Shown piece after piece: positions 1 to 39,886 of a DNA stretch of 39,886 nt (its first letter is position 1; every line of letters starts with the position of its first letter). The notes beneath the pieces were generated by a model. It was not told the origin of the DNA. It did not search any database and worked only from the letters and a program-made list of their open reading frames with translations. The translations under genes were made by a program, and so were the position numbers. This DNA comes from Deltaproteobacteria bacterium. Lineage in GTDB: Bacteria; Desulfobacterota; Binatia; UBA9968. The stretch spans positions 1 to 39,886 of the forward strand of contig JACPSE010000099.1 in the NCBI GenBank assembly GCA_016193465.1, in the 5' to 3' direction.

Positions 1-4
1 AATC

Positions 5-29
5 AAAAAGGTTCCTGGAACCTTTTTTT
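5..29. terminator. Rho-independent terminator-like hairpin
   Basis: A perfect inverted repeat (AAAAAGGTTCC, one base, then GGAACCTTTTT) is followed on the + strand by a T-run, so it looks like an intrinsic terminator. Its A-rich 5' arm also gives a T-run on the minus strand, so it could work in both directions. It lies just past the 3' end of the minus-strand antitoxin relic. Confidence 0.7.
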
Positions 30-44
30 GCGCCATTTATTCCT

Positions 45-278
45 CTATAGCCGTGCGTTAGCGGGCCTGAAACGCTTGACCTTAATCTGGTCGCCATGCG
101 TGCGGGCCTGGGCGGCATCGTAACCGGCCTGCATGTTCAAGAGCAGATCCATACTGACGCCGAATGCCTTTTCCAGGCGCAGGGCCATCTCAGCCGAAAC
201 AGAGGCCTTGCCGTTGGTTACATCGGACAAGGTTGCGCGGCGGACGCCGAGAATTCCAGCCGCGCTGGTTACAGTCAA
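45..278 (-). pseudogene. HigA-type XRE antitoxin, N-terminus lost
   Basis: The 77 residues match the C-terminal three quarters of HigA-family antitoxins: a helix-turn-helix (LGVRRATLSDVTNGKA), then the hallmark MALRLEKAFGVSMDLLLNMQ and a YDAAQAR tail. Family members begin with about 20 further residues containing HPGE. Here the frame stays open upstream to about 377 but that part does not read as HigA, and it lies in a dispersed repeat (291–386). The only usable starts are TTG at 278 or GTG further up. No HigB/RelE toxin gene lies next to it. I infer an orphan antitoxin whose 5' end was replaced. It could still be expressed as a short regulator. The family identity is fairly secure; function is doubtful. 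Confidence 0.6.
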
Positions 279-290
279 ACCGAGAGCTTC

Positions 291-386
291 GTTGACCCAT
301 CCTACAGCCAGGTTATTTAAAAGCCCCTTGACTCCAATTGGGGGCAGATGTCCAGCCCTACCTGCCAGACGAAGGATTCATTGACA
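291..386 (-). repeat. Dispersed repeat element, copy 1 (truncated)
   Basis: This stretch matches two other places in the window (17306–17432 and 28262–28411, where the element reads on the + strand). On the complement the shared core includes GGGCTGGACATCT, AATTGGAGT, a GGCTTT block and CTGGCTGTAGGA. The copy ends at the TTGACA of 381–386; the other two copies continue for about 60 bp. It fuses into the antitoxin frame on one side and provides the -35 box of the protease promoter on the other. Confidence 0.6.
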
Positions 387-409
387 GTAAGTCACTATTC
401 TCCTATCAT
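381..409 (+). promoter_or_regulatory. Sigma-70 promoter, possibly leaderless
   Basis: TTGACA (381–386), a 17-base spacer and TATCAT (404–409) form a near-consensus promoter. The expected transcription start, six or seven bases after the -10 box, falls on the ATG at 416. No Shine-Dalgarno sequence precedes that ATG, so the transcript would be leaderless. The -35 box is the end of a dispersed repeat. Confidence 0.6.
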
Positions 410-415
410 AAAAAC

Positions 416-792
416 ATGGGCCTCATCATCAAAAAGTTGAGAGTGGCCGGAGATAAGGGTGAGCGGTGCTTGCAGGTCCCCTTCGATACCGGGGCCAGCG
501 CTTCATTTATACGTCGGGATGCTGTGGACAAAATAGCCACCACGCTGAAGTTGCCATCTCCGGAGACCTATACTCTTGGGGACGGAGTAGGGAAGTTGCG
601 GGTCAATGAGACAGTAGTGCTTTATATCTACATCGATGGGATTAGGATATCCGACAACTCATCGTGGCACCGAAACTTTCAGACGAGGTCATCATTGGAG
701 CTAACACTCTCCAGAAGTGGCGCGTCAAGCTTGATTTGGAGAACGAGAAGGTTATTATTGACAAAAGAATGGCCCGGCTCCTTCTAGCCTAA
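416..792 (+). pseudogene. Retropepsin-like aspartic protease, frameshifted
   Basis: The first part (from ATG 416) carries the retroviral-type aspartic protease signature VPFDTGASASFI, followed by a GDGVG-containing flap region. The frame leaves the family near 655. The continuation is in another frame from about 655 to the TAA at 790–792 and includes DEVIIGANTLQKWRVKLD, the usual C-terminal half of bacterial retropepsin-like proteins. Joining the two frames gives an intact ~125-residue protein, so a single missing base near 653–658 explains it. Such proteins are often encoded beside toxin–antitoxin or mobile DNA. Either a real decayed gene or a sequencing error; both halves are clear. Confidence 0.75.
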
Positions 793-806
793 TTCAAGCC
801 AATCTG

Positions 807-833
807 TTGACAGGGGTGACGCGATAAGATAAT
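807..833 (+). promoter_or_regulatory. Candidate promoter of the oxidase cluster
   Basis: TTGACA (807–812) is followed after 15 bases by GATAAT (828–833), five of six matches to the -10 consensus. The spacer is short for sigma-70. The next start codon is ATG 851, so the leader would be about 11 bases. Confidence 0.4.
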
Positions 834-850
834 TCTCAAATAATTTTTTT

Positions 851-1144
851 ATGATTCGACGCTGTTTTTCGTTTGCATTTTTGACTTTGGCGCTGTTAGT
901 TCCCGTCGTGGCGTGGCCCTGCGCGGTTTGTTTGACTGGAGCCTCCGCGGATGATCCGGTGACCAATGCTTTCAACTGGAGCGTATTGTTTCTCATGGCT
1001 ACCCCGTACACTGTGGTTGGCTCCGTCGCAGGATGGCTGGTCTACACCCACCGGCGCGCCGCCGCTAAAAAGAATGGCGGGCTCAAAAAAAAGACGCCCG
1101 TTTTGCGCTTAGCTTGGATACACAAGGAGGAGGGTGGAAGATGA
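851..1144 (+). CDS. Small membrane protein heading the oxidase cluster
   Basis: A 97-residue protein with an N-terminal hydrophobic segment (about residues 5–22), a CAVC motif right after it, a second hydrophobic segment (about 43–66) and a basic tail. I recognise the type: short proteins with a Cys-x-x-Cys just after the signal/anchor segment occur near cytochrome oxidase genes in deltaproteobacterial-type genomes, but no defined function is known to me. Its TGA overlaps the ATG of the subunit III gene (ATGA at 1141–1144), so the two are likely translationally coupled. A role in oxidase assembly or metal handling is only inferred from position and the cysteine pair. Confidence 0.6.
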   Translation: MIRRCFSFAFLTLALLVPVVAWPCAVCLTGASADDPVTNAFNWSVLFLMATPYTVVGSVAGWLVYTHRRAAAKKNGGLKKKTPVLRLAWIHKEEGGR

Positions 1145-1758
1145 GCGAAGCTGCTGTGATGCATGCCGCTGTTGAACCGGCAGAATCCCCCCTGACTCCA
1201 GAGAGCTGGGGCAAGCTCGGAATGTGGATTTTCCTGGCCGGGGATGCCATGTCGTTTGGCGGTCTGATTGTCGGCTACGGACTCCTCCGGTATTCCAGTT
1301 CCAACTGGCCGGTGCCGTCGCACGTTCTCGGCATCAACCTCACAGCCTTTATGACTTTCCTGCTGATTTGCAGCAGCGTCACCATGGTGCTTTCGCTTTC
1401 GGCGATCAAGCGGGGGGATCAATCGGGTCTGAAAAAATTTTTGTTTCTGACGGTTCTGGGTGGGGTGGCCTTTTTAGGACTGCAGGCGTACGAATGGAGC
1501 CACCTGATTGAAAGGGGGTTGACGATCAGCGGCAATCCCTTCGGGGGGGCGCTTTTCGGCGCCACGTTTTTTGTCCTTACGGGCTTTCATGGCTGTCACG
1601 TTTTTGGCGGGGTCGTGTATCTCTCCTGTGTCCTGGGCCAGGCGCTGCGCGGGCGCTTCGGCGAGCACCATCACAATGGGGTGGAGATCGCGGGCCTGTA
1701 CTGGCACTTTGTGGATCTGGTCTGGATTCTGATTTTTACCTTTGTTTACTTATTATAA
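1141..1758 (+). CDS. Cytochrome c oxidase subunit III
   Basis: A 205-residue membrane protein of the heme-copper oxidase subunit III family. Landmarks are GKLGMWIFLAGDAMSF in the first helix, a QAYEW segment carrying the conserved acidic residue, the family signature LTGFHGCHVFGG, and GLYWHFVDLVWI in the last helix. It would sit in the inner membrane beside subunit I, stabilising the oxidase. I chose ATG 1141 because a strong AGGAGGA lies just upstream and the residues from this start match the family; a longer frame from 1114 is unlikely. Subunit IV and DUF420 genes follow, but subunits I and II are not in the window, so this set must work with a core encoded elsewhere or be a partial operon. 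Confidence 0.9.
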   Translation: MSEAAVMHAAVEPAESPLTPESWGKLGMWIFLAGDAMSFGGLIVGYGLLRYSSSNWPVPSHVLGINLTAFMTFLLICSSVTMVLSLSAIKRGDQSGLKKFLFLTVLGGVAFLGLQAYEWSHLIERGLTISGNPFGGALFGATFFVLTGFHGCHVFGGVVYLSCVLGQALRGRFGEHHHNGVEIAGLYWHFVDLVWILIFTFVYLL

Positions 1759-1776
1759 GGGAAGAGGAGATCAGCG

Positions 1777-2049
1777 ATGGCAACCGCGCACAAGGAACCA
1801 AACTACCTCGGCGTTTTCTGGTGGCTCCTGGCACTGACCATTCTCGAGATAGCCGTGATCTATATGCCTGTGGCCAGGATGATCATTGTCATCCTGTTAA
1901 TCGGACTCGCCCTGTCGAAGGCCTCGCTCGTAGGCCTCTATTTCATGCACCTGAAGTTCGAACGCTTCACGCTAGGTCTGGTCGCGCTCACCCCGTTGGT
2001 CCTTTGTCTCTTTCTGATCTTAATGATATCTCCCGATATCCACCCTTGA
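1777..2049 (+). CDS. Cytochrome c oxidase subunit IV (prokaryotic type)
   Basis: A 90-residue protein with three hydrophobic segments and the caa3-type subunit IV pattern, including SLVGLYFMHLKFE in the central helix. It is preceded by GAAGAGGAG and starts 18 bases after subunit III. It is an accessory inner-membrane subunit of aa3/caa3 oxidases. The TGA overlaps the likely TTG start of the next gene, consistent with one operon. Confidence 0.85.
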   Translation: MATAHKEPNYLGVFWWLLALTILEIAVIYMPVARMIIVILLIGLALSKASLVGLYFMHLKFERFTLGLVALTPLVLCLFLILMISPDIHP

Positions 2050-2462
2050 TTCCGCTTTCTTTTCTTCCCGGCCTCAACGCGGCGCTAAACTCAGCGAGCG
2101 CTCTGTTTCTTGTGTCCGGCTATCTCTTTATCCGGGGCGGAAAAATCGCGGCCCACAAGCTCTGCATGCTAGCCGCCTTTATCACCTCGGCCCTTTTCTT
2201 GATGTCTTATCTGACATACCACTATCAGGTCGGCTCCGTACGGTTTCAGGGTCAGGGTTGGATTCGGCTTGTCTACTTCGCGGTTCTGCTCTCCCATACG
2301 GTCCTGGCCGTGGCCATAGTGCCGCTGGTCCTGGCAACTCTTGCCCGCGCCTTAAAAGGGAATTTCGCAGGGCACAAGCGCCTCGCCCGCCGGACGCTTC
2401 CCCTTTGGCTGTATGTTTCCATCACCGGGGTCATCGTCTACTGGATGCTGTATAGGTTCTAG
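2046..2462 (+). CDS. DUF420 / CtaM-like oxidase assembly membrane protein
   Basis: About 138 residues with four hydrophobic helices. The start of the mature family is visible as LPGLNAALNSASALFL followed by SGYLFIRGGKIAAHKLCML, and histidines recur in YLTYHYQ, LLSHT and FAGHKRLAR. DUF420 proteins (CtaM/YozB) are needed for maturation of heme A-containing oxidases in Firmicutes. No ATG fits; TTG 2046, overlapping the stop of the subunit IV gene, gives a family-like N-terminus. Position right after subunits III and IV supports an oxidase-assembly role. Confidence 0.8.
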   Translation: MIPLSFLPGLNAALNSASALFLVSGYLFIRGGKIAAHKLCMLAAFITSALFLMSYLTYHYQVGSVRFQGQGWIRLVYFAVLLSHTVLAVAIVPLVLATLARALKGNFAGHKRLARRTLPLWLYVSITGVIVYWMLYRF

Positions 2463-2526
2463 CCGCTTAGGAAAGGCCGAGGAGCTTTAGCGGAAACCCT
2501 CCCCAGCGGTCAATCCGGCACGATCC

Positions 2527-2561
2527 CTCAAATTGGATCCAAGCATTCAATTCAATTTGAG
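2527..2561. repeat. Inverted repeat, 9-bp arms
   Basis: CTCAAATTG and CAATTTGAG are perfect complements separated by 17 bases. It has no T-run, so it is not a standard terminator. It lies about 60 bases upstream of a candidate -35 box and could be an operator or the tail hairpin of the oxidase transcript. Confidence 0.4.
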
Positions 2562-2620
2562 CACAAAAAGCTATGATCTTTTAGCCTTGGGGTGCGAGGC
2601 TCTCCCACAATTTTAGCCCC

Positions 2621-2648
2621 TTGACGTAGCACCTTGCCTTGGAATAAT
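2621..2648 (+). promoter_or_regulatory. Candidate sigma-70 promoter of the bicupin gene
   Basis: TTGACG (2621–2626), 16 bases, then AATAAT (2643–2648): five of six matches in each box. It would give a leader of about 100 bases before the GTG at 2759. Confidence 0.4.
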
Positions 2649-2758
2649 TGTGAATCCGGGGACATGATACTAATTTCTTCTTGACTTCCATCCTTAGAAT
2701 CCAATAGCGTTGGAGCAGGCGAATTCCCATTATTTTTCATTAGAGGAGGATTTTACCC

Positions 2759-3883
2759 GTGGTAATGCTAGGCACCGACATGAAAGTCGCGGAGACCCCC
2801 AAGGAAGGCCTGAAGGACTACCTGAAGTCCGATCCCTACGCGGAGTGGCTGAAAAAAGAAGGCGTGAAAGTTTTGTGGCCCCGTAAGGGGGGCAAAGGCG
2901 CGGTCATCCACATCGCCAACCGCCACATGCCCAACGACTGTCACGTCGTCGAGATCAAGCCCGGGGGCAAGTCTGAGCCGGAGCACCACATGTACGAGCT
3001 CACGATCTATGTGGTCTCGGGCCGCGGTGGAACGACGATCTGGCAAGATGAGAAGGACGAGAAGCGAAAGCAGAGCTTTGAGTGGCACGCCGGAAGCCTC
3101 TTTTCCATTCCGCTCAACGCGTGGTACCAGAACTTCAACGGCAGCGGCGACGAGCCTGCCCGCTACATCGCCGTGACCAACGCGCCTCCCATGATGCGCC
3201 TCTTCCGGGACAACGACTTCATATTCAGCTGCGATTACATATTCCGCGCCCGCTATTCGGGTGAGGAAGACTACTTCAGCGGCCAGGGCAAGCTCTTCAA
3301 GCGACGGATCTGGGAGTCCAACTTCATCGCCAACGCGCCGGACATGCTGCTGTACGGCTGGAAGGAGCGGGGCGCCGGAGGCATCAATGCGATGCTGGAG
3401 ATGGCCGACAACAACTTGAAGAGCCACATCTCCGAGTTCCCCGTAGGCACGTACAAGAAGGCCCACCGCCATGGCCCGGGCGCGCACCTCGTGCTGCTCA
3501 GCGGCAGCGCCGGCTACTCCTTGGTCTGGACCAAGGAAGACCGCTCCGACATGATCAAGTGCGACTGGCAGATCGGCTCCATGGTCATCGTCCCCAGCGA
3601 CAACTGCTTCCACCAGCACTTCAACTCCGGGAGCACTCGGGCCCGCTACCTTGCCCTTCGGCAGGGGGATATGGGCCTCAACTCGCCCCGGGGCGGTGGC
3701 GCGGAGTACGCTGACCGGAGCCTGAAAGAGGGCGGCTGGCAGGTCGAATACGAGGACGAAGACCGCGAGATCCACACGATCTTCGAGAAGGAGATCGCGG
3801 CCCACGGCGCAAGGTGCAGGATGAAGGCATTCGTCCCCTGGTGCAGCGGCGAGGTGGGACCGACGAGCGAGCGAGACACCTAG
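2759..3883 (+). CDS. Double-cupin domain protein
   Basis: A 374-residue protein with two cupin-like halves. The first has KPGGKSEPEHHMYELTIYV (about residues 73–95), the second VGTYKKAHRHGPGAHLVLLSG (about 228–248) and a matching C-terminal motif FHQHFNSGS (about 284–292). The histidine-rich motifs suggest a bound metal. Bicupins act as dioxygenases, decarboxylases or isomerases; the substrate cannot be read from sequence. I chose GTG 2759 because GGAGGA lies 8 bases upstream; an in-frame ATG at 2765 is the alternative. It stands alone between the oxidase cluster and a toxin relic, with no operon partner. No signal peptide, so probably cytoplasmic. Confidence 0.75.
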   Translation: MVMLGTDMKVAETPKEGLKDYLKSDPYAEWLKKEGVKVLWPRKGGKGAVIHIANRHMPNDCHVVEIKPGGKSEPEHHMYELTIYVVSGRGGTTIWQDEKDEKRKQSFEWHAGSLFSIPLNAWYQNFNGSGDEPARYIAVTNAPPMMRLFRDNDFIFSCDYIFRARYSGEEDYFSGQGKLFKRRIWESNFIANAPDMLLYGWKERGAGGINAMLEMADNNLKSHISEFPVGTYKKAHRHGPGAHLVLLSGSAGYSLVWTKEDRSDMIKCDWQIGSMVIVPSDNCFHQHFNSGSTRARYLALRQGDMGLNSPRGGGAEYADRSLKEGGWQVEYEDEDREIHTIFEKEIAAHGARCRMKAFVPWCSGEVGPTSERDT

Positions 3884-3932
3884 GGTGCGATTCGCCGGAT
3901 GATTTTCCAAATCCGCTTTAGGGAAGCGGCTA

Positions 3933-4052
3933 GTGCTCGACACGAATGTGCTTCTGTGGTGGTTGTCCGACAGCCCAAAACTGTCAAGGGAAGCCCGCGA
4001 CATCATTGCCAACCCCGGCAACGACGTGCTCGTCAGTTCGGCCTCCATCTGA
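3933..4052 (+). pseudogene. VapC-type PIN-domain toxin fragment
   Basis: A short reading frame, too small for most ORF callers, matches the first third of VapC toxins: LDTNVLLWWLSDSPKLS, REARDIIANP, then NDVLVSSAS. The first aspartate of the PIN nuclease site is in LDTN. The frame ends at TGA 4050–4052, where the family continues with WEI, and the bases beyond look like decayed remains of it. No VapB partner is visible. It is a dead toxin fragment. Confidence 0.75.
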
Positions 4053-4164
4053 TTTGATCTCCGTCTAGCATTTTCCAAGGAGTCCGTCAGGCTCTAAACT
4101 CTGGTCATGCACGCCCATTCATTGACACGCCGAAGCGCTTCAAGATAGATAGGGATTGGCTGTC

Positions 4165-4971
4165 ATGGCAATTAAAACAATCGGGATTGTGGGATGCGGG
4201 ACGATCGGGAAAGCGCTCCTCAAAGCAGTAGAAGCGGGGAGGCTTGCCGTTCGCGTGGCGGGAGTGACCAGCAGGACAGAAAAAACAGCCAGGGCTTTTT
4301 TGTCTGCGTTGCGCGAGCCGCCGCCCTATCTGGACCGAAAGCAGCTCATCGCCAGATCCGATCTGATCATCGAAGCGGCGGGCGGAGCCGTGGTCCCCGG
4401 CTTGGCTCAGGAGGTTTTCGCGGCGGGTAAGGATCTGATGGTGATTAGTGTGGGAGCTTTGCTCGACCATCCTGAGATCATGGGAAAGTCTCGAGAGAGC
4501 GGCTGCCGGCTCTTTGTTCCCTCCGGCGCCATAGCTGGACTGGATGGGATCAAGTCGGCCTGCGCTGGTGAGGTTTTGCATGTGACGATCACCACGCGCA
4601 AGCCGCCAGAGGGTCTTGAGGGCGCGCCTTATCTCGTCGAACGTAAAATTTCATTGGCGGGATTGCGCGAGGAGCGCGAGCTCTTTTCAGGGCTTGCCCG
4701 CGAGGCCTGCCGAGGGTTTCCCGCCAATGTCAACGTGTCAGCGGCCGTGAGCCTTGCAGGTCTGGGGCCTGATAAGACCCATATCCGCATCTTCGCCGTC
4801 CCTGGGCTTAGCCGCAACTGTCACGATATTGAAGTGGAGGGGGAGTTTGGCCGATTGGCCGTTCATGTTGAGAATGTTCCGAGTGAAAATCCACGTACAG
4901 GAAAATTAACGGCCCTCTCGATAATCCGCTCCGTTCAGGACGCAGTTGATCCGGTGCGCATCGGTACGTGA
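4165..4971 (+). CDS. nadX: L-aspartate dehydrogenase
   Basis: A 268-residue protein with an N-terminal NAD(P)-binding fold (IGIVGCGTIGKALLKAV) and the C-terminal DUF108 domain of aspartate dehydrogenases. The catalytic signature appears as LSRNCHDIEV, with the active-site histidine, followed by SENPRTGKLTALS. The family oxidises L-aspartate to iminoaspartate, the entry to NAD synthesis through quinolinate. In organisms without nadA/nadB nearby the same fold may serve amino-acid oxidation. I prefer ATG 4165, which has AGGGA nine bases upstream, over TTG 4156. Its stop overlaps the GTG start of the MFS gene (GTGA), which suggests the transporter handles a related compound. Confidence 0.85.
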   Translation: MAIKTIGIVGCGTIGKALLKAVEAGRLAVRVAGVTSRTEKTARAFLSALREPPPYLDRKQLIARSDLIIEAAGGAVVPGLAQEVFAAGKDLMVISVGALLDHPEIMGKSRESGCRLFVPSGAIAGLDGIKSACAGEVLHVTITTRKPPEGLEGAPYLVERKISLAGLREERELFSGLAREACRGFPANVNVSAAVSLAGLGPDKTHIRIFAVPGLSRNCHDIEVEGEFGRLAVHVENVPSENPRTGKLTALSIIRSVQDAVDPVRIGT

Positions 4972-6230
4972 ACGGCGTCCAACTGAAATTTTACTCAATG
5001 TCTTCCACCCCATCCAAGCCCGCGAGCTTTCGCTGGACTATTCTAGCCATTATCAGCGTGTCTCATATCATCGGTGCCACTGCCCAGTACGGGATCAACA
5101 CGCTCGCCCCTTTCTATCGGGATGACCTGCAACTTTCCCGCGCCCAGATCGGTCTCTTCTTCACCGCCTTTTACATGGGGATGGCAGGTCTCTCCTATGC
5201 CGCCGGCTGGCTCGCGGACCGCCTTGGGGTGCGGGCGACCGTCCTGAGCGGTCATCTTATCTTGGGGCTGTGGACGATAGCGGCAGCATCCGCGCCCTCT
5301 TTCGGCTGGGCCTTCGGCAGCTTTTTTCTGGCCGGCTTGGGCTATAGCTTTCTCAATCCGGCCTCGACGAAAGGCGTGATGGCCTGGTTTTATCGCGATG
5401 AGCGCGCCACAGCCATGGGGATCAAGCAGACGGGCGTTCCTACAGGGGGTGTGGTGGCGGCTGTGCTCGGTCCCTCCCTGGTGTTGCTGGTTGGCTGGCG
5501 CGGAGCGCTGGCAGGCCTTGGAGTTATCAACCTCCTCTTTGGCTTTTTCTTCTGGTCTCTATGGCGAGAGCCTCCGGGAGAAACTGGGAGTTCCGATTCT
5601 CCGGATCTCTCAACGCCGGAATCCCATGCCGCCTTGCGGGTAAAAAATTTGCTCAGCGTGAGTTTCGGGACTGCTTTGTTGCTCGTTGGCCAGATGACTC
5701 TTTTAACCTACGTGCCGCTATTTCTTAAGGAGACGATGGGTCTCTCAGCCTACTGGGCAAGTCAGGCTCTGGCCCTTACCCAGATGGGGGCAATGATGGG
5801 ACGCATCGGGTGGGGCGTAGTCAGCGACCGGCTCTTTCAAGGAAGGCGCAAAATCGTTTTGGTCCTCATTGGGGCTCTGTCGGTTGCGCTTACGTTAGCT
5901 TTAGGTTTGCTCCCCCGGGCTGCGCCCCTCTTTTTTGTGCTGCCGCTGATTTTTCTGGCAGGTGTGTGCATGGTTGGGTATCAGGGGGTTTCTTATGCGT
6001 TGATCGGCGAGATAGCGGGAAAGGCCCGGACCGGGGCAGCCCTTGGAATAGTCATCACGGTCAATTCTCTGGGAACGATTTTCGGCACTCCGCTCTTCGG
6101 CTATTTGGTGGACGCAACTGGTTCCTACTCTATTGCCTGGCAGGCTCTTGCCGGGGCAATCCTGCTGGGGATTCTCGCGCTCGCGTTTTTCTTAAAGGAA
6201 CCGAATCCTGACCTAAGGGCCACACTCTGA
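4968..6230 (+). CDS. Major facilitator superfamily transporter
   Basis: A 420-residue protein with about 12 hydrophobic helices. The MFS loop 2–3 motif is present as GWLADRLGVRAT (about residues 83–94), with the second-half counterpart WGVVSDRLFQGRR. The central loop (about 200–220) is hydrophilic. It is closest in style to the anion/organic-acid and cyanate/glucarate-like MFS groups, but the substrate is not readable. Translation probably starts at GTG 4968, overlapping the nadX stop, or at ATG 4998. Coupling to nadX points to aspartate, a dicarboxylate or a pyridine compound; this is an inference. Confidence 0.85.
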   Translation: MNGVQLKFYSMSSTPSKPASFRWTILAIISVSHIIGATAQYGINTLAPFYRDDLQLSRAQIGLFFTAFYMGMAGLSYAAGWLADRLGVRATVLSGHLILGLWTIAAASAPSFGWAFGSFFLAGLGYSFLNPASTKGVMAWFYRDERATAMGIKQTGVPTGGVVAAVLGPSLVLLVGWRGALAGLGVINLLFGFFFWSLWREPPGETGSSDSPDLSTPESHAALRVKNLLSVSFGTALLLVGQMTLLTYVPLFLKETMGLSAYWASQALALTQMGAMMGRIGWGVVSDRLFQGRRKIVLVLIGALSVALTLALGLLPRAAPLFFVLPLIFLAGVCMVGYQGVSYALIGEIAGKARTGAALGIVITVNSLGTIFGTPLFGYLVDATGSYSIAWQALAGAILLGILALAFFLKEPNPDLRATL

Positions 6231-6492
6231 GGCTCGATTGAGAGCCCAATAGAGGGGTGCTGTAACATTTTCCGAACTGTTCCAGCAGCCTGAAAATCTC
6301 GTTTTTTGTCATTTTGACCATAACGGAGGTCTCTCGCCGCCTGCTTCCCCTTTGATAGCGCTTTTGTGTCCGGCGGTTTTTCGCTTTTCATGGATTTCAG
6401 GGTTTGTTGGCATGTTTTTAGCTAGGTAATTTTGTTGCCAGACCGGAAGGACAAAATTCGCAACGGCCGTAAGAGGCCTGAGAGGTGGGAAT

Positions 6493-6903
6493 ATGGGGCC
6501 AAAGAAGACCATCCTGGTAGTAGACGATGAGCCGGATGTGGTGACCATCATCAGCGGGATCTTGAACAACGGAGAATATAACGTGCGATCTGTCTATAAC
6601 GGTCGGCAGGTGTTCGGCCAGCTTCAGGAAGAAAGGCCGGACCTCGTTATCCTTGACATTACAATGCCGGAGATGGATGGTTTCGAAGTGCTGAGGCGAT
6701 TGAAAGCCGCACCGGAGACCTCGGCCATTCCAGTGATCTTACTTACGGGGAAAGGGCAATACCAAGATGTGCTAACAGGTTACGAGCTTGGAACCGATTA
6801 CTATATGAGCAAGCCCTTTACCGGCACTCAGTTGATCAACGGCGTCCGTCTGTTCTTGGGCGATGGGAATTCTCCCAAAGCTGTCAGCGAGTCGATGCCT
6901 TAA
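6493..6903 (+). CDS. Single-domain response regulator
   Basis: A 136-residue CheY-like receiver with no output domain. The acidic pair is at residues 11–12 (VVDDEPD), the phosphorylation site D55 in LVILDITMPEMDG, the switch threonine in ILLTGKG and the conserved lysine in SKPF. A GAGGTGGGA ribosome site precedes ATG 6493. It acts by protein contact, for example in a phosphorelay. No kinase is adjacent; the kinases at 34–39 kb are too far away to assign. The 260 bases before it hold no gene I can support. Confidence 0.9.
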   Translation: MGPKKTILVVDDEPDVVTIISGILNNGEYNVRSVYNGRQVFGQLQEERPDLVILDITMPEMDGFEVLRRLKAAPETSAIPVILLTGKGQYQDVLTGYELGTDYYMSKPFTGTQLINGVRLFLGDGNSPKAVSESMP

Positions 6904-6993
6904 ACCTTCTCTTATTCCTCTCCGTACCCTCAGCTATTTCCGATAAAATACCGCAGCAGCTATCTTTTAGACTCCGGTGCTAGCTATCCGTGA

Positions 6994-7143
6994 AGGAAAA
7001 CCCTCAGGTACCGGCTGGAGAACGAAGCGGAGATAAAAAAGATCGAAGAGCCGCCCCCTCTCCAAGAACCCGAACCAACCCGCGCTGATATCGAGGAGCT
7101 ACCGCCCAGCCCGTACGACCCAAACCCCAAGGAGATCTTCTAA
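6994..7143 (+). pseudogene. Gene fragment with proline/glutamate-rich C-terminus
   Basis: A frame open from just after TGA 6991–6993 to TAA 7141–7143 encodes about 49 residues with strongly coding-like composition (LENEAEIKKIEEPPPLQEPEP … YDPNPKEIF). No start codon with a ribosome site lies in the frame, so it looks like the 3' end of a lost gene. It sits directly before the UPF0175 gene inside the decayed region beside tRNA-Arg. Family unknown. Confidence 0.35.
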
Positions 7144-7164
7144 ATTTTGCGCAGAGGTGAGACG

Positions 7165-7509
7165 ATGAAAAAAGGGCGGATGGTGGGCACGCGCTTGCCG
7201 AAAGAGCTGTTGCGCGACCTTGAGACGATAGAAAGAACGGAGCAGGCAGACCGCTCGACTACTATAAGAAAGCTGCTTTACAGAGCCATAAGTGAATGGA
7301 AGCTTGAGTATTACGCAAAGCAGTATGCAGAGCGTAAGATGACCCTTGCGAGAGCAGCTAAAGAGGCGGGGGTTTCCGTCTGGGAGATGATGGATTACTT
7401 GAGGCAGAAGAAAATAGCCTCCCAGTACGACATGGAGGAACTGCAAAAAGACCTGGCGACAGTCTACAGAAGCCCAGGGCCGGCCGGTAAAGTGAGGGCG
7501 CAGGGCTAA
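7165..7509 (+). CDS. UPF0175-type antitoxin with ribbon-helix-helix N-terminus
   Basis: A 114-residue protein. Residues about 1–40 look like a ribbon-helix-helix DNA-binding segment (VGTRLPKELLRDLETI … DRSTTIRKLL). The following region resembles UPF0175 antitoxins, which pair with DUF3368 PIN-type toxins: ALARAAKEAG-like motif (LARAAKEAGVSVWEMMDYL). ATG 7165 follows AGAGGTGAG at about 7153–7161, so I prefer it to 7147. In complete modules a PIN toxin gene follows at once; here only decayed DNA follows, so this is an orphan antitoxin or solo regulator. Confidence 0.7.
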   Translation: MKKGRMVGTRLPKELLRDLETIERTEQADRSTTIRKLLYRAISEWKLEYYAKQYAERKMTLARAAKEAGVSVWEMMDYLRQKKIASQYDMEELQKDLATVYRSPGPAGKVRAQG

Positions 7510-7576
7510 GCTCTAAAGGTGTCCGCTGTCGTGCCCCACCTGAGATTTGGACAGGTATAATAGGTCAGGAGCGAAG

Positions 7577-7654
7577 ATGGAAACAGCATTGAAACCTGTC
7601 CAGGATGGTCGCAGTCGCAAGCGTCGGTGGTCGGCCGTCCACGGGCGTCGTTAG
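7577..7654 (+). mobile_element. IS66-like orfA N-terminal remnant
   Basis: A 25-codon frame (ATG 7577 to TAG 7652–7654) reads METALKPVQDGRSRKRRW, much like the start of the small IS66-family TnpA proteins, then stops where the family continues. The sequence just before it (TGCCCCACCTGAGATTTGG) resembles insertion-sequence ends. It is a scrap, not an element. The family match is by eye. Confidence 0.35.
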
Positions 7655-7745
7655 GAACAAGAGAGGGGGTAATTTGGTCACAAACGTGGTCACAGTAACG
7701 ATTTTTCAGTCTGTGGATAAGATAGATAAGTTATTGAATTTACAA
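7655..7745 (+). mobile_element. Possible tail of a lost tyrosine integrase
   Basis: Between the IS-like scrap and the tRNA-Arg 3' end one frame reads NLVTNVVTVTIFQSVDKIDK, a style often seen at the C-terminus of tyrosine integrases that end at a tRNA gene. There is no catalytic region left. The location, touching the 3' end of a tRNA, is the main support. Low confidence. Confidence 0.25.
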
Positions 7746-7820
7746 TGGTGCGCCCGCCGAGAATCGAACTCGGACTTAGGGTTCCGGAGACCCTCGTGAT
7801 ATCCTTTTCACTACGGGCGC
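7746..7820 (-). tRNA. tRNA-Arg(CCG)
   Basis: On the minus strand a full cloverleaf folds: acceptor GCGCCCG/CGGGCGC, D-stem GTGA/TCAC, anticodon stem AGGGT/ACCCT with loop CTCCGGA, T-stem CCGAG/CTCGG with TTCGATT loop, and an encoded CCA. The anticodon CCG reads CGG (Arg). Its 3' end faces the decayed accessory region at 6994–7745, as expected for an old integration site. Confidence 0.95.
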
Positions 7821-7833
7821 CGTGAATTTTCTA

Positions 7834-8637
7834 TCACTCGACTATCGAGGAGTCAACGTTCCCGATCTCGAGAACGACGCGGAGCATCTCCGGATGGATG
7901 ATCCCGTTGGATGCCAGGGTCTCCTCTCCCCATATCGAGAATTCTTTGCCCGAAAAATCCGTCAGAGTCCCTCCGGCCTCGCGGACAATGAGGCTGGCGG
8001 CGGCTGTATCCCACGGGTGAAGTTTAAATTCCCAGAATCCATCTATCCGACCACAGGCGAGGTAACTGAGATCTAGGGCTGCTGAACCATTGCGTCGGAT
8101 TCCCTGAGAGCGGACCATGAAAGCCTTAAAATGGGCCAGATAAAAATCGGCGTGCTTTCTTCGGTCGTAAGGAAATCCAGTCGCGAGCAGCGCCTTGTCG
8201 AGCTCTCCCACCTTCGAAGTTTGAATTGGCTTTCCGTTCAGAAACGCACCTGCTTCTTTGGCAGCCTGGAAAGTCTCCTCTCGCAGAGGATCGTAGACCA
8301 ATCCCAGGATGATCTCTCCTGCTCGCTCGAGGGCAATAGATATACTGAAATGGGGATAGGCGTGGGCGAAATTAGTCGTCCCATCCAACGGGTCAATGAT
8401 CCAGCGGTGCTCGTTCTGAGAATTGACAACGGTTGTTTCTTCTTCAGCCAGGATAGAATGGTCAGGGAAATGCTTCTGTAGAATATCAACTATTCGCTTT
8501 TCCGCCTGGCGATCAACCGTGGTGACGAGGTCGATGGCTGACTTGTAAGAGACCTCTTTGGCCTGCTGCCAGTTGTCCCGGATGAGTGAGCCGGCGCTCT
8601 TGGCCGCCTGCCAGGCGACAGAAAAAAAGTTTTCCAT
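7834..8637 (-). CDS. suhB: Inositol-1-monophosphatase family protein
   Basis: A 267-residue member of the IMPase family. The metal-binding motifs are complete: LAEEET, WIIDPLDGTTNFAH (about residues 79–92) and HPWDTAAASLIVREAGG. Family enzymes remove phosphate from inositol phosphates and related sugars in the cytoplasm; SuhB also takes part in rRNA transcription antitermination in enterobacteria. Start is the ATG at 8637, with AGGAG just upstream on this strand. It is transcribed divergently from ispE with about 60 bases between them. The suhB symbol is used in the family sense; another IMPase substrate cannot be excluded. Confidence 0.85.
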   Translation of the reverse strand: MENFFSVAWQAAKSAGSLIRDNWQQAKEVSYKSAIDLVTTVDRQAEKRIVDILQKHFPDHSILAEEETTVVNSQNEHRWIIDPLDGTTNFAHAYPHFSISIALERAGEIILGLVYDPLREETFQAAKEAGAFLNGKPIQTSKVGELDKALLATGFPYDRRKHADFYLAHFKAFMVRSQGIRRNGSAALDLSYLACGRIDGFWEFKLHPWDTAAASLIVREAGGTLTDFSGKEFSIWGEETLASNGIIHPEMLRVVLEIGNVDSSIVE

Positions 8638-8699
8638 TTTTGGTTTCTCCTAAGTTAGATCCTTGGCAACTCGTCAGACACTATGTTACCTAAAGAAAG

Positions 8700-9560
8700 A
8701 TGAGGATTCGAGCCCCCGCAAAGGTCAATCTTTCCCTTCGAGTCGTGGGGAAGAGGAGCGACGGTTACCATCTCCTGGATGCGGTGATGGTCCCGGTCGG
8801 TCTTTATGATGAGATCACGATTACTCGGCGCACATCGAGAAGAACCGGCAGCGGAGACCTGAAGGTAACCTGCAACCATCCGCTGGTCCCATCCGGAAAG
8901 GAAAACCTCGCCTACCGGGCAGCGTCCCTCCTGCTGAAAAAAGCAGGGGTTAGAGACGGAATTCACATCCGTATCCGCAAGAAAATACCCGTGGGTGGGG
9001 GATTGGGCGGGGGCAGCAGCGACGCCGCCGCGACCCTGCTGGGACTCAACCGACTCTTTCGTCTCGGATGCAAGCGGGGCGAACTCCTTTCCCTGGCTGC
9101 TTCTGTGGGCGCCGATGTGCCTTTCTTTATTTATGGTCGTCCTGCCAGGGCTCGAGGCATTGGAGAATTGCTCCGGCCCTTCCGGTCTTTCCCTAGACTA
9201 TGGATGGTCATTCTTTACCCCGGATTTCCGGTCTCGACCCGTTGGGTCTATCAACATCTCCGCATGGGTAAGTTGACAAAAACTATTGAAAATACTAGCA
9301 TTAAAATCTCTCCGGGGGATTCTGAGAAGCTCAGGCGTCTTCTGGTTAATGATCTGGAAAGGGTTGCTATGCGTCGTTATTCCCGAATAGCGGTTCTTAA
9401 AGAAAGGTTACTTGAGGAAGGCGCGGTGGCAGCCCTCATGTCTGGCAGTGGTTCTTCGGTCTACGGAATTTTTTCGTCGCGGCGAACAGCCGGAGAGGCT
9501 TTTCGCCGCTTGCGTAAGGAGGAGGGAGTCCAGGCGTATCTGGTGCGGTCGTTGAGCTAG
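8700..9560 (+). CDS. ispE: 4-diphosphocytidyl-2-C-methyl-D-erythritol kinase
   Basis: A 286-residue GHMP kinase. APAKVNLSLRVVGKRSDGYH at the N-terminus carries the catalytic lysine, the ATP loop is PVGGGLGGGSSDAAAT (about residues 99–114), GADVPFF holds the catalytic aspartate, and SGSGSSVYG is the third GHMP motif. It phosphorylates CDP-ME in the MEP isoprenoid pathway. The start ATG 8700 gives the standard N-terminus. It heads the conserved run spoVG, tRNA-Gln, prs, rplY, pth. Confidence 0.93.
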   Translation: MRIRAPAKVNLSLRVVGKRSDGYHLLDAVMVPVGLYDEITITRRTSRRTGSGDLKVTCNHPLVPSGKENLAYRAASLLLKKAGVRDGIHIRIRKKIPVGGGLGGGSSDAAATLLGLNRLFRLGCKRGELLSLAASVGADVPFFIYGRPARARGIGELLRPFRSFPRLWMVILYPGFPVSTRWVYQHLRMGKLTKTIENTSIKISPGDSEKLRRLLVNDLERVAMRRYSRIAVLKERLLEEGAVAALMSGSGSSVYGIFSSRRTAGEAFRRLRKEEGVQAYLVRSLS

Positions 9561-9617
9561 AAAAAGCCCTTCCACAAGCCATCGGGTCTTGCTGGATTTG
9601 ATGCGAAGGAGGTCCCT

Positions 9618-9905
9618 ATGGAGGTTACCGAGGTTAGGGTCTTTCCTGTAAACGAAGAAAAGCTCAGGGCTTACGTAACCGTTACGTTCGACCACTGTTT
9701 TGTTATTAGGGACCTTAAGATTATTCACGGCACGGCAGGACTCTTTGTCTCCATGCCCAGTAAGAAGCGTAAGGACGGGACCTATAAAGATATCGCCCAT
9801 CCTATCAACAACGAGACCCGCAGAATGATCGAGGAGAAGATCATCTCGGAATACGAGAGAGTGCTTACGGGAGGCGGCGGCCGGAGAGCGCTAGGAGGCG
9901 AATGA
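9618..9905 (+). CDS. spoVG: SpoVG family RNA/DNA-binding protein
   Basis: A 95-residue protein with the whole SpoVG fold: MEVTEVRVFPVNEEKLRAY at the start, LKIIHGTAGLFVSMPSKKRKD in the middle and AHPINNETRRMIEEKI at the end. In Firmicutes SpoVG influences sporulation and septation and binds nucleic acid; in non-sporulating lineages its role is less defined. GAAGGAGG precedes the ATG. The ispE–spoVG–prs order is conserved in several phyla. Confidence 0.93.
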   Translation: MEVTEVRVFPVNEEKLRAYVTVTFDHCFVIRDLKIIHGTAGLFVSMPSKKRKDGTYKDIAHPINNETRRMIEEKIISEYERVLTGGGGRRALGGE

Positions 9906-9955
9906 GGGTTTTTCCTCAGGGGTCGGATGAGCTTCCTTTGAAGGAAGTTCGGGGT

Positions 9956-10029
9956 TGGGCGGTCGCCAAGCGGTAAGGCCCCGGACTTTGGATCCGGTAT
10001 CGAAGGTTCGAATCCTTCCCGCCCAGCCA
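9956..10029 (+). tRNA. tRNA-Gln(TTG)
   Basis: The cloverleaf has acceptor TGGGCGG/CCGCCCA, anticodon stem CCGGA/TCCGG with loop CTTTGGA (anticodon TTG, Gln), T-arm GAAGG TTCGAAT CCTTC and an encoded CCA at 10027–10029. It lies between spoVG and prs, its usual place in this gene order. Confidence 0.95.
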
Positions 10030-10067
10030 GATTTTGCTTCGCCGGTGATTTTGTGCATGTGGTGGTT

Positions 10068-10092
10068 TAGCCCGTGAGGGCTATTCTTTTTT
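10068..10092 (+). terminator. Terminator after tRNA-Gln
   Basis: TAGCCC, loop GTGA, GGGCTA, then TTCTTTTTT form a compact intrinsic terminator 38 bases past the tRNA and just before the prs start. It separates the ispE–spoVG–tRNA transcript from prs, or serves as an attenuator. Confidence 0.75.
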
Positions 10093-10111
10093 AGAGCGGC
10101 GTTCGTAACGT

Positions 10112-11065
10112 ATGAGTCAGCCAGTAGACGATCTGAAAATATTCGCCGGGAATTCGAACCTGCCGCTGGCCCGAGAGATCTGTCAGCATCTCAAGATTCC
10201 TCTGGGGAGGGCAACGGTGGAGACGTTTAGCGACGGAGAGAGCAAGGTTGAAGTAAAGGAGAATGTGCGCGGGGGGGATGTTTTCGTTATTCAGTCCACC
10301 TGCGCCCCCGGGAACGACAACCTCATGGAGATGCTGTTGATGTTGGACGCGTTTAAGAGGGCTTCGGCAAAAAGAATTACCGCGGTCATCCCGTACTTCG
10401 GCTATGCCCGTCAGGACCGAAAGGTGGCCCCCCGAGTTCCCATAAGCGCGAAATTGGTTGCGGACCTAATCACAACCGCCGGGGCGTCGCGCATCCTCAC
10501 CATGGACCTTCACTCGGGCCAGATTCAAGGCTTTTTCAACATCCCCGTGGATAACCTCTATGCTACACCGGTGCTGCTCCACTACCTCAAGCGGCAATTG
10601 AATCGTAATGAGGTGACGATAGTCTCCCCCGACGCGGGCGGGGTGGAACGGGCAAGGGATTTCGCCACCCGACTGGATGCCTCCCTGGCGATCATCGATA
10701 AGCGGAGGACTGGGCCCAATGTGGTGGCGGAGATGAATATTATCGGAGAGGTTAAAGGGCAAACGGCGATTCTATTGGACGACATGGTGGATACTGCGGG
10801 GACATTGACCCTGGCAGCCGAGGCCTTGAAAATGGAAGGGGCGAAAAGAATCTTTGGCTGCTGCACCCATCCCGTGCTGTCGGGCCCGGCGATCGAGAAG
10901 ATCACCGAATCTCCTTTAGAGGAGTTGATTGTCACCAATTCCATTCCCATGACACCCGAGGCAGAGAGGTGCAAGAAGATTCGAGTCCTTTCGGTGGCCC
11001 GCCTGATTGGGGAGGCTATCAAGCGCACTCATAAGGAAGAGTCCATCAGTTCTCTGTTTGTGTGA
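10112..11065 (+). CDS. prs: Ribose-phosphate pyrophosphokinase
   Basis: A 317-residue PRPP synthetase, the usual length. Family motifs are [10 protein letters not shown], the metal/ribose-phosphate loop [24 protein letters not shown]-like (here [13 protein letters not shown]) and the PRPP signature [13 protein letters not shown]. It makes PRPP from ribose-5-phosphate and ATP for nucleotide, His, Trp and NAD synthesis. It directly follows the tRNA-Gln terminator and is followed by rplY. Confidence 0.95.
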
Positions 11066-11103
11066 GCGGATCGTCCTATTGAATAAGCAGGAGGTGCATT
11101 TCG

Positions 11104-11772
11104 TTGGAAACCGTTGAAATTCAAATTGAGCCGCGTGAGTCGGGCGCCAAAGGAAAGGCGAAGCAACTTCGCCGCCAGGGGAGACTCCCCGGTGTTTTTT
11201 ACGGCCCGAAGGTTAAGCCTGTTTCTTTGGAGCTAGATAAAAAAGATTTTTTGAGCCGCGTCGTCGGTCTCGAAGGCTCCCATCTAATTCGCATCAAGTC
11301 CTCTTCTCCGCTGCTGGCGGACAGGGTGGCCTTGGTCAAAGAGATGCAATTTCATCCTGTGACCGGGGACATCCTCCATGCGGATTTCTATGAGGTTGAT
11401 CTTACCGCGAAGGTCAGGGTCAGGGTGCCGCTCCATTTTGTTGGCAAGGCGGAGGGCGTGGTTCGGGGAGGCATCCTGCAGCCGATTGTACGCGAGATAG
11501 AGGTGGAATGCCTGCCGATGGATATTCCCGAATACTTCAACGTGGAGGTTGCCACCTTGGACATCGGTCATTCGCTTCATATAGAGGATTTGCCGATGCC
11601 GGAGGGTGTCGCGGCTGTTTACGAATCTAATTTCACCCTGGTAACGGTCGTGCCCCCGACGGTCGAAGAGGCGCCGGCTGTTGAGGCCCCTGCGGCAGTT
11701 GTTGAAGGAGCAGAAGCGGTTACGGCTGCTGCCCCTGAAGAAAAGAAGAAAGAAGAGGGTTCAGAGGCATAG
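11104..11772 (+). CDS. rplY: 50S ribosomal protein L25/general stress protein Ctc
   Basis: A 222-residue L25 of the long Ctc/TL5 type. The N-terminal L25 domain (about 1–95) has RESGAKGKAKQLRRQGRLPGVFYG and binds 5S rRNA. The C-terminal TL5 domain (about 100–190) includes VPLHFVGKAEGVVRGG. It ends in a low-complexity Ala/Glu/Lys tail. The start is TTG 11104 after AGGAGGT. Order prs–rplY–pth is standard. Confidence 0.93.
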   Translation: METVEIQIEPRESGAKGKAKQLRRQGRLPGVFYGPKVKPVSLELDKKDFLSRVVGLEGSHLIRIKSSSPLLADRVALVKEMQFHPVTGDILHADFYEVDLTAKVRVRVPLHFVGKAEGVVRGGILQPIVREIEVECLPMDIPEYFNVEVATLDIGHSLHIEDLPMPEGVAAVYESNFTLVTVVPPTVEEAPAVEAPAAVVEGAEAVTAAAPEEKKKEEGSEA

Positions 11773-11777
11773 ACTGT

Positions 11778-12374
11778 TTGTCGTCTGGCGTGGCAGGGAA
11801 ATCCTTGGTGAAAGTGGTTCTCGGTCTGGGCAACCCAGGCAAAAAGTACGCGCGGACCAGACACAACATGGGTTTCCTGGTTGTGGATCGGATCGCGACG
11901 GAAAATCGCGTCACCGTTAAGCAGAGGAGGCAGGACTCGCTGATCGGCGGGTGGCAAACGGATGGGAAAAGAGTTCTTTTGGTCAAGCCCCAGACCTTCA
12001 TGAACCACAGCGGAGAGGCCGTGAGGCAGCTCCTCCGGCTCTTTCCGTTTACCGCCAAGGATCTCATCGTTATCCACGACGATCTCGACCTACCCTTCGG
12101 TCGAATCCGCATACGCCCTAGAGGGGGCGCAGGGGGTCATCGAGGGATGCTCTCGATACTGGAGGCTGTGGGGGAGGAGGCCTTTTTCAGAGTCCGCGTC
12201 GGAATCGGGCGTCCCCCGCCGGGTGTTGATCCTACAGACTACGTGCTGGAACCGTTTTCTCCAGAGGAGCGTTCCGCGCTGGAGCAGGTCCTCTCCCGAG
12301 CCGCGGAGGCGGTTACGTGCCTTCTTGGCGAAGGGCCTCAGCGCGCCATGGAGGCTTTCAATCGGGCAGGATAA
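11778..12374 (+). CDS. pth: Peptidyl-tRNA hydrolase
   Basis: A protein of up to 198 residues with the Pth landmarks: LGNPGKKYARTRHNMGF with the catalytic histidine, PQTFMNHSG, and HDDLDLPFGRIRIRPRGG followed by GGHRG. It releases peptides from prematurely dropped peptidyl-tRNA. The exact start is unsure: TTG 11778 follows GAGG by about ten bases, while GTG 11790 and GTG 11811 are alternatives and the core family begins near VKVVLGLGNPG. Confidence 0.93.
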   Translation: MSSGVAGKSLVKVVLGLGNPGKKYARTRHNMGFLVVDRIATENRVTVKQRRQDSLIGGWQTDGKRVLLVKPQTFMNHSGEAVRQLLRLFPFTAKDLIVIHDDLDLPFGRIRIRPRGGAGGHRGMLSILEAVGEEAFFRVRVGIGRPPPGVDPTDYVLEPFSPEERSALEQVLSRAAEAVTCLLGEGPQRAMEAFNRAG

Positions 12375-12388
12375 GAGGAGAACCATTG

Positions 12389-14410
12389 ATGATCCTTTCT
12401 GGACTGGTCGGCTTTTTCGGCCTCCTGTTTGTAGCTTATCTCTCTGCTAGAGTGGTTGCCAAAGAGGCCGGTAGCCCAACCATGCAGGAGCTTTCCGGCT
12501 ACATCTTCGAGGGCGCCATGGCCTTCCTTGCCAGGGAATATCGGACCATTGGTATTTTTGCTGCCGTTGTGACTGTTCTCCTCGGCTTCGGGATTGGCTG
12601 GGCCATTGCCTTCGCATACATCATTGGCGCGATCTGTTCTCTCGCCGCCGGTTTTGTCGGCATGCAAATTGCCACACGCGCTAATGTTCGCACCGCTCAG
12701 GCCGCGACAAAAGGCCTTCATGAAGCTATGGACGTGGCCTTTCCTGGGGGCGCGGTCATGGGAATGTCGGTGGTGAGTATCGGGCTATTTGCTCTTTCCC
12801 TCCTTTACCGTTTTTTTGGTGGGGGAGTGGAGGCAGGGGAAGCTTTGCAGTTTGCTGTCAATGTCCTGGCTGGATTCAGTATGGGGGCGAGTTCCGTGGC
12901 GCTTTTTGCCCGCGTTGGCGGAGGGATATACACAAAGGCTGCTGACGTGGGCGCGGATCTAGTCGGCAAAGTAGAGGTGGGCATCCCGGAAGATGATCCG
13001 CGCAACCCGGCGGTGATCGCCGACCTGGTTGGCGACAATGTGGGGGATGTGGCGGGCATGGGAGCGGACCTCTTTGAATCCTATGTCGGGGCGATTGTCT
13101 CGGGAATGATTCTTGCGGCCGAGACCCTGCCATTAGCCAAGCAGCTCAACGGCGTGACCCTTGTGTTATTCCTGGCTGCCGTGGGGGTCCTGGCCTCTGT
13201 TGTTGGGACCTTTTTTGTCCGGGCCGGGGCGAAGGGCGGTCCTCAGGCCGCGCTGCGCAACGGCACGATCGTGAGCGCGGTGCTCGCCGTAGCGGGCTCG
13301 TTCGTTGTGATCGCGGGCTGGTATGGGGAGATCCTGCCGTTTTGGGCGTTTCTCTCTGGGGTTGTCACGGGTATGGCGATCGGTTTTGTGGCGGAGCGGT
13401 ACACTTCAGGAAAGAGGGTAGAAATGCTGGCCCGCTCCTGCGGTTCCGGCGCCGCCACAAACATCATTCAAGGCTTCGGGCTTAGCTGCCAAAGCACAGT
13501 CTTGCCTCTCGTGCTGATTGCGCTGACCACTATCCTCTCTTTCCGTTGCGCGGGGTTTTTCGGGATCGCCCTTTCTGCCATTGGCATGCTTTCCATTGCC
13601 GGGATCACCGTGGCTGTAGACGCCTATGGTCCTATAGCGGATAATGCTGGTGGCATTGCCGAAATGGCCCATATGGAAAAAAGCGTGCGCCAAATCACCG
13701 ACTCCCTGGATGCGGCAGGCAACACCACGGCCGCCATCGCTAAAGGTTTTGCTATCGGCTCCGCTGCGCTTACTGCCCTGGCGCTGTTTACTGCTTATCT
13801 CCCGGCCGCCGCTTTGGATAAGATTGACATCATGAGCGCTAGAGTTATCGCGGGTCTGTTTATCGGCGGCGTTGTGCCGTTCCTTTTTGCCGGCGAGGCG
13901 ATGCGTGCGGTGGGCCGGGCGGCATTTCGGGTAGTCGAGGAAGTCCGCCGGCAGTTTAAGGAGATTCCCGGGCTGATGGAAGGGAAGACGAGGGCGGAGT
14001 ATGCCCGCTGCGTGGATATCACCACCGCCGGGGCGCTTAAAGAGATGATTACCCCCGGCATCCTGGCGGTTACGATTCCTATTGTGATTGGCATTCTTCT
14101 CGGGGCCGACGCTTTGGGCGGAATGCTCGCAGGGGCGCTTGTTTCAGGCGTGCCTTTGGCCTTGCAGTTTGCAAACGCCGGCGGGGCTTGGGACAATGCC
14201 AAGAAGTTCATCGAGGCCGGCAACCTGGGGGGAAAGGGCTCCGAGGCCCATAAAGCCGCCGTGGTAGGCGACACCGTAGGTGATCCGTTCAAGGACACGG
14301 CGGCGCCGGCCATGAATATCCTGCTCAAGCTGATGACGGTGGTCTCGTTGGTCTTTGCCCCGCTCATTCTTGCCGGGCACAAGCTTCTGGTTCAATCCCT
14401 GGGTTTCTAA
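12389..14410 (+). CDS. hppA: Membrane-bound K+-dependent pyrophosphatase
   Basis: A 673-residue ion-pumping pyrophosphatase with about 16 membrane helices. The substrate site motifs are ADVGADLVGKVE and the following EDDPRNPAVIADLVGDNVGD; the C-terminal NAGGAWDNAKK and GDTVGDPFKDTAAPA are complete. The GNTTAAIAKG segment has alanine where K+-independent enzymes have lysine, so this is predicted to be K+-dependent. It hydrolyses PPi and pumps H+ or Na+ across the inner membrane; the ion cannot be settled by eye. ATG 12389 is chosen because AGAGGAGA precedes it; a longer frame overlapping pth is not family-like. It sits where many relatives have ychF. Confidence 0.93.
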   Translation: MILSGLVGFFGLLFVAYLSARVVAKEAGSPTMQELSGYIFEGAMAFLAREYRTIGIFAAVVTVLLGFGIGWAIAFAYIIGAICSLAAGFVGMQIATRANVRTAQAATKGLHEAMDVAFPGGAVMGMSVVSIGLFALSLLYRFFGGGVEAGEALQFAVNVLAGFSMGASSVALFARVGGGIYTKAADVGADLVGKVEVGIPEDDPRNPAVIADLVGDNVGDVAGMGADLFESYVGAIVSGMILAAETLPLAKQLNGVTLVLFLAAVGVLASVVGTFFVRAGAKGGPQAALRNGTIVSAVLAVAGSFVVIAGWYGEILPFWAFLSGVVTGMAIGFVAERYTSGKRVEMLARSCGSGAATNIIQGFGLSCQSTVLPLVLIALTTILSFRCAGFFGIALSAIGMLSIAGITVAVDAYGPIADNAGGIAEMAHMEKSVRQITDSLDAAGNTTAAIAKGFAIGSAALTALALFTAYLPAAALDKIDIMSARVIAGLFIGGVVPFLFAGEAMRAVGRAAFRVVEEVRRQFKEIPGLMEGKTRAEYARCVDITTAGALKEMITPGILAVTIPIVIGILLGADALGGMLAGALVSGVPLALQFANAGGAWDNAKKFIEAGNLGGKGSEAHKAAVVGDTVGDPFKDTAAPAMNILLKLMTVVSLVFAPLILAGHKLLVQSLGF

Positions 14411-14481
14411 CCGGGTGTAATTGTAAAGCAAAGACTCTTGTGATAAGCGTCAACAAAGAACGTAAGGAGATAGAAACGACC

Positions 14482-14856
14482 GTGGCGCGTTATGAAACTA
14501 TTTTTATCGTTCATCCCGATCAGGGAGGAAAGGTAAAGGAGTTCATTGATAGGTTTAAGAAGGTCATCGAAGGACTGGATGGGACTGTATCCCAGGTGGA
14601 TGAGTGGGGACTCATGGATCTTGCCTACCGCATCCATAAACAGGCAAAGGGGTATTATATCCTTGTGCAGCATCAATCGTCTGCCCGTGTGGTGGAGGAG
14701 CTGGAGCGCAACATGAAGATCAGCGATGGCGTGTTGCGTTACCTGACAGTGCGTGTAGACGAAGAGAGGAAGCCGCCGGCGCAGCCGAGACCAAAAGAGA
14801 TACCGGTAGAAAGCAGGAGAGGTCCCGACGAGGATTTAGCAAAGCCAGAGCCATAA
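14482..14856 (+). CDS. rpsF: 30S ribosomal protein S6
   Basis: A 124-residue S6 with the usual start (ARYETIFIVHPDQ), the DEWGLMDLAYRIHKQAKGYY middle and a charged, disordered C-terminal tail. The GTG at 14482 is the family-consistent start, with AAGGAG upstream; a longer frame from 14440 adds unrelated residues. It begins the rpsF–ssb–rpsR–DUF2232–rplI run. Confidence 0.93.
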   Translation: MARYETIFIVHPDQGGKVKEFIDRFKKVIEGLDGTVSQVDEWGLMDLAYRIHKQAKGYYILVQHQSSARVVEELERNMKISDGVLRYLTVRVDEERKPPAQPRPKEIPVESRRGPDEDLAKPEP

Positions 14857-14893
14857 TTGTTGGCTTTTTTGATCTTGGGAGAATGAGCGCCCC

Positions 14894-15262
14894 ATGGGGG
14901 AGTACAACAAGGTTATCCTTATGGGAAACCTGACTCGAGACCCTGAGCTCCGCTATACCCCCGCAGGATTGGCAGTTTGTGAATTTCCCCTTGCCGTACA
15001 CCATAGATACAGGATCCATGATGAGATTAAGGAAGATGTCTGTTACATTGACGTTGTGGCCTTTGGCCGGGTCGGAGAGCGGGCCAAAGAGCATCTGCGT
15101 CGGGGATCCCGTGTTTTAGTGGACGGACGATTGACGCAAAGAAGATGGGAGACTCCTGAGGGACAAAAGAGGAGCAAGTACGAGGTGGCTGCCAATACAG
15201 TTCAGTTTATCGATGCGGGAAGCACACCAGTTCCAGGACAGGAAGAGGATCTCCCGCTCTAA
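14894..15262 (+). CDS. ssb: Single-stranded DNA-binding protein
   Basis: A 122-residue SSB. The OB fold is clear: NKVILMGNLTRDPELRYTP, FPLAVHHRYR, and GSRVLVDGRLTQRRWETPEG. The linker is very short and the acidic tip ends in EEDLPL instead of the common DDDIPF, so partner binding through the tip may differ or need only the acidic residues. Its place between rpsF and rpsR is the classic one. Confidence 0.92.
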   Translation: MGEYNKVILMGNLTRDPELRYTPAGLAVCEFPLAVHHRYRIHDEIKEDVCYIDVVAFGRVGERAKEHLRRGSRVLVDGRLTQRRWETPEGQKRSKYEVAANTVQFIDAGSTPVPGQEEDLPL

Positions 15263-15286
15263 AAAAAGATGAGGTCCAGTTAAAAG

Positions 15287-15580
15287 ATGGCATACAGAAC
15301 TCCGGCCCCTAGGATGAACCGTGAACGAGCGGACGACGAACAGGGTCCAGGCCGTCGTCGTTTCATGGTTCGGCGGAAGGTGTGTCGATTTTGTGCGGAT
15401 AAAGAACTCAAGATCGACTACAAGGACACAAAGGTCTTAGGCCAGTTTGTCAGCGAGCGAGGCAAGATTACTCCAAGTCGCATTACCGGCAATTGTGCGC
15501 ATCACCAGCGCCTGCTTACGACCGCGATCAAGAGAGCGCGTAGCGTTGCCCTTCTCCCCTTTACAACGGCCAGAAACTAA
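15287..15580 (+). CDS. rpsR: 30S ribosomal protein S18
   Basis: A 97-residue S18 with the conserved [35 protein letters not shown] and [16 protein letters not shown] blocks. The CxxC and later Cys/His form the zinc-ribbon-type pattern. It has a ~25-residue basic N-terminal extension. S18 pairs with S6 on the small-subunit platform. Confidence 0.95.
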
Positions 15581-15605
15581 GCTGGCTTTGTTGATACAGT
15601 TTCCT

Positions 15606-16559
15606 ATGCGTCGGCTGGATTTCATTAAGAGTTTTTTTCTGGCCCTGGTCTCCACGATGTTGCTCTTTGTATCCGGCGTTGCCATCCCGCTCGTCGGTGT
15701 CTTGTTGGTCCCGCTGGTTCCGCAGCCAGCGCTGGCGTTCGGCCTAAGGTGGGGGAAAGCCAGCGGCACGGGCCTTCTTCTCCTGGCTACCCTGCTGCTT
15801 TTCTTTCTCGGCGGCAAAGAATTGGCTCTGGGTTATTTCCTGTTGGCCCTAATGACGGTTTTGCTTTTGTTTTTTTTCGGTCGGGGTTGGTCCATAGAAT
15901 CAGTCGTTGCCGGGACAGCCGGCGGGGTGCTCGCTGCTGTTTACGCGGCGCTCTTCTATTTTTTTGGTTCTCTGTCGCTATTGCAGCAGATTTTGAGGGC
16001 GGCCCTTAGAGAAAATCTGGAAATCTCGCTCAAGGTCTACGAGAAGATCGGATTTTCCGGTGAGAGCCTCGAGGTCCTGAGAGGACGGGCGCCCCAAATC
16101 ATCGACGTGATGCTGCGAATTATGCCGGCCCTCACCTTTGCGATTTTCGTCGCGGTTATTCTTATGAACCTTTTCTTTCTCTGCCGTCGTTTCCCCGACC
16201 ACCACTTGGCCTTTGTTTCGACGGGCGATGTCCGGGAGTGGAAGTCGCCTGAGCCGCTGATCTGGTGCTTTATCCTGTCGGGTTTTTCTCTTTTTCTTCC
16301 CACAGGGGAGGTTGTTAAGAGTTTGGCTTTGAACTTTTTCCTGGCGGTTGCGGTTTTTTACTTCCTGCAGGGCCTTGCGATAGTTGCCTATTATTTTCAC
16401 CACAAGAAAGTCCCATATTTTTGGCGCAGTCTGGCTTATGCCCTTATCGTTTTTGAGCAGCTTTTCACCCTTTTTGTGGCGGGGCTGGGCCTGTTTGATC
16501 TTTGGGGCGATTTTCGCCGTTTGAAGAAAAAGGATTTGAATCCGAGCCAGGTCTCGTAA
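15606..16559 (+). CDS. DUF2232 (YybS-like) membrane protein
   Basis: A 317-residue protein with about eight hydrophobic helices in the DUF2232 arrangement, which is widely found between rpsR and rplI. The region around LEVLRGRAPQIIDVMLRIMPAL and the C-terminal FYFLQGLAIVAYYFHHKK are typical of this family. Function is not established; a role in membrane or cell-envelope homeostasis has been proposed by context only. ATG 15606 is my choice; TTG 15591 is in frame. Confidence 0.75.
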   Translation: MRRLDFIKSFFLALVSTMLLFVSGVAIPLVGVLLVPLVPQPALAFGLRWGKASGTGLLLLATLLLFFLGGKELALGYFLLALMTVLLLFFFGRGWSIESVVAGTAGGVLAAVYAALFYFFGSLSLLQQILRAALRENLEISLKVYEKIGFSGESLEVLRGRAPQIIDVMLRIMPALTFAIFVAVILMNLFFLCRRFPDHHLAFVSTGDVREWKSPEPLIWCFILSGFSLFLPTGEVVKSLALNFFLAVAVFYFLQGLAIVAYYFHHKKVPYFWRSLAYALIVFEQLFTLFVAGLGLFDLWGDFRRLKKKDLNPSQVS

Positions 16560-16562
16560 CTA

Positions 16563-16625
16563 TTTGAACGATTTGAACGGTTAGAACGTTTCAAACGTTT
16601 AAGTTGTTCGAGCCGTTCGAGATGT
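16563..16625. repeat. Degenerate 9-bp tandem repeat, about seven units
   Basis: Between DUF2232 and rplI the sequence can be cut into 9-base units: TTTGAACGA, TTTGAACGG, TTAGAACGT, TTCAAACGT, TTAAGTTGT, TCGAGCCGT, TCGAGATGT. The first four share a TTnnAACG core, later units drift. Some units are near-inverted to others (GAACGTTTC). It lies 20 bases before the rplI start, inside the ribosomal operon leader. Confidence 0.65.
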
Positions 16626-16644
16626 TTGGCAAAAGGAGAGCAAT

Positions 16645-17094
16645 ATGGAAGTGATCTTGAAAGAGGATATTCTGAATGTCGGCAAGATGGGCGAGGTAGT
16701 TCGGGTGCGAGACGGCTACGCGCGCAATTATCTCCTGCCGCGCGGGTTGGTCCTAGTCGCCAATAAGAAAAACCTGAAAGGCTTCGAGCATCAAAAGCGG
16801 GTCATCGCTGCTCAAAGAGAGCGAGTTGTCAAGCAGGCCCAGGGCCTGGGCGAGAAGTTGGCCGCCGTGTCCTTGACTATAGAGGTCAAGACGGGAGAGG
16901 AGGGGAGGCTTTTCGGCTCGGTGACCAACATTGATATCGAGAAAGCCCTCAAGGCAAGAGGCTTCGACATAGAGCGTCGGAAGATTCACCTCGACGAGCC
17001 GATCAAGAACCTCGGGGACTACGAAGTGCCCGTTCGTTTGGCCGCGGACGTTACGGCTGCGGTGAAGGTCTCAGTGGTTCCCGAGGAGGGATAA
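16645..17094 (+). CDS. rplI: 50S ribosomal protein L9
   Basis: A 149-residue L9 with the N-terminal rRNA-binding domain (MEVILKEDILNVGKMGEVVRVRDGYARNYL) and the C-terminal domain (GRLFGSVTNIDI) joined by the long helix. AAAGGAGAG precedes the ATG. It ends the ribosomal block; the accessory region begins beyond it. Confidence 0.95.
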   Translation: MEVILKEDILNVGKMGEVVRVRDGYARNYLLPRGLVLVANKKNLKGFEHQKRVIAAQRERVVKQAQGLGEKLAAVSLTIEVKTGEEGRLFGSVTNIDIEKALKARGFDIERRKIHLDEPIKNLGDYEVPVRLAADVTAAVKVSVVPEEG

Positions 17095-17170
17095 AAGGCT
17101 AGGAATATTTCGCCGCCCGTCACTTGGCGCAATTTGTTGCAATCTCATCTTGCACCCACCTCAGCGCACC

Positions 17171-17290
17171 CGCCTTCCCTATAGAATCCAGCAAAAGTGG
17201 ATTGATGATATCGAGAAGTACGGTGAGGCGCATCCTCGTGAGTTGCCCCTCCTGGTCGTGCGCCCCGCCCGGTTTGAGATCCCGATGTAG
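17171..17290 (+). pseudogene. Unidentified gene fragment
   Basis: A 39-residue coherent reading ends at TAG 17288–17290 and includes QKWIDDIEKYGEAHPRELP followed by LLVVRPARFEIPM. It looks like the 3' end of a small gene, in the style of resolvase- or endonuclease-like accessory proteins, but I cannot name the family. Upstream of it no start or family sequence is seen. Confidence 0.3.
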
Positions 17291-17305
17291 TTGCCAAAAT
17301 GGTGG

Positions 17306-17432
17306 GCCGGGTCTGGAACCCCATTTTGGGCCGAGAGTATCCGATAGGGCAGCGGTTATGTCAGAGTGGGAGTGGGTTACCGGCAGGGGTGGACATTCGT
17401 TAGGCGCTGGAGTATGAGGGCTTTTAGATTAA
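17306..17432 (+). repeat. Dispersed repeat element, copy 2
   Basis: It shares blocks with 28262–28411 in the same order: an ATTTTG segment, GAGAGTATCCG, TTATGTCA, GGGGTGGACAT, CTGGAGTA and GAGGGCTTTTAGATTAA. Read on the complement the blocks CTGACA (17359–17364) and GATACT (17336–17341) are 17 bases apart, a promoter-like pair pointing away from the binding-protein gene. The copy ends about 60 bases before the binding-protein pseudogene. Confidence 0.65.
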
Positions 17433-17493
17433 CGGAGCCTATGAAGAATCAGAGGCTGAAACTTCGGGTTTTTTGAAAGCCAGGAGGAAAGCT

Positions 17494-17993
17494 ATGAAAA
17501 CCAAATACTCTGCGGTAATCATGCAGGCCCGTATTCATGAGTGTTTTATCCATGGGGTTATTTTGACCTTCATGTTGTTTCCTTTGATCCTGGGAGTTGA
17601 AGTACCTCTCTGGGCGGCCTCTGTAGAAGAGGAGGCAGCAGCCAAAAGGGTCCCATCCCTATAGCCTCCAATTCGGACCGAATAGAAGAAATGAAGACAA
17701 AGCGAGGCGCGCCCGTGGACTGGGTCGGAGTAGAGCCGGTGATCTCCCGCCAACATCCCATAGCTTTGGCTCGTGGCGCCCCTCGTCCCAACGCAGCCAA
17801 GTTGTACATTGATTATGTTTTGTCCAGAGAAGGGCAGGAAATAGCCAGAAGCACTCTTCAATTGCCCGACAGGGCAGATGTAAAACCGCCGTTCAGCATC
17901 AAGGGATTTAAGCTGCATTATGCGGATTTGAGCTTGGCTGATCGTTACGAGGAAATCACCAAGAAATTTGACACTATGTTTAAACAGAGGTAG
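17494..17993 (+). pseudogene. Family-1 substrate-binding protein, internal deletion
   Basis: The 5' part (ATG 17494 with AGGAGG upstream) encodes a signal peptide and the first mature residues (VPLWAASVEEEAAAKR). The frame stops at 17662–17664. In a second frame the sequence resumes as ASNSDRIEEMKTKRGAPVDW, VEPVISRQHPIALARGAPRPN and the family C-terminus ending at 17993. Intact paralogues nearby are 338–351 residues; here about 200 central residues are missing, with the joint near 17645–17655. A deletion, not a sequencing error, is needed. It would not make a binding protein. Confidence 0.8.
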
Positions 17994-18005
17994 TAAGGAC
18001 TGGGC

Positions 18006-18069
18006 AAAGATGTGCTAGAAGGGGGAGTAAAGGGCTTTAGGATGATTAACCAAGCGACAGTGCGCAAGG
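18006..18069 (+). repeat. Composite of two local repeats
   Basis: Bases 18006–18031 match 19356–19381 inside the Fe-S protein gene at 24 of 26 positions. Bases 18031–18069 match 21553–21591 at about 34 of 39 positions (core GGCTTTAGGA … AACCAAG … GACAGTGCGC). Both copies of the second part can be read in the same frame ((G/S)FR..NQ.TVR), so they may be remains of a gene. The segment lies just before a binding-protein gene. Confidence 0.55.
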
Positions 18070-18102
18070 TTTTTGCTGCTTTGAGATAAGAAGGAGTGAT
18101 TT

Positions 18103-19119
18103 ATGAAAAACTATTCTCTTCCAGTTCTTTTGGCGCTAGCCATCTTCTTTTCTCCTGCCTATGGCGATGACGACTTGCGTTCCGTTGCAGAAGGGGCGAA
18201 AAGAGAGGGATCGCTGACCCTTTACATGAGCGCACAGGTCACGGACATTCAAAGGCTGCTGGAGGGATTCAGGAGGCACTACCCCTTTGCCAAAACTGAA
18301 TTTATCCCGCTGACCGGAGAGAGACTTCTTGCTCGCATCATCACGGAGACCAGTGCCCGTCGCTACAGCGCCGACGTTTATCGCCTGGACCTTCTGCGGG
18401 TACAGGAGCTCCTAAAGAGAAGCCTTCTTGAAAAATACACCCCTCCTGAGGCTGCCAGGTATCCCAGGGAACTTAGAGATCCTGAGGGTCGCTGGACAGG
18501 GCACGCCCTGACCCTTGAAGTCATGGGGTGGAATACTAAGCTGCTACCTAAGGAGCTTGTCCCAAAGAAATTTGACGACCTTCTAAGGCCGGGGCTTAAA
18601 GGAAAGATCGCTATTGAAAGCACCACCTGGGACTGGTTTACAGCAGTGCAAGAGCTGATGGGGGGTGAGGAAAAGGGGCTGGCCTTCATGAGAGCGCTGG
18701 CGGCTCAAAAGCCAACACTTCGGAGAGGTCATACCCTTTTGAGCCAGCTCGTTGCTGCGGGTGAAGATCCGTTGGCAGCTACCCTGCATTCCAACGGAAT
18801 CGAGACGCTACGACTGAGAGGAGCGCCCGTAGATTGGACATGGACGGATCCGGTGCTTAGCAAAGTGCAAATCATTGGCGTGGCCGGAAAGGCTCCTCAT
18901 CCGAATATGGCGCGCCTGTTTGTCAACTTTGCCCTCTCCAGGGAGGGGCAGACAATTCTTGGAGACGTGGGGAGAACTCCCGCCGACCCGGAAGTGGTCC
19001 CCTCCCTTTCATCTAGACTCTCGATCAAAGGAAAAAGGCTTTTTGTCTATCCTCCGGAATGGGGTGAAAGGGGAAATGAGCTGAGAGAGCGTTTCGAAGA
19101 AGTCCTTGGGAAAAACTGA
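18103..19119 (+). CDS. Extracellular family-1 solute-binding protein (orphan)
   Basis: A 338-residue periplasmic binding protein with a signal peptide (about 1–21, cut near AYG). The mature part opens with VAEGAKREGSLTLYMSAQ, typical of the ferric-ion/putrescine-like SBP class, and has the shared C-terminal block RGAPVDWTWTDPVLSK … GKAPHPNMARLFVNFALSREGQ. AAGGAG precedes the ATG. No ABC permease or ATPase gene is nearby. The substrate is unknown: iron-type tyrosines are not obvious, so an organic ligand is as likely. The Fe-S reductase-like gene starts 17 bases after its stop, suggesting co-transcription. Confidence 0.85.
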   Translation: MKNYSLPVLLALAIFFSPAYGDDDLRSVAEGAKREGSLTLYMSAQVTDIQRLLEGFRRHYPFAKTEFIPLTGERLLARIITETSARRYSADVYRLDLLRVQELLKRSLLEKYTPPEAARYPRELRDPEGRWTGHALTLEVMGWNTKLLPKELVPKKFDDLLRPGLKGKIAIESTTWDWFTAVQELMGGEEKGLAFMRALAAQKPTLRRGHTLLSQLVAAGEDPLAATLHSNGIETLRLRGAPVDWTWTDPVLSKVQIIGVAGKAPHPNMARLFVNFALSREGQTILGDVGRTPADPEVVPSLSSRLSIKGKRLFVYPPEWGERGNELRERFEEVLGKN

Positions 19120-19136
19120 AATGCGGAGGCTTTCTA

Positions 19137-20360
19137 ATGCTGACAGGCAGGCAGCGTAATCCACGGTCTTACCGTATTGTAGGGCCTCAGCGACAAATCG
19201 ACGAGCGTGAGGCCCCTCACTCCCGGGTCGATCTTGGGGAACTTGGAGAGCGGTTCAGCGCCCTGCGGAAGAGCCGCGCTGGCGAGGATCCTTTCAAGCG
19301 TGTCTTGTGGGCCGGCGGTGGTGGAGACCCGAACAACTCTTTAAACCCTATCATGAAAGATGTGCCGGAAGGGGGAGTAAATCCTAATCGGATACCTGTC
19401 TCCGACCCCGCCAAAATGGCGCGCAACATCAAAGAGATCGCCCGCTTCCTCGGCGCCGATGTGGTGGGGATCACTGACCTCGATCAGGCCTATGTCTATT
19501 CCCACCGTGCCAGAGGCAACGCTGCCACGGGGGAGAAACCGGGAGACCCGATTCATCTGCCCCATCGCTATGCCATCTGTATGGGTTTTGCCTTTGATTA
19601 CTACAAGTTTCTCAGTAATAACAGTCGGATCTCAGACGCTGAGTATGGGCTGGGCATGATCCATACGATTCCAACCACTTTCATGCTGGCCGCCTACATC
19701 CGCGAGATGGGTTACCCTGCGCAGGCGCACCATTACGGGAGGTACGTGGTCAGTCCTATACCTTTGGCGGTTAACGCCGGGCTAGGGGAGTTGGGACGTC
19801 ACGGGTTGCTCATCAATGAGGAGTACGGCTCCCGGCTGCAGTTGTCTACAGTTACGACGGATCTCCCACTGGCAGTTGACGAGCCCGTTGATATTGGAGT
19901 TGAGGAAGTCTGCAAGTACTGTATGAAGTGTGCCCGCATTTGTCCCTCGCACAGCATTTCTTTTGGAGGCAAGGAGGTTTATAACGGGGTGGAGAAGTAC
20001 CGCATCAACGCGGACACCTGCTACAAGTACCGGCTGGCATCGAGGGGCCAATGGACCGTTTGTGTTATTTGTGTCTCCTCGTGTTGTTACAACAAGCCTA
20101 AGGCATGGTGGCATACGCTGGCCTGCTGGACGATCAAGAAGACCCCGATACCGTTACGCCCGCTCTTGATCAAGCCCTTGCTCTGGATTGACGATCTTTT
20201 CTGGGGCAAGAGGCCCTGGAAACATATGAAGTGGCTGGACTACGACAACGCCCCTACGCCCGTGACCTGTAATATACCCGGCTGCCAGGCGAAGCACGCC
20301 AACCTGCAGCATAAGCGGCTCCATGTTACCAAGCCGGCAGCAGGGGGCTTGGTGAGCTGA
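19137..20360 (+). CDS. Reductive-dehalogenase-like Fe-S protein, cytoplasmic
   Basis: A 407-residue protein of the reductive dehalogenase/QueG-like corrinoid Fe-S group. The N-terminal half has MARNIKEIARFLGADVVGIT, a segment shared with RdhA homologues, and NAGLGELGRHGLLINEEYGSR-type residues (GELGRHGLLI) near 225. Two cluster motifs follow: CKYCMKCARICP (about 259–270) and a second set with CVICVSSC (about 306–313). There is no twin-arginine signal, unlike respiratory dehalogenases, so it is probably cytoplasmic; a B12 cofactor is inferred from the family. The basic N-terminal ~60 residues are unusual. GGAGG precedes ATG 19137. Its 3' end is repeated at 21642–21839. The substrate is unknown; the neighbouring binding proteins may import it. 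Confidence 0.75.
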   Translation: MLTGRQRNPRSYRIVGPQRQIDEREAPHSRVDLGELGERFSALRKSRAGEDPFKRVLWAGGGGDPNNSLNPIMKDVPEGGVNPNRIPVSDPAKMARNIKEIARFLGADVVGITDLDQAYVYSHRARGNAATGEKPGDPIHLPHRYAICMGFAFDYYKFLSNNSRISDAEYGLGMIHTIPTTFMLAAYIREMGYPAQAHHYGRYVVSPIPLAVNAGLGELGRHGLLINEEYGSRLQLSTVTTDLPLAVDEPVDIGVEEVCKYCMKCARICPSHSISFGGKEVYNGVEKYRINADTCYKYRLASRGQWTVCVICVSSCCYNKPKAWWHTLACWTIKKTPIPLRPLLIKPLLWIDDLFWGKRPWKHMKWLDYDNAPTPVTCNIPGCQAKHANLQHKRLHVTKPAAGGLVS

Positions 20361-20479
20361 GGGGGAGGCAAGAAACTGCAACGGGCGCAGGAGCCGTTTC
20401 ATGTCGGCAGCGCCCGGAGCGGAAACGCAACAACAGAGGTTTTCACAAGACTGTCAACGGCGAAACACGGGAGGTTGTT

Positions 20480-21553
20480 ATGGCGGCAAGATTCTCTCTT
20501 GGCGGAATAAAGTTTCTGGCGATTCTGCTTGCGGGGTACGTAGGTTTTCTTTATCAACCGATCGGCGGTGGCCGTGCCCACGGCCAGACAGCGCCCTTTT
20601 ATCAGGGCAAAACCATTCGGATCATTGTAGGATTTACTTCGGGAGGGCTCTACGACCAGTATGCGCGTATTCTCTCGCGTTACATGCCCAGGCACATTCC
20701 TGGAAATCCCGACATAATCGTACAGAATATGCCGGGTGCGGGCTCCTTGATTGCTTCCAACTATGTTTATGGTGTGGCGAAGCCCGACGGCTTAACTCTT
20801 GGGATGGTTAGCAGTGGGGTCTATCTGGACCAGCTACTGGGGCGAAAGGAAGTCAATCATGACGTGCGCAAGTTTGTCTGGATTGGCAGCGTCGATCAAA
20901 GTGATCTGATGCTCTATATGAGAGCCGATGCGCCCTGGAAATCCGTTGAGGACATTGCCACGGCGGCCGAGCCTCCGAAGTGCGGAGCAACAGGGACAGC
21001 CGACAGCACCACGATTCTGGGCGATGTCCTGGAAGAGACAGTCGGGCTCAAATTTAAGATCGTGCGCGGCTATCCGGGAGCGTCCGAGATCGATATGGCG
21101 ATAGGAAAGGGAGAAATTCACTGCCGTGGAACAGGCATAACCACCCACTTTTCTCGTGAGCCTTTTTTGACCTGGCACCGGGAAGGATTCGACCGCCACA
21201 TCATCCAAACTGGGGTCAAAAGAGACCCCCGCCTACCCGACACACCGACACTCCATGAGCTTATGGGCAAAAAGAAGACACCAGAGATAAGCAGAGCGAT
21301 TGCTCGGGTTCTATTGCTTGGGCGAACACTCGGCCGGCCCATGCTGGCTACCCCCGGGATCCCTGCGGACCGCGTTAGAGTTCTGCGTGAGGCCTACCTC
21401 AAGGCATTCAAAGAACCGGAGGTTATAGCCGAGGCACAGAAGAGAAGATTGGACCTTGATTCCCTGAGGGGTGAGGAGCTCGAGGCTGTGATGCGAGAGG
21501 TGATCAATCAACCTCGTGAGGTCGTTGAGCGAGTCAGAAAGATGGCAGAGTAA
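20480..21553 (+). CDS. TctC/Bug-type tripartite transporter binding protein
   Basis: A 357-residue periplasmic protein with a signal segment (about 1–35) and the TctC/Bug fold: YQGKTIRIIVGFTSGGLYDQ, then ILSRYMPRHIPGNP, VQNMPGAGSLIASNYVY and a C-terminal PADRVRVLREAYLKAFKEPE. These bind carboxylates or aromatic acids for tripartite transporters. TctA and TctB are absent here, so it is an orphan. It lies between the Fe-S protein gene and a partial copy of that gene's 3' end, which implies a duplication around it. Confidence 0.85.
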   Translation: MAARFSLGGIKFLAILLAGYVGFLYQPIGGGRAHGQTAPFYQGKTIRIIVGFTSGGLYDQYARILSRYMPRHIPGNPDIIVQNMPGAGSLIASNYVYGVAKPDGLTLGMVSSGVYLDQLLGRKEVNHDVRKFVWIGSVDQSDLMLYMRADAPWKSVEDIATAAEPPKCGATGTADSTTILGDVLEETVGLKFKIVRGYPGASEIDMAIGKGEIHCRGTGITTHFSREPFLTWHREGFDRHIIQTGVKRDPRLPDTPTLHELMGKKKTPEISRAIARVLLLGRTLGRPMLATPGIPADRVRVLREAYLKAFKEPEVIAEAQKRRLDLDSLRGEELEAVMREVINQPREVVERVRKMAE

Positions 21554-21591
21554 GAGCTTTAGGACGATGAACCAAGTGACAGTGCGCGAGG
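21553..21591 (+). repeat. Second copy of the 39-bp local repeat
   Basis: It matches 18031–18069 with five differences. It begins at the stop of the TctC gene and is followed 50 bases later by the duplicated 3' end of the Fe-S gene. An in-frame ATG (MNQVTVREEE…) ends at a TGA soon after, so no gene is intact here. Confidence 0.55.
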
Positions 21592-21641
21592 AGGAGCTGG
21601 TGGTGAAGTGACGTATATTCCCGGTCAATCCCTGTATGTTG

Positions 21642-21839
21642 CTCCTTATTGTCCCGTTGCTTTGGATCGACGATCTTTTTTGGGGCAAGCGGCCCTGGAA
21701 ACATATGAAGTGGCTGGACTACGACAATGCCCCTACGCCCGTGACCTGTAATATACCCGGCTGCCAGGCGAAGCACGCCAACCTGCAGCATAAGCGGCTC
21801 CATGTTACCAAGCCGGTAGCTGGGGGGGCGGTGAGCTGA
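21642..21839 (+). pseudogene. Duplicated 3' end of the Fe-S protein gene
   Basis: The last ~66 codons (LLWIDDLFWGKRPWKHMKW … TCNIPGCQAKHANLQHKR) repeat residues ~345–407 of the Fe-S protein, with nearly the same DNA; between the matching parts only a handful of bases differ, mostly near the 3' end. It lacks both Fe-S motifs. Recent duplication followed by deletion is the simplest reading. Confidence 0.85.
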
Positions 21840-21856
21840 GGGGTAGGGGTTTTTCC

Positions 21857-22024
21857 ATGGAAATCATTAACGACGAGACGCCCGAAATTAACCTGGCTTT
21901 TATCTCGCGCTTTTTCGGTTTTCGCTCTCATATTAGAGACTTTAGGATAGAGCCGGTCCGGGCCAATTTTTATCATCCGGGAGGTCAGGGCTGGGGTTTG
22001 CCTTTTGTTTGGATTGAAAAATAG
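21857..22024 (+). CDS. Short hypothetical frame (55 codons)
   Basis: A frame from ATG 21857 to TAG 22022–22024 encodes MEIINDETPEINLAFISRFF … GLPFVWIEK. It has no clear ribosome site and no family I recognise. It may be a fragment left by the rearrangement that duplicated the Fe-S gene end. Codon choice is ordinary. Confidence 0.25.
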   Translation: MEIINDETPEINLAFISRFFGFRSHIRDFRIEPVRANFYHPGGQGWGLPFVWIEK

Positions 22025-22095
22025 GTTGTTGGTGTATACGTTGACCGCAAGCAAACGGAAGATCGGGCTCCCGTCAGAAAAGGAGGTAAACCCCT

Positions 22096-23151
22096 ATGAA
22101 GCTTCGTGATGCAGGCATCTTGTTCGTTCTCGGCATTTGGTTAATTCTTTCCTATAACCCAGCTAATGCGGCCAGCTTGGCTGACGTCGCTCTCTATCGA
22201 GGGGCCGACCGCCAGGCCAGGCTTGAGAATGCTGCCAAAGCGGAAGGCGAGTTCACCTGGTATACGACACTTTCAGCGGAGACTAACAGAAAAATGCTGG
22301 AAGCCTTTCAGAAGCTCTATCCGTTCATCCAGCCCAAGCTCGTCCGCTTGAGTTCGGATAGGCTTGTGCGGCGCTACACAACGGAATACCAGGCCAAGAG
22401 CTTCTTGGCTGATGTTCTGGACACCAATGACTCCCACATCGAGTTCTTTCGCCGCAAGGGGATGCTCCAACCTTATTACACGCCGATGGCTGAAAAGTTT
22501 GACAAGCGATTTATCCACCCACAGAGTTATTGGGTAGCCAACCGGGTCACGATGACGCTGCTTGGTTACAACACTCGTTTGGTCAAGCCCACCGAGGTTC
22601 CTCAGCGCTACGAAGACCTTCTCGATCCAAAGTGGAAAGACAAGATGTCAATGGAGCGCGAAGACGCCCCATGGTTTATGGCCTTGATGGAGTATTGGGG
22701 TGAGCAAAAAGGCGAGGCTTTTTTTCAGAGACTTCGAAGCCAGAATCCCAGGATCCGGAGCGGCCACACCCACCTTGCGCAGTTGATCGCCGCCGGTGAG
22801 GATTTTCTATCTCCCAATGCCCACAGCCAGGGGATGGCTTCGGGAAAGCGCCTGGGTGCGCCGGTCGATTGGGCTAACCTCGAGCCAGTCGTCGCGGCGA
22901 GTAACGTTAGCGCTTTGGCGAAAAACGCCCCGCACCCCAACGCGGCTTTGATTTTTCTTGATTTCATGCTGAGCAGGGATGGCGGGCAGAAAGTCATTCG
23001 AGAAGTCAATCGGATTCCAACGCATCCGGAAGTCTTACCTGACCCGGCCCGTTTGCGAGAGGGATTCGACTTTATTGTCATAGATCCGGTTAAGTATAAC
23101 GATCATATCGACCGCTATAGTAAGCTCTGGCACGGGTGGTTTCTACAATAA
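22096..23151 (+). CDS. Extracellular family-1 solute-binding protein (orphan)
   Basis: A 351-residue paralogue of the 18103 protein with signal peptide (about 1–26, cut near ANA). It has AAKAEGEFTWYTTLSAETNR at the start of the mature fold, VPQRYEDLLDPKWKDK in the centre and GAPVDWANLEPVVAAS … NAPHPNAALIFLDFMLSRDGG near the end. GGAGG lies before the ATG. No permease or ATPase is adjacent. A cupin gene follows 34 bases later. The ligand is unknown; divergence from the other copies suggests different ligands. Confidence 0.85.
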   Translation: MKLRDAGILFVLGIWLILSYNPANAASLADVALYRGADRQARLENAAKAEGEFTWYTTLSAETNRKMLEAFQKLYPFIQPKLVRLSSDRLVRRYTTEYQAKSFLADVLDTNDSHIEFFRRKGMLQPYYTPMAEKFDKRFIHPQSYWVANRVTMTLLGYNTRLVKPTEVPQRYEDLLDPKWKDKMSMEREDAPWFMALMEYWGEQKGEAFFQRLRSQNPRIRSGHTHLAQLIAAGEDFLSPNAHSQGMASGKRLGAPVDWANLEPVVAASNVSALAKNAPHPNAALIFLDFMLSRDGGQKVIREVNRIPTHPEVLPDPARLREGFDFIVIDPVKYNDHIDRYSKLWHGWFLQ

Positions 23152-23185
23152 CTGGCCGCAAGAACACGTTCTAAGGAGGTGCAGG

Positions 23186-23731
23186 GTGGAAAAGCAAATG
23201 TACGACGAAGAGCGCTGCTTTGTGCGCAATATTGGCAGCCAGGGTTACAGCCTGGAACGGGAGCTGGCGCGCCTGAGGAGTCTTCCCCGGGTCATCAAAG
23301 CTTCCGACCGTTCTTGGCGAGGCGGACCCCAGGTGTGGCATAAAAACATGATGAATCCGGGTTATGGGTTGACACAGAGCCTGCATTGTTCCCTCGAGGA
23401 GTTGAGTCCTGGAGGGCGGTCGCAGAAGCATGGGCATCAGAATCCTGCGTTGTTGTATGTAGTGGAAGGACAGGGGTACGATATTCACGATGGAGTGCGG
23501 TACGACTGGGGCGCGGGGGATTTGGTGGTGGTGACGCCTGGCTGCGTGCATCAGCATTTCAATGCGTTAAACGATCGTCCGGCGCGGGTGCTGATTATTA
23601 AGGGCAAGCCGTTGTATTTGTTTATGGGGTTGTGGTTTCAGGGGTTTGTGGAAAAGGCGCCGAAGCAGCCGGCGCCGGGGTGGGAGAATTTCAAGCCCAT
23701 TGACGGTTCTTTCCTGGAAAAGCGCGGCTAG
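23186..23731 (+). CDS. Single-domain cupin protein
   Basis: A 181-residue protein with one cupin barrel: SPGGRSQKHGHQNPALLYVVEGQG (metal-type histidines and glutamate, about 74–97) and PGCVHQHFNALN (about 126–137). Likely a metal-binding dioxygenase or sensor-like protein; the substrate is unknown. The GTG start follows AAGGAGG. It is in line with the binding-protein gene before it and ends against a convergent gene. Confidence 0.7.
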   Translation: MEKQMYDEERCFVRNIGSQGYSLERELARLRSLPRVIKASDRSWRGGPQVWHKNMMNPGYGLTQSLHCSLEELSPGGRSQKHGHQNPALLYVVEGQGYDIHDGVRYDWGAGDLVVVTPGCVHQHFNALNDRPARVLIIKGKPLYLFMGLWFQGFVEKAPKQPAPGWENFKPIDGSFLEKRG

Positions 23732-23747
23732 ATTAGGATCAGCGCAG

Positions 23748-24155
23748 CTACCCTTTCAGCAAAGCCGCCTGTCCGATCTTCGCCAGCTCGAGATCCTTCT
23801 CTGACGGACGGCCGCTGATACCGATTCCCCCCACGGTGAATTTGTTTTTCTGGATGACGACGCCGCCGGGGATCCCGGTGAGGCGGGGATTGCCGTACCA
23901 ATCAAGAGTGCGGCGCGATTCCCTCAACAGCTCGCCGACTTCACCGCTGTCTTTCTCCATGTAGGCCGAGGTGTAAGCCTTGCTCATGGAGAAGTGCAGA
24001 TTGCGCAGTGGAACGCCATCCATCCGCGCCAAGTAAAGGGGTTCGCCGGTGCGATCGACGACAACGGCGCACACAGGCTTGCCCCCGTCCTTGGCTGCTG
24101 TTTCGAGCATCGCCATTACCGCAGCTTGGGCCTCTCTCAGGGTTAAAACTTCCAT
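23748..24155 (-). CDS. GlcG/HbpS family protein
   Basis: A 135-residue DUF336 (GlcG/HbpS) domain protein: LREAQAAVMAMLETAA at the start, VVDRTGEPLYLARMDG, and the closing block GGVVIQKNKFTVGGIGISG. Family members bind heme or small organic ligands, or accompany glycolate and diol catabolic genes. It is the last of three minus-strand genes after CapA-like and alpha/beta hydrolase genes. No signal peptide is visible. Confidence 0.8.
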   Translation of the reverse strand: MEVLTLREAQAAVMAMLETAAKDGGKPVCAVVVDRTGEPLYLARMDGVPLRNLHFSMSKAYTSAYMEKDSGEVGELLRESRRTLDWYGNPRLTGIPGGVVIQKNKFTVGGIGISGRPSEKDLELAKIGQAALLKG

Positions 24156-24276
24156 ACTCGGTTTTAGCTCCTTTCGGTCAAGGGAGTTCCTTAGTTCATT
24201 TTGACGTACCTACCCTCAATGCGCGGACTACCGGGGTGGTCATGCCCGAGCTAGAAGAGCGGTCGGCTGGCAGCGT

Positions 24277-25074
24277 CTAGCCCACTGACCGCAGGAAGTC
24301 CAGCGCCGCCTTCGCGCAGACCTCGGGGTGCGTGTGCTGCACGAACCCTCCAGCACCGGGCACCATGAAGAGTCGCGCGCCCGGGATTGCGCGCTGCTGC
24401 TCCCGGTATGCCTCAGCGGGCTGTCCGGCGCTGTCCGCCGGCGCGATGACCAAGGTGGGCGCCTTGATCTGGCGAATCCGCTCGGTCAAGTCTATGCCCC
24501 TCGTATAGTTCAACGTATCTTTGACCACCGACTGCCTGGTGCGGCCCATCTGCTGCGCGTACCACTCGGCCAGCGCGGGGTCGCTGTCCTTGCCAAGGCG
24601 GCGGTGCATCGTGGAGCGCGCCCACGCCTCGACACCGTGCTCTTCCACATACGCGGCTGACTCCCCACGAGAGGAACTGGCGAACTTGAACGGCGACGTG
24701 CAGGCGGTCAGACTTTTCACCCTGTCCGGGTACTGGTACGCAAACTGCAGGCCTATTGTCCCGCCCACTGTCTCGCCGATAAAGTGCATCTTCTCCAGAC
24801 CAAGGTGGTCCAAGAGCCGCGCGATGTCGGTGGCGAAGCCCTCTAAGCTCCAGTTGTAGCCCGGCGGTGGCGCTGTGGAATCGCCAAAGCCCCGCGCATC
24901 CATCCGTACCACGCGGTAATGACGCGCCAAGATGGGCACCCACGCCCACCAGAAGCGATGGTTCTTGGCGTTGCCGTGGTGGAGGAGAACCGTCTCGGGC
25001 TTAAGCCAGGGGTCGGTGAAGTCGTCAATGCAGTAGAACATTTCTAGGGTGTCATCAATGCGGACGGTGGGCAT
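24277..25074 (-). CDS. Alpha/beta hydrolase fold protein, altered triad
   Basis: A 265-residue protein with the full alpha/beta hydrolase layout: LHHGNAKNHRFW at the oxyanion strand, YRVVRMDARGFGDS, the nucleophile elbow at about residues 99–104 and LVIAPADSAG near the acid. The elbow reads GETVGG: the catalytic Ser/Cys/Asp position is Thr. At the usual catalytic His position the sequence is GAGGFVQHTH, with Gly after GAG and a His four residues later. Either an atypical hydrolase or a non-hydrolytic family member (for example a lyase or binding protein). It sits between CapA-like and GlcG/HbpS genes on the same strand. Confidence 0.75.
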   Translation of the reverse strand: MPTVRIDDTLEMFYCIDDFTDPWLKPETVLLHHGNAKNHRFWWAWVPILARHYRVVRMDARGFGDSTAPPPGYNWSLEGFATDIARLLDHLGLEKMHFIGETVGGTIGLQFAYQYPDRVKSLTACTSPFKFASSSRGESAAYVEEHGVEAWARSTMHRRLGKDSDPALAEWYAQQMGRTRQSVVKDTLNYTRGIDLTERIRQIKAPTLVIAPADSAGQPAEAYREQQRAIPGARLFMVPGAGGFVQHTHPEVCAKAALDFLRSVG

Positions 25075-25227
25075 GAACGCCTCCTTCGCTGGAGTCTATG
25101 GAGTCGAGTTTATGCTACATCGGCACTCGCTGCGGCGCAAGGCGCGCGTGGCCCTCGGCATCGAGCACAACCCGGACATGGTCAAGCACGCGCAGGGCAA
25201 TGTGAAAAGGGGTAGGCCCTCAGCGGG

Positions 25228-25246
25228 AAGAGCCGTGATGGCTCTT
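25228..25246. terminator. Hairpin after the CapA-like gene
   Basis: AAGAGCC, loop GTGAT, GGCTCTT is a perfect 7-bp stem about 20 bases past the CapA-like stop (read on the minus strand). There is no long T-run, so terminator function is uncertain. Confidence 0.35.
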
Positions 25247-25267
25247 GGTGGGCGAAGAGCTAACCCG

Positions 25268-26680
25268 TCACTTAGGCAGGACGACCCCGATGCCATCACG
25301 GATCTCTATGGTGGTGCCGAAGGGCTTGGACCTCTCCCGCGCCCGCTCGATGACCTGATTGAACTTCTCGCTCCCGGGCTCCGCGAGTCGGGGCACGCTG
25401 AGTCGGGGCCGGCGGCCGTGAATGATATATTCCTCCGTCGGACGGATCCTAATCTCCTTCAACTCGGCGTTCTCCCCGAAGACGACGGTGTGGACGGCGC
25501 TGCCGATGCCGGAGAAGGCCTGCCTCTGCCCGCCAGCGCGATTGGCACGCTCGCGGCTGCGCTCCCGCTCCTCCAGCAGTTCTCCAGCCGTGCTGTCAAT
25601 GCCCAGGCCCATGCGGAGCTTCATTGATGTGGGGAGCTTCGTCACCTCGTCGTTCTGCAGGTACAGCGGAGGCTGACCATAAATGATTGCCTTGCCCTTG
25701 TAGAATTCGATACCCCGCTGAACACCGCCGTGATTGATGTAGATATCGGCGCCGGCATCGATGCAGCCGTGGGCAAAGGTGTTGATGTAATCGTGCACCC
25801 CCACACCATGGGCCTGGTCATGGAGTGCCACGATGACGACGTCGGCATGCCGCCGAGCTTCCGTGACATGCCTGTAGGTCCGGTCCAGGTCCTCCTGGTA
25901 GGCAAAGGTGGACATGCGGAACTCCTCCCCCAACACGAACTTCCGGCCCATGAAAAAGAACTCGGTGTCCGTGTCCTTCTCCCACCCCCGGAGCGTGGAG
26001 CCGATAAGCGGCTCGGTCCGGGCGGCACCCTGGAAACGCACCACCTTCCCACGCCCCCACTCCAGCTCCTGGCTGATGCGCTTGAGCTGTTCGAAGGCGT
26101 CCCGGTCCACGTGCGCGACCGCGTCGTACCGCAGGACGTTGACGCCAGGGCGGCTCTTGTAGGGTGGCAGCTCGTCCGCGGGCATGTAGCCGGCGGGCCA
26201 CGGGAAGGGGAGATCCATCATCTGACGCGGGCCCCAGTCGGCGGCGGCGATCAAGGCGACCCGCGCGTTCTCGGTCTCTAGGTAGGTTGGCTGAGAGGCC
26301 TCAGTGAGGCTGGCCCCGATGCCAGCGTAGGGCATCCGGCCACGCTTCAAGTAATTGATCGTCGTCAGGATACCCAGCTCGCCGAAGTCCGCCACGTGGT
26401 TGTTGGCTGCGTACACGGCCTTGATCCCCATGAACTTAAGTTCCTCTATCATGCTGGGGGGAGCGCCCATGTAGGTCCCGGCCCAGCCCATGCCGGAGCC
26501 GAAGGCGGGCCAGTCCTCACCGTCCTGGATGGCGCACTCCAGATTCGCGAAGCTCAAGTCGGAGCCCTTCAGCAGCTCGACGAGCTTGAGGAAGCCCACT
26601 TTTCTGTGGTGCACCGACACCCGGTGCTCGATATACGAGTTCCCCGTGAACGACAGGTGTGTTTCTCCGTTGTCTGCCAT
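25268..26680 (-). CDS. CapA-like metallophosphatase-fold protein, divergent
   Basis: A 470-residue protein of the CapA/PgsA (poly-gamma-glutamate synthesis) superfamily. Family features: FTGNSYIEHRVS at the first metal loop, DLSFANLECAI, AANNHVADFGELGI (the conserved NNH), then VVIVALHDQAHGVG and GADIYINHGG. Several expected metal ligands are changed: GNS in place of GDS, NHGG in place of GHGPH. No membrane anchor is seen. ATG 26680 follows GGAGAGGG; ATG 26695 is an alternative. It may hydrolyse or bind something other than poly-glutamate. It heads a minus-strand group with the alpha/beta hydrolase and GlcG/HbpS genes. Confidence 0.7.
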   Translation of the reverse strand: MADNGETHLSFTGNSYIEHRVSVHHRKVGFLKLVELLKGSDLSFANLECAIQDGEDWPAFGSGMGWAGTYMGAPPSMIEELKFMGIKAVYAANNHVADFGELGILTTINYLKRGRMPYAGIGASLTEASQPTYLETENARVALIAAADWGPRQMMDLPFPWPAGYMPADELPPYKSRPGVNVLRYDAVAHVDRDAFEQLKRISQELEWGRGKVVRFQGAARTEPLIGSTLRGWEKDTDTEFFFMGRKFVLGEEFRMSTFAYQEDLDRTYRHVTEARRHADVVIVALHDQAHGVGVHDYINTFAHGCIDAGADIYINHGGVQRGIEFYKGKAIIYGQPPLYLQNDEVTKLPTSMKLRMGLGIDSTAGELLEERERSRERANRAGGQRQAFSGIGSAVHTVVFGENAELKEIRIRPTEEYIIHGRRPRLSVPRLAEPGSEKFNQVIERARERSKPFGTTIEIRDGIGVVLPK

Positions 26681-26809
26681 GGATACCCTCTCCATCCCTC
26701 GTCTTTTCGGCAAAGCATAGCCGATAACGTGCAAATAGATCAACCCGGCACATTGGAATAACCCTTGCCCTTGACAAGGTGATAATCCCTCCCTAAGCTA
26801 CGCAGATAT

Positions 26810-27022
26810 ATGGGCCAGGTAATTCGTTTTAAAGAGCTGCACCAGGCGCGGCGCCGCCGTTCGGAAAAGGTCAGCATGGAGCAGTGCGTGGAGCTGTTAG
26901 AATGGAATCTCAAGAGAAGCCTCGACCAATATTTTTCCTCCCCGCCTGAGGAAAAATCGATGCGCGCTACTCAGATCCGCAAGCTCAGTGAGATCCTGGA
27001 ATACGCCCTGAGGCTTCTCTAG
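26810..27022 (+). CDS. Hypothetical small protein
   Basis: A 70-residue, helical-looking protein with a basic N-terminal stretch (ARRRRSEK) and a regular amphipathic C-terminus. No family recognised. TTGACA at 26771–26776 may be the -35 box of a promoter but the -10 region is poor. It ends 18 bases before rmuC and may be co-transcribed with it. Confidence 0.55.
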   Translation: MGQVIRFKELHQARRRRSEKVSMEQCVELLEWNLKRSLDQYFSSPPEEKSMRATQIRKLSEILEYALRLL

Positions 27023-27039
27023 CTTCAAAGCCCCCATTT

Positions 27040-28146
27040 GTGGAAGCGCTTAATCCTATTCTTCTCATCCTTCTCCTCACTGTAGGTTTTGTCGTTCTTG
27101 CCTGGTTTTTCCTGCGCCGCTTGCAAACTCTCCTGTCAGAGAGAAAAGAGGACCAGTCCCTTCTTTTAATCCAGCAGCAGATCGATCAACTGCGCGGTCA
27201 GTTCACGCAAGTTCTGGACAGCAGCGTCCAGCTTATCCACCAGCAGTTGGGACAGGTTTTGAGTAACGTCAACGAGAGGTTGAAGGAAAGCTCGGAGGTC
27301 CTGCAAAAGACACAGCAGAGCCTAGGGGAAAGACTCGACAATGCGGCGCGGGTGGTGGGGAACGTGCAAAAGAGTCTGGGGAGCCTGGAGGAGGCGAACC
27401 GGAAGATTTATGAGGTGGGAAAGGATATCGCTTCCCTGCAAGAGATCCTGCGCGCCCCCAAGCTCAGAGGCGGTCTGGGGGAATTTTTCCTCACTGACCT
27501 TTTGAGCCAGATCCTCCCGCCGGACCACTTTGCCGCGCAGTTTGCTTTCCGCAGCGGCGAGAAGGTGGATGCGGTTATTAAGCTGGGAGGGTCTCTGGTT
27601 CCGGTCGATTCGAAGTTTCCCTTGGAAAACTTCAAGCGGATGTTGGAAGGGGTTACCGAGGATGAAAAGGCTAAGGCGAGAAGGCAATTTGTGACCGATG
27701 TGAAAAAGCACATCGATGCCATTGCCACCAAATACATCCTGCCTGATGAGGGGACCTACGACTTTGCCCTCATGTACATCCCCGCAGAGAATGTCTATTA
27801 CGAAACGATCATCAAAGATGACGGTGCGGGAGGCGAGAAGAGTTTGAGCCATTATGCGCTGAGCAAAAAAGTCATACCCGTCTCCCCGAACAGCTTTTAT
27901 GCCTATCTCCAGGCAATCGTCTTGGGCTTGAAAGGGATGAAGATCGAAGAGCGCGCCAAAGAGATCATCCAGTACCTCAGCCGCCTAGAGGGGGACTTTT
28001 CCAGGTTCCGAGAAGAATTTAACCTGGTGGGGAAGCACCTGGGCCACGCCCAAGCAAGTTTTCAAGGCGCCGAGAAGCGCCTCGATCAATTCGGGCAAAA
28101 GCTGCTGGCGGCGGATGCGGACAAAAAGGGTCTACCGGAACCCTAA
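27040..28146 (+). CDS. rmuC: DNA recombination protein RmuC
   Basis: A 368-residue RmuC protein. An N-terminal membrane segment (about 5–24) precedes a long coiled coil (about 30–130), then the RmuC nuclease-like domain with LRGGLGEFFLTDLLSQILP, VDAVIKLGGSLVPVDSKFPLENF split by a short gap, and FALMYIPAENVYYE. RmuC is thought to limit inversions and rearrangements at repeats; the PD-(D/E)XK-like core is in the VDSKFP region. The start is GTG 27040, or nearby. Confidence 0.92.
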   Translation: MEALNPILLILLLTVGFVVLAWFFLRRLQTLLSERKEDQSLLLIQQQIDQLRGQFTQVLDSSVQLIHQQLGQVLSNVNERLKESSEVLQKTQQSLGERLDNAARVVGNVQKSLGSLEEANRKIYEVGKDIASLQEILRAPKLRGGLGEFFLTDLLSQILPPDHFAAQFAFRSGEKVDAVIKLGGSLVPVDSKFPLENFKRMLEGVTEDEKAKARRQFVTDVKKHIDAIATKYILPDEGTYDFALMYIPAENVYYETIIKDDGAGGEKSLSHYALSKKVIPVSPNSFYAYLQAIVLGLKGMKIEERAKEIIQYLSRLEGDFSRFREEFNLVGKHLGHAQASFQGAEKRLDQFGQKLLAADADKKGLPEP

Positions 28147-28482
28147 GTGATAAGTGATAGCAGGAATTTGCTTTTTGAGCCGGCCCTTGAGAACTCGAAA
28201 GCTGCCTCCTCGACCAAGCGGCAGAGAGCCTTCATGAACCCAAGGGGCATCTCAGGGTTATGAACCGGTCCCGGAGCCCGATTTTGAGGCGGAGAGTATC
28301 CGGTAAGGTAGCATTATGTCAACTCGCGGGAGGTTTCCAGATAGGGCTGGACATCTACTCCGAATTGGAGTAATGAGGCTTTCAAGTTAGCTGGCTGTAG
28401 GAGGGATCGAGGGTAATCTCTTTTGCTGGTGGGGCATGGGACTCTTCCCATAGACCTAAATGTTTCGGCTGGAGGAGAAAAT
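28147..28482 (+). other. Gap with dispersed repeat before a binding-protein gene
   Basis: This 336-base gap is mostly copy 3 of the dispersed element (28262–28411). Near its start it has a short doubled phrase (TAAGTGATAAGTGATAG) that recurs in part at 32724–32752. The last bases hold GGAGGAG, the ribosome site of the next gene. Confidence 0.5.
28262..28411 (+). repeat. Dispersed repeat element, copy 3
   Basis: The longest copy of the element. It shares GAGAGTATCCG, TTATGTCA, a GGGCTGGACATCT block and AATTGGAGTA with 17306–17432, and GGCTGTAGGA with the copy at 291–386. On the complement TTGACA (28317–28322) and GATACT (28295–28300) are 16 bases apart. It ends about 70 bases before the ATG of the next binding-protein gene. 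Confidence 0.7.
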
Positions 28483-29532
28483 ATGCCTATCGTTCGACAG
28501 GTTGCGCGGATATTTTTTTTCATCATCCTGGCCTTGATGACTCTGTTTCCTCCCAGCTACTGGGCTACGTCCCCTGAAGCGGCAGAAAAACCCGAGAATT
28601 TGGTTGCCCAAGCGAAAAAAGAGGGCACGCTGGTACTCTATTGTTCTGTGCCGCTCGAGCTCATGAAGCCCATCACCGAGGCATACGAGCAGAGATATCC
28701 ATTTATCAAATCTACAATTCTGCGGCAAAGTAGAAATAAGATACATGCCAAGGTTAGGACTGAGCAGCTAGCAGGGCAGTTTCTTGTGGACGTCATCCAG
28801 TCCGGGGGAGACCATCTTTACAATTTTGTAAAGGAAGGAGCTTTTGACAGGTACTATTCAGCCGAGGCAGAATCTCTCGAAGCAAAACAAAAGGAACCAG
28901 GTTTCTGGTCAGCTTTTTACCACTCCAACCGCGTCACAGCGTATAATAAGCGGCTGGTTAATGACCCACCTCGGGATTTAATGGATCTATTAGATCCGAA
29001 ATGGAAAGGGCTGATAGCTATGCGGGGCGATGAGGAAGACCAGTTTGTTGTTCTTGAAGAACAAGTCATAGGTAAGGAGCAAGGCTTTGGCTATCTGAAA
29101 AAACTCGCAGCTCAAAAACCCAGGCTATACCTCGACAATGCGCTTCTGGTTCAATTACTGGCAGCCGGCGAATTCCCTATTGTTTTCCATGCTTCTCAGC
29201 ACCTTGTTGAAAGCGCAAAGGGGAAGGGAGCGCCTGTCGATTGGGTGGCAATGGAATGGAAGGGTAAAAAGTTCACGATCACGCAAACATCGGCCCTTGC
29301 GTTAGCGCGAAATGCGCCCCATCCGGCTGCGGCAAGACTTTTTGTTGATTTTGTCCTTTCCAAGGAGGGGCAAGAACTGGTAAGTCAGCTTCATCAGGTG
29401 CCCGCGAAAACCAGAAACGTGAAGCTGGCTTATCCCAATTTAATCGAAGGAATCGAGAAATATTACGTTCCCATTGACATCGGCAAAAAAATCGTGGAGC
29501 TCAAAAAGCGTTACGAGCATTTGTTCCAATGA
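28483..29532 (+). CDS. Extracellular family-1 solute-binding protein (orphan)
   Basis: A 349-residue paralogue of the proteins at 18103 and 22096. The signal peptide covers about 1–28. The mature fold begins LVAQAKKEGTLVLYCSVP and carries LDPKWKGLIAM, then KGAPVDWVAMEW and NAPHPAAARLFVDFVLSKEGQE. ATG 28483 with GGAGGAG is chosen over the longer frame from 28423. It precedes the acyl-CoA synthetase operon by 82 bases, so its ligand may be an organic acid that those enzymes activate (inference). No ABC permease is nearby. Confidence 0.85.
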   Translation: MPIVRQVARIFFFIILALMTLFPPSYWATSPEAAEKPENLVAQAKKEGTLVLYCSVPLELMKPITEAYEQRYPFIKSTILRQSRNKIHAKVRTEQLAGQFLVDVIQSGGDHLYNFVKEGAFDRYYSAEAESLEAKQKEPGFWSAFYHSNRVTAYNKRLVNDPPRDLMDLLDPKWKGLIAMRGDEEDQFVVLEEQVIGKEQGFGYLKKLAAQKPRLYLDNALLVQLLAAGEFPIVFHASQHLVESAKGKGAPVDWVAMEWKGKKFTITQTSALALARNAPHPAAARLFVDFVLSKEGQELVSQLHQVPAKTRNVKLAYPNLIEGIEKYYVPIDIGKKIVELKKRYEHLFQ

Positions 29533-29614
29533 ATGAAATGATATCGCATGAAAGGATTATCTCCTCTCCTGGCAGGTTGAAAAGGGAAATTTAACCTTAC
29601 CGCGACGAATTCAC

Positions 29615-30343
29615 ATGAAGCAGGGAGGCATCATCGGAAGGCTTTTAGTCAAAGCCTACGAACAGGATCGTTCCTTGCTTTTCGAGGTAGAGGCAAAGGA
29701 ACTTCTTCGCAGACTCGGGCTCAGGACGCCTGCCTTTAAAATCGCAAAATCTAAACGTCAAGCGTGCTTCGAAGCCCGTAAGGTTGGTACACCTGTGGTG
29801 CTGAAAGTTTTGTCACCGGGCGTAGTACACAAAAGCGAGCTGGGCGGCGTAAGACTAAACCTTAGGACGCGAGGCGAAATCGGAAAAGCTTACGATGAGA
29901 TCATGAGATCGGCAACGAGATCAATCGGTGATCGCAGGATCTACGGTGTCTTGGTAGAACGCATGGTTCCTCAAGGAACCGAACTTATTGTGGGGGCAAC
30001 CACTGATGAAAAGTTCGGTCCCATCATCGTGTTTGGGATAGGTGGAATTTTCGTTGAGCTATATAAGGATTTTTCCATGCGGTTGATACCCATAACGGCC
30101 AGAGATGCCAACGAAATGCTTAAGGAAATCCGGGCGCGTGACTTGCTGGAAGGTTATAGAGGACAAGATCGCCTGGATCTCGATGAGCTTGTTCGGATCT
30201 TGTTAGCGATAGGGGGTAGGGACGGGCTCATGGCCAGTTTTCCCAGCTACGTCAAGGCAATAGACCTGAATCCTGTGGTTGTATATCCTCGGGGATCTCT
30301 GGTTGTTGATGGCAAATTTTTTCTTCATCAACGAAAGCGCTAG
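29615..30343 (+). CDS. Acyl-CoA synthetase (ADP-forming), ATP-grasp (beta) subunit
   Basis: A 242-residue ATP-grasp protein: FEVEAKELLRRLGLRTP opens the fold, VVLKVLSPGVVHKSELGGVR is the signature of the acetyl/acyl-CoA synthetase beta chain, and VGATTDEKFGPIIVFGIGGI the second. It works with the CoA-binding alpha subunit encoded 17 bases downstream: acid + CoA + ATP to acyl-CoA + ADP + Pi. The substrate acid cannot be read. Probably an operon of three genes. Confidence 0.85.
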   Translation: MKQGGIIGRLLVKAYEQDRSLLFEVEAKELLRRLGLRTPAFKIAKSKRQACFEARKVGTPVVLKVLSPGVVHKSELGGVRLNLRTRGEIGKAYDEIMRSATRSIGDRRIYGVLVERMVPQGTELIVGATTDEKFGPIIVFGIGGIFVELYKDFSMRLIPITARDANEMLKEIRARDLLEGYRGQDRLDLDELVRILLAIGGRDGLMASFPSYVKAIDLNPVVVYPRGSLVVDGKFFLHQRKR

Positions 30344-30360
30344 CCGTACGCGGGTTTAGA

Positions 30361-31851
30361 ATGGTGACTTCCCAGAGAGATCTTAAGTTGCTCGACTATG
30401 TCTTCCATCCTAGATCGATAGCGGTCATTGGTGCATCCAACGATGAGAAAAAATACGGCTATAGAGCCGTCAGCGTACTGAAGACACAACACTTCAAAGG
30501 AAATATCTACCCCGTGAATCCCTCAGCGGATATGATCTGCGGTCTAAAGTCATACCCCTCGGTCAAACACATTCCTGGAAAGGTGGATTTGGCCCAAATT
30601 ATGGTTCCCGCACCATTGGTGCCTGCGATGGTCAAGGATTGCCTGTCAAAAGGCGTTAAGATCGCTCACATTTACACCTCTGGTTTTAGTGAAGCGGGCA
30701 AAGATGGTAAGATGCTTGAAGACCAGATTGTGAGGATTGCAGGGCGAGGCGATTTGAGGATCGTTGGGCCTAATTGCCTTGGAACTTATTGCTCTCGGTG
30801 TCGTTTGGCACTCAATCACAGAGTAGGTATGGAGGTTGGGGACGTTGCTTTTGTTTCGCAGAGTGGCGGACTGACAAGCAGCCTGATCCAAGCAGGCAAC
30901 GTGCGCGGTTTTGCGTTTAGCAAAGCTATTTCCGTTGGAAACTGCGCTGATCTTGGGTTGGTGGAGTTTCTCGAATACATGGCCTCGGATGCGGAGACTG
31001 AGATCATTGCAATGTACATCGAGAGCTTAAGAGGAGATGGCAGGCGGTTTTTCAATGTCCTCCGAAAAACGACGAGAAAAAAACCGGTGGTGATTTTTAA
31101 ATCCGGAAACACCAGGCGGGGGAGGGAAGTCGCAGCTAGCCACACTGGCGCCCTCACGGGGGACTATGTTATCTGGAAAACGGTATTAAGCCAGGCAGGG
31201 GCTATTGAAGTGAGAAGTCTGGCTGAAATGGCGGACGTCATTTCAGGGCTTAAGAGACTCCATCCGATTCCCGGCAAAAGGAGCCTCGCCATCATTGGAA
31301 ATGGAGGAGGTCAATCGGTTATAAGTGCTGACATGTGTTCCGAGTTTAACTTAGACCTGAACGATCTGTCAGCTCATACCAAGAGGAAGCTGAAGTCACT
31401 TCAACTTCCCGCAGGTACGAGCACTAAAAATCCGATTGATTTACCGGCTAGCGTTCTGAGGCGCAAGGAGGGTCATTTTTTTAAGGCTGTTCTGGAAGGT
31501 GTCACTTCGGACCGAAGCATTGGTGCTGTGGTATTGAATCTCGAAATGGAAACTATCATTTATGATCGTTCAGCAGAAAACCCATCTATACATTATTTGG
31601 TGAACATGGTAAAGGCGGCTGCTGAAGCTCGCTCGCCAACATGCGCCGTAATGGTCGTCCTGCGTTCCAGCGACGATCCCAAGCTCCAATCGCTAAAAGA
31701 AGAGATTGCTATGCGGGCGAAAAGGCTGGCAATGCCTGTGTATTGGGATCTCCGAAGCGGGCTTAAGGCTTTGGAAAAGATAATTTACTATTCCGATTAT
31801 CTGCGTAGGAATCGGTTTCCTAAATGGACGGGAGGAGGCAATGGAACTTAA
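30361..31851 (+). CDS. Acyl-CoA synthetase (ADP-forming), CoA-binding (alpha) subunit
   Basis: A 496-residue protein with the CoA-binding Rossmann domain (SIAVIGASNDEKKYGYRAV), the first ligase domain (GPNCLGTYC; VAFVSQSGGLTSSLI) and ASHTGALTGD, whose histidine is the phospho-acceptor of the family. The C-terminal half has NGGGQSVISAD and STKNPIDLP. It pairs with the ATP-grasp protein before it. The next gene starts inside its last codons (31841). Confidence 0.87.
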   Translation: MVTSQRDLKLLDYVFHPRSIAVIGASNDEKKYGYRAVSVLKTQHFKGNIYPVNPSADMICGLKSYPSVKHIPGKVDLAQIMVPAPLVPAMVKDCLSKGVKIAHIYTSGFSEAGKDGKMLEDQIVRIAGRGDLRIVGPNCLGTYCSRCRLALNHRVGMEVGDVAFVSQSGGLTSSLIQAGNVRGFAFSKAISVGNCADLGLVEFLEYMASDAETEIIAMYIESLRGDGRRFFNVLRKTTRKKPVVIFKSGNTRRGREVAASHTGALTGDYVIWKTVLSQAGAIEVRSLAEMADVISGLKRLHPIPGKRSLAIIGNGGGQSVISADMCSEFNLDLNDLSAHTKRKLKSLQLPAGTSTKNPIDLPASVLRRKEGHFFKAVLEGVTSDRSIGAVVLNLEMETIIYDRSAENPSIHYLVNMVKAAAEARSPTCAVMVVLRSSDDPKLQSLKEEIAMRAKRLAMPVYWDLRSGLKALEKIIYYSDYLRRNRFPKWTGGGNGT

Positions 31852-32620
31852 AAACATCATTTACGAAAAGAACTTAGGGATTGCAACAATCACTCTCAAC
31901 CGACCTGAGAAAAGAAATGCTTTTAGCGTTTCCATGCGTCAAGAGTTTGCTGAGTGTTTAAAAGACGCAAGTAAGGACGATGATATTCGGGTTATCGTTC
32001 TAACTGGCAAAGATCCCGCGTTCTGTTCCGGGGGTGACCTCGCTAGGATTTCTGAAAGTTACCAGGAGCGAAAAGTCAAATTTAGCTTCCCTGAGAAACC
32101 GAGCCAGACGCCGCGTTTGCTACAGATTTTGGAAAAACCGACAATCGCCGCTGTGAATGGGGATGCTGCCGGAGCAGGGTTCGACCTCGCTTTGATGTGC
32201 GACATTCGGATTGCCGGAGAGCGTGCGCGGTTTGCAGAAACGTATGTTTCAAGGGGCATGGTGCCTGCGGGTGGCAGCTATCTTCTACCCCGACTCGTGG
32301 GCCTACAGAAAGCCTGTCATCTAATTTTTAGTGGCGAGTGGATTGACGCTAAGGAAGCGGAGAGAATTGGGCTTGTACTTAAGGCGGTGCCCTCTGAGCA
32401 ATTGTTGCACGAGGCCGATCAGCTTGCAGCTAAAATCTGCAAACAGGCGAAGTATGCGGTCCAGTTGTCGAAAAAGGTCATCTACAGAGGTCTTACAACA
32501 GACTTTGATACCCACCTTGAATTTGTAGGTTATGTCAGAGCAGTCGCTGCCCGATCAGGAGAGACAGAGGAGGGGATTGGGGCTTTCCTGGAAAAAAGGA
32601 AAGCTCGGTTCGAACCCTAG
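31841..32620 (+). CDS. Enoyl-CoA hydratase/isomerase family protein
   Basis: A 259-residue crotonase: LNRPEKRNAFSVSM, the oxyanion loop DPAFCSGGDLAR, and AAVNGDAAGAGFDLALMCDIRIAG. The two glutamates of hydratase catalysis are not in place: the GCE position reads GFD, and the second lies at a Tyr in FAETYVSRG. It may be an isomerase, hydrolase or lyase, not a simple hydratase. GGAGG and an 11-base overlap tie it to the acyl-CoA synthetase genes, which would supply its CoA-ester substrate. Confidence 0.8.
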   Translation: MELKNIIYEKNLGIATITLNRPEKRNAFSVSMRQEFAECLKDASKDDDIRVIVLTGKDPAFCSGGDLARISESYQERKVKFSFPEKPSQTPRLLQILEKPTIAAVNGDAAGAGFDLALMCDIRIAGERARFAETYVSRGMVPAGGSYLLPRLVGLQKACHLIFSGEWIDAKEAERIGLVLKAVPSEQLLHEADQLAAKICKQAKYAVQLSKKVIYRGLTTDFDTHLEFVGYVRAVAARSGETEEGIGAFLEKRKARFEP

Positions 32621-32755
32621 ATTGGATCCAGCCAGATGAGGTTGAAAAGCGATCGCAATGGGAGTGGAAGGTCTCACGACGGGAACGTTGGGTAGACTCT
32701 TATAGCCGCTTTTACTTGCGGGGACTAAGTGATAGGAATTTACTTTGCTATCGTT

Positions 32756-32830
32756 TGGATTACGTGGTGCGAGGGTGACGGCGGCGCGCAGGCGTGGGTG
32801 CGCACCGTGATCTCGCCGGACCTGATCTGA
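32756..32830 (+). pseudogene. Foreign gene 3' scrap before the PAP gene
   Basis: A short frame (WITWCEGDGGAQAWVRTVIS ending at TGA 32828–32830) has the high-GC, coding-like look of the following gene, unlike the AT-richer bases before it. It is probably the 3' end of a gene that came with the PAP gene. Family unknown. Confidence 0.3.
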
Positions 32831-32849
32831 GTCAAGGCGACGCGACACC

Positions 32850-34349
32850 ATGTTTGAATCGGCAAATCTCGAGCACAAGATAGACAAGGCGGTTTATCGG
32901 CGCGAAGAGCCCAAGCTGCGCGAGGCGCTGCTCAACGCACAGTACGACCTCAAGGAAAACGGCCGCTTCCCGGTGCTGATCCTGATTGCCGGCGTGGAGG
33001 GCGCAGGCAAGGGCGAGACGGTGAACCTGCTCAACGAGTGGATGGACCCGCGCCACATCTACGCCCATGCCTTCCCCGAGCCCTCGGACGAGGAGCGCGA
33101 GCGACCGCCGATCTGGCGTTTCTGGCGCGCGCTGCCGCCCAAGGGCAAGATCGGCATCTTCTTCGGCGCCTGGCACACGGAGCCGATCGTTGGGCGCGTG
33201 CAGGGCGCGATCAGCGAAGGCGAGTTCTCCCAGGCGATCGCCGAGATCCTGCGCTTCGAGAAAATGCTGTGCGACGAAGGCGTGCTGCTGCTCAAGTTCT
33301 GGTTCCATCTGTCCAAGGCGCAGCAAAAGAAGCGGCTGAAGGCGCTCGAAAAGGACCCCAACACGCGCTGGCGCGTTACCAAGCTCGACTGGAAGTATTT
33401 CAAGCTCTACAAGAAGTTCGTCAGGGTATGCGAGCCGTTTTTGCACAAGACCTCGACCGGCGAGGCACCGTGGATCGTGGTGCCGGGGGCGGACCCTCGC
33501 TACCGGGCGCTCACGGTGGGCCGGCACCTGCTGGCGGCGATGCGCGAGCGCCTCGACGAGAAGCCGGCAAGCCGTCTCCCCGGCAGGACCCCACCGCTGC
33601 TGCCCTCGGCCGACAATCTGAACGTCCTGCGCGCGCTCGAGCTCGATCAGCCCATGACGCGCGACGAGTACCAAAAACAGCTCGAGAAGTGGCAGGGACG
33701 GCTGAACATGCTGTCGCGCCATCCGCGCTTCAGGGATATCGCGGTGGTGGCGGTGTTCGAAGGCAATGATGCCGCCGGCAAGGGCGGCGCGATCCGGCGC
33801 GTCACCGCCGCGCTCGATGCCCGGCACTACCACAACATCTCCGTTGCGGCGCCGAGCGAGGAAGATCGGGCGCAGCCCTACCTGTGGCGCTTCTGGCGTC
33901 ACATCCCGCGCCGGGGCCGCTTCGCGATCTTCGACCGTTCCTGGTACGGCCGCGTCCTGGTGGAGCGCATCGAAGGGTTCTGCTCGGAAGCGGACTGGAT
34001 CCGCGCCTACACCGAGATCAACGACTTCGAGCAGCAGCTCGTGCGCCACGACACCGTAGTGGTAAAGTTCTGGATCGCGATCAGCGAGGACGAGCAGCTG
34101 AAGCGTTTCAAGGAGCGCGAGAAGGTCGTCTTCAAGCGCTTCAAGATCACCGAAGAGGACTGGCGCAACCGCAAAAAATGGGCGGCCTACGAGCAGGCAG
34201 TGTGCGACATGGTTGACCGCACCTCGACGTCGATTGCGCCATGGAGGCTGGTTGAGGCCAACAACAAGTACCACGCGCGCATCAAGGTGCTGAAGACCCT
34301 GTGCCAGGCGATCGAGACCGCGCTCGAGCGGACGAAGCGCAAGGCGTAA
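32850..34349 (+). CDS. pap: Polyphosphate:AMP phosphotransferase (double PPK2 domain)
   Basis: A 499-residue protein with two PPK2 domains. The first Walker A is GVEGAGKGE (about 48–56), the second GNDAAGKGG (about 307–315); the second half also has PSEEDRAQPYLWRFWRHIP and FDRSWYGRVLVER, the active set of class II PPK2. The enzyme makes ADP from AMP and polyphosphate. Its codon use is much richer in G and C at third positions than flanking genes, and it sits alone with foreign-looking flanks, so recent transfer is likely (probably from a betaproteobacterium-like donor; inference). Confidence 0.92.
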   Translation: MFESANLEHKIDKAVYRREEPKLREALLNAQYDLKENGRFPVLILIAGVEGAGKGETVNLLNEWMDPRHIYAHAFPEPSDEERERPPIWRFWRALPPKGKIGIFFGAWHTEPIVGRVQGAISEGEFSQAIAEILRFEKMLCDEGVLLLKFWFHLSKAQQKKRLKALEKDPNTRWRVTKLDWKYFKLYKKFVRVCEPFLHKTSTGEAPWIVVPGADPRYRALTVGRHLLAAMRERLDEKPASRLPGRTPPLLPSADNLNVLRALELDQPMTRDEYQKQLEKWQGRLNMLSRHPRFRDIAVVAVFEGNDAAGKGGAIRRVTAALDARHYHNISVAAPSEEDRAQPYLWRFWRHIPRRGRFAIFDRSWYGRVLVERIEGFCSEADWIRAYTEINDFEQQLVRHDTVVVKFWIAISEDEQLKRFKEREKVVFKRFKITEEDWRNRKKWAAYEQAVCDMVDRTSTSIAPWRLVEANNKYHARIKVLKTLCQAIETALERTKRKA

Positions 34350-34394
34350 CGCGCCGCTTCCAGTGCAACGGGCGGAACTGCGCGGCTTCTAAAG

Positions 34395-34430
34395 ATGGGG
34401 CTGACTCTATTTTTCCGCCTAATCCTTTAA
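34395..34430 (+). pseudogene. Decayed N-terminus of a histidine kinase
   Basis: ATG 34395 begins MGLTLFFRLIL and stops at TAA 34428–34430. The DNA matches the start of the kinase at 37456 (MRLTLFSRLFL) almost base for base: GACTCTATTTT and CCGCCT are shared. It is a stub of a second copy of that kinase, left between the PAP gene and the sigma-54 promoter. Confidence 0.55.
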
Positions 34431-34508
34431 ATCTTCTTTGACGCGATACCATTTTAGGGCACCTTTGGCAAAACATTGACATGCTCTATCAAGATTCCTC
34501 CGTTGCTT

Positions 34509-34524
34509 TGTCCATTTTTGGACG
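34509..34524 (+). promoter_or_regulatory. Candidate enhancer palindrome upstream of sigma-54 promoter
   Basis: TGTCCA, four T's, TGGACG form a near-perfect inverted repeat 35 bases before the sigma-54 -24 box. GlrR-type regulators bind sites of the general type TGTC…GACA, though with a longer spacer as I recall it. It is a candidate activator site only. Confidence 0.35.
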
Positions 34525-34558
34525 AAAATTTGCGTATTTTTGCAGATAAATTTGAGTA

Positions 34559-34573
34559 TGGCACGTTAATTGC
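34559..34573 (+). promoter_or_regulatory. Sigma-54 (RpoN) promoter
   Basis: TGGCACG-TTAA-TTGC matches the sigma-54 consensus at all invariant positions (GG, ten bases, GC). The predicted start, about 12 bases past the GC, leaves a leader of about 40 bases to the kinase start at 34625. A sigma-54-activating regulator gene begins at 39318 in the same cluster. Confidence 0.75.
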
Positions 34574-34624
34574 CTACCTTCATTATCATACCCCTTTAGC
34601 TTTTGCTCCCTCGGAAACCGTTTT

Positions 34625-35713
34625 GTGAGAATTATGAACGGAAATCTCCTAAGGATGAATCCTGGATACTCCCTTTACGTGACAGTGGTCGAAGCCGCCC
34701 CGAACGCCATGGTCATGGTGGACCAGGCGGGCAAGATCGTCCTTATGAACTCACAGGCGGAGAAGTTATTCGGGTATTGCAGAGAGGAGTTAATGGGCCA
34801 ATCCATTGAGCTCCTGATCCCAGGGCCGATGCGTGCCAGCCATTCCGACTATCAAAGGGGCTTCTTCGCAAATCCCACAGCGCGGCCCATGGGCGCCGGC
34901 CGGGACCTCATTGGTCTTCGTAAGGACGGCGGCACGGTTGCCGTCGAGATTGGCCTTAATCCGCTCACGATAAACGAAGGCACATTTGTTCTCGCCTCCA
35001 TTATCGACATCACCGAGCGCAAGCGGGCAGAGGAGCAGATCAAGGCGTCACTGAAGGAAAAAGAGGTCCTTCTCAAAGAGATTCATCATCGGGTCAAGAA
35101 CAATTTGCAAATCATTTCGAGTATGCTCAATCTTCAGGCAAAGTCTATCAAGGATCCAAAAGCCTTGGAGATGTTTAGGGAAAGCCAGAGCCGTGTTCGC
35201 TCCATCGCGCTGATTCACGAGGAATTGTATCAATCCAGAGACCTGTCCAGGCTCGACTTTACCGATCATGTTCAAAGTTTGGTATCGCATTTGTTCCGTT
35301 CCTATGGAGTACATTCGGATCGCATCGTCCTCAGGATCCATGTCGAGGAGGCTTATCTCGACGTTGACACTGCAATTCCCTGTGGCCTGATCATCAATGA
35401 ACTGGTCTCCAATTCTCTGAAATACGCCTTTCCGGAAGGCAAGAAAGGCGAAATCAGCATTGACCTGCGGCGTCAGCATGACGATCACTATATGCTGGTT
35501 GTAAGGGACAACGGCGTTGGATTGCCGAAGAATTTGGATTTCCGCAACACGGAAACCTTAGGTCTACAGCTCGTAAACACCCTGACGGAGCAGATCGACG
35601 GAAGCATCGAGCTTGGAAGTAGTGCCGGAACGGAAGTTAAAGTTACATTCACAGCTCTCAGCCGCCAAGAAAGGAGGCATGACAATGGCGACCGCACAGA
35701 TATTGGTCGTTGA
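34625..35713 (+). CDS. PAS-domain sensor kinase, HisKA_2 type
   Basis: A ~362-residue soluble kinase. A PAS domain (about 15–130; [21 protein letters not shown] … [11 protein letters not shown]), a short helix ([19 protein letters not shown]), the HisKA_2 phospho-acceptor motif [12 protein letters not shown] (histidine about 154) and an ATPase domain with [25 protein letters not shown] and TLGLQLVN. No membrane helix, so it senses a cytoplasmic cue. The start may be GTG 34625, ATG 34634 or ATG 34655. It lies just downstream of a sigma-54 promoter and overlaps the next gene by 29 bases. Confidence 0.87.
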
Positions 35714-37343
35714 AGACGAGAACATCATAGCGAAGGACATTCAAGACAGCTTGAAAAGTTTGGGATATGCTGTTCCTGCTGTCGCCTCTTCCGGAAAGGA
35801 GGCCATTAAAAAAGCCGCAGAAATGCGCCCGGATTTGGCGCTGATGGATATTGTTTTGAAAGGGGACATGGACGGCATCGAGGCCGCCGAGCACATGCGC
35901 GAGCGTTACCATATTCCGGTCATCTATCTTACCGCCTATGGAGACGATCAAACATTGGAGCGGGCCAAGGCAACCGAGCCGTTTGGCTATATCCTCAAAC
36001 CATTCGACGAGAGAGAGCTGCACAGCACGATCAAGATGGCTCTTTACAAGAGCCAGATGGAAAAGAAATTGAGGGAGAGCGAAGGGCGCCTCCAAAGGGG
36101 CCTGCGCGATTTGTCGGCCCTGCACCGTATCCATCTGGCCATTACCTCGACCTTGGATCTCCGCGTGGTACTGGAGCTCCTGCTGGAGCAAATCGATCTC
36201 TTTCTCTCTTACCCGGCAGCTACGACTGTCCGTCTATTCGACGGAAAAAGCAGCGCCTTGGAGCCTATCGCCTGTCGCAACCTGGATGAAGGGGTGTGGA
36301 AGTCGGAAGAATGGAGAACCGGGCATGGGCTCGCCCAGGCAGTGGTTGAAACGAAGGCTTCCTTGCAGGTGGCCGATGTTCAGAGCGATCCCCGGACAAA
36401 AGACTACGGCTTCTTTCGCAGACATGGGCTGGTTTCCTACCTGGGAGTGCCGCTAATCGCCAAAGGTGAGGTCCTTGGCGTCCTCGGCTTTTATACGAAA
36501 GAGGCGCGGCAGTTCACCGAGGAAGAAGTTGAATTTTTGAAGACCCTTGGAGGCCAGGCCGCCATAGCGATTCACAATGCCCAGCTCTATGAGGAGATCA
36601 CAAGACAGGCAGCGGAGCTGGAGGAGGCCAGTAAGGTGAAGTCGGAGTTCCTGGGCGTCATCTCGCACGAGCTTAAGACGCCCCTCAATGTGGTGATGGG
36701 TTATACGGGAATGATCAAGGATAAAATATTAGTGGACCAAGATCGAGCGCTGGGGAGGATCGCAAAGTCCTCCAACGAACTGTTGACCATGATCGACAGC
36801 ATCCTGGATGCTACCAGGATCGAGTCTGGGGCGACTTCGGTGCAAAGTGAAGGATTTCATTTGGAAAATTTTCTGACTGAGCTTAAGTCGTTTTATGATT
36901 TTTCTTCTGATAAGGAAGTTAGGCTTGTCTGGGACTATCCCCCCGAGCTGCCGGTGATAAAAACCGACAGTGTCAAACTCAAGCACGTTCTTCAGAATCT
37001 TATCAATAACGCGATCAAATTCACGGATAAAGGGTCCGTGACGATATCAGTCCGGATGAAACAGGCGACAGGCGAGAGGCAACAGGCGGAAGAAGCTCTA
37101 ACTCACGCCTTCTTTGAGTTCAAGGTGGCGGATGCAGGGATAGGCATCCCTAAAGATGCGCTTCCGTACGTCTTCGAGAAGTTTCATCAAGCAGACAACT
37201 CTGTGCAGAGGAGCCATGGCGGTGTAGGTTTGGGACTCCATATTGTTAAGACGTTTGTCCGGATGCTTGGAGGAGAGGTTGAAGTGGAGAGCGAGCTTGG
37301 CAAGGGCTCGACTTTTACCGTCACGATACCTTATGAAAGTTAA
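35685..37343 (+). CDS. Hybrid REC–GAF–histidine kinase
   Basis: A 552-residue protein starting at ATG 35685 with AAGGAGG upstream. Order: receiver domain (about 4–122; D55 in [14 protein letters not shown], switch T in YLTAYGD, K in [10 protein letters not shown]), GAF domain (about 155–295), HisKA with [11 protein letters not shown] (histidine about 328) and ATPase with [18 protein letters not shown] and [10 protein letters not shown]. It may take phosphate from the kinase just upstream, whose gene it overlaps, and pass it on through its own kinase core; cytoplasmic. Confidence 0.88.
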
Positions 37344-37455
37344 GAATTGGACTGACCCCCTGAGGTTGGACGATCTAGGGCGACAAGTGAGATAATTTTG
37401 AGGAGAACAACTAGGATGGCTTCTCTGGAATCCTCCTTTTGAAGAAGTTAAAAGG

Positions 37456-38898
37456 ATGAGGTTGACTCTATTTTCCCGCCTGTTCCTTGGTTATCTGGGA
37501 ATTTTTATCCTCATTATAGCCGTAAGTGTCTACGCCGTGATCGAGCTACGGCGATTCAACGACATCACCCGTTCCGTTCTGGAGGGCGACACTCGCGTTT
37601 TGGACTACCAGAAGAAACTTACCGATGCCCTGCTGTCGGAGATCCGCTATGAGAGGAGATTCCTCATTACCCGGGACGATGCCCTGTATGATCAGTTTCT
37701 CCTGTTTAAAAGCGATTTCGATCTGTATATCGAGGAAGCGATGGCCCTGGCAGATGCTCGCGCCAGTGGCTTCTTGAGCCAGGTCAAAGACCACCATCAA
37801 CGCTACCAAGACCTCGTTGATCAGGAAGTGAAATATATGAAAGCCGGTAGAAGCTATCCTTACGACCGCTACAGGCAAGGAAAAGGGAGGGTTGCGGACC
37901 TGATTATCGCGGAGCTGGAAAAATTGAGTAGCTATAGTCAGCAAAATACCTACGGTAAGATTCGAAAATTGGCTGAGGCCGGAAGCAATGCGCGCCGAGC
38001 AGCGATGGCGATCACAGGGGCCTCCCTTATATTCGTCATTGTCCTTTCGCTATTTATCACCAGAAGCATCACCCAACCCATCTCTATCTTGAAGATGAAG
38101 ACCAGAGAAATCGCCAAAGGCCATTTCGAGAGCGATGTGAATCTTTCCTCTCCGCCGGAAATAGCGGAGTTGGCAAGCGCCTTTAATTCCATGAGCCAGA
38201 AGCTTAAGGACCTGGACCGAATGAAATCTGATTTTTTCTCCTCGATGTCCCATGAGCTGCGCACCCCTCTGACGTCGATAAAGGAAGGGGCAGGCCTTCT
38301 GCTCGAGGGTGTGGGGGGAGCGTTGACGGAGAAGCAAAGGAGACTTTTGACCATCCTCGCCGAGGAGAGCGAACGTCTCATCGGCCTGGTCAACTCCCTG
38401 CTGGATCTCTCCAAAATGGAAGCCGGGATGATGGTCTATAACTTTGAGCCCACAAGCCTTGCCCCTCTGGTAAACAGGGCTATGATAGAGATAGGGCCTC
38501 TGGTCGAGGCGAAAAAAATTAGACTGGATTCCAGGATTGCTGAAGAATTGCCCGTCATCACGGTGGATAGCGAGAGGCTCCTTCAGGCCCTGAGGAATTT
38601 GATCGGGAACGCCGTCAAGTTCACCCCGGATGGAGGTCAGGTGACAATCTCGGCCCGGCAAAGAGATAGAGCAGTTGAAGTCTCAGTGGCGGATACCGGT
38701 CCAGGCATACCGGCGGAAAATCTCGCCACCATTTTTGATAAGTTTCAGCAGGCAGCTTCCGCAGGTTCCTACCGGATCCAAGGAACAGGATTAGGGTTGG
38801 CTATTGTCAAGCACATCATAACGTCTCACGGTGGTAAGGTATGGGCAGAGAGCCAGGCAGGACAGGGAAGTACCTTTATATTTGTATTGCCAGCTTGA
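37456..38898 (+). CDS. Membrane sensor histidine kinase, GlrK/QseE-like
   Basis: A 480-residue kinase with an N-terminal membrane helix (about 8–30), a helical periplasmic sensor of about 150 residues (four-helix-bundle-like), a second helix (about 184–204), HAMP (RSITQPISILKMKTREIAKG), HisKA with SSMSHELRTPLTS (histidine about 266) and ATPase with LRNLIGNAVKF, DTGPGIP and GTGLGLAIVKH. The order kinase–lipoprotein–NtrC regulator is that of QseE/GlrK–QseG–QseF/GlrR. Its last 58 bases overlap the lipoprotein gene. Confidence 0.88.
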   Translation: MRLTLFSRLFLGYLGIFILIIAVSVYAVIELRRFNDITRSVLEGDTRVLDYQKKLTDALLSEIRYERRFLITRDDALYDQFLLFKSDFDLYIEEAMALADARASGFLSQVKDHHQRYQDLVDQEVKYMKAGRSYPYDRYRQGKGRVADLIIAELEKLSSYSQQNTYGKIRKLAEAGSNARRAAMAITGASLIFVIVLSLFITRSITQPISILKMKTREIAKGHFESDVNLSSPPEIAELASAFNSMSQKLKDLDRMKSDFFSSMSHELRTPLTSIKEGAGLLLEGVGGALTEKQRRLLTILAEESERLIGLVNSLLDLSKMEAGMMVYNFEPTSLAPLVNRAMIEIGPLVEAKKIRLDSRIAEELPVITVDSERLLQALRNLIGNAVKFTPDGGQVTISARQRDRAVEVSVADTGPGIPAENLATIFDKFQQAASAGSYRIQGTGLGLAIVKHIITSHGGKVWAESQAGQGSTFIFVLPA

Positions 38899-39308
38899 TT
38901 TTTCTCTCTCCTTCGGGTTGTGCTTTTGTAAAAGAGATCAAAAGCCGGCAAGAGGCCAGCGAGTTTGTGCTGCGTGGACAAAAGCTGCTTGCTCAAGGGG
39001 ATTACGAGGGTTCCCTGAAGGAAAACCAGAAGGTCTTATCTCTCACTCCTGACGGGCCCCTGGCCGCCGAGGCCGTCTTTAATATGGGGTTGGTCTACGC
39101 CCATGCGGGAAATCCCAAAAGGGATTATCGCAAGGCCATGGCTCTTTTCAGGAAGCTTATCAGCGAATATCCTCAAAGCCCTTTAGTCGAGCAGGCCAAA
39201 GCCTGGGTGGGAGTCCTTCAGGTGAACGAGAGGTTAAACCAGATGCTTGATAAGTCGAAACAAGTGGACATCGAGATTGAAGAGATGAAAAGGGGAAAGG
39301 AGAGGTAA
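38841..39308 (+). CDS. TPR-type outer-membrane lipoprotein, QseG position
   Basis: A 155-residue protein. A signal segment ends in a plausible but non-ideal lipobox (LSPSGC, cysteine about 27). The rest is helical with a tetratricopeptide look (LRGQKLLAQGDYEGSLKENQ, AEAVFNMGLVYAHAG). Translation starts inside the kinase gene. In enterobacteria QseG sits here and controls the kinase from the outer membrane; the same job is inferred for this protein. Confidence 0.7.
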   Translation: MGREPGRTGKYLYICIASLIFLSPSGCAFVKEIKSRQEASEFVLRGQKLLAQGDYEGSLKENQKVLSLTPDGPLAAEAVFNMGLVYAHAGNPKRDYRKAMALFRKLISEYPQSPLVEQAKAWVGVLQVNERLNQMLDKSKQVDIEIEEMKRGKER

Positions 39309-39317
39309 AGGCCCCTC

Positions 39318-39886
39318 ATGTTTTCAGCAAAGATCTTGGTGGTGGATGATGACAGAAACCTCGTCGAACTGATGAAGATGAGGCTGGAGTCAGCAAACTA
39401 CGAGGTCGCCACGGCCCTGAGAGAGGAAGATGCGATAGAGGCCGTTAAAGCCCGGCCCTTTGATCTGTCCATCGTTGATCTGAGGCTGGCGGATCGGGAT
39501 GGCATATTACTGATGCAAGAGTTGCATTCGATCAATCCTGAAATGCCGGTCATCATCCTCACTGCCCATGGGAGCATTGAAAGCGCTGTAGAGGCCATGA
39601 AAAGGGGAGCCTATAGCTATCTTACAAAACCATTCGAGCCGAGGGATCTGCTGCTGCAAATCGAAAAGGCCCTGGAGAAGCGCCGCCTTACCGCTGAGGT
39701 TAAGAGACTCAAAGGGCTCCTGGAGGAAAAATACGATTTTTCCAACATCGTGGCTAAGAGCGAAAAGATGCAGAGGGTGCTGGAGACCGTCTCCCGAATT
39801 GCCCAAACCGACTCTACCGTTTATATCCACGGAGAAAGCGGGACGGGAAAGGAGCTTATCGCCAAGGCCATTCATATTGCCAGCGC
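39318..39886 (+). CDS. NtrC-type sigma-54 response regulator, GlrR/QseF-like (partial)
   Basis: The gene is cut by the window end; 189 codons are visible. The receiver has VVDDDRNL, D54 in [14 protein letters not shown] in ILTAHGS and K in [10 protein letters not shown]. After a linker helix comes the AAA+ start ([11 protein letters not shown]) and the Walker A GESGTGKE. Such proteins activate sigma-54 RNA polymerase at promoters like that at 34559. It is the natural partner of the kinase at 37456. Confidence 0.9.

Follow-up and report, generated by a model that had tools for sequence, protein, structure and literature searches.

What do exported binding proteins do when no transporter is encoded beside them? 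The question has been outstanding since the Bordetella expansions. It is raised again by the window studied here, the whole of contig JACPSE010000099.1 (39,886 nt; assembly GCA_016193465.1, positions 1 to 39,886, forward strand) from a Deltaproteobacteria bacterium (GTDB lineage Bacteria; Desulfobacterota; Binatia; UBA9968), whose lineage is known from environmental genomes.

Binding-protein genes and their neighbors in the window

A first-pass annotation had described four paralogous binding proteins (SBPs), one of them deleted, and a TctC protein, interleaved with an Fe-S protein, a cupin, and CoA-activation genes and with no permease or TctA gene beside them. Our searches bear this out. The window encodes three intact SBP_bac_6 proteins, one broken copy, and one TctC protein (Table 1), neither BPD_transp_1 nor TctA has a match on the contig, and no ABC ATPase was found among 20 Pfam-scanned window ORFs (all but one located to the right of 15.4 kb). 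The SBP N-termini are hydrophobic, but this is not the layout of an ABC-importer operon of the SBP_bac_6 type, since the contig is without a permease domain. The Pfam matches of SBP1, SBP2, and TctC span the tabulated genes; the third SBP_bac_6 match lies at 28423-29532, where we prefer the ATG at 28483 to the TTG at 28423 as the start of SBP3.

Table 1. Features of the window
Feature	Position	Strand	Evidence
Broken SBP_bac_6 gene, internal deletion	17494..17990	+	ATG, AGGAGG upstream, signal-peptide-like start
SBP1, exported SBP_bac_6 protein	18103..19119	+	PF13343 60.6 bits, hydrophobic N-terminus
RdhA-like Fe-S (probably cobalamin) protein, 407 aa, no signal peptide	19137..20360	+	TIGR02486 157.6 bits
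TctC-type exported binding protein	20480..21553	+	PF03401 53.4 bits
Remnant of a second RdhA-like gene, 5' flank fused to last ~67 codons	21604..21842	+	Profile E 1.4e-39
SBP2, exported SBP_bac_6 protein	22096..23151	+	PF13343 64.7 bits; cupin gene 34 bp on
Cupin	23186..23731	+	Cupin_2 50.5 bits; NF049978 39.7 bits vs. cut-off 650
PGA_cap (CapA-like) protein	25268..26743	-	PF09587 129.1 bits
Dispersed intergenic element copy, upstream of SBP3	28249..28435	+	nhmmer E 8.8e-47, profile from element and relatives
SBP3, exported SBP_bac_6 protein	28483..29532	+	PF13343 56.7 bits; GGAGGAG precedes ATG
Acyl-CoA synthetase (ATP-grasp_5 and alpha subunits), enoyl-CoA hydratase	29615..32620	+	PF13549, TIGR02717 (below cut-off), PF00378

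Binding-protein and enzyme genes are tightly spaced on the same strand. SBP1 ends 17 bp before the RdhA-like gene, SBP2 is followed by a cupin that weakly resembles gentisate/aminosalicylate dioxygenases (far under their cut-offs), and SBP3 runs operon-like into the acyl-CoA synthetase and enoyl-CoA hydratase genes, with gaps of 82 bp and 17 bp and then an 11-bp overlap. The PGA_cap gene, a divergent family member on the strand opposite the SBPs, is in no operon with them, the nearest SBP domains being 2.2-2.6 kb away.

Both a binding-protein gene and an RdhA-like gene also have broken copies. In the former, the signal-like start is joined to a segment (~17616-17990) whose match to the family is limited to the last ~115 residues at the C-terminus, so the middle part is gone (29 of the 30 genome SBPs tested; best E 1.9e-25). 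The RdhA-like remnant had been absent from the first-pass annotation; its positions 21604-21647 share 95% identity with the 5' flank of another genomic copy (C42), as do 21641-21841 with the 3' end of that copy.

Orphan binding proteins across the genome

The cluster, at first taken to be local or unique, proved to be one of many. Stretches with at least four SBP-type matches in 12 kb and no permease or TctA are common in the genome, being opened by 24 of 254 SBP-type starts. A genome-wide count, which the annotation had proposed, found an ABC permease domain no further than 3 kb from 41 of the 150 listed SBP_bac_6 matches and no permease, TctA, or RdhA-like gene near 102 of them; the number of SBP_bac_6 matches is a minimum, as 150 of 207 candidates were scored. 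The genome carries 64 BPD_transp_1 gene groups and at least 15 TctA genes. The paralogues of the window did not each trace to a permease of their own elsewhere: their best permease-linked relatives are just 31-36% identical, and their nearest relatives are mostly orphan too. On the SBP tree, orphan status is clustered, needing 28 changes vs. 40.9 in shuffles (0/500 shuffles as low), and one clade of 64 rows consists of young paralogues, 58 of which are orphans.

Among the 58 relatives searched, the expansion is seen in only a single family-level lineage. First-look SBP candidates number 206 in the host genome and 13-156 in 24 family members, compared with 4-20 in 10 genomes from the order's other families and 0-5 in 23 from the class's other families. 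As in a lineage-specific orphan expansion, copy number far exceeds that of relatives, and SBPs far outnumber their membrane partners. The known counterparts are the orphan TctC/Bug expansions of Bordetella, Cupriavidus, and Rhodoplanes, which, as described in PMC5994714, resemble the host in having numerous exported binding proteins scattered through the genome and a small number of membrane partners. Density is alike too, at 57 per Mb outside islands for TctC/Bug (PMC5994714) and 56 rows per Mb for three SBP families in the host. However, those expansions concern one family, the TTT SBPs, whereas the host, from an unrelated lineage, has mainly ABC-type SBP_bac_6 together with NMT1 and a few TctC, and recurrent enzyme partners.

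Across the genome, orphan SBPs are often paired on one strand with genes of two enzyme families. MmgE/PrpD genes lie beside 21/147 orphan SBPs vs. 2/102 control genes and PGA_cap genes beside 17/147 vs. at most 1/102, while Cupin_2 (4/147) is no commoner than in controls (4/102). Seen from the enzymes, an SBP_bac_6 gene, in each case on the same strand, is found within 1 kb of 21 of 30 PGA_cap genes and within 1.5 kb of 33 of 73 MmgE/PrpD genes, against a background of 8-11% of the genome (one PGA_cap and three MmgE/PrpD rows below the family cut-off were dropped). MmgE/PrpD-linked SBPs are clustered on the tree (0/500 shuffles as low), PGA_cap-linked ones are not (94/500), and 59 of 102 orphans have neither enzyme within 1.5 kb. 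That PGA_cap proteins without signal peptides are paired with binding proteins suggests a role outside capsule synthesis.

The RdhA-like protein and its binding-protein partners

Judged by its sequence, the Fe-S protein is RdhA-like, a member of the reductive-dehalogenase superfamily. It scores below the NCBIfam TIGR02486 cut-off of 160.35 bits, which two of the eight strong copies in the genome exceed once their pieces are joined (169 and 167.4). Its best PDB matches are the NpRdhA structures (4ras and 6zxu, E about 1e-46), and QueG identity was rejected (TIGR00276, 51.2 bits vs. cut-off 200). Both 4Fe-4S cysteine sets (C259, C262, C265, and C269; C295, C309, C312, and C316) are invariant in a 12-row alignment that includes annotated RdhAs. 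The window protein shares these sets with NpRdhA, as well as the Arg552 position, which most RdhA-like copies retain. In contrast, two alignments place Asn/Met/Leu174 and His/Gln235 at the equivalents of NpRdhA Tyr426 and Lys488, and the vestigial N-terminal domain is absent too. The copies form an RdhA branch that lacks the customary dyad, and because that dyad is replaced, dehalogenation is putative here. A Tyr170/His235 pair is a possible alternative active site, although the window copy has Gln235; this mapping is alignment-based since an AlphaFold2 model (10 close relatives) was unusable, with a mean pLDDT of 30.6.

Binding-protein genes recur beside these enzymes, as the first-pass annotation had suggested should be checked. 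In the host genome, 6 of 8 RdhA-like genes (a weak ninth row, C200, excluded) lie within 1.5 kb of SBP_bac_6 or TctC genes, compared with 12.4% of the genome; with NMT1 added, the figures are again 6 of 8 and 16.8%. When genomes are compared, a binding-protein gene lies no more than 1.5 kb from 13 of 16 close copies, all but C12, L075, and L078. This count leaves out a second RdhA-like gene in L073, which is frameshifted, and a 306-bit fragment in G020; its NMT1 profile and second SBP profile were derived from genes near these same copies, although the NMT1 profile also matches genes in control loci. In L077, the match is a weak NMT1 fragment with TctC just further out, in L074 another enzyme gene intervenes, in C61 and L070 one SBP is common to two copies, and in L074, L077, L121, L125, and L126 the locus sequence stops close to the gene at one side. 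P values for such counts are too small because the copies are mutually related. By comparison, 0/9 copies of a split sister RdhA subfamily lie within 1.5 kb of a binding-protein gene; these copies come from relatives of similar SBP richness, three of them carrying both subfamilies.

Two specific pairs were co-inherited between genera while other neighbors changed. The window gene and L070a are orthologous (support 99/99), with SBP1 80% identical and TctC, which in L070 lies in the same locus as the RdhA-like gene with one gene between, 77% identical; C61b and L070b are also orthologous (support 87/92), with a partner SBP 81% identical. Strict co-inheritance of every pair was rejected, as an orthologous SBP is kept in 2 of 5 cross-genome sister groups and is absent or unrelated in the other three, a pattern that fits re-pairing and, equally, loose linkage. 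Identity between the SBP_bac_6 proteins of different pairs does not exceed 37%, and that between NMT1 partners in the nonconserving groups does not exceed 34%. The RdhA-linked SBPs do not form one clade either (5 rows, 5 changes; two of the 5 beside the distant C55 copy). Searches of titles and abstract listings, covering few subscription journals, found no account of RdhA/SBP pairing or, in a narrower search, of CapA-like or PrpD genes paired with SBPs.

Could the pair be a genuine catabolic module for reductive dehalogenation of halogenated aromatic acids? In Comamonas sp. 7D-2, a TctC gene, whose product we take to be the protein named BhbB, directly precedes the RdhA gene bhbA. As in the window, the two are neighbors on one strand of pBHB (NC_021077.1), there 40 bp apart, and they sit in an aromatic-degradation cluster near ring-cleavage dioxygenase genes. 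The near-cut-off score, both Fe-S clusters, and the mostly kept Arg552 position point the same way, as do weakly gentisate-dioxygenase-like cupins near the window copy and two others. Against this, the dyad is replaced, and an NpRdhA K488Q variant is described as inactive in PMC7565698. BhbA is 1,071 aa long and includes both a duplicated and a reductase domain, and catabolic RdhAs have, according to PMC10463259, a vestigial duplicated domain and usually a C-terminal reductase domain too; the window protein is a single 407-aa domain with neither. Nor is it like a respiratory RdhA, as hydropathy indicates no TAT- or signal-like start and its direct neighbors are SBP1 and TctC, not rdhB. Unlike bhbA, window-type copies adjoin SBP_bac_6, NMT1, or TctC, differing by copy. 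We regard dehalogenation as a tentative possibility, compatible with the cassettes proposed below.

Proposed cassettes of receptor and enzyme

Our best reading, to which we give a probability of roughly 55%, is that orphan SBPs and first catabolic enzymes form mix-and-match cassettes whose permeases are encoded elsewhere; orphan SBP expansions and the TctC-bhbA neighbors are precedents. The window would hold three in tandem: 1) SBP1, the RdhA-like protein, and TctC, 2) SBP2 and the cupin, and 3) SBP3, the acyl-CoA synthetase, and the enoyl-CoA hydratase. Each exported protein may capture one kind of organic acid and hand it to a permease encoded elsewhere in the genome, probably a shared one, after which the adjoining cytoplasmic enzyme, possibly including the RdhA-like one, would perform an early catabolic step. 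Duplication, new pairings, and the decay of one half or the other would generate such cassettes, so that one enzyme type would meet different binding proteins. Among the ideas first offered for the cluster, different ligands of one catabolic theme served by shared permeases fits best, with permease sharing its inferred part. Co-inheritance in only 2 of 5 sister groups lowers our confidence in this model.

A kept pair in another genus points to modular acquisition of many organic acids. As the adjoining enzyme suggests a ligand class, the role of orphans becomes testable pair by pair, and closely similar RdhA-like enzymes (66-89% identical) that meet unrelated receptors are a natural comparison set. 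More speculatively, the whole family-level lineage might use combinatorial cassettes, in which an exported orphan SBP and a cytoplasmic RdhA-like, PGA_cap, MmgE/PrpD, or other enzyme are re-paired halves, with the RdhA-like proteins as a new cobalamin/Fe-S subfamily whose relocated Tyr/His pair performs chemistry beyond known dehalogenation.

If SBP genes are gained and lost in a near-neutral way, with copies scattering and neighbors incidental, this would explain the broken copies in the window, the young and mostly orphan clade, and the unrelated partners in three sister groups. High density also makes adjacency easier, as an SBP of the three families is no more than 1.5 kb away across 16.8% of the genome. 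Such turnover nevertheless seems doubtful, given how far same-strand pairing with the two enzyme families exceeds background, two pairs that stayed together between genera, and a sister subfamily without SBPs within 1.5 kb. Still less probable is that orphans are not importers but ligand sensors that dock to chemoreceptors or two-component kinases. Such a role is known for other SBP-kinase pairs (PMC11113362; discussed in PMC5994714) and the window has kinases (34625-38898), but these begin 5 kb past SBP3, outside the SBP transcription units, with CoA-activation and PPK2 genes in between. Enzymes but no kinase family rank among the 25 families found most often next to orphan SBPs, LysR substrate domains adjoin just 4/147, and no link was found for the first-pass suggestion that the SBPs feed the kinases.

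The dispersed element upstream of SBP3 was considered as a shared leader RNA regulating SBPs and rejected, as RNAalifold found no consensus pairs in 10 copies; Rfam matched only two tRNAs in the window. No PF00589 integrase was found on the contigs bearing its 23 core sites. Its number in relatives is unrelated to that of SBPs (one genome has 0 core sites and 156 SBP candidates), and the element also lies upstream of the broken SBP and elsewhere.

Binding-protein genes in the window and across the genome

The window is one complete contig (C34) of a 4.5-Mb genome in 238 contigs. From 17.5 to 32.6 kb, it carries on the plus strand a stretch of binding-protein genes interrupted by alpha/beta hydrolase and PGA_cap genes (both on the minus strand) and by an RmuC gene. 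Its three intact SBP_bac_6 (PF13343) substrate-binding proteins (SBP1 to SBP3) and its TctC-family protein have export-like hydrophobic N termini, while a simple hydropathy window detected none in the cupin, PGA_cap, or Fe-S protein of the reductive dehalogenase superfamily (RdhA-like) encoded in the window. A GGAG-like site precedes the start in all six intact genes examined (SBP1, RdhA-like, TctC, SBP2, cupin, and SBP3).

Features of the binding-protein stretch and copies of the dispersed element
Feature	Location	Position	Strand	Remarks
Broken SBP_bac_6 gene	window	17494-17990	+	middle missing
SBP1	window	18103-19119	+	
RdhA-like Fe-S gene	window	19137-20360	+	
TctC gene	window	20480-21553	+	
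RdhA-like remnant (second gene)	window	21604-21842	+	5' flank fused to last ~67 codons; 95% identical to C42 copy
SBP2	window	22096-23151	+	with cupin
Cupin	window	23186-23731	+	with SBP2
SBP3	window	28483-29532	+	accompanied by genes for a split acyl-CoA synthetase and an enoyl-CoA hydratase
Dispersed element	window	28249-28435	+	
Dispersed element	window	17294-17482	+	
Dispersed element	window	262-428	-	
Dispersed element	locus L054	3876-4076		others elsewhere
Dispersed element	locus L058	18036-18214		

The first-pass annotation had described these binding proteins as lacking a transporter and proposed counting SBP and permease genes genome-wide. That count extends the picture to the whole genome, with 102 of the 150 listed SBP_bac_6 proteins having no permease domain, TctA, or RdhA-like gene nearby. 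These orphans include SBP2 and SBP3. Among the same 150, a permease domain lies within 3 kb of 41, TctA is near 2, and an RdhA-like gene lies within 1.5 kb of 5, one of them SBP1. Overall, we found at least 151 PF13343 matches (a lower bound, 150 of 207 candidates having been scored), 82 NMT1 and 22 TctC matches, 123 BPD_transp_1 domains in 64 gene groups, and 18 TctA rows. On a FastTree tree of the SBPs, in which 51 of 147 inner branches are open, orphans cluster (28 changes versus a shuffled mean of 40.9, with 0/500 shuffles as low), and one clade has 58 orphans among its 64 members. The window SBPs sit in an older, more diverse part of this tree; their nearest relatives, at no more than 41% identity, are mostly orphans, and their best permease-linked relatives are 31-36% identical. 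First-look SBP_bac_6 candidates (at most 38 or 39 of them scored per genome in the relatives) number 206 here versus 13-156 in 24 other genomes of the family. Outside the family, they number 4-20 in 10 genomes of the same order and 0-5 in 23 genomes from other families of the class.

RdhA-like genes and their partners

The genome has eight strong matches to the RdhA profile TIGR02486 and a weak ninth. Six copies form a close group that includes the window's, to which the other five are 74-87% identical. In four of five DNA comparisons, similarity is confined to the gene itself, beginning ~12 bp ahead of the start codon and ending shortly after the stop, and the flanks differ; the fifth alignment ends before reaching the stop codon. 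Long matches of this subfamily (>500 bits) occur in 7 of 58 genomes searched, all of the same family, and genome G020 has a fragment only. A scan of species genomes gave nine loci, all in MAGs labelled Deltaproteobacteria; match coordinates in the RIFCSPLOWO2_02_56_12 locus are identical to those in G003, which is from the same genus as the window.

The SBP/Fe-S pair, whose recurrence the first-pass annotation had singled out for checking, does recur: of 16 intact RdhA-like copies, 13 lie no more than 1.5 kb from a binding-protein gene, and 10 of these no more than 0.5 kb. In contig C61 and in L070, a locus of another genus (genome G010), one SBP is common to two copies. The partner varies (SBP_bac_6, TctC, or NMT1), and the close-group copy on contig C12 has no adjoining SBP. 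One gene from that copy, we observed four tandem, weakly gentisate-dioxygenase-like cupin genes (L053 12863-17514). In a split sister subfamily, where a ~440-aa RdhA-like gene is followed by a ~200-aa half-RdhA gene, a binding-protein gene comes within 1.5 kb in 0/9 loci (Fisher P 1e-4 against 13/16, on counts that ignore relatedness); NMT1 genes lie 1.7-3.6 kb away in five and at 4.9 kb in a sixth. The ~200-aa gene of these loci (L118 4278-6220 and L119-L126) is weakly RdhA-like (39.9 bits to TIGR02486), as though a separate subunit corresponded to the vestigial domain of NpRdhA, the catabolic reductive dehalogenase that gave the best PDB match to the window protein.

Co-inheritance is seen in two cases. 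In two orthologous pairs shared with G010, each RdhA-like gene retains its own SBP (80-81% identical), and TctC is also retained (77%). Between different pairs, identity of the SBP_bac_6 partners does not exceed 37%, and a search of the 19.4-kb G010 locus for the window's remaining marker genes found none. On the RdhA-like tree (8 of 15 inner branches open, outgroup branches long), three further sister groups have not retained the partner: C61a/L077 have in common only a TctC pair at 50% identity, in C61 3.3 kb off on the opposite strand, and in the L075/L076 and L072-L073-L074-L078 groups the SBP is either absent or an unrelated NMT1 protein (at most 34% identical).

Both halves of the pairing are seen dying in the window, as a broken SBP_bac_6 gene and an RdhA-like remnant with ~7 bp common to both sides of its join. 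A 24-codon RdhA-like tail on contig C73 (3520-3591, E 2.8e-5), close to an SBP and a PGA_cap gene, is probably a remnant as well.

A TctC-rdhA neighbourhood is already known. A TctC gene directly precedes rdhA on plasmid pBHB of Comamonas sp. 7D-2. An SBP lies directly beside rdhA in none of the three annotated plasmid loci of Nitratireductor, Jannaschia, and Sulfurospirillum, though in Jannaschia a single gene separates rdhA from an ABC importer operon.

Active site of the RdhA-like protein

Mapping by phmmer against NpRdhA and by a 12-row alignment agreed. Both alignments keep the eight Fe-S cluster cysteines, and the Arg552 position is Arg in most copies and Lys in three. Tyr426 is replaced by Asn, Met, or Leu174, Lys488 by His or Gln235, and Ser422 by Tyr170, which is invariant within the subfamily. 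Met174/Gln235 occurs in the window's protein and in its orthologue from G010; the other aligned copies have Asn or Leu with His. According to the accessible portion of PMC7565698, Tyr426 is the proposed proton donor of NpRdhA and K488Q is inactive. With the cysteines and the Arg552 position kept and Tyr426/Lys488 replaced, sequence makes superfamily membership clear but not dehalogenation. Tyr170 and His235, displaced by one helix turn, might together take the place of Tyr/Lys. In the alignment, a distant copy at C122:49421-50095 (L055 9268-10173) seems to keep a Tyr near the Tyr426 position, which suggests that a more canonical RdhA may be encoded in this genome as well.

Other enzymes beside orphan SBPs

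We compared 147 ORFs of at least 110 aa adjoining orphan SBPs outside the window with 102 control genes located at a distance from the listed SBPs. MmgE/PrpD (21/147 versus 2/102) and PGA_cap (17/147 versus at most 1/102) stood out, cupins were no commoner than in the control, and UbiD (5), ComA-like (4), and arylmalonate decarboxylase-like (3) proteins were also present. Organic acids are the substrates of most of these families. Above family cut-offs, PGA_cap occupies 30 places in the genome and MmgE/PrpD 73; an SBP_bac_6 gene is found no more than 1 kb from 21 of the former and no more than 1.5 kb from 33 of the latter, always on the same strand, versus 8-11% of the genome. By hydropathy window, a strongly hydrophobic N terminus is missing from 29/30 PGA_cap proteins. 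MmgE/PrpD-linked SBPs are clustered on the SBP tree (0/500 shuffles as low), and PGA_cap-linked SBPs are not (94/500). The three units of SBP and enzyme in the window thus seem to exemplify a design found across the genome. This design leaves part of the orphans uncovered, 59/102 having neither family within 1.5 kb.

Most likely, each orphan SBP would bind a single periplasmic organic acid and dock on a permease encoded elsewhere, the adjoining enzyme performing an early cytoplasmic step. The gene layout, the orphan status, the recurrence of the pairing, and two cases of co-inheritance are observed; we infer the ligands, the shared permeases, and the enzyme chemistry. The set would be renewed by duplication, re-pairing, and loss. 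Orphan SBP expansions are known, and permease sharing is an idea proposed for Bordetella and Rhodoplanes (PMC5994714, accessible portion). In searches of an open-access library, we found no description of a comparably large ABC-type SBP expansion in which enzyme partners recur, or of this RdhA subfamily.

Several copies of a dispersed intergenic element of ~165 bp, with a near-palindromic core (TCCGATAAGG...GTTATGTCAAC), lie upstream of SBP genes. The window copies have no Rfam match, 10 copies of the element gave no consensus fold, and contigs with core sites carry no PF00589 integrase. The genome has 23 core sites versus 0 for a reversed control, and the element also occurs in 20/57 relatives.
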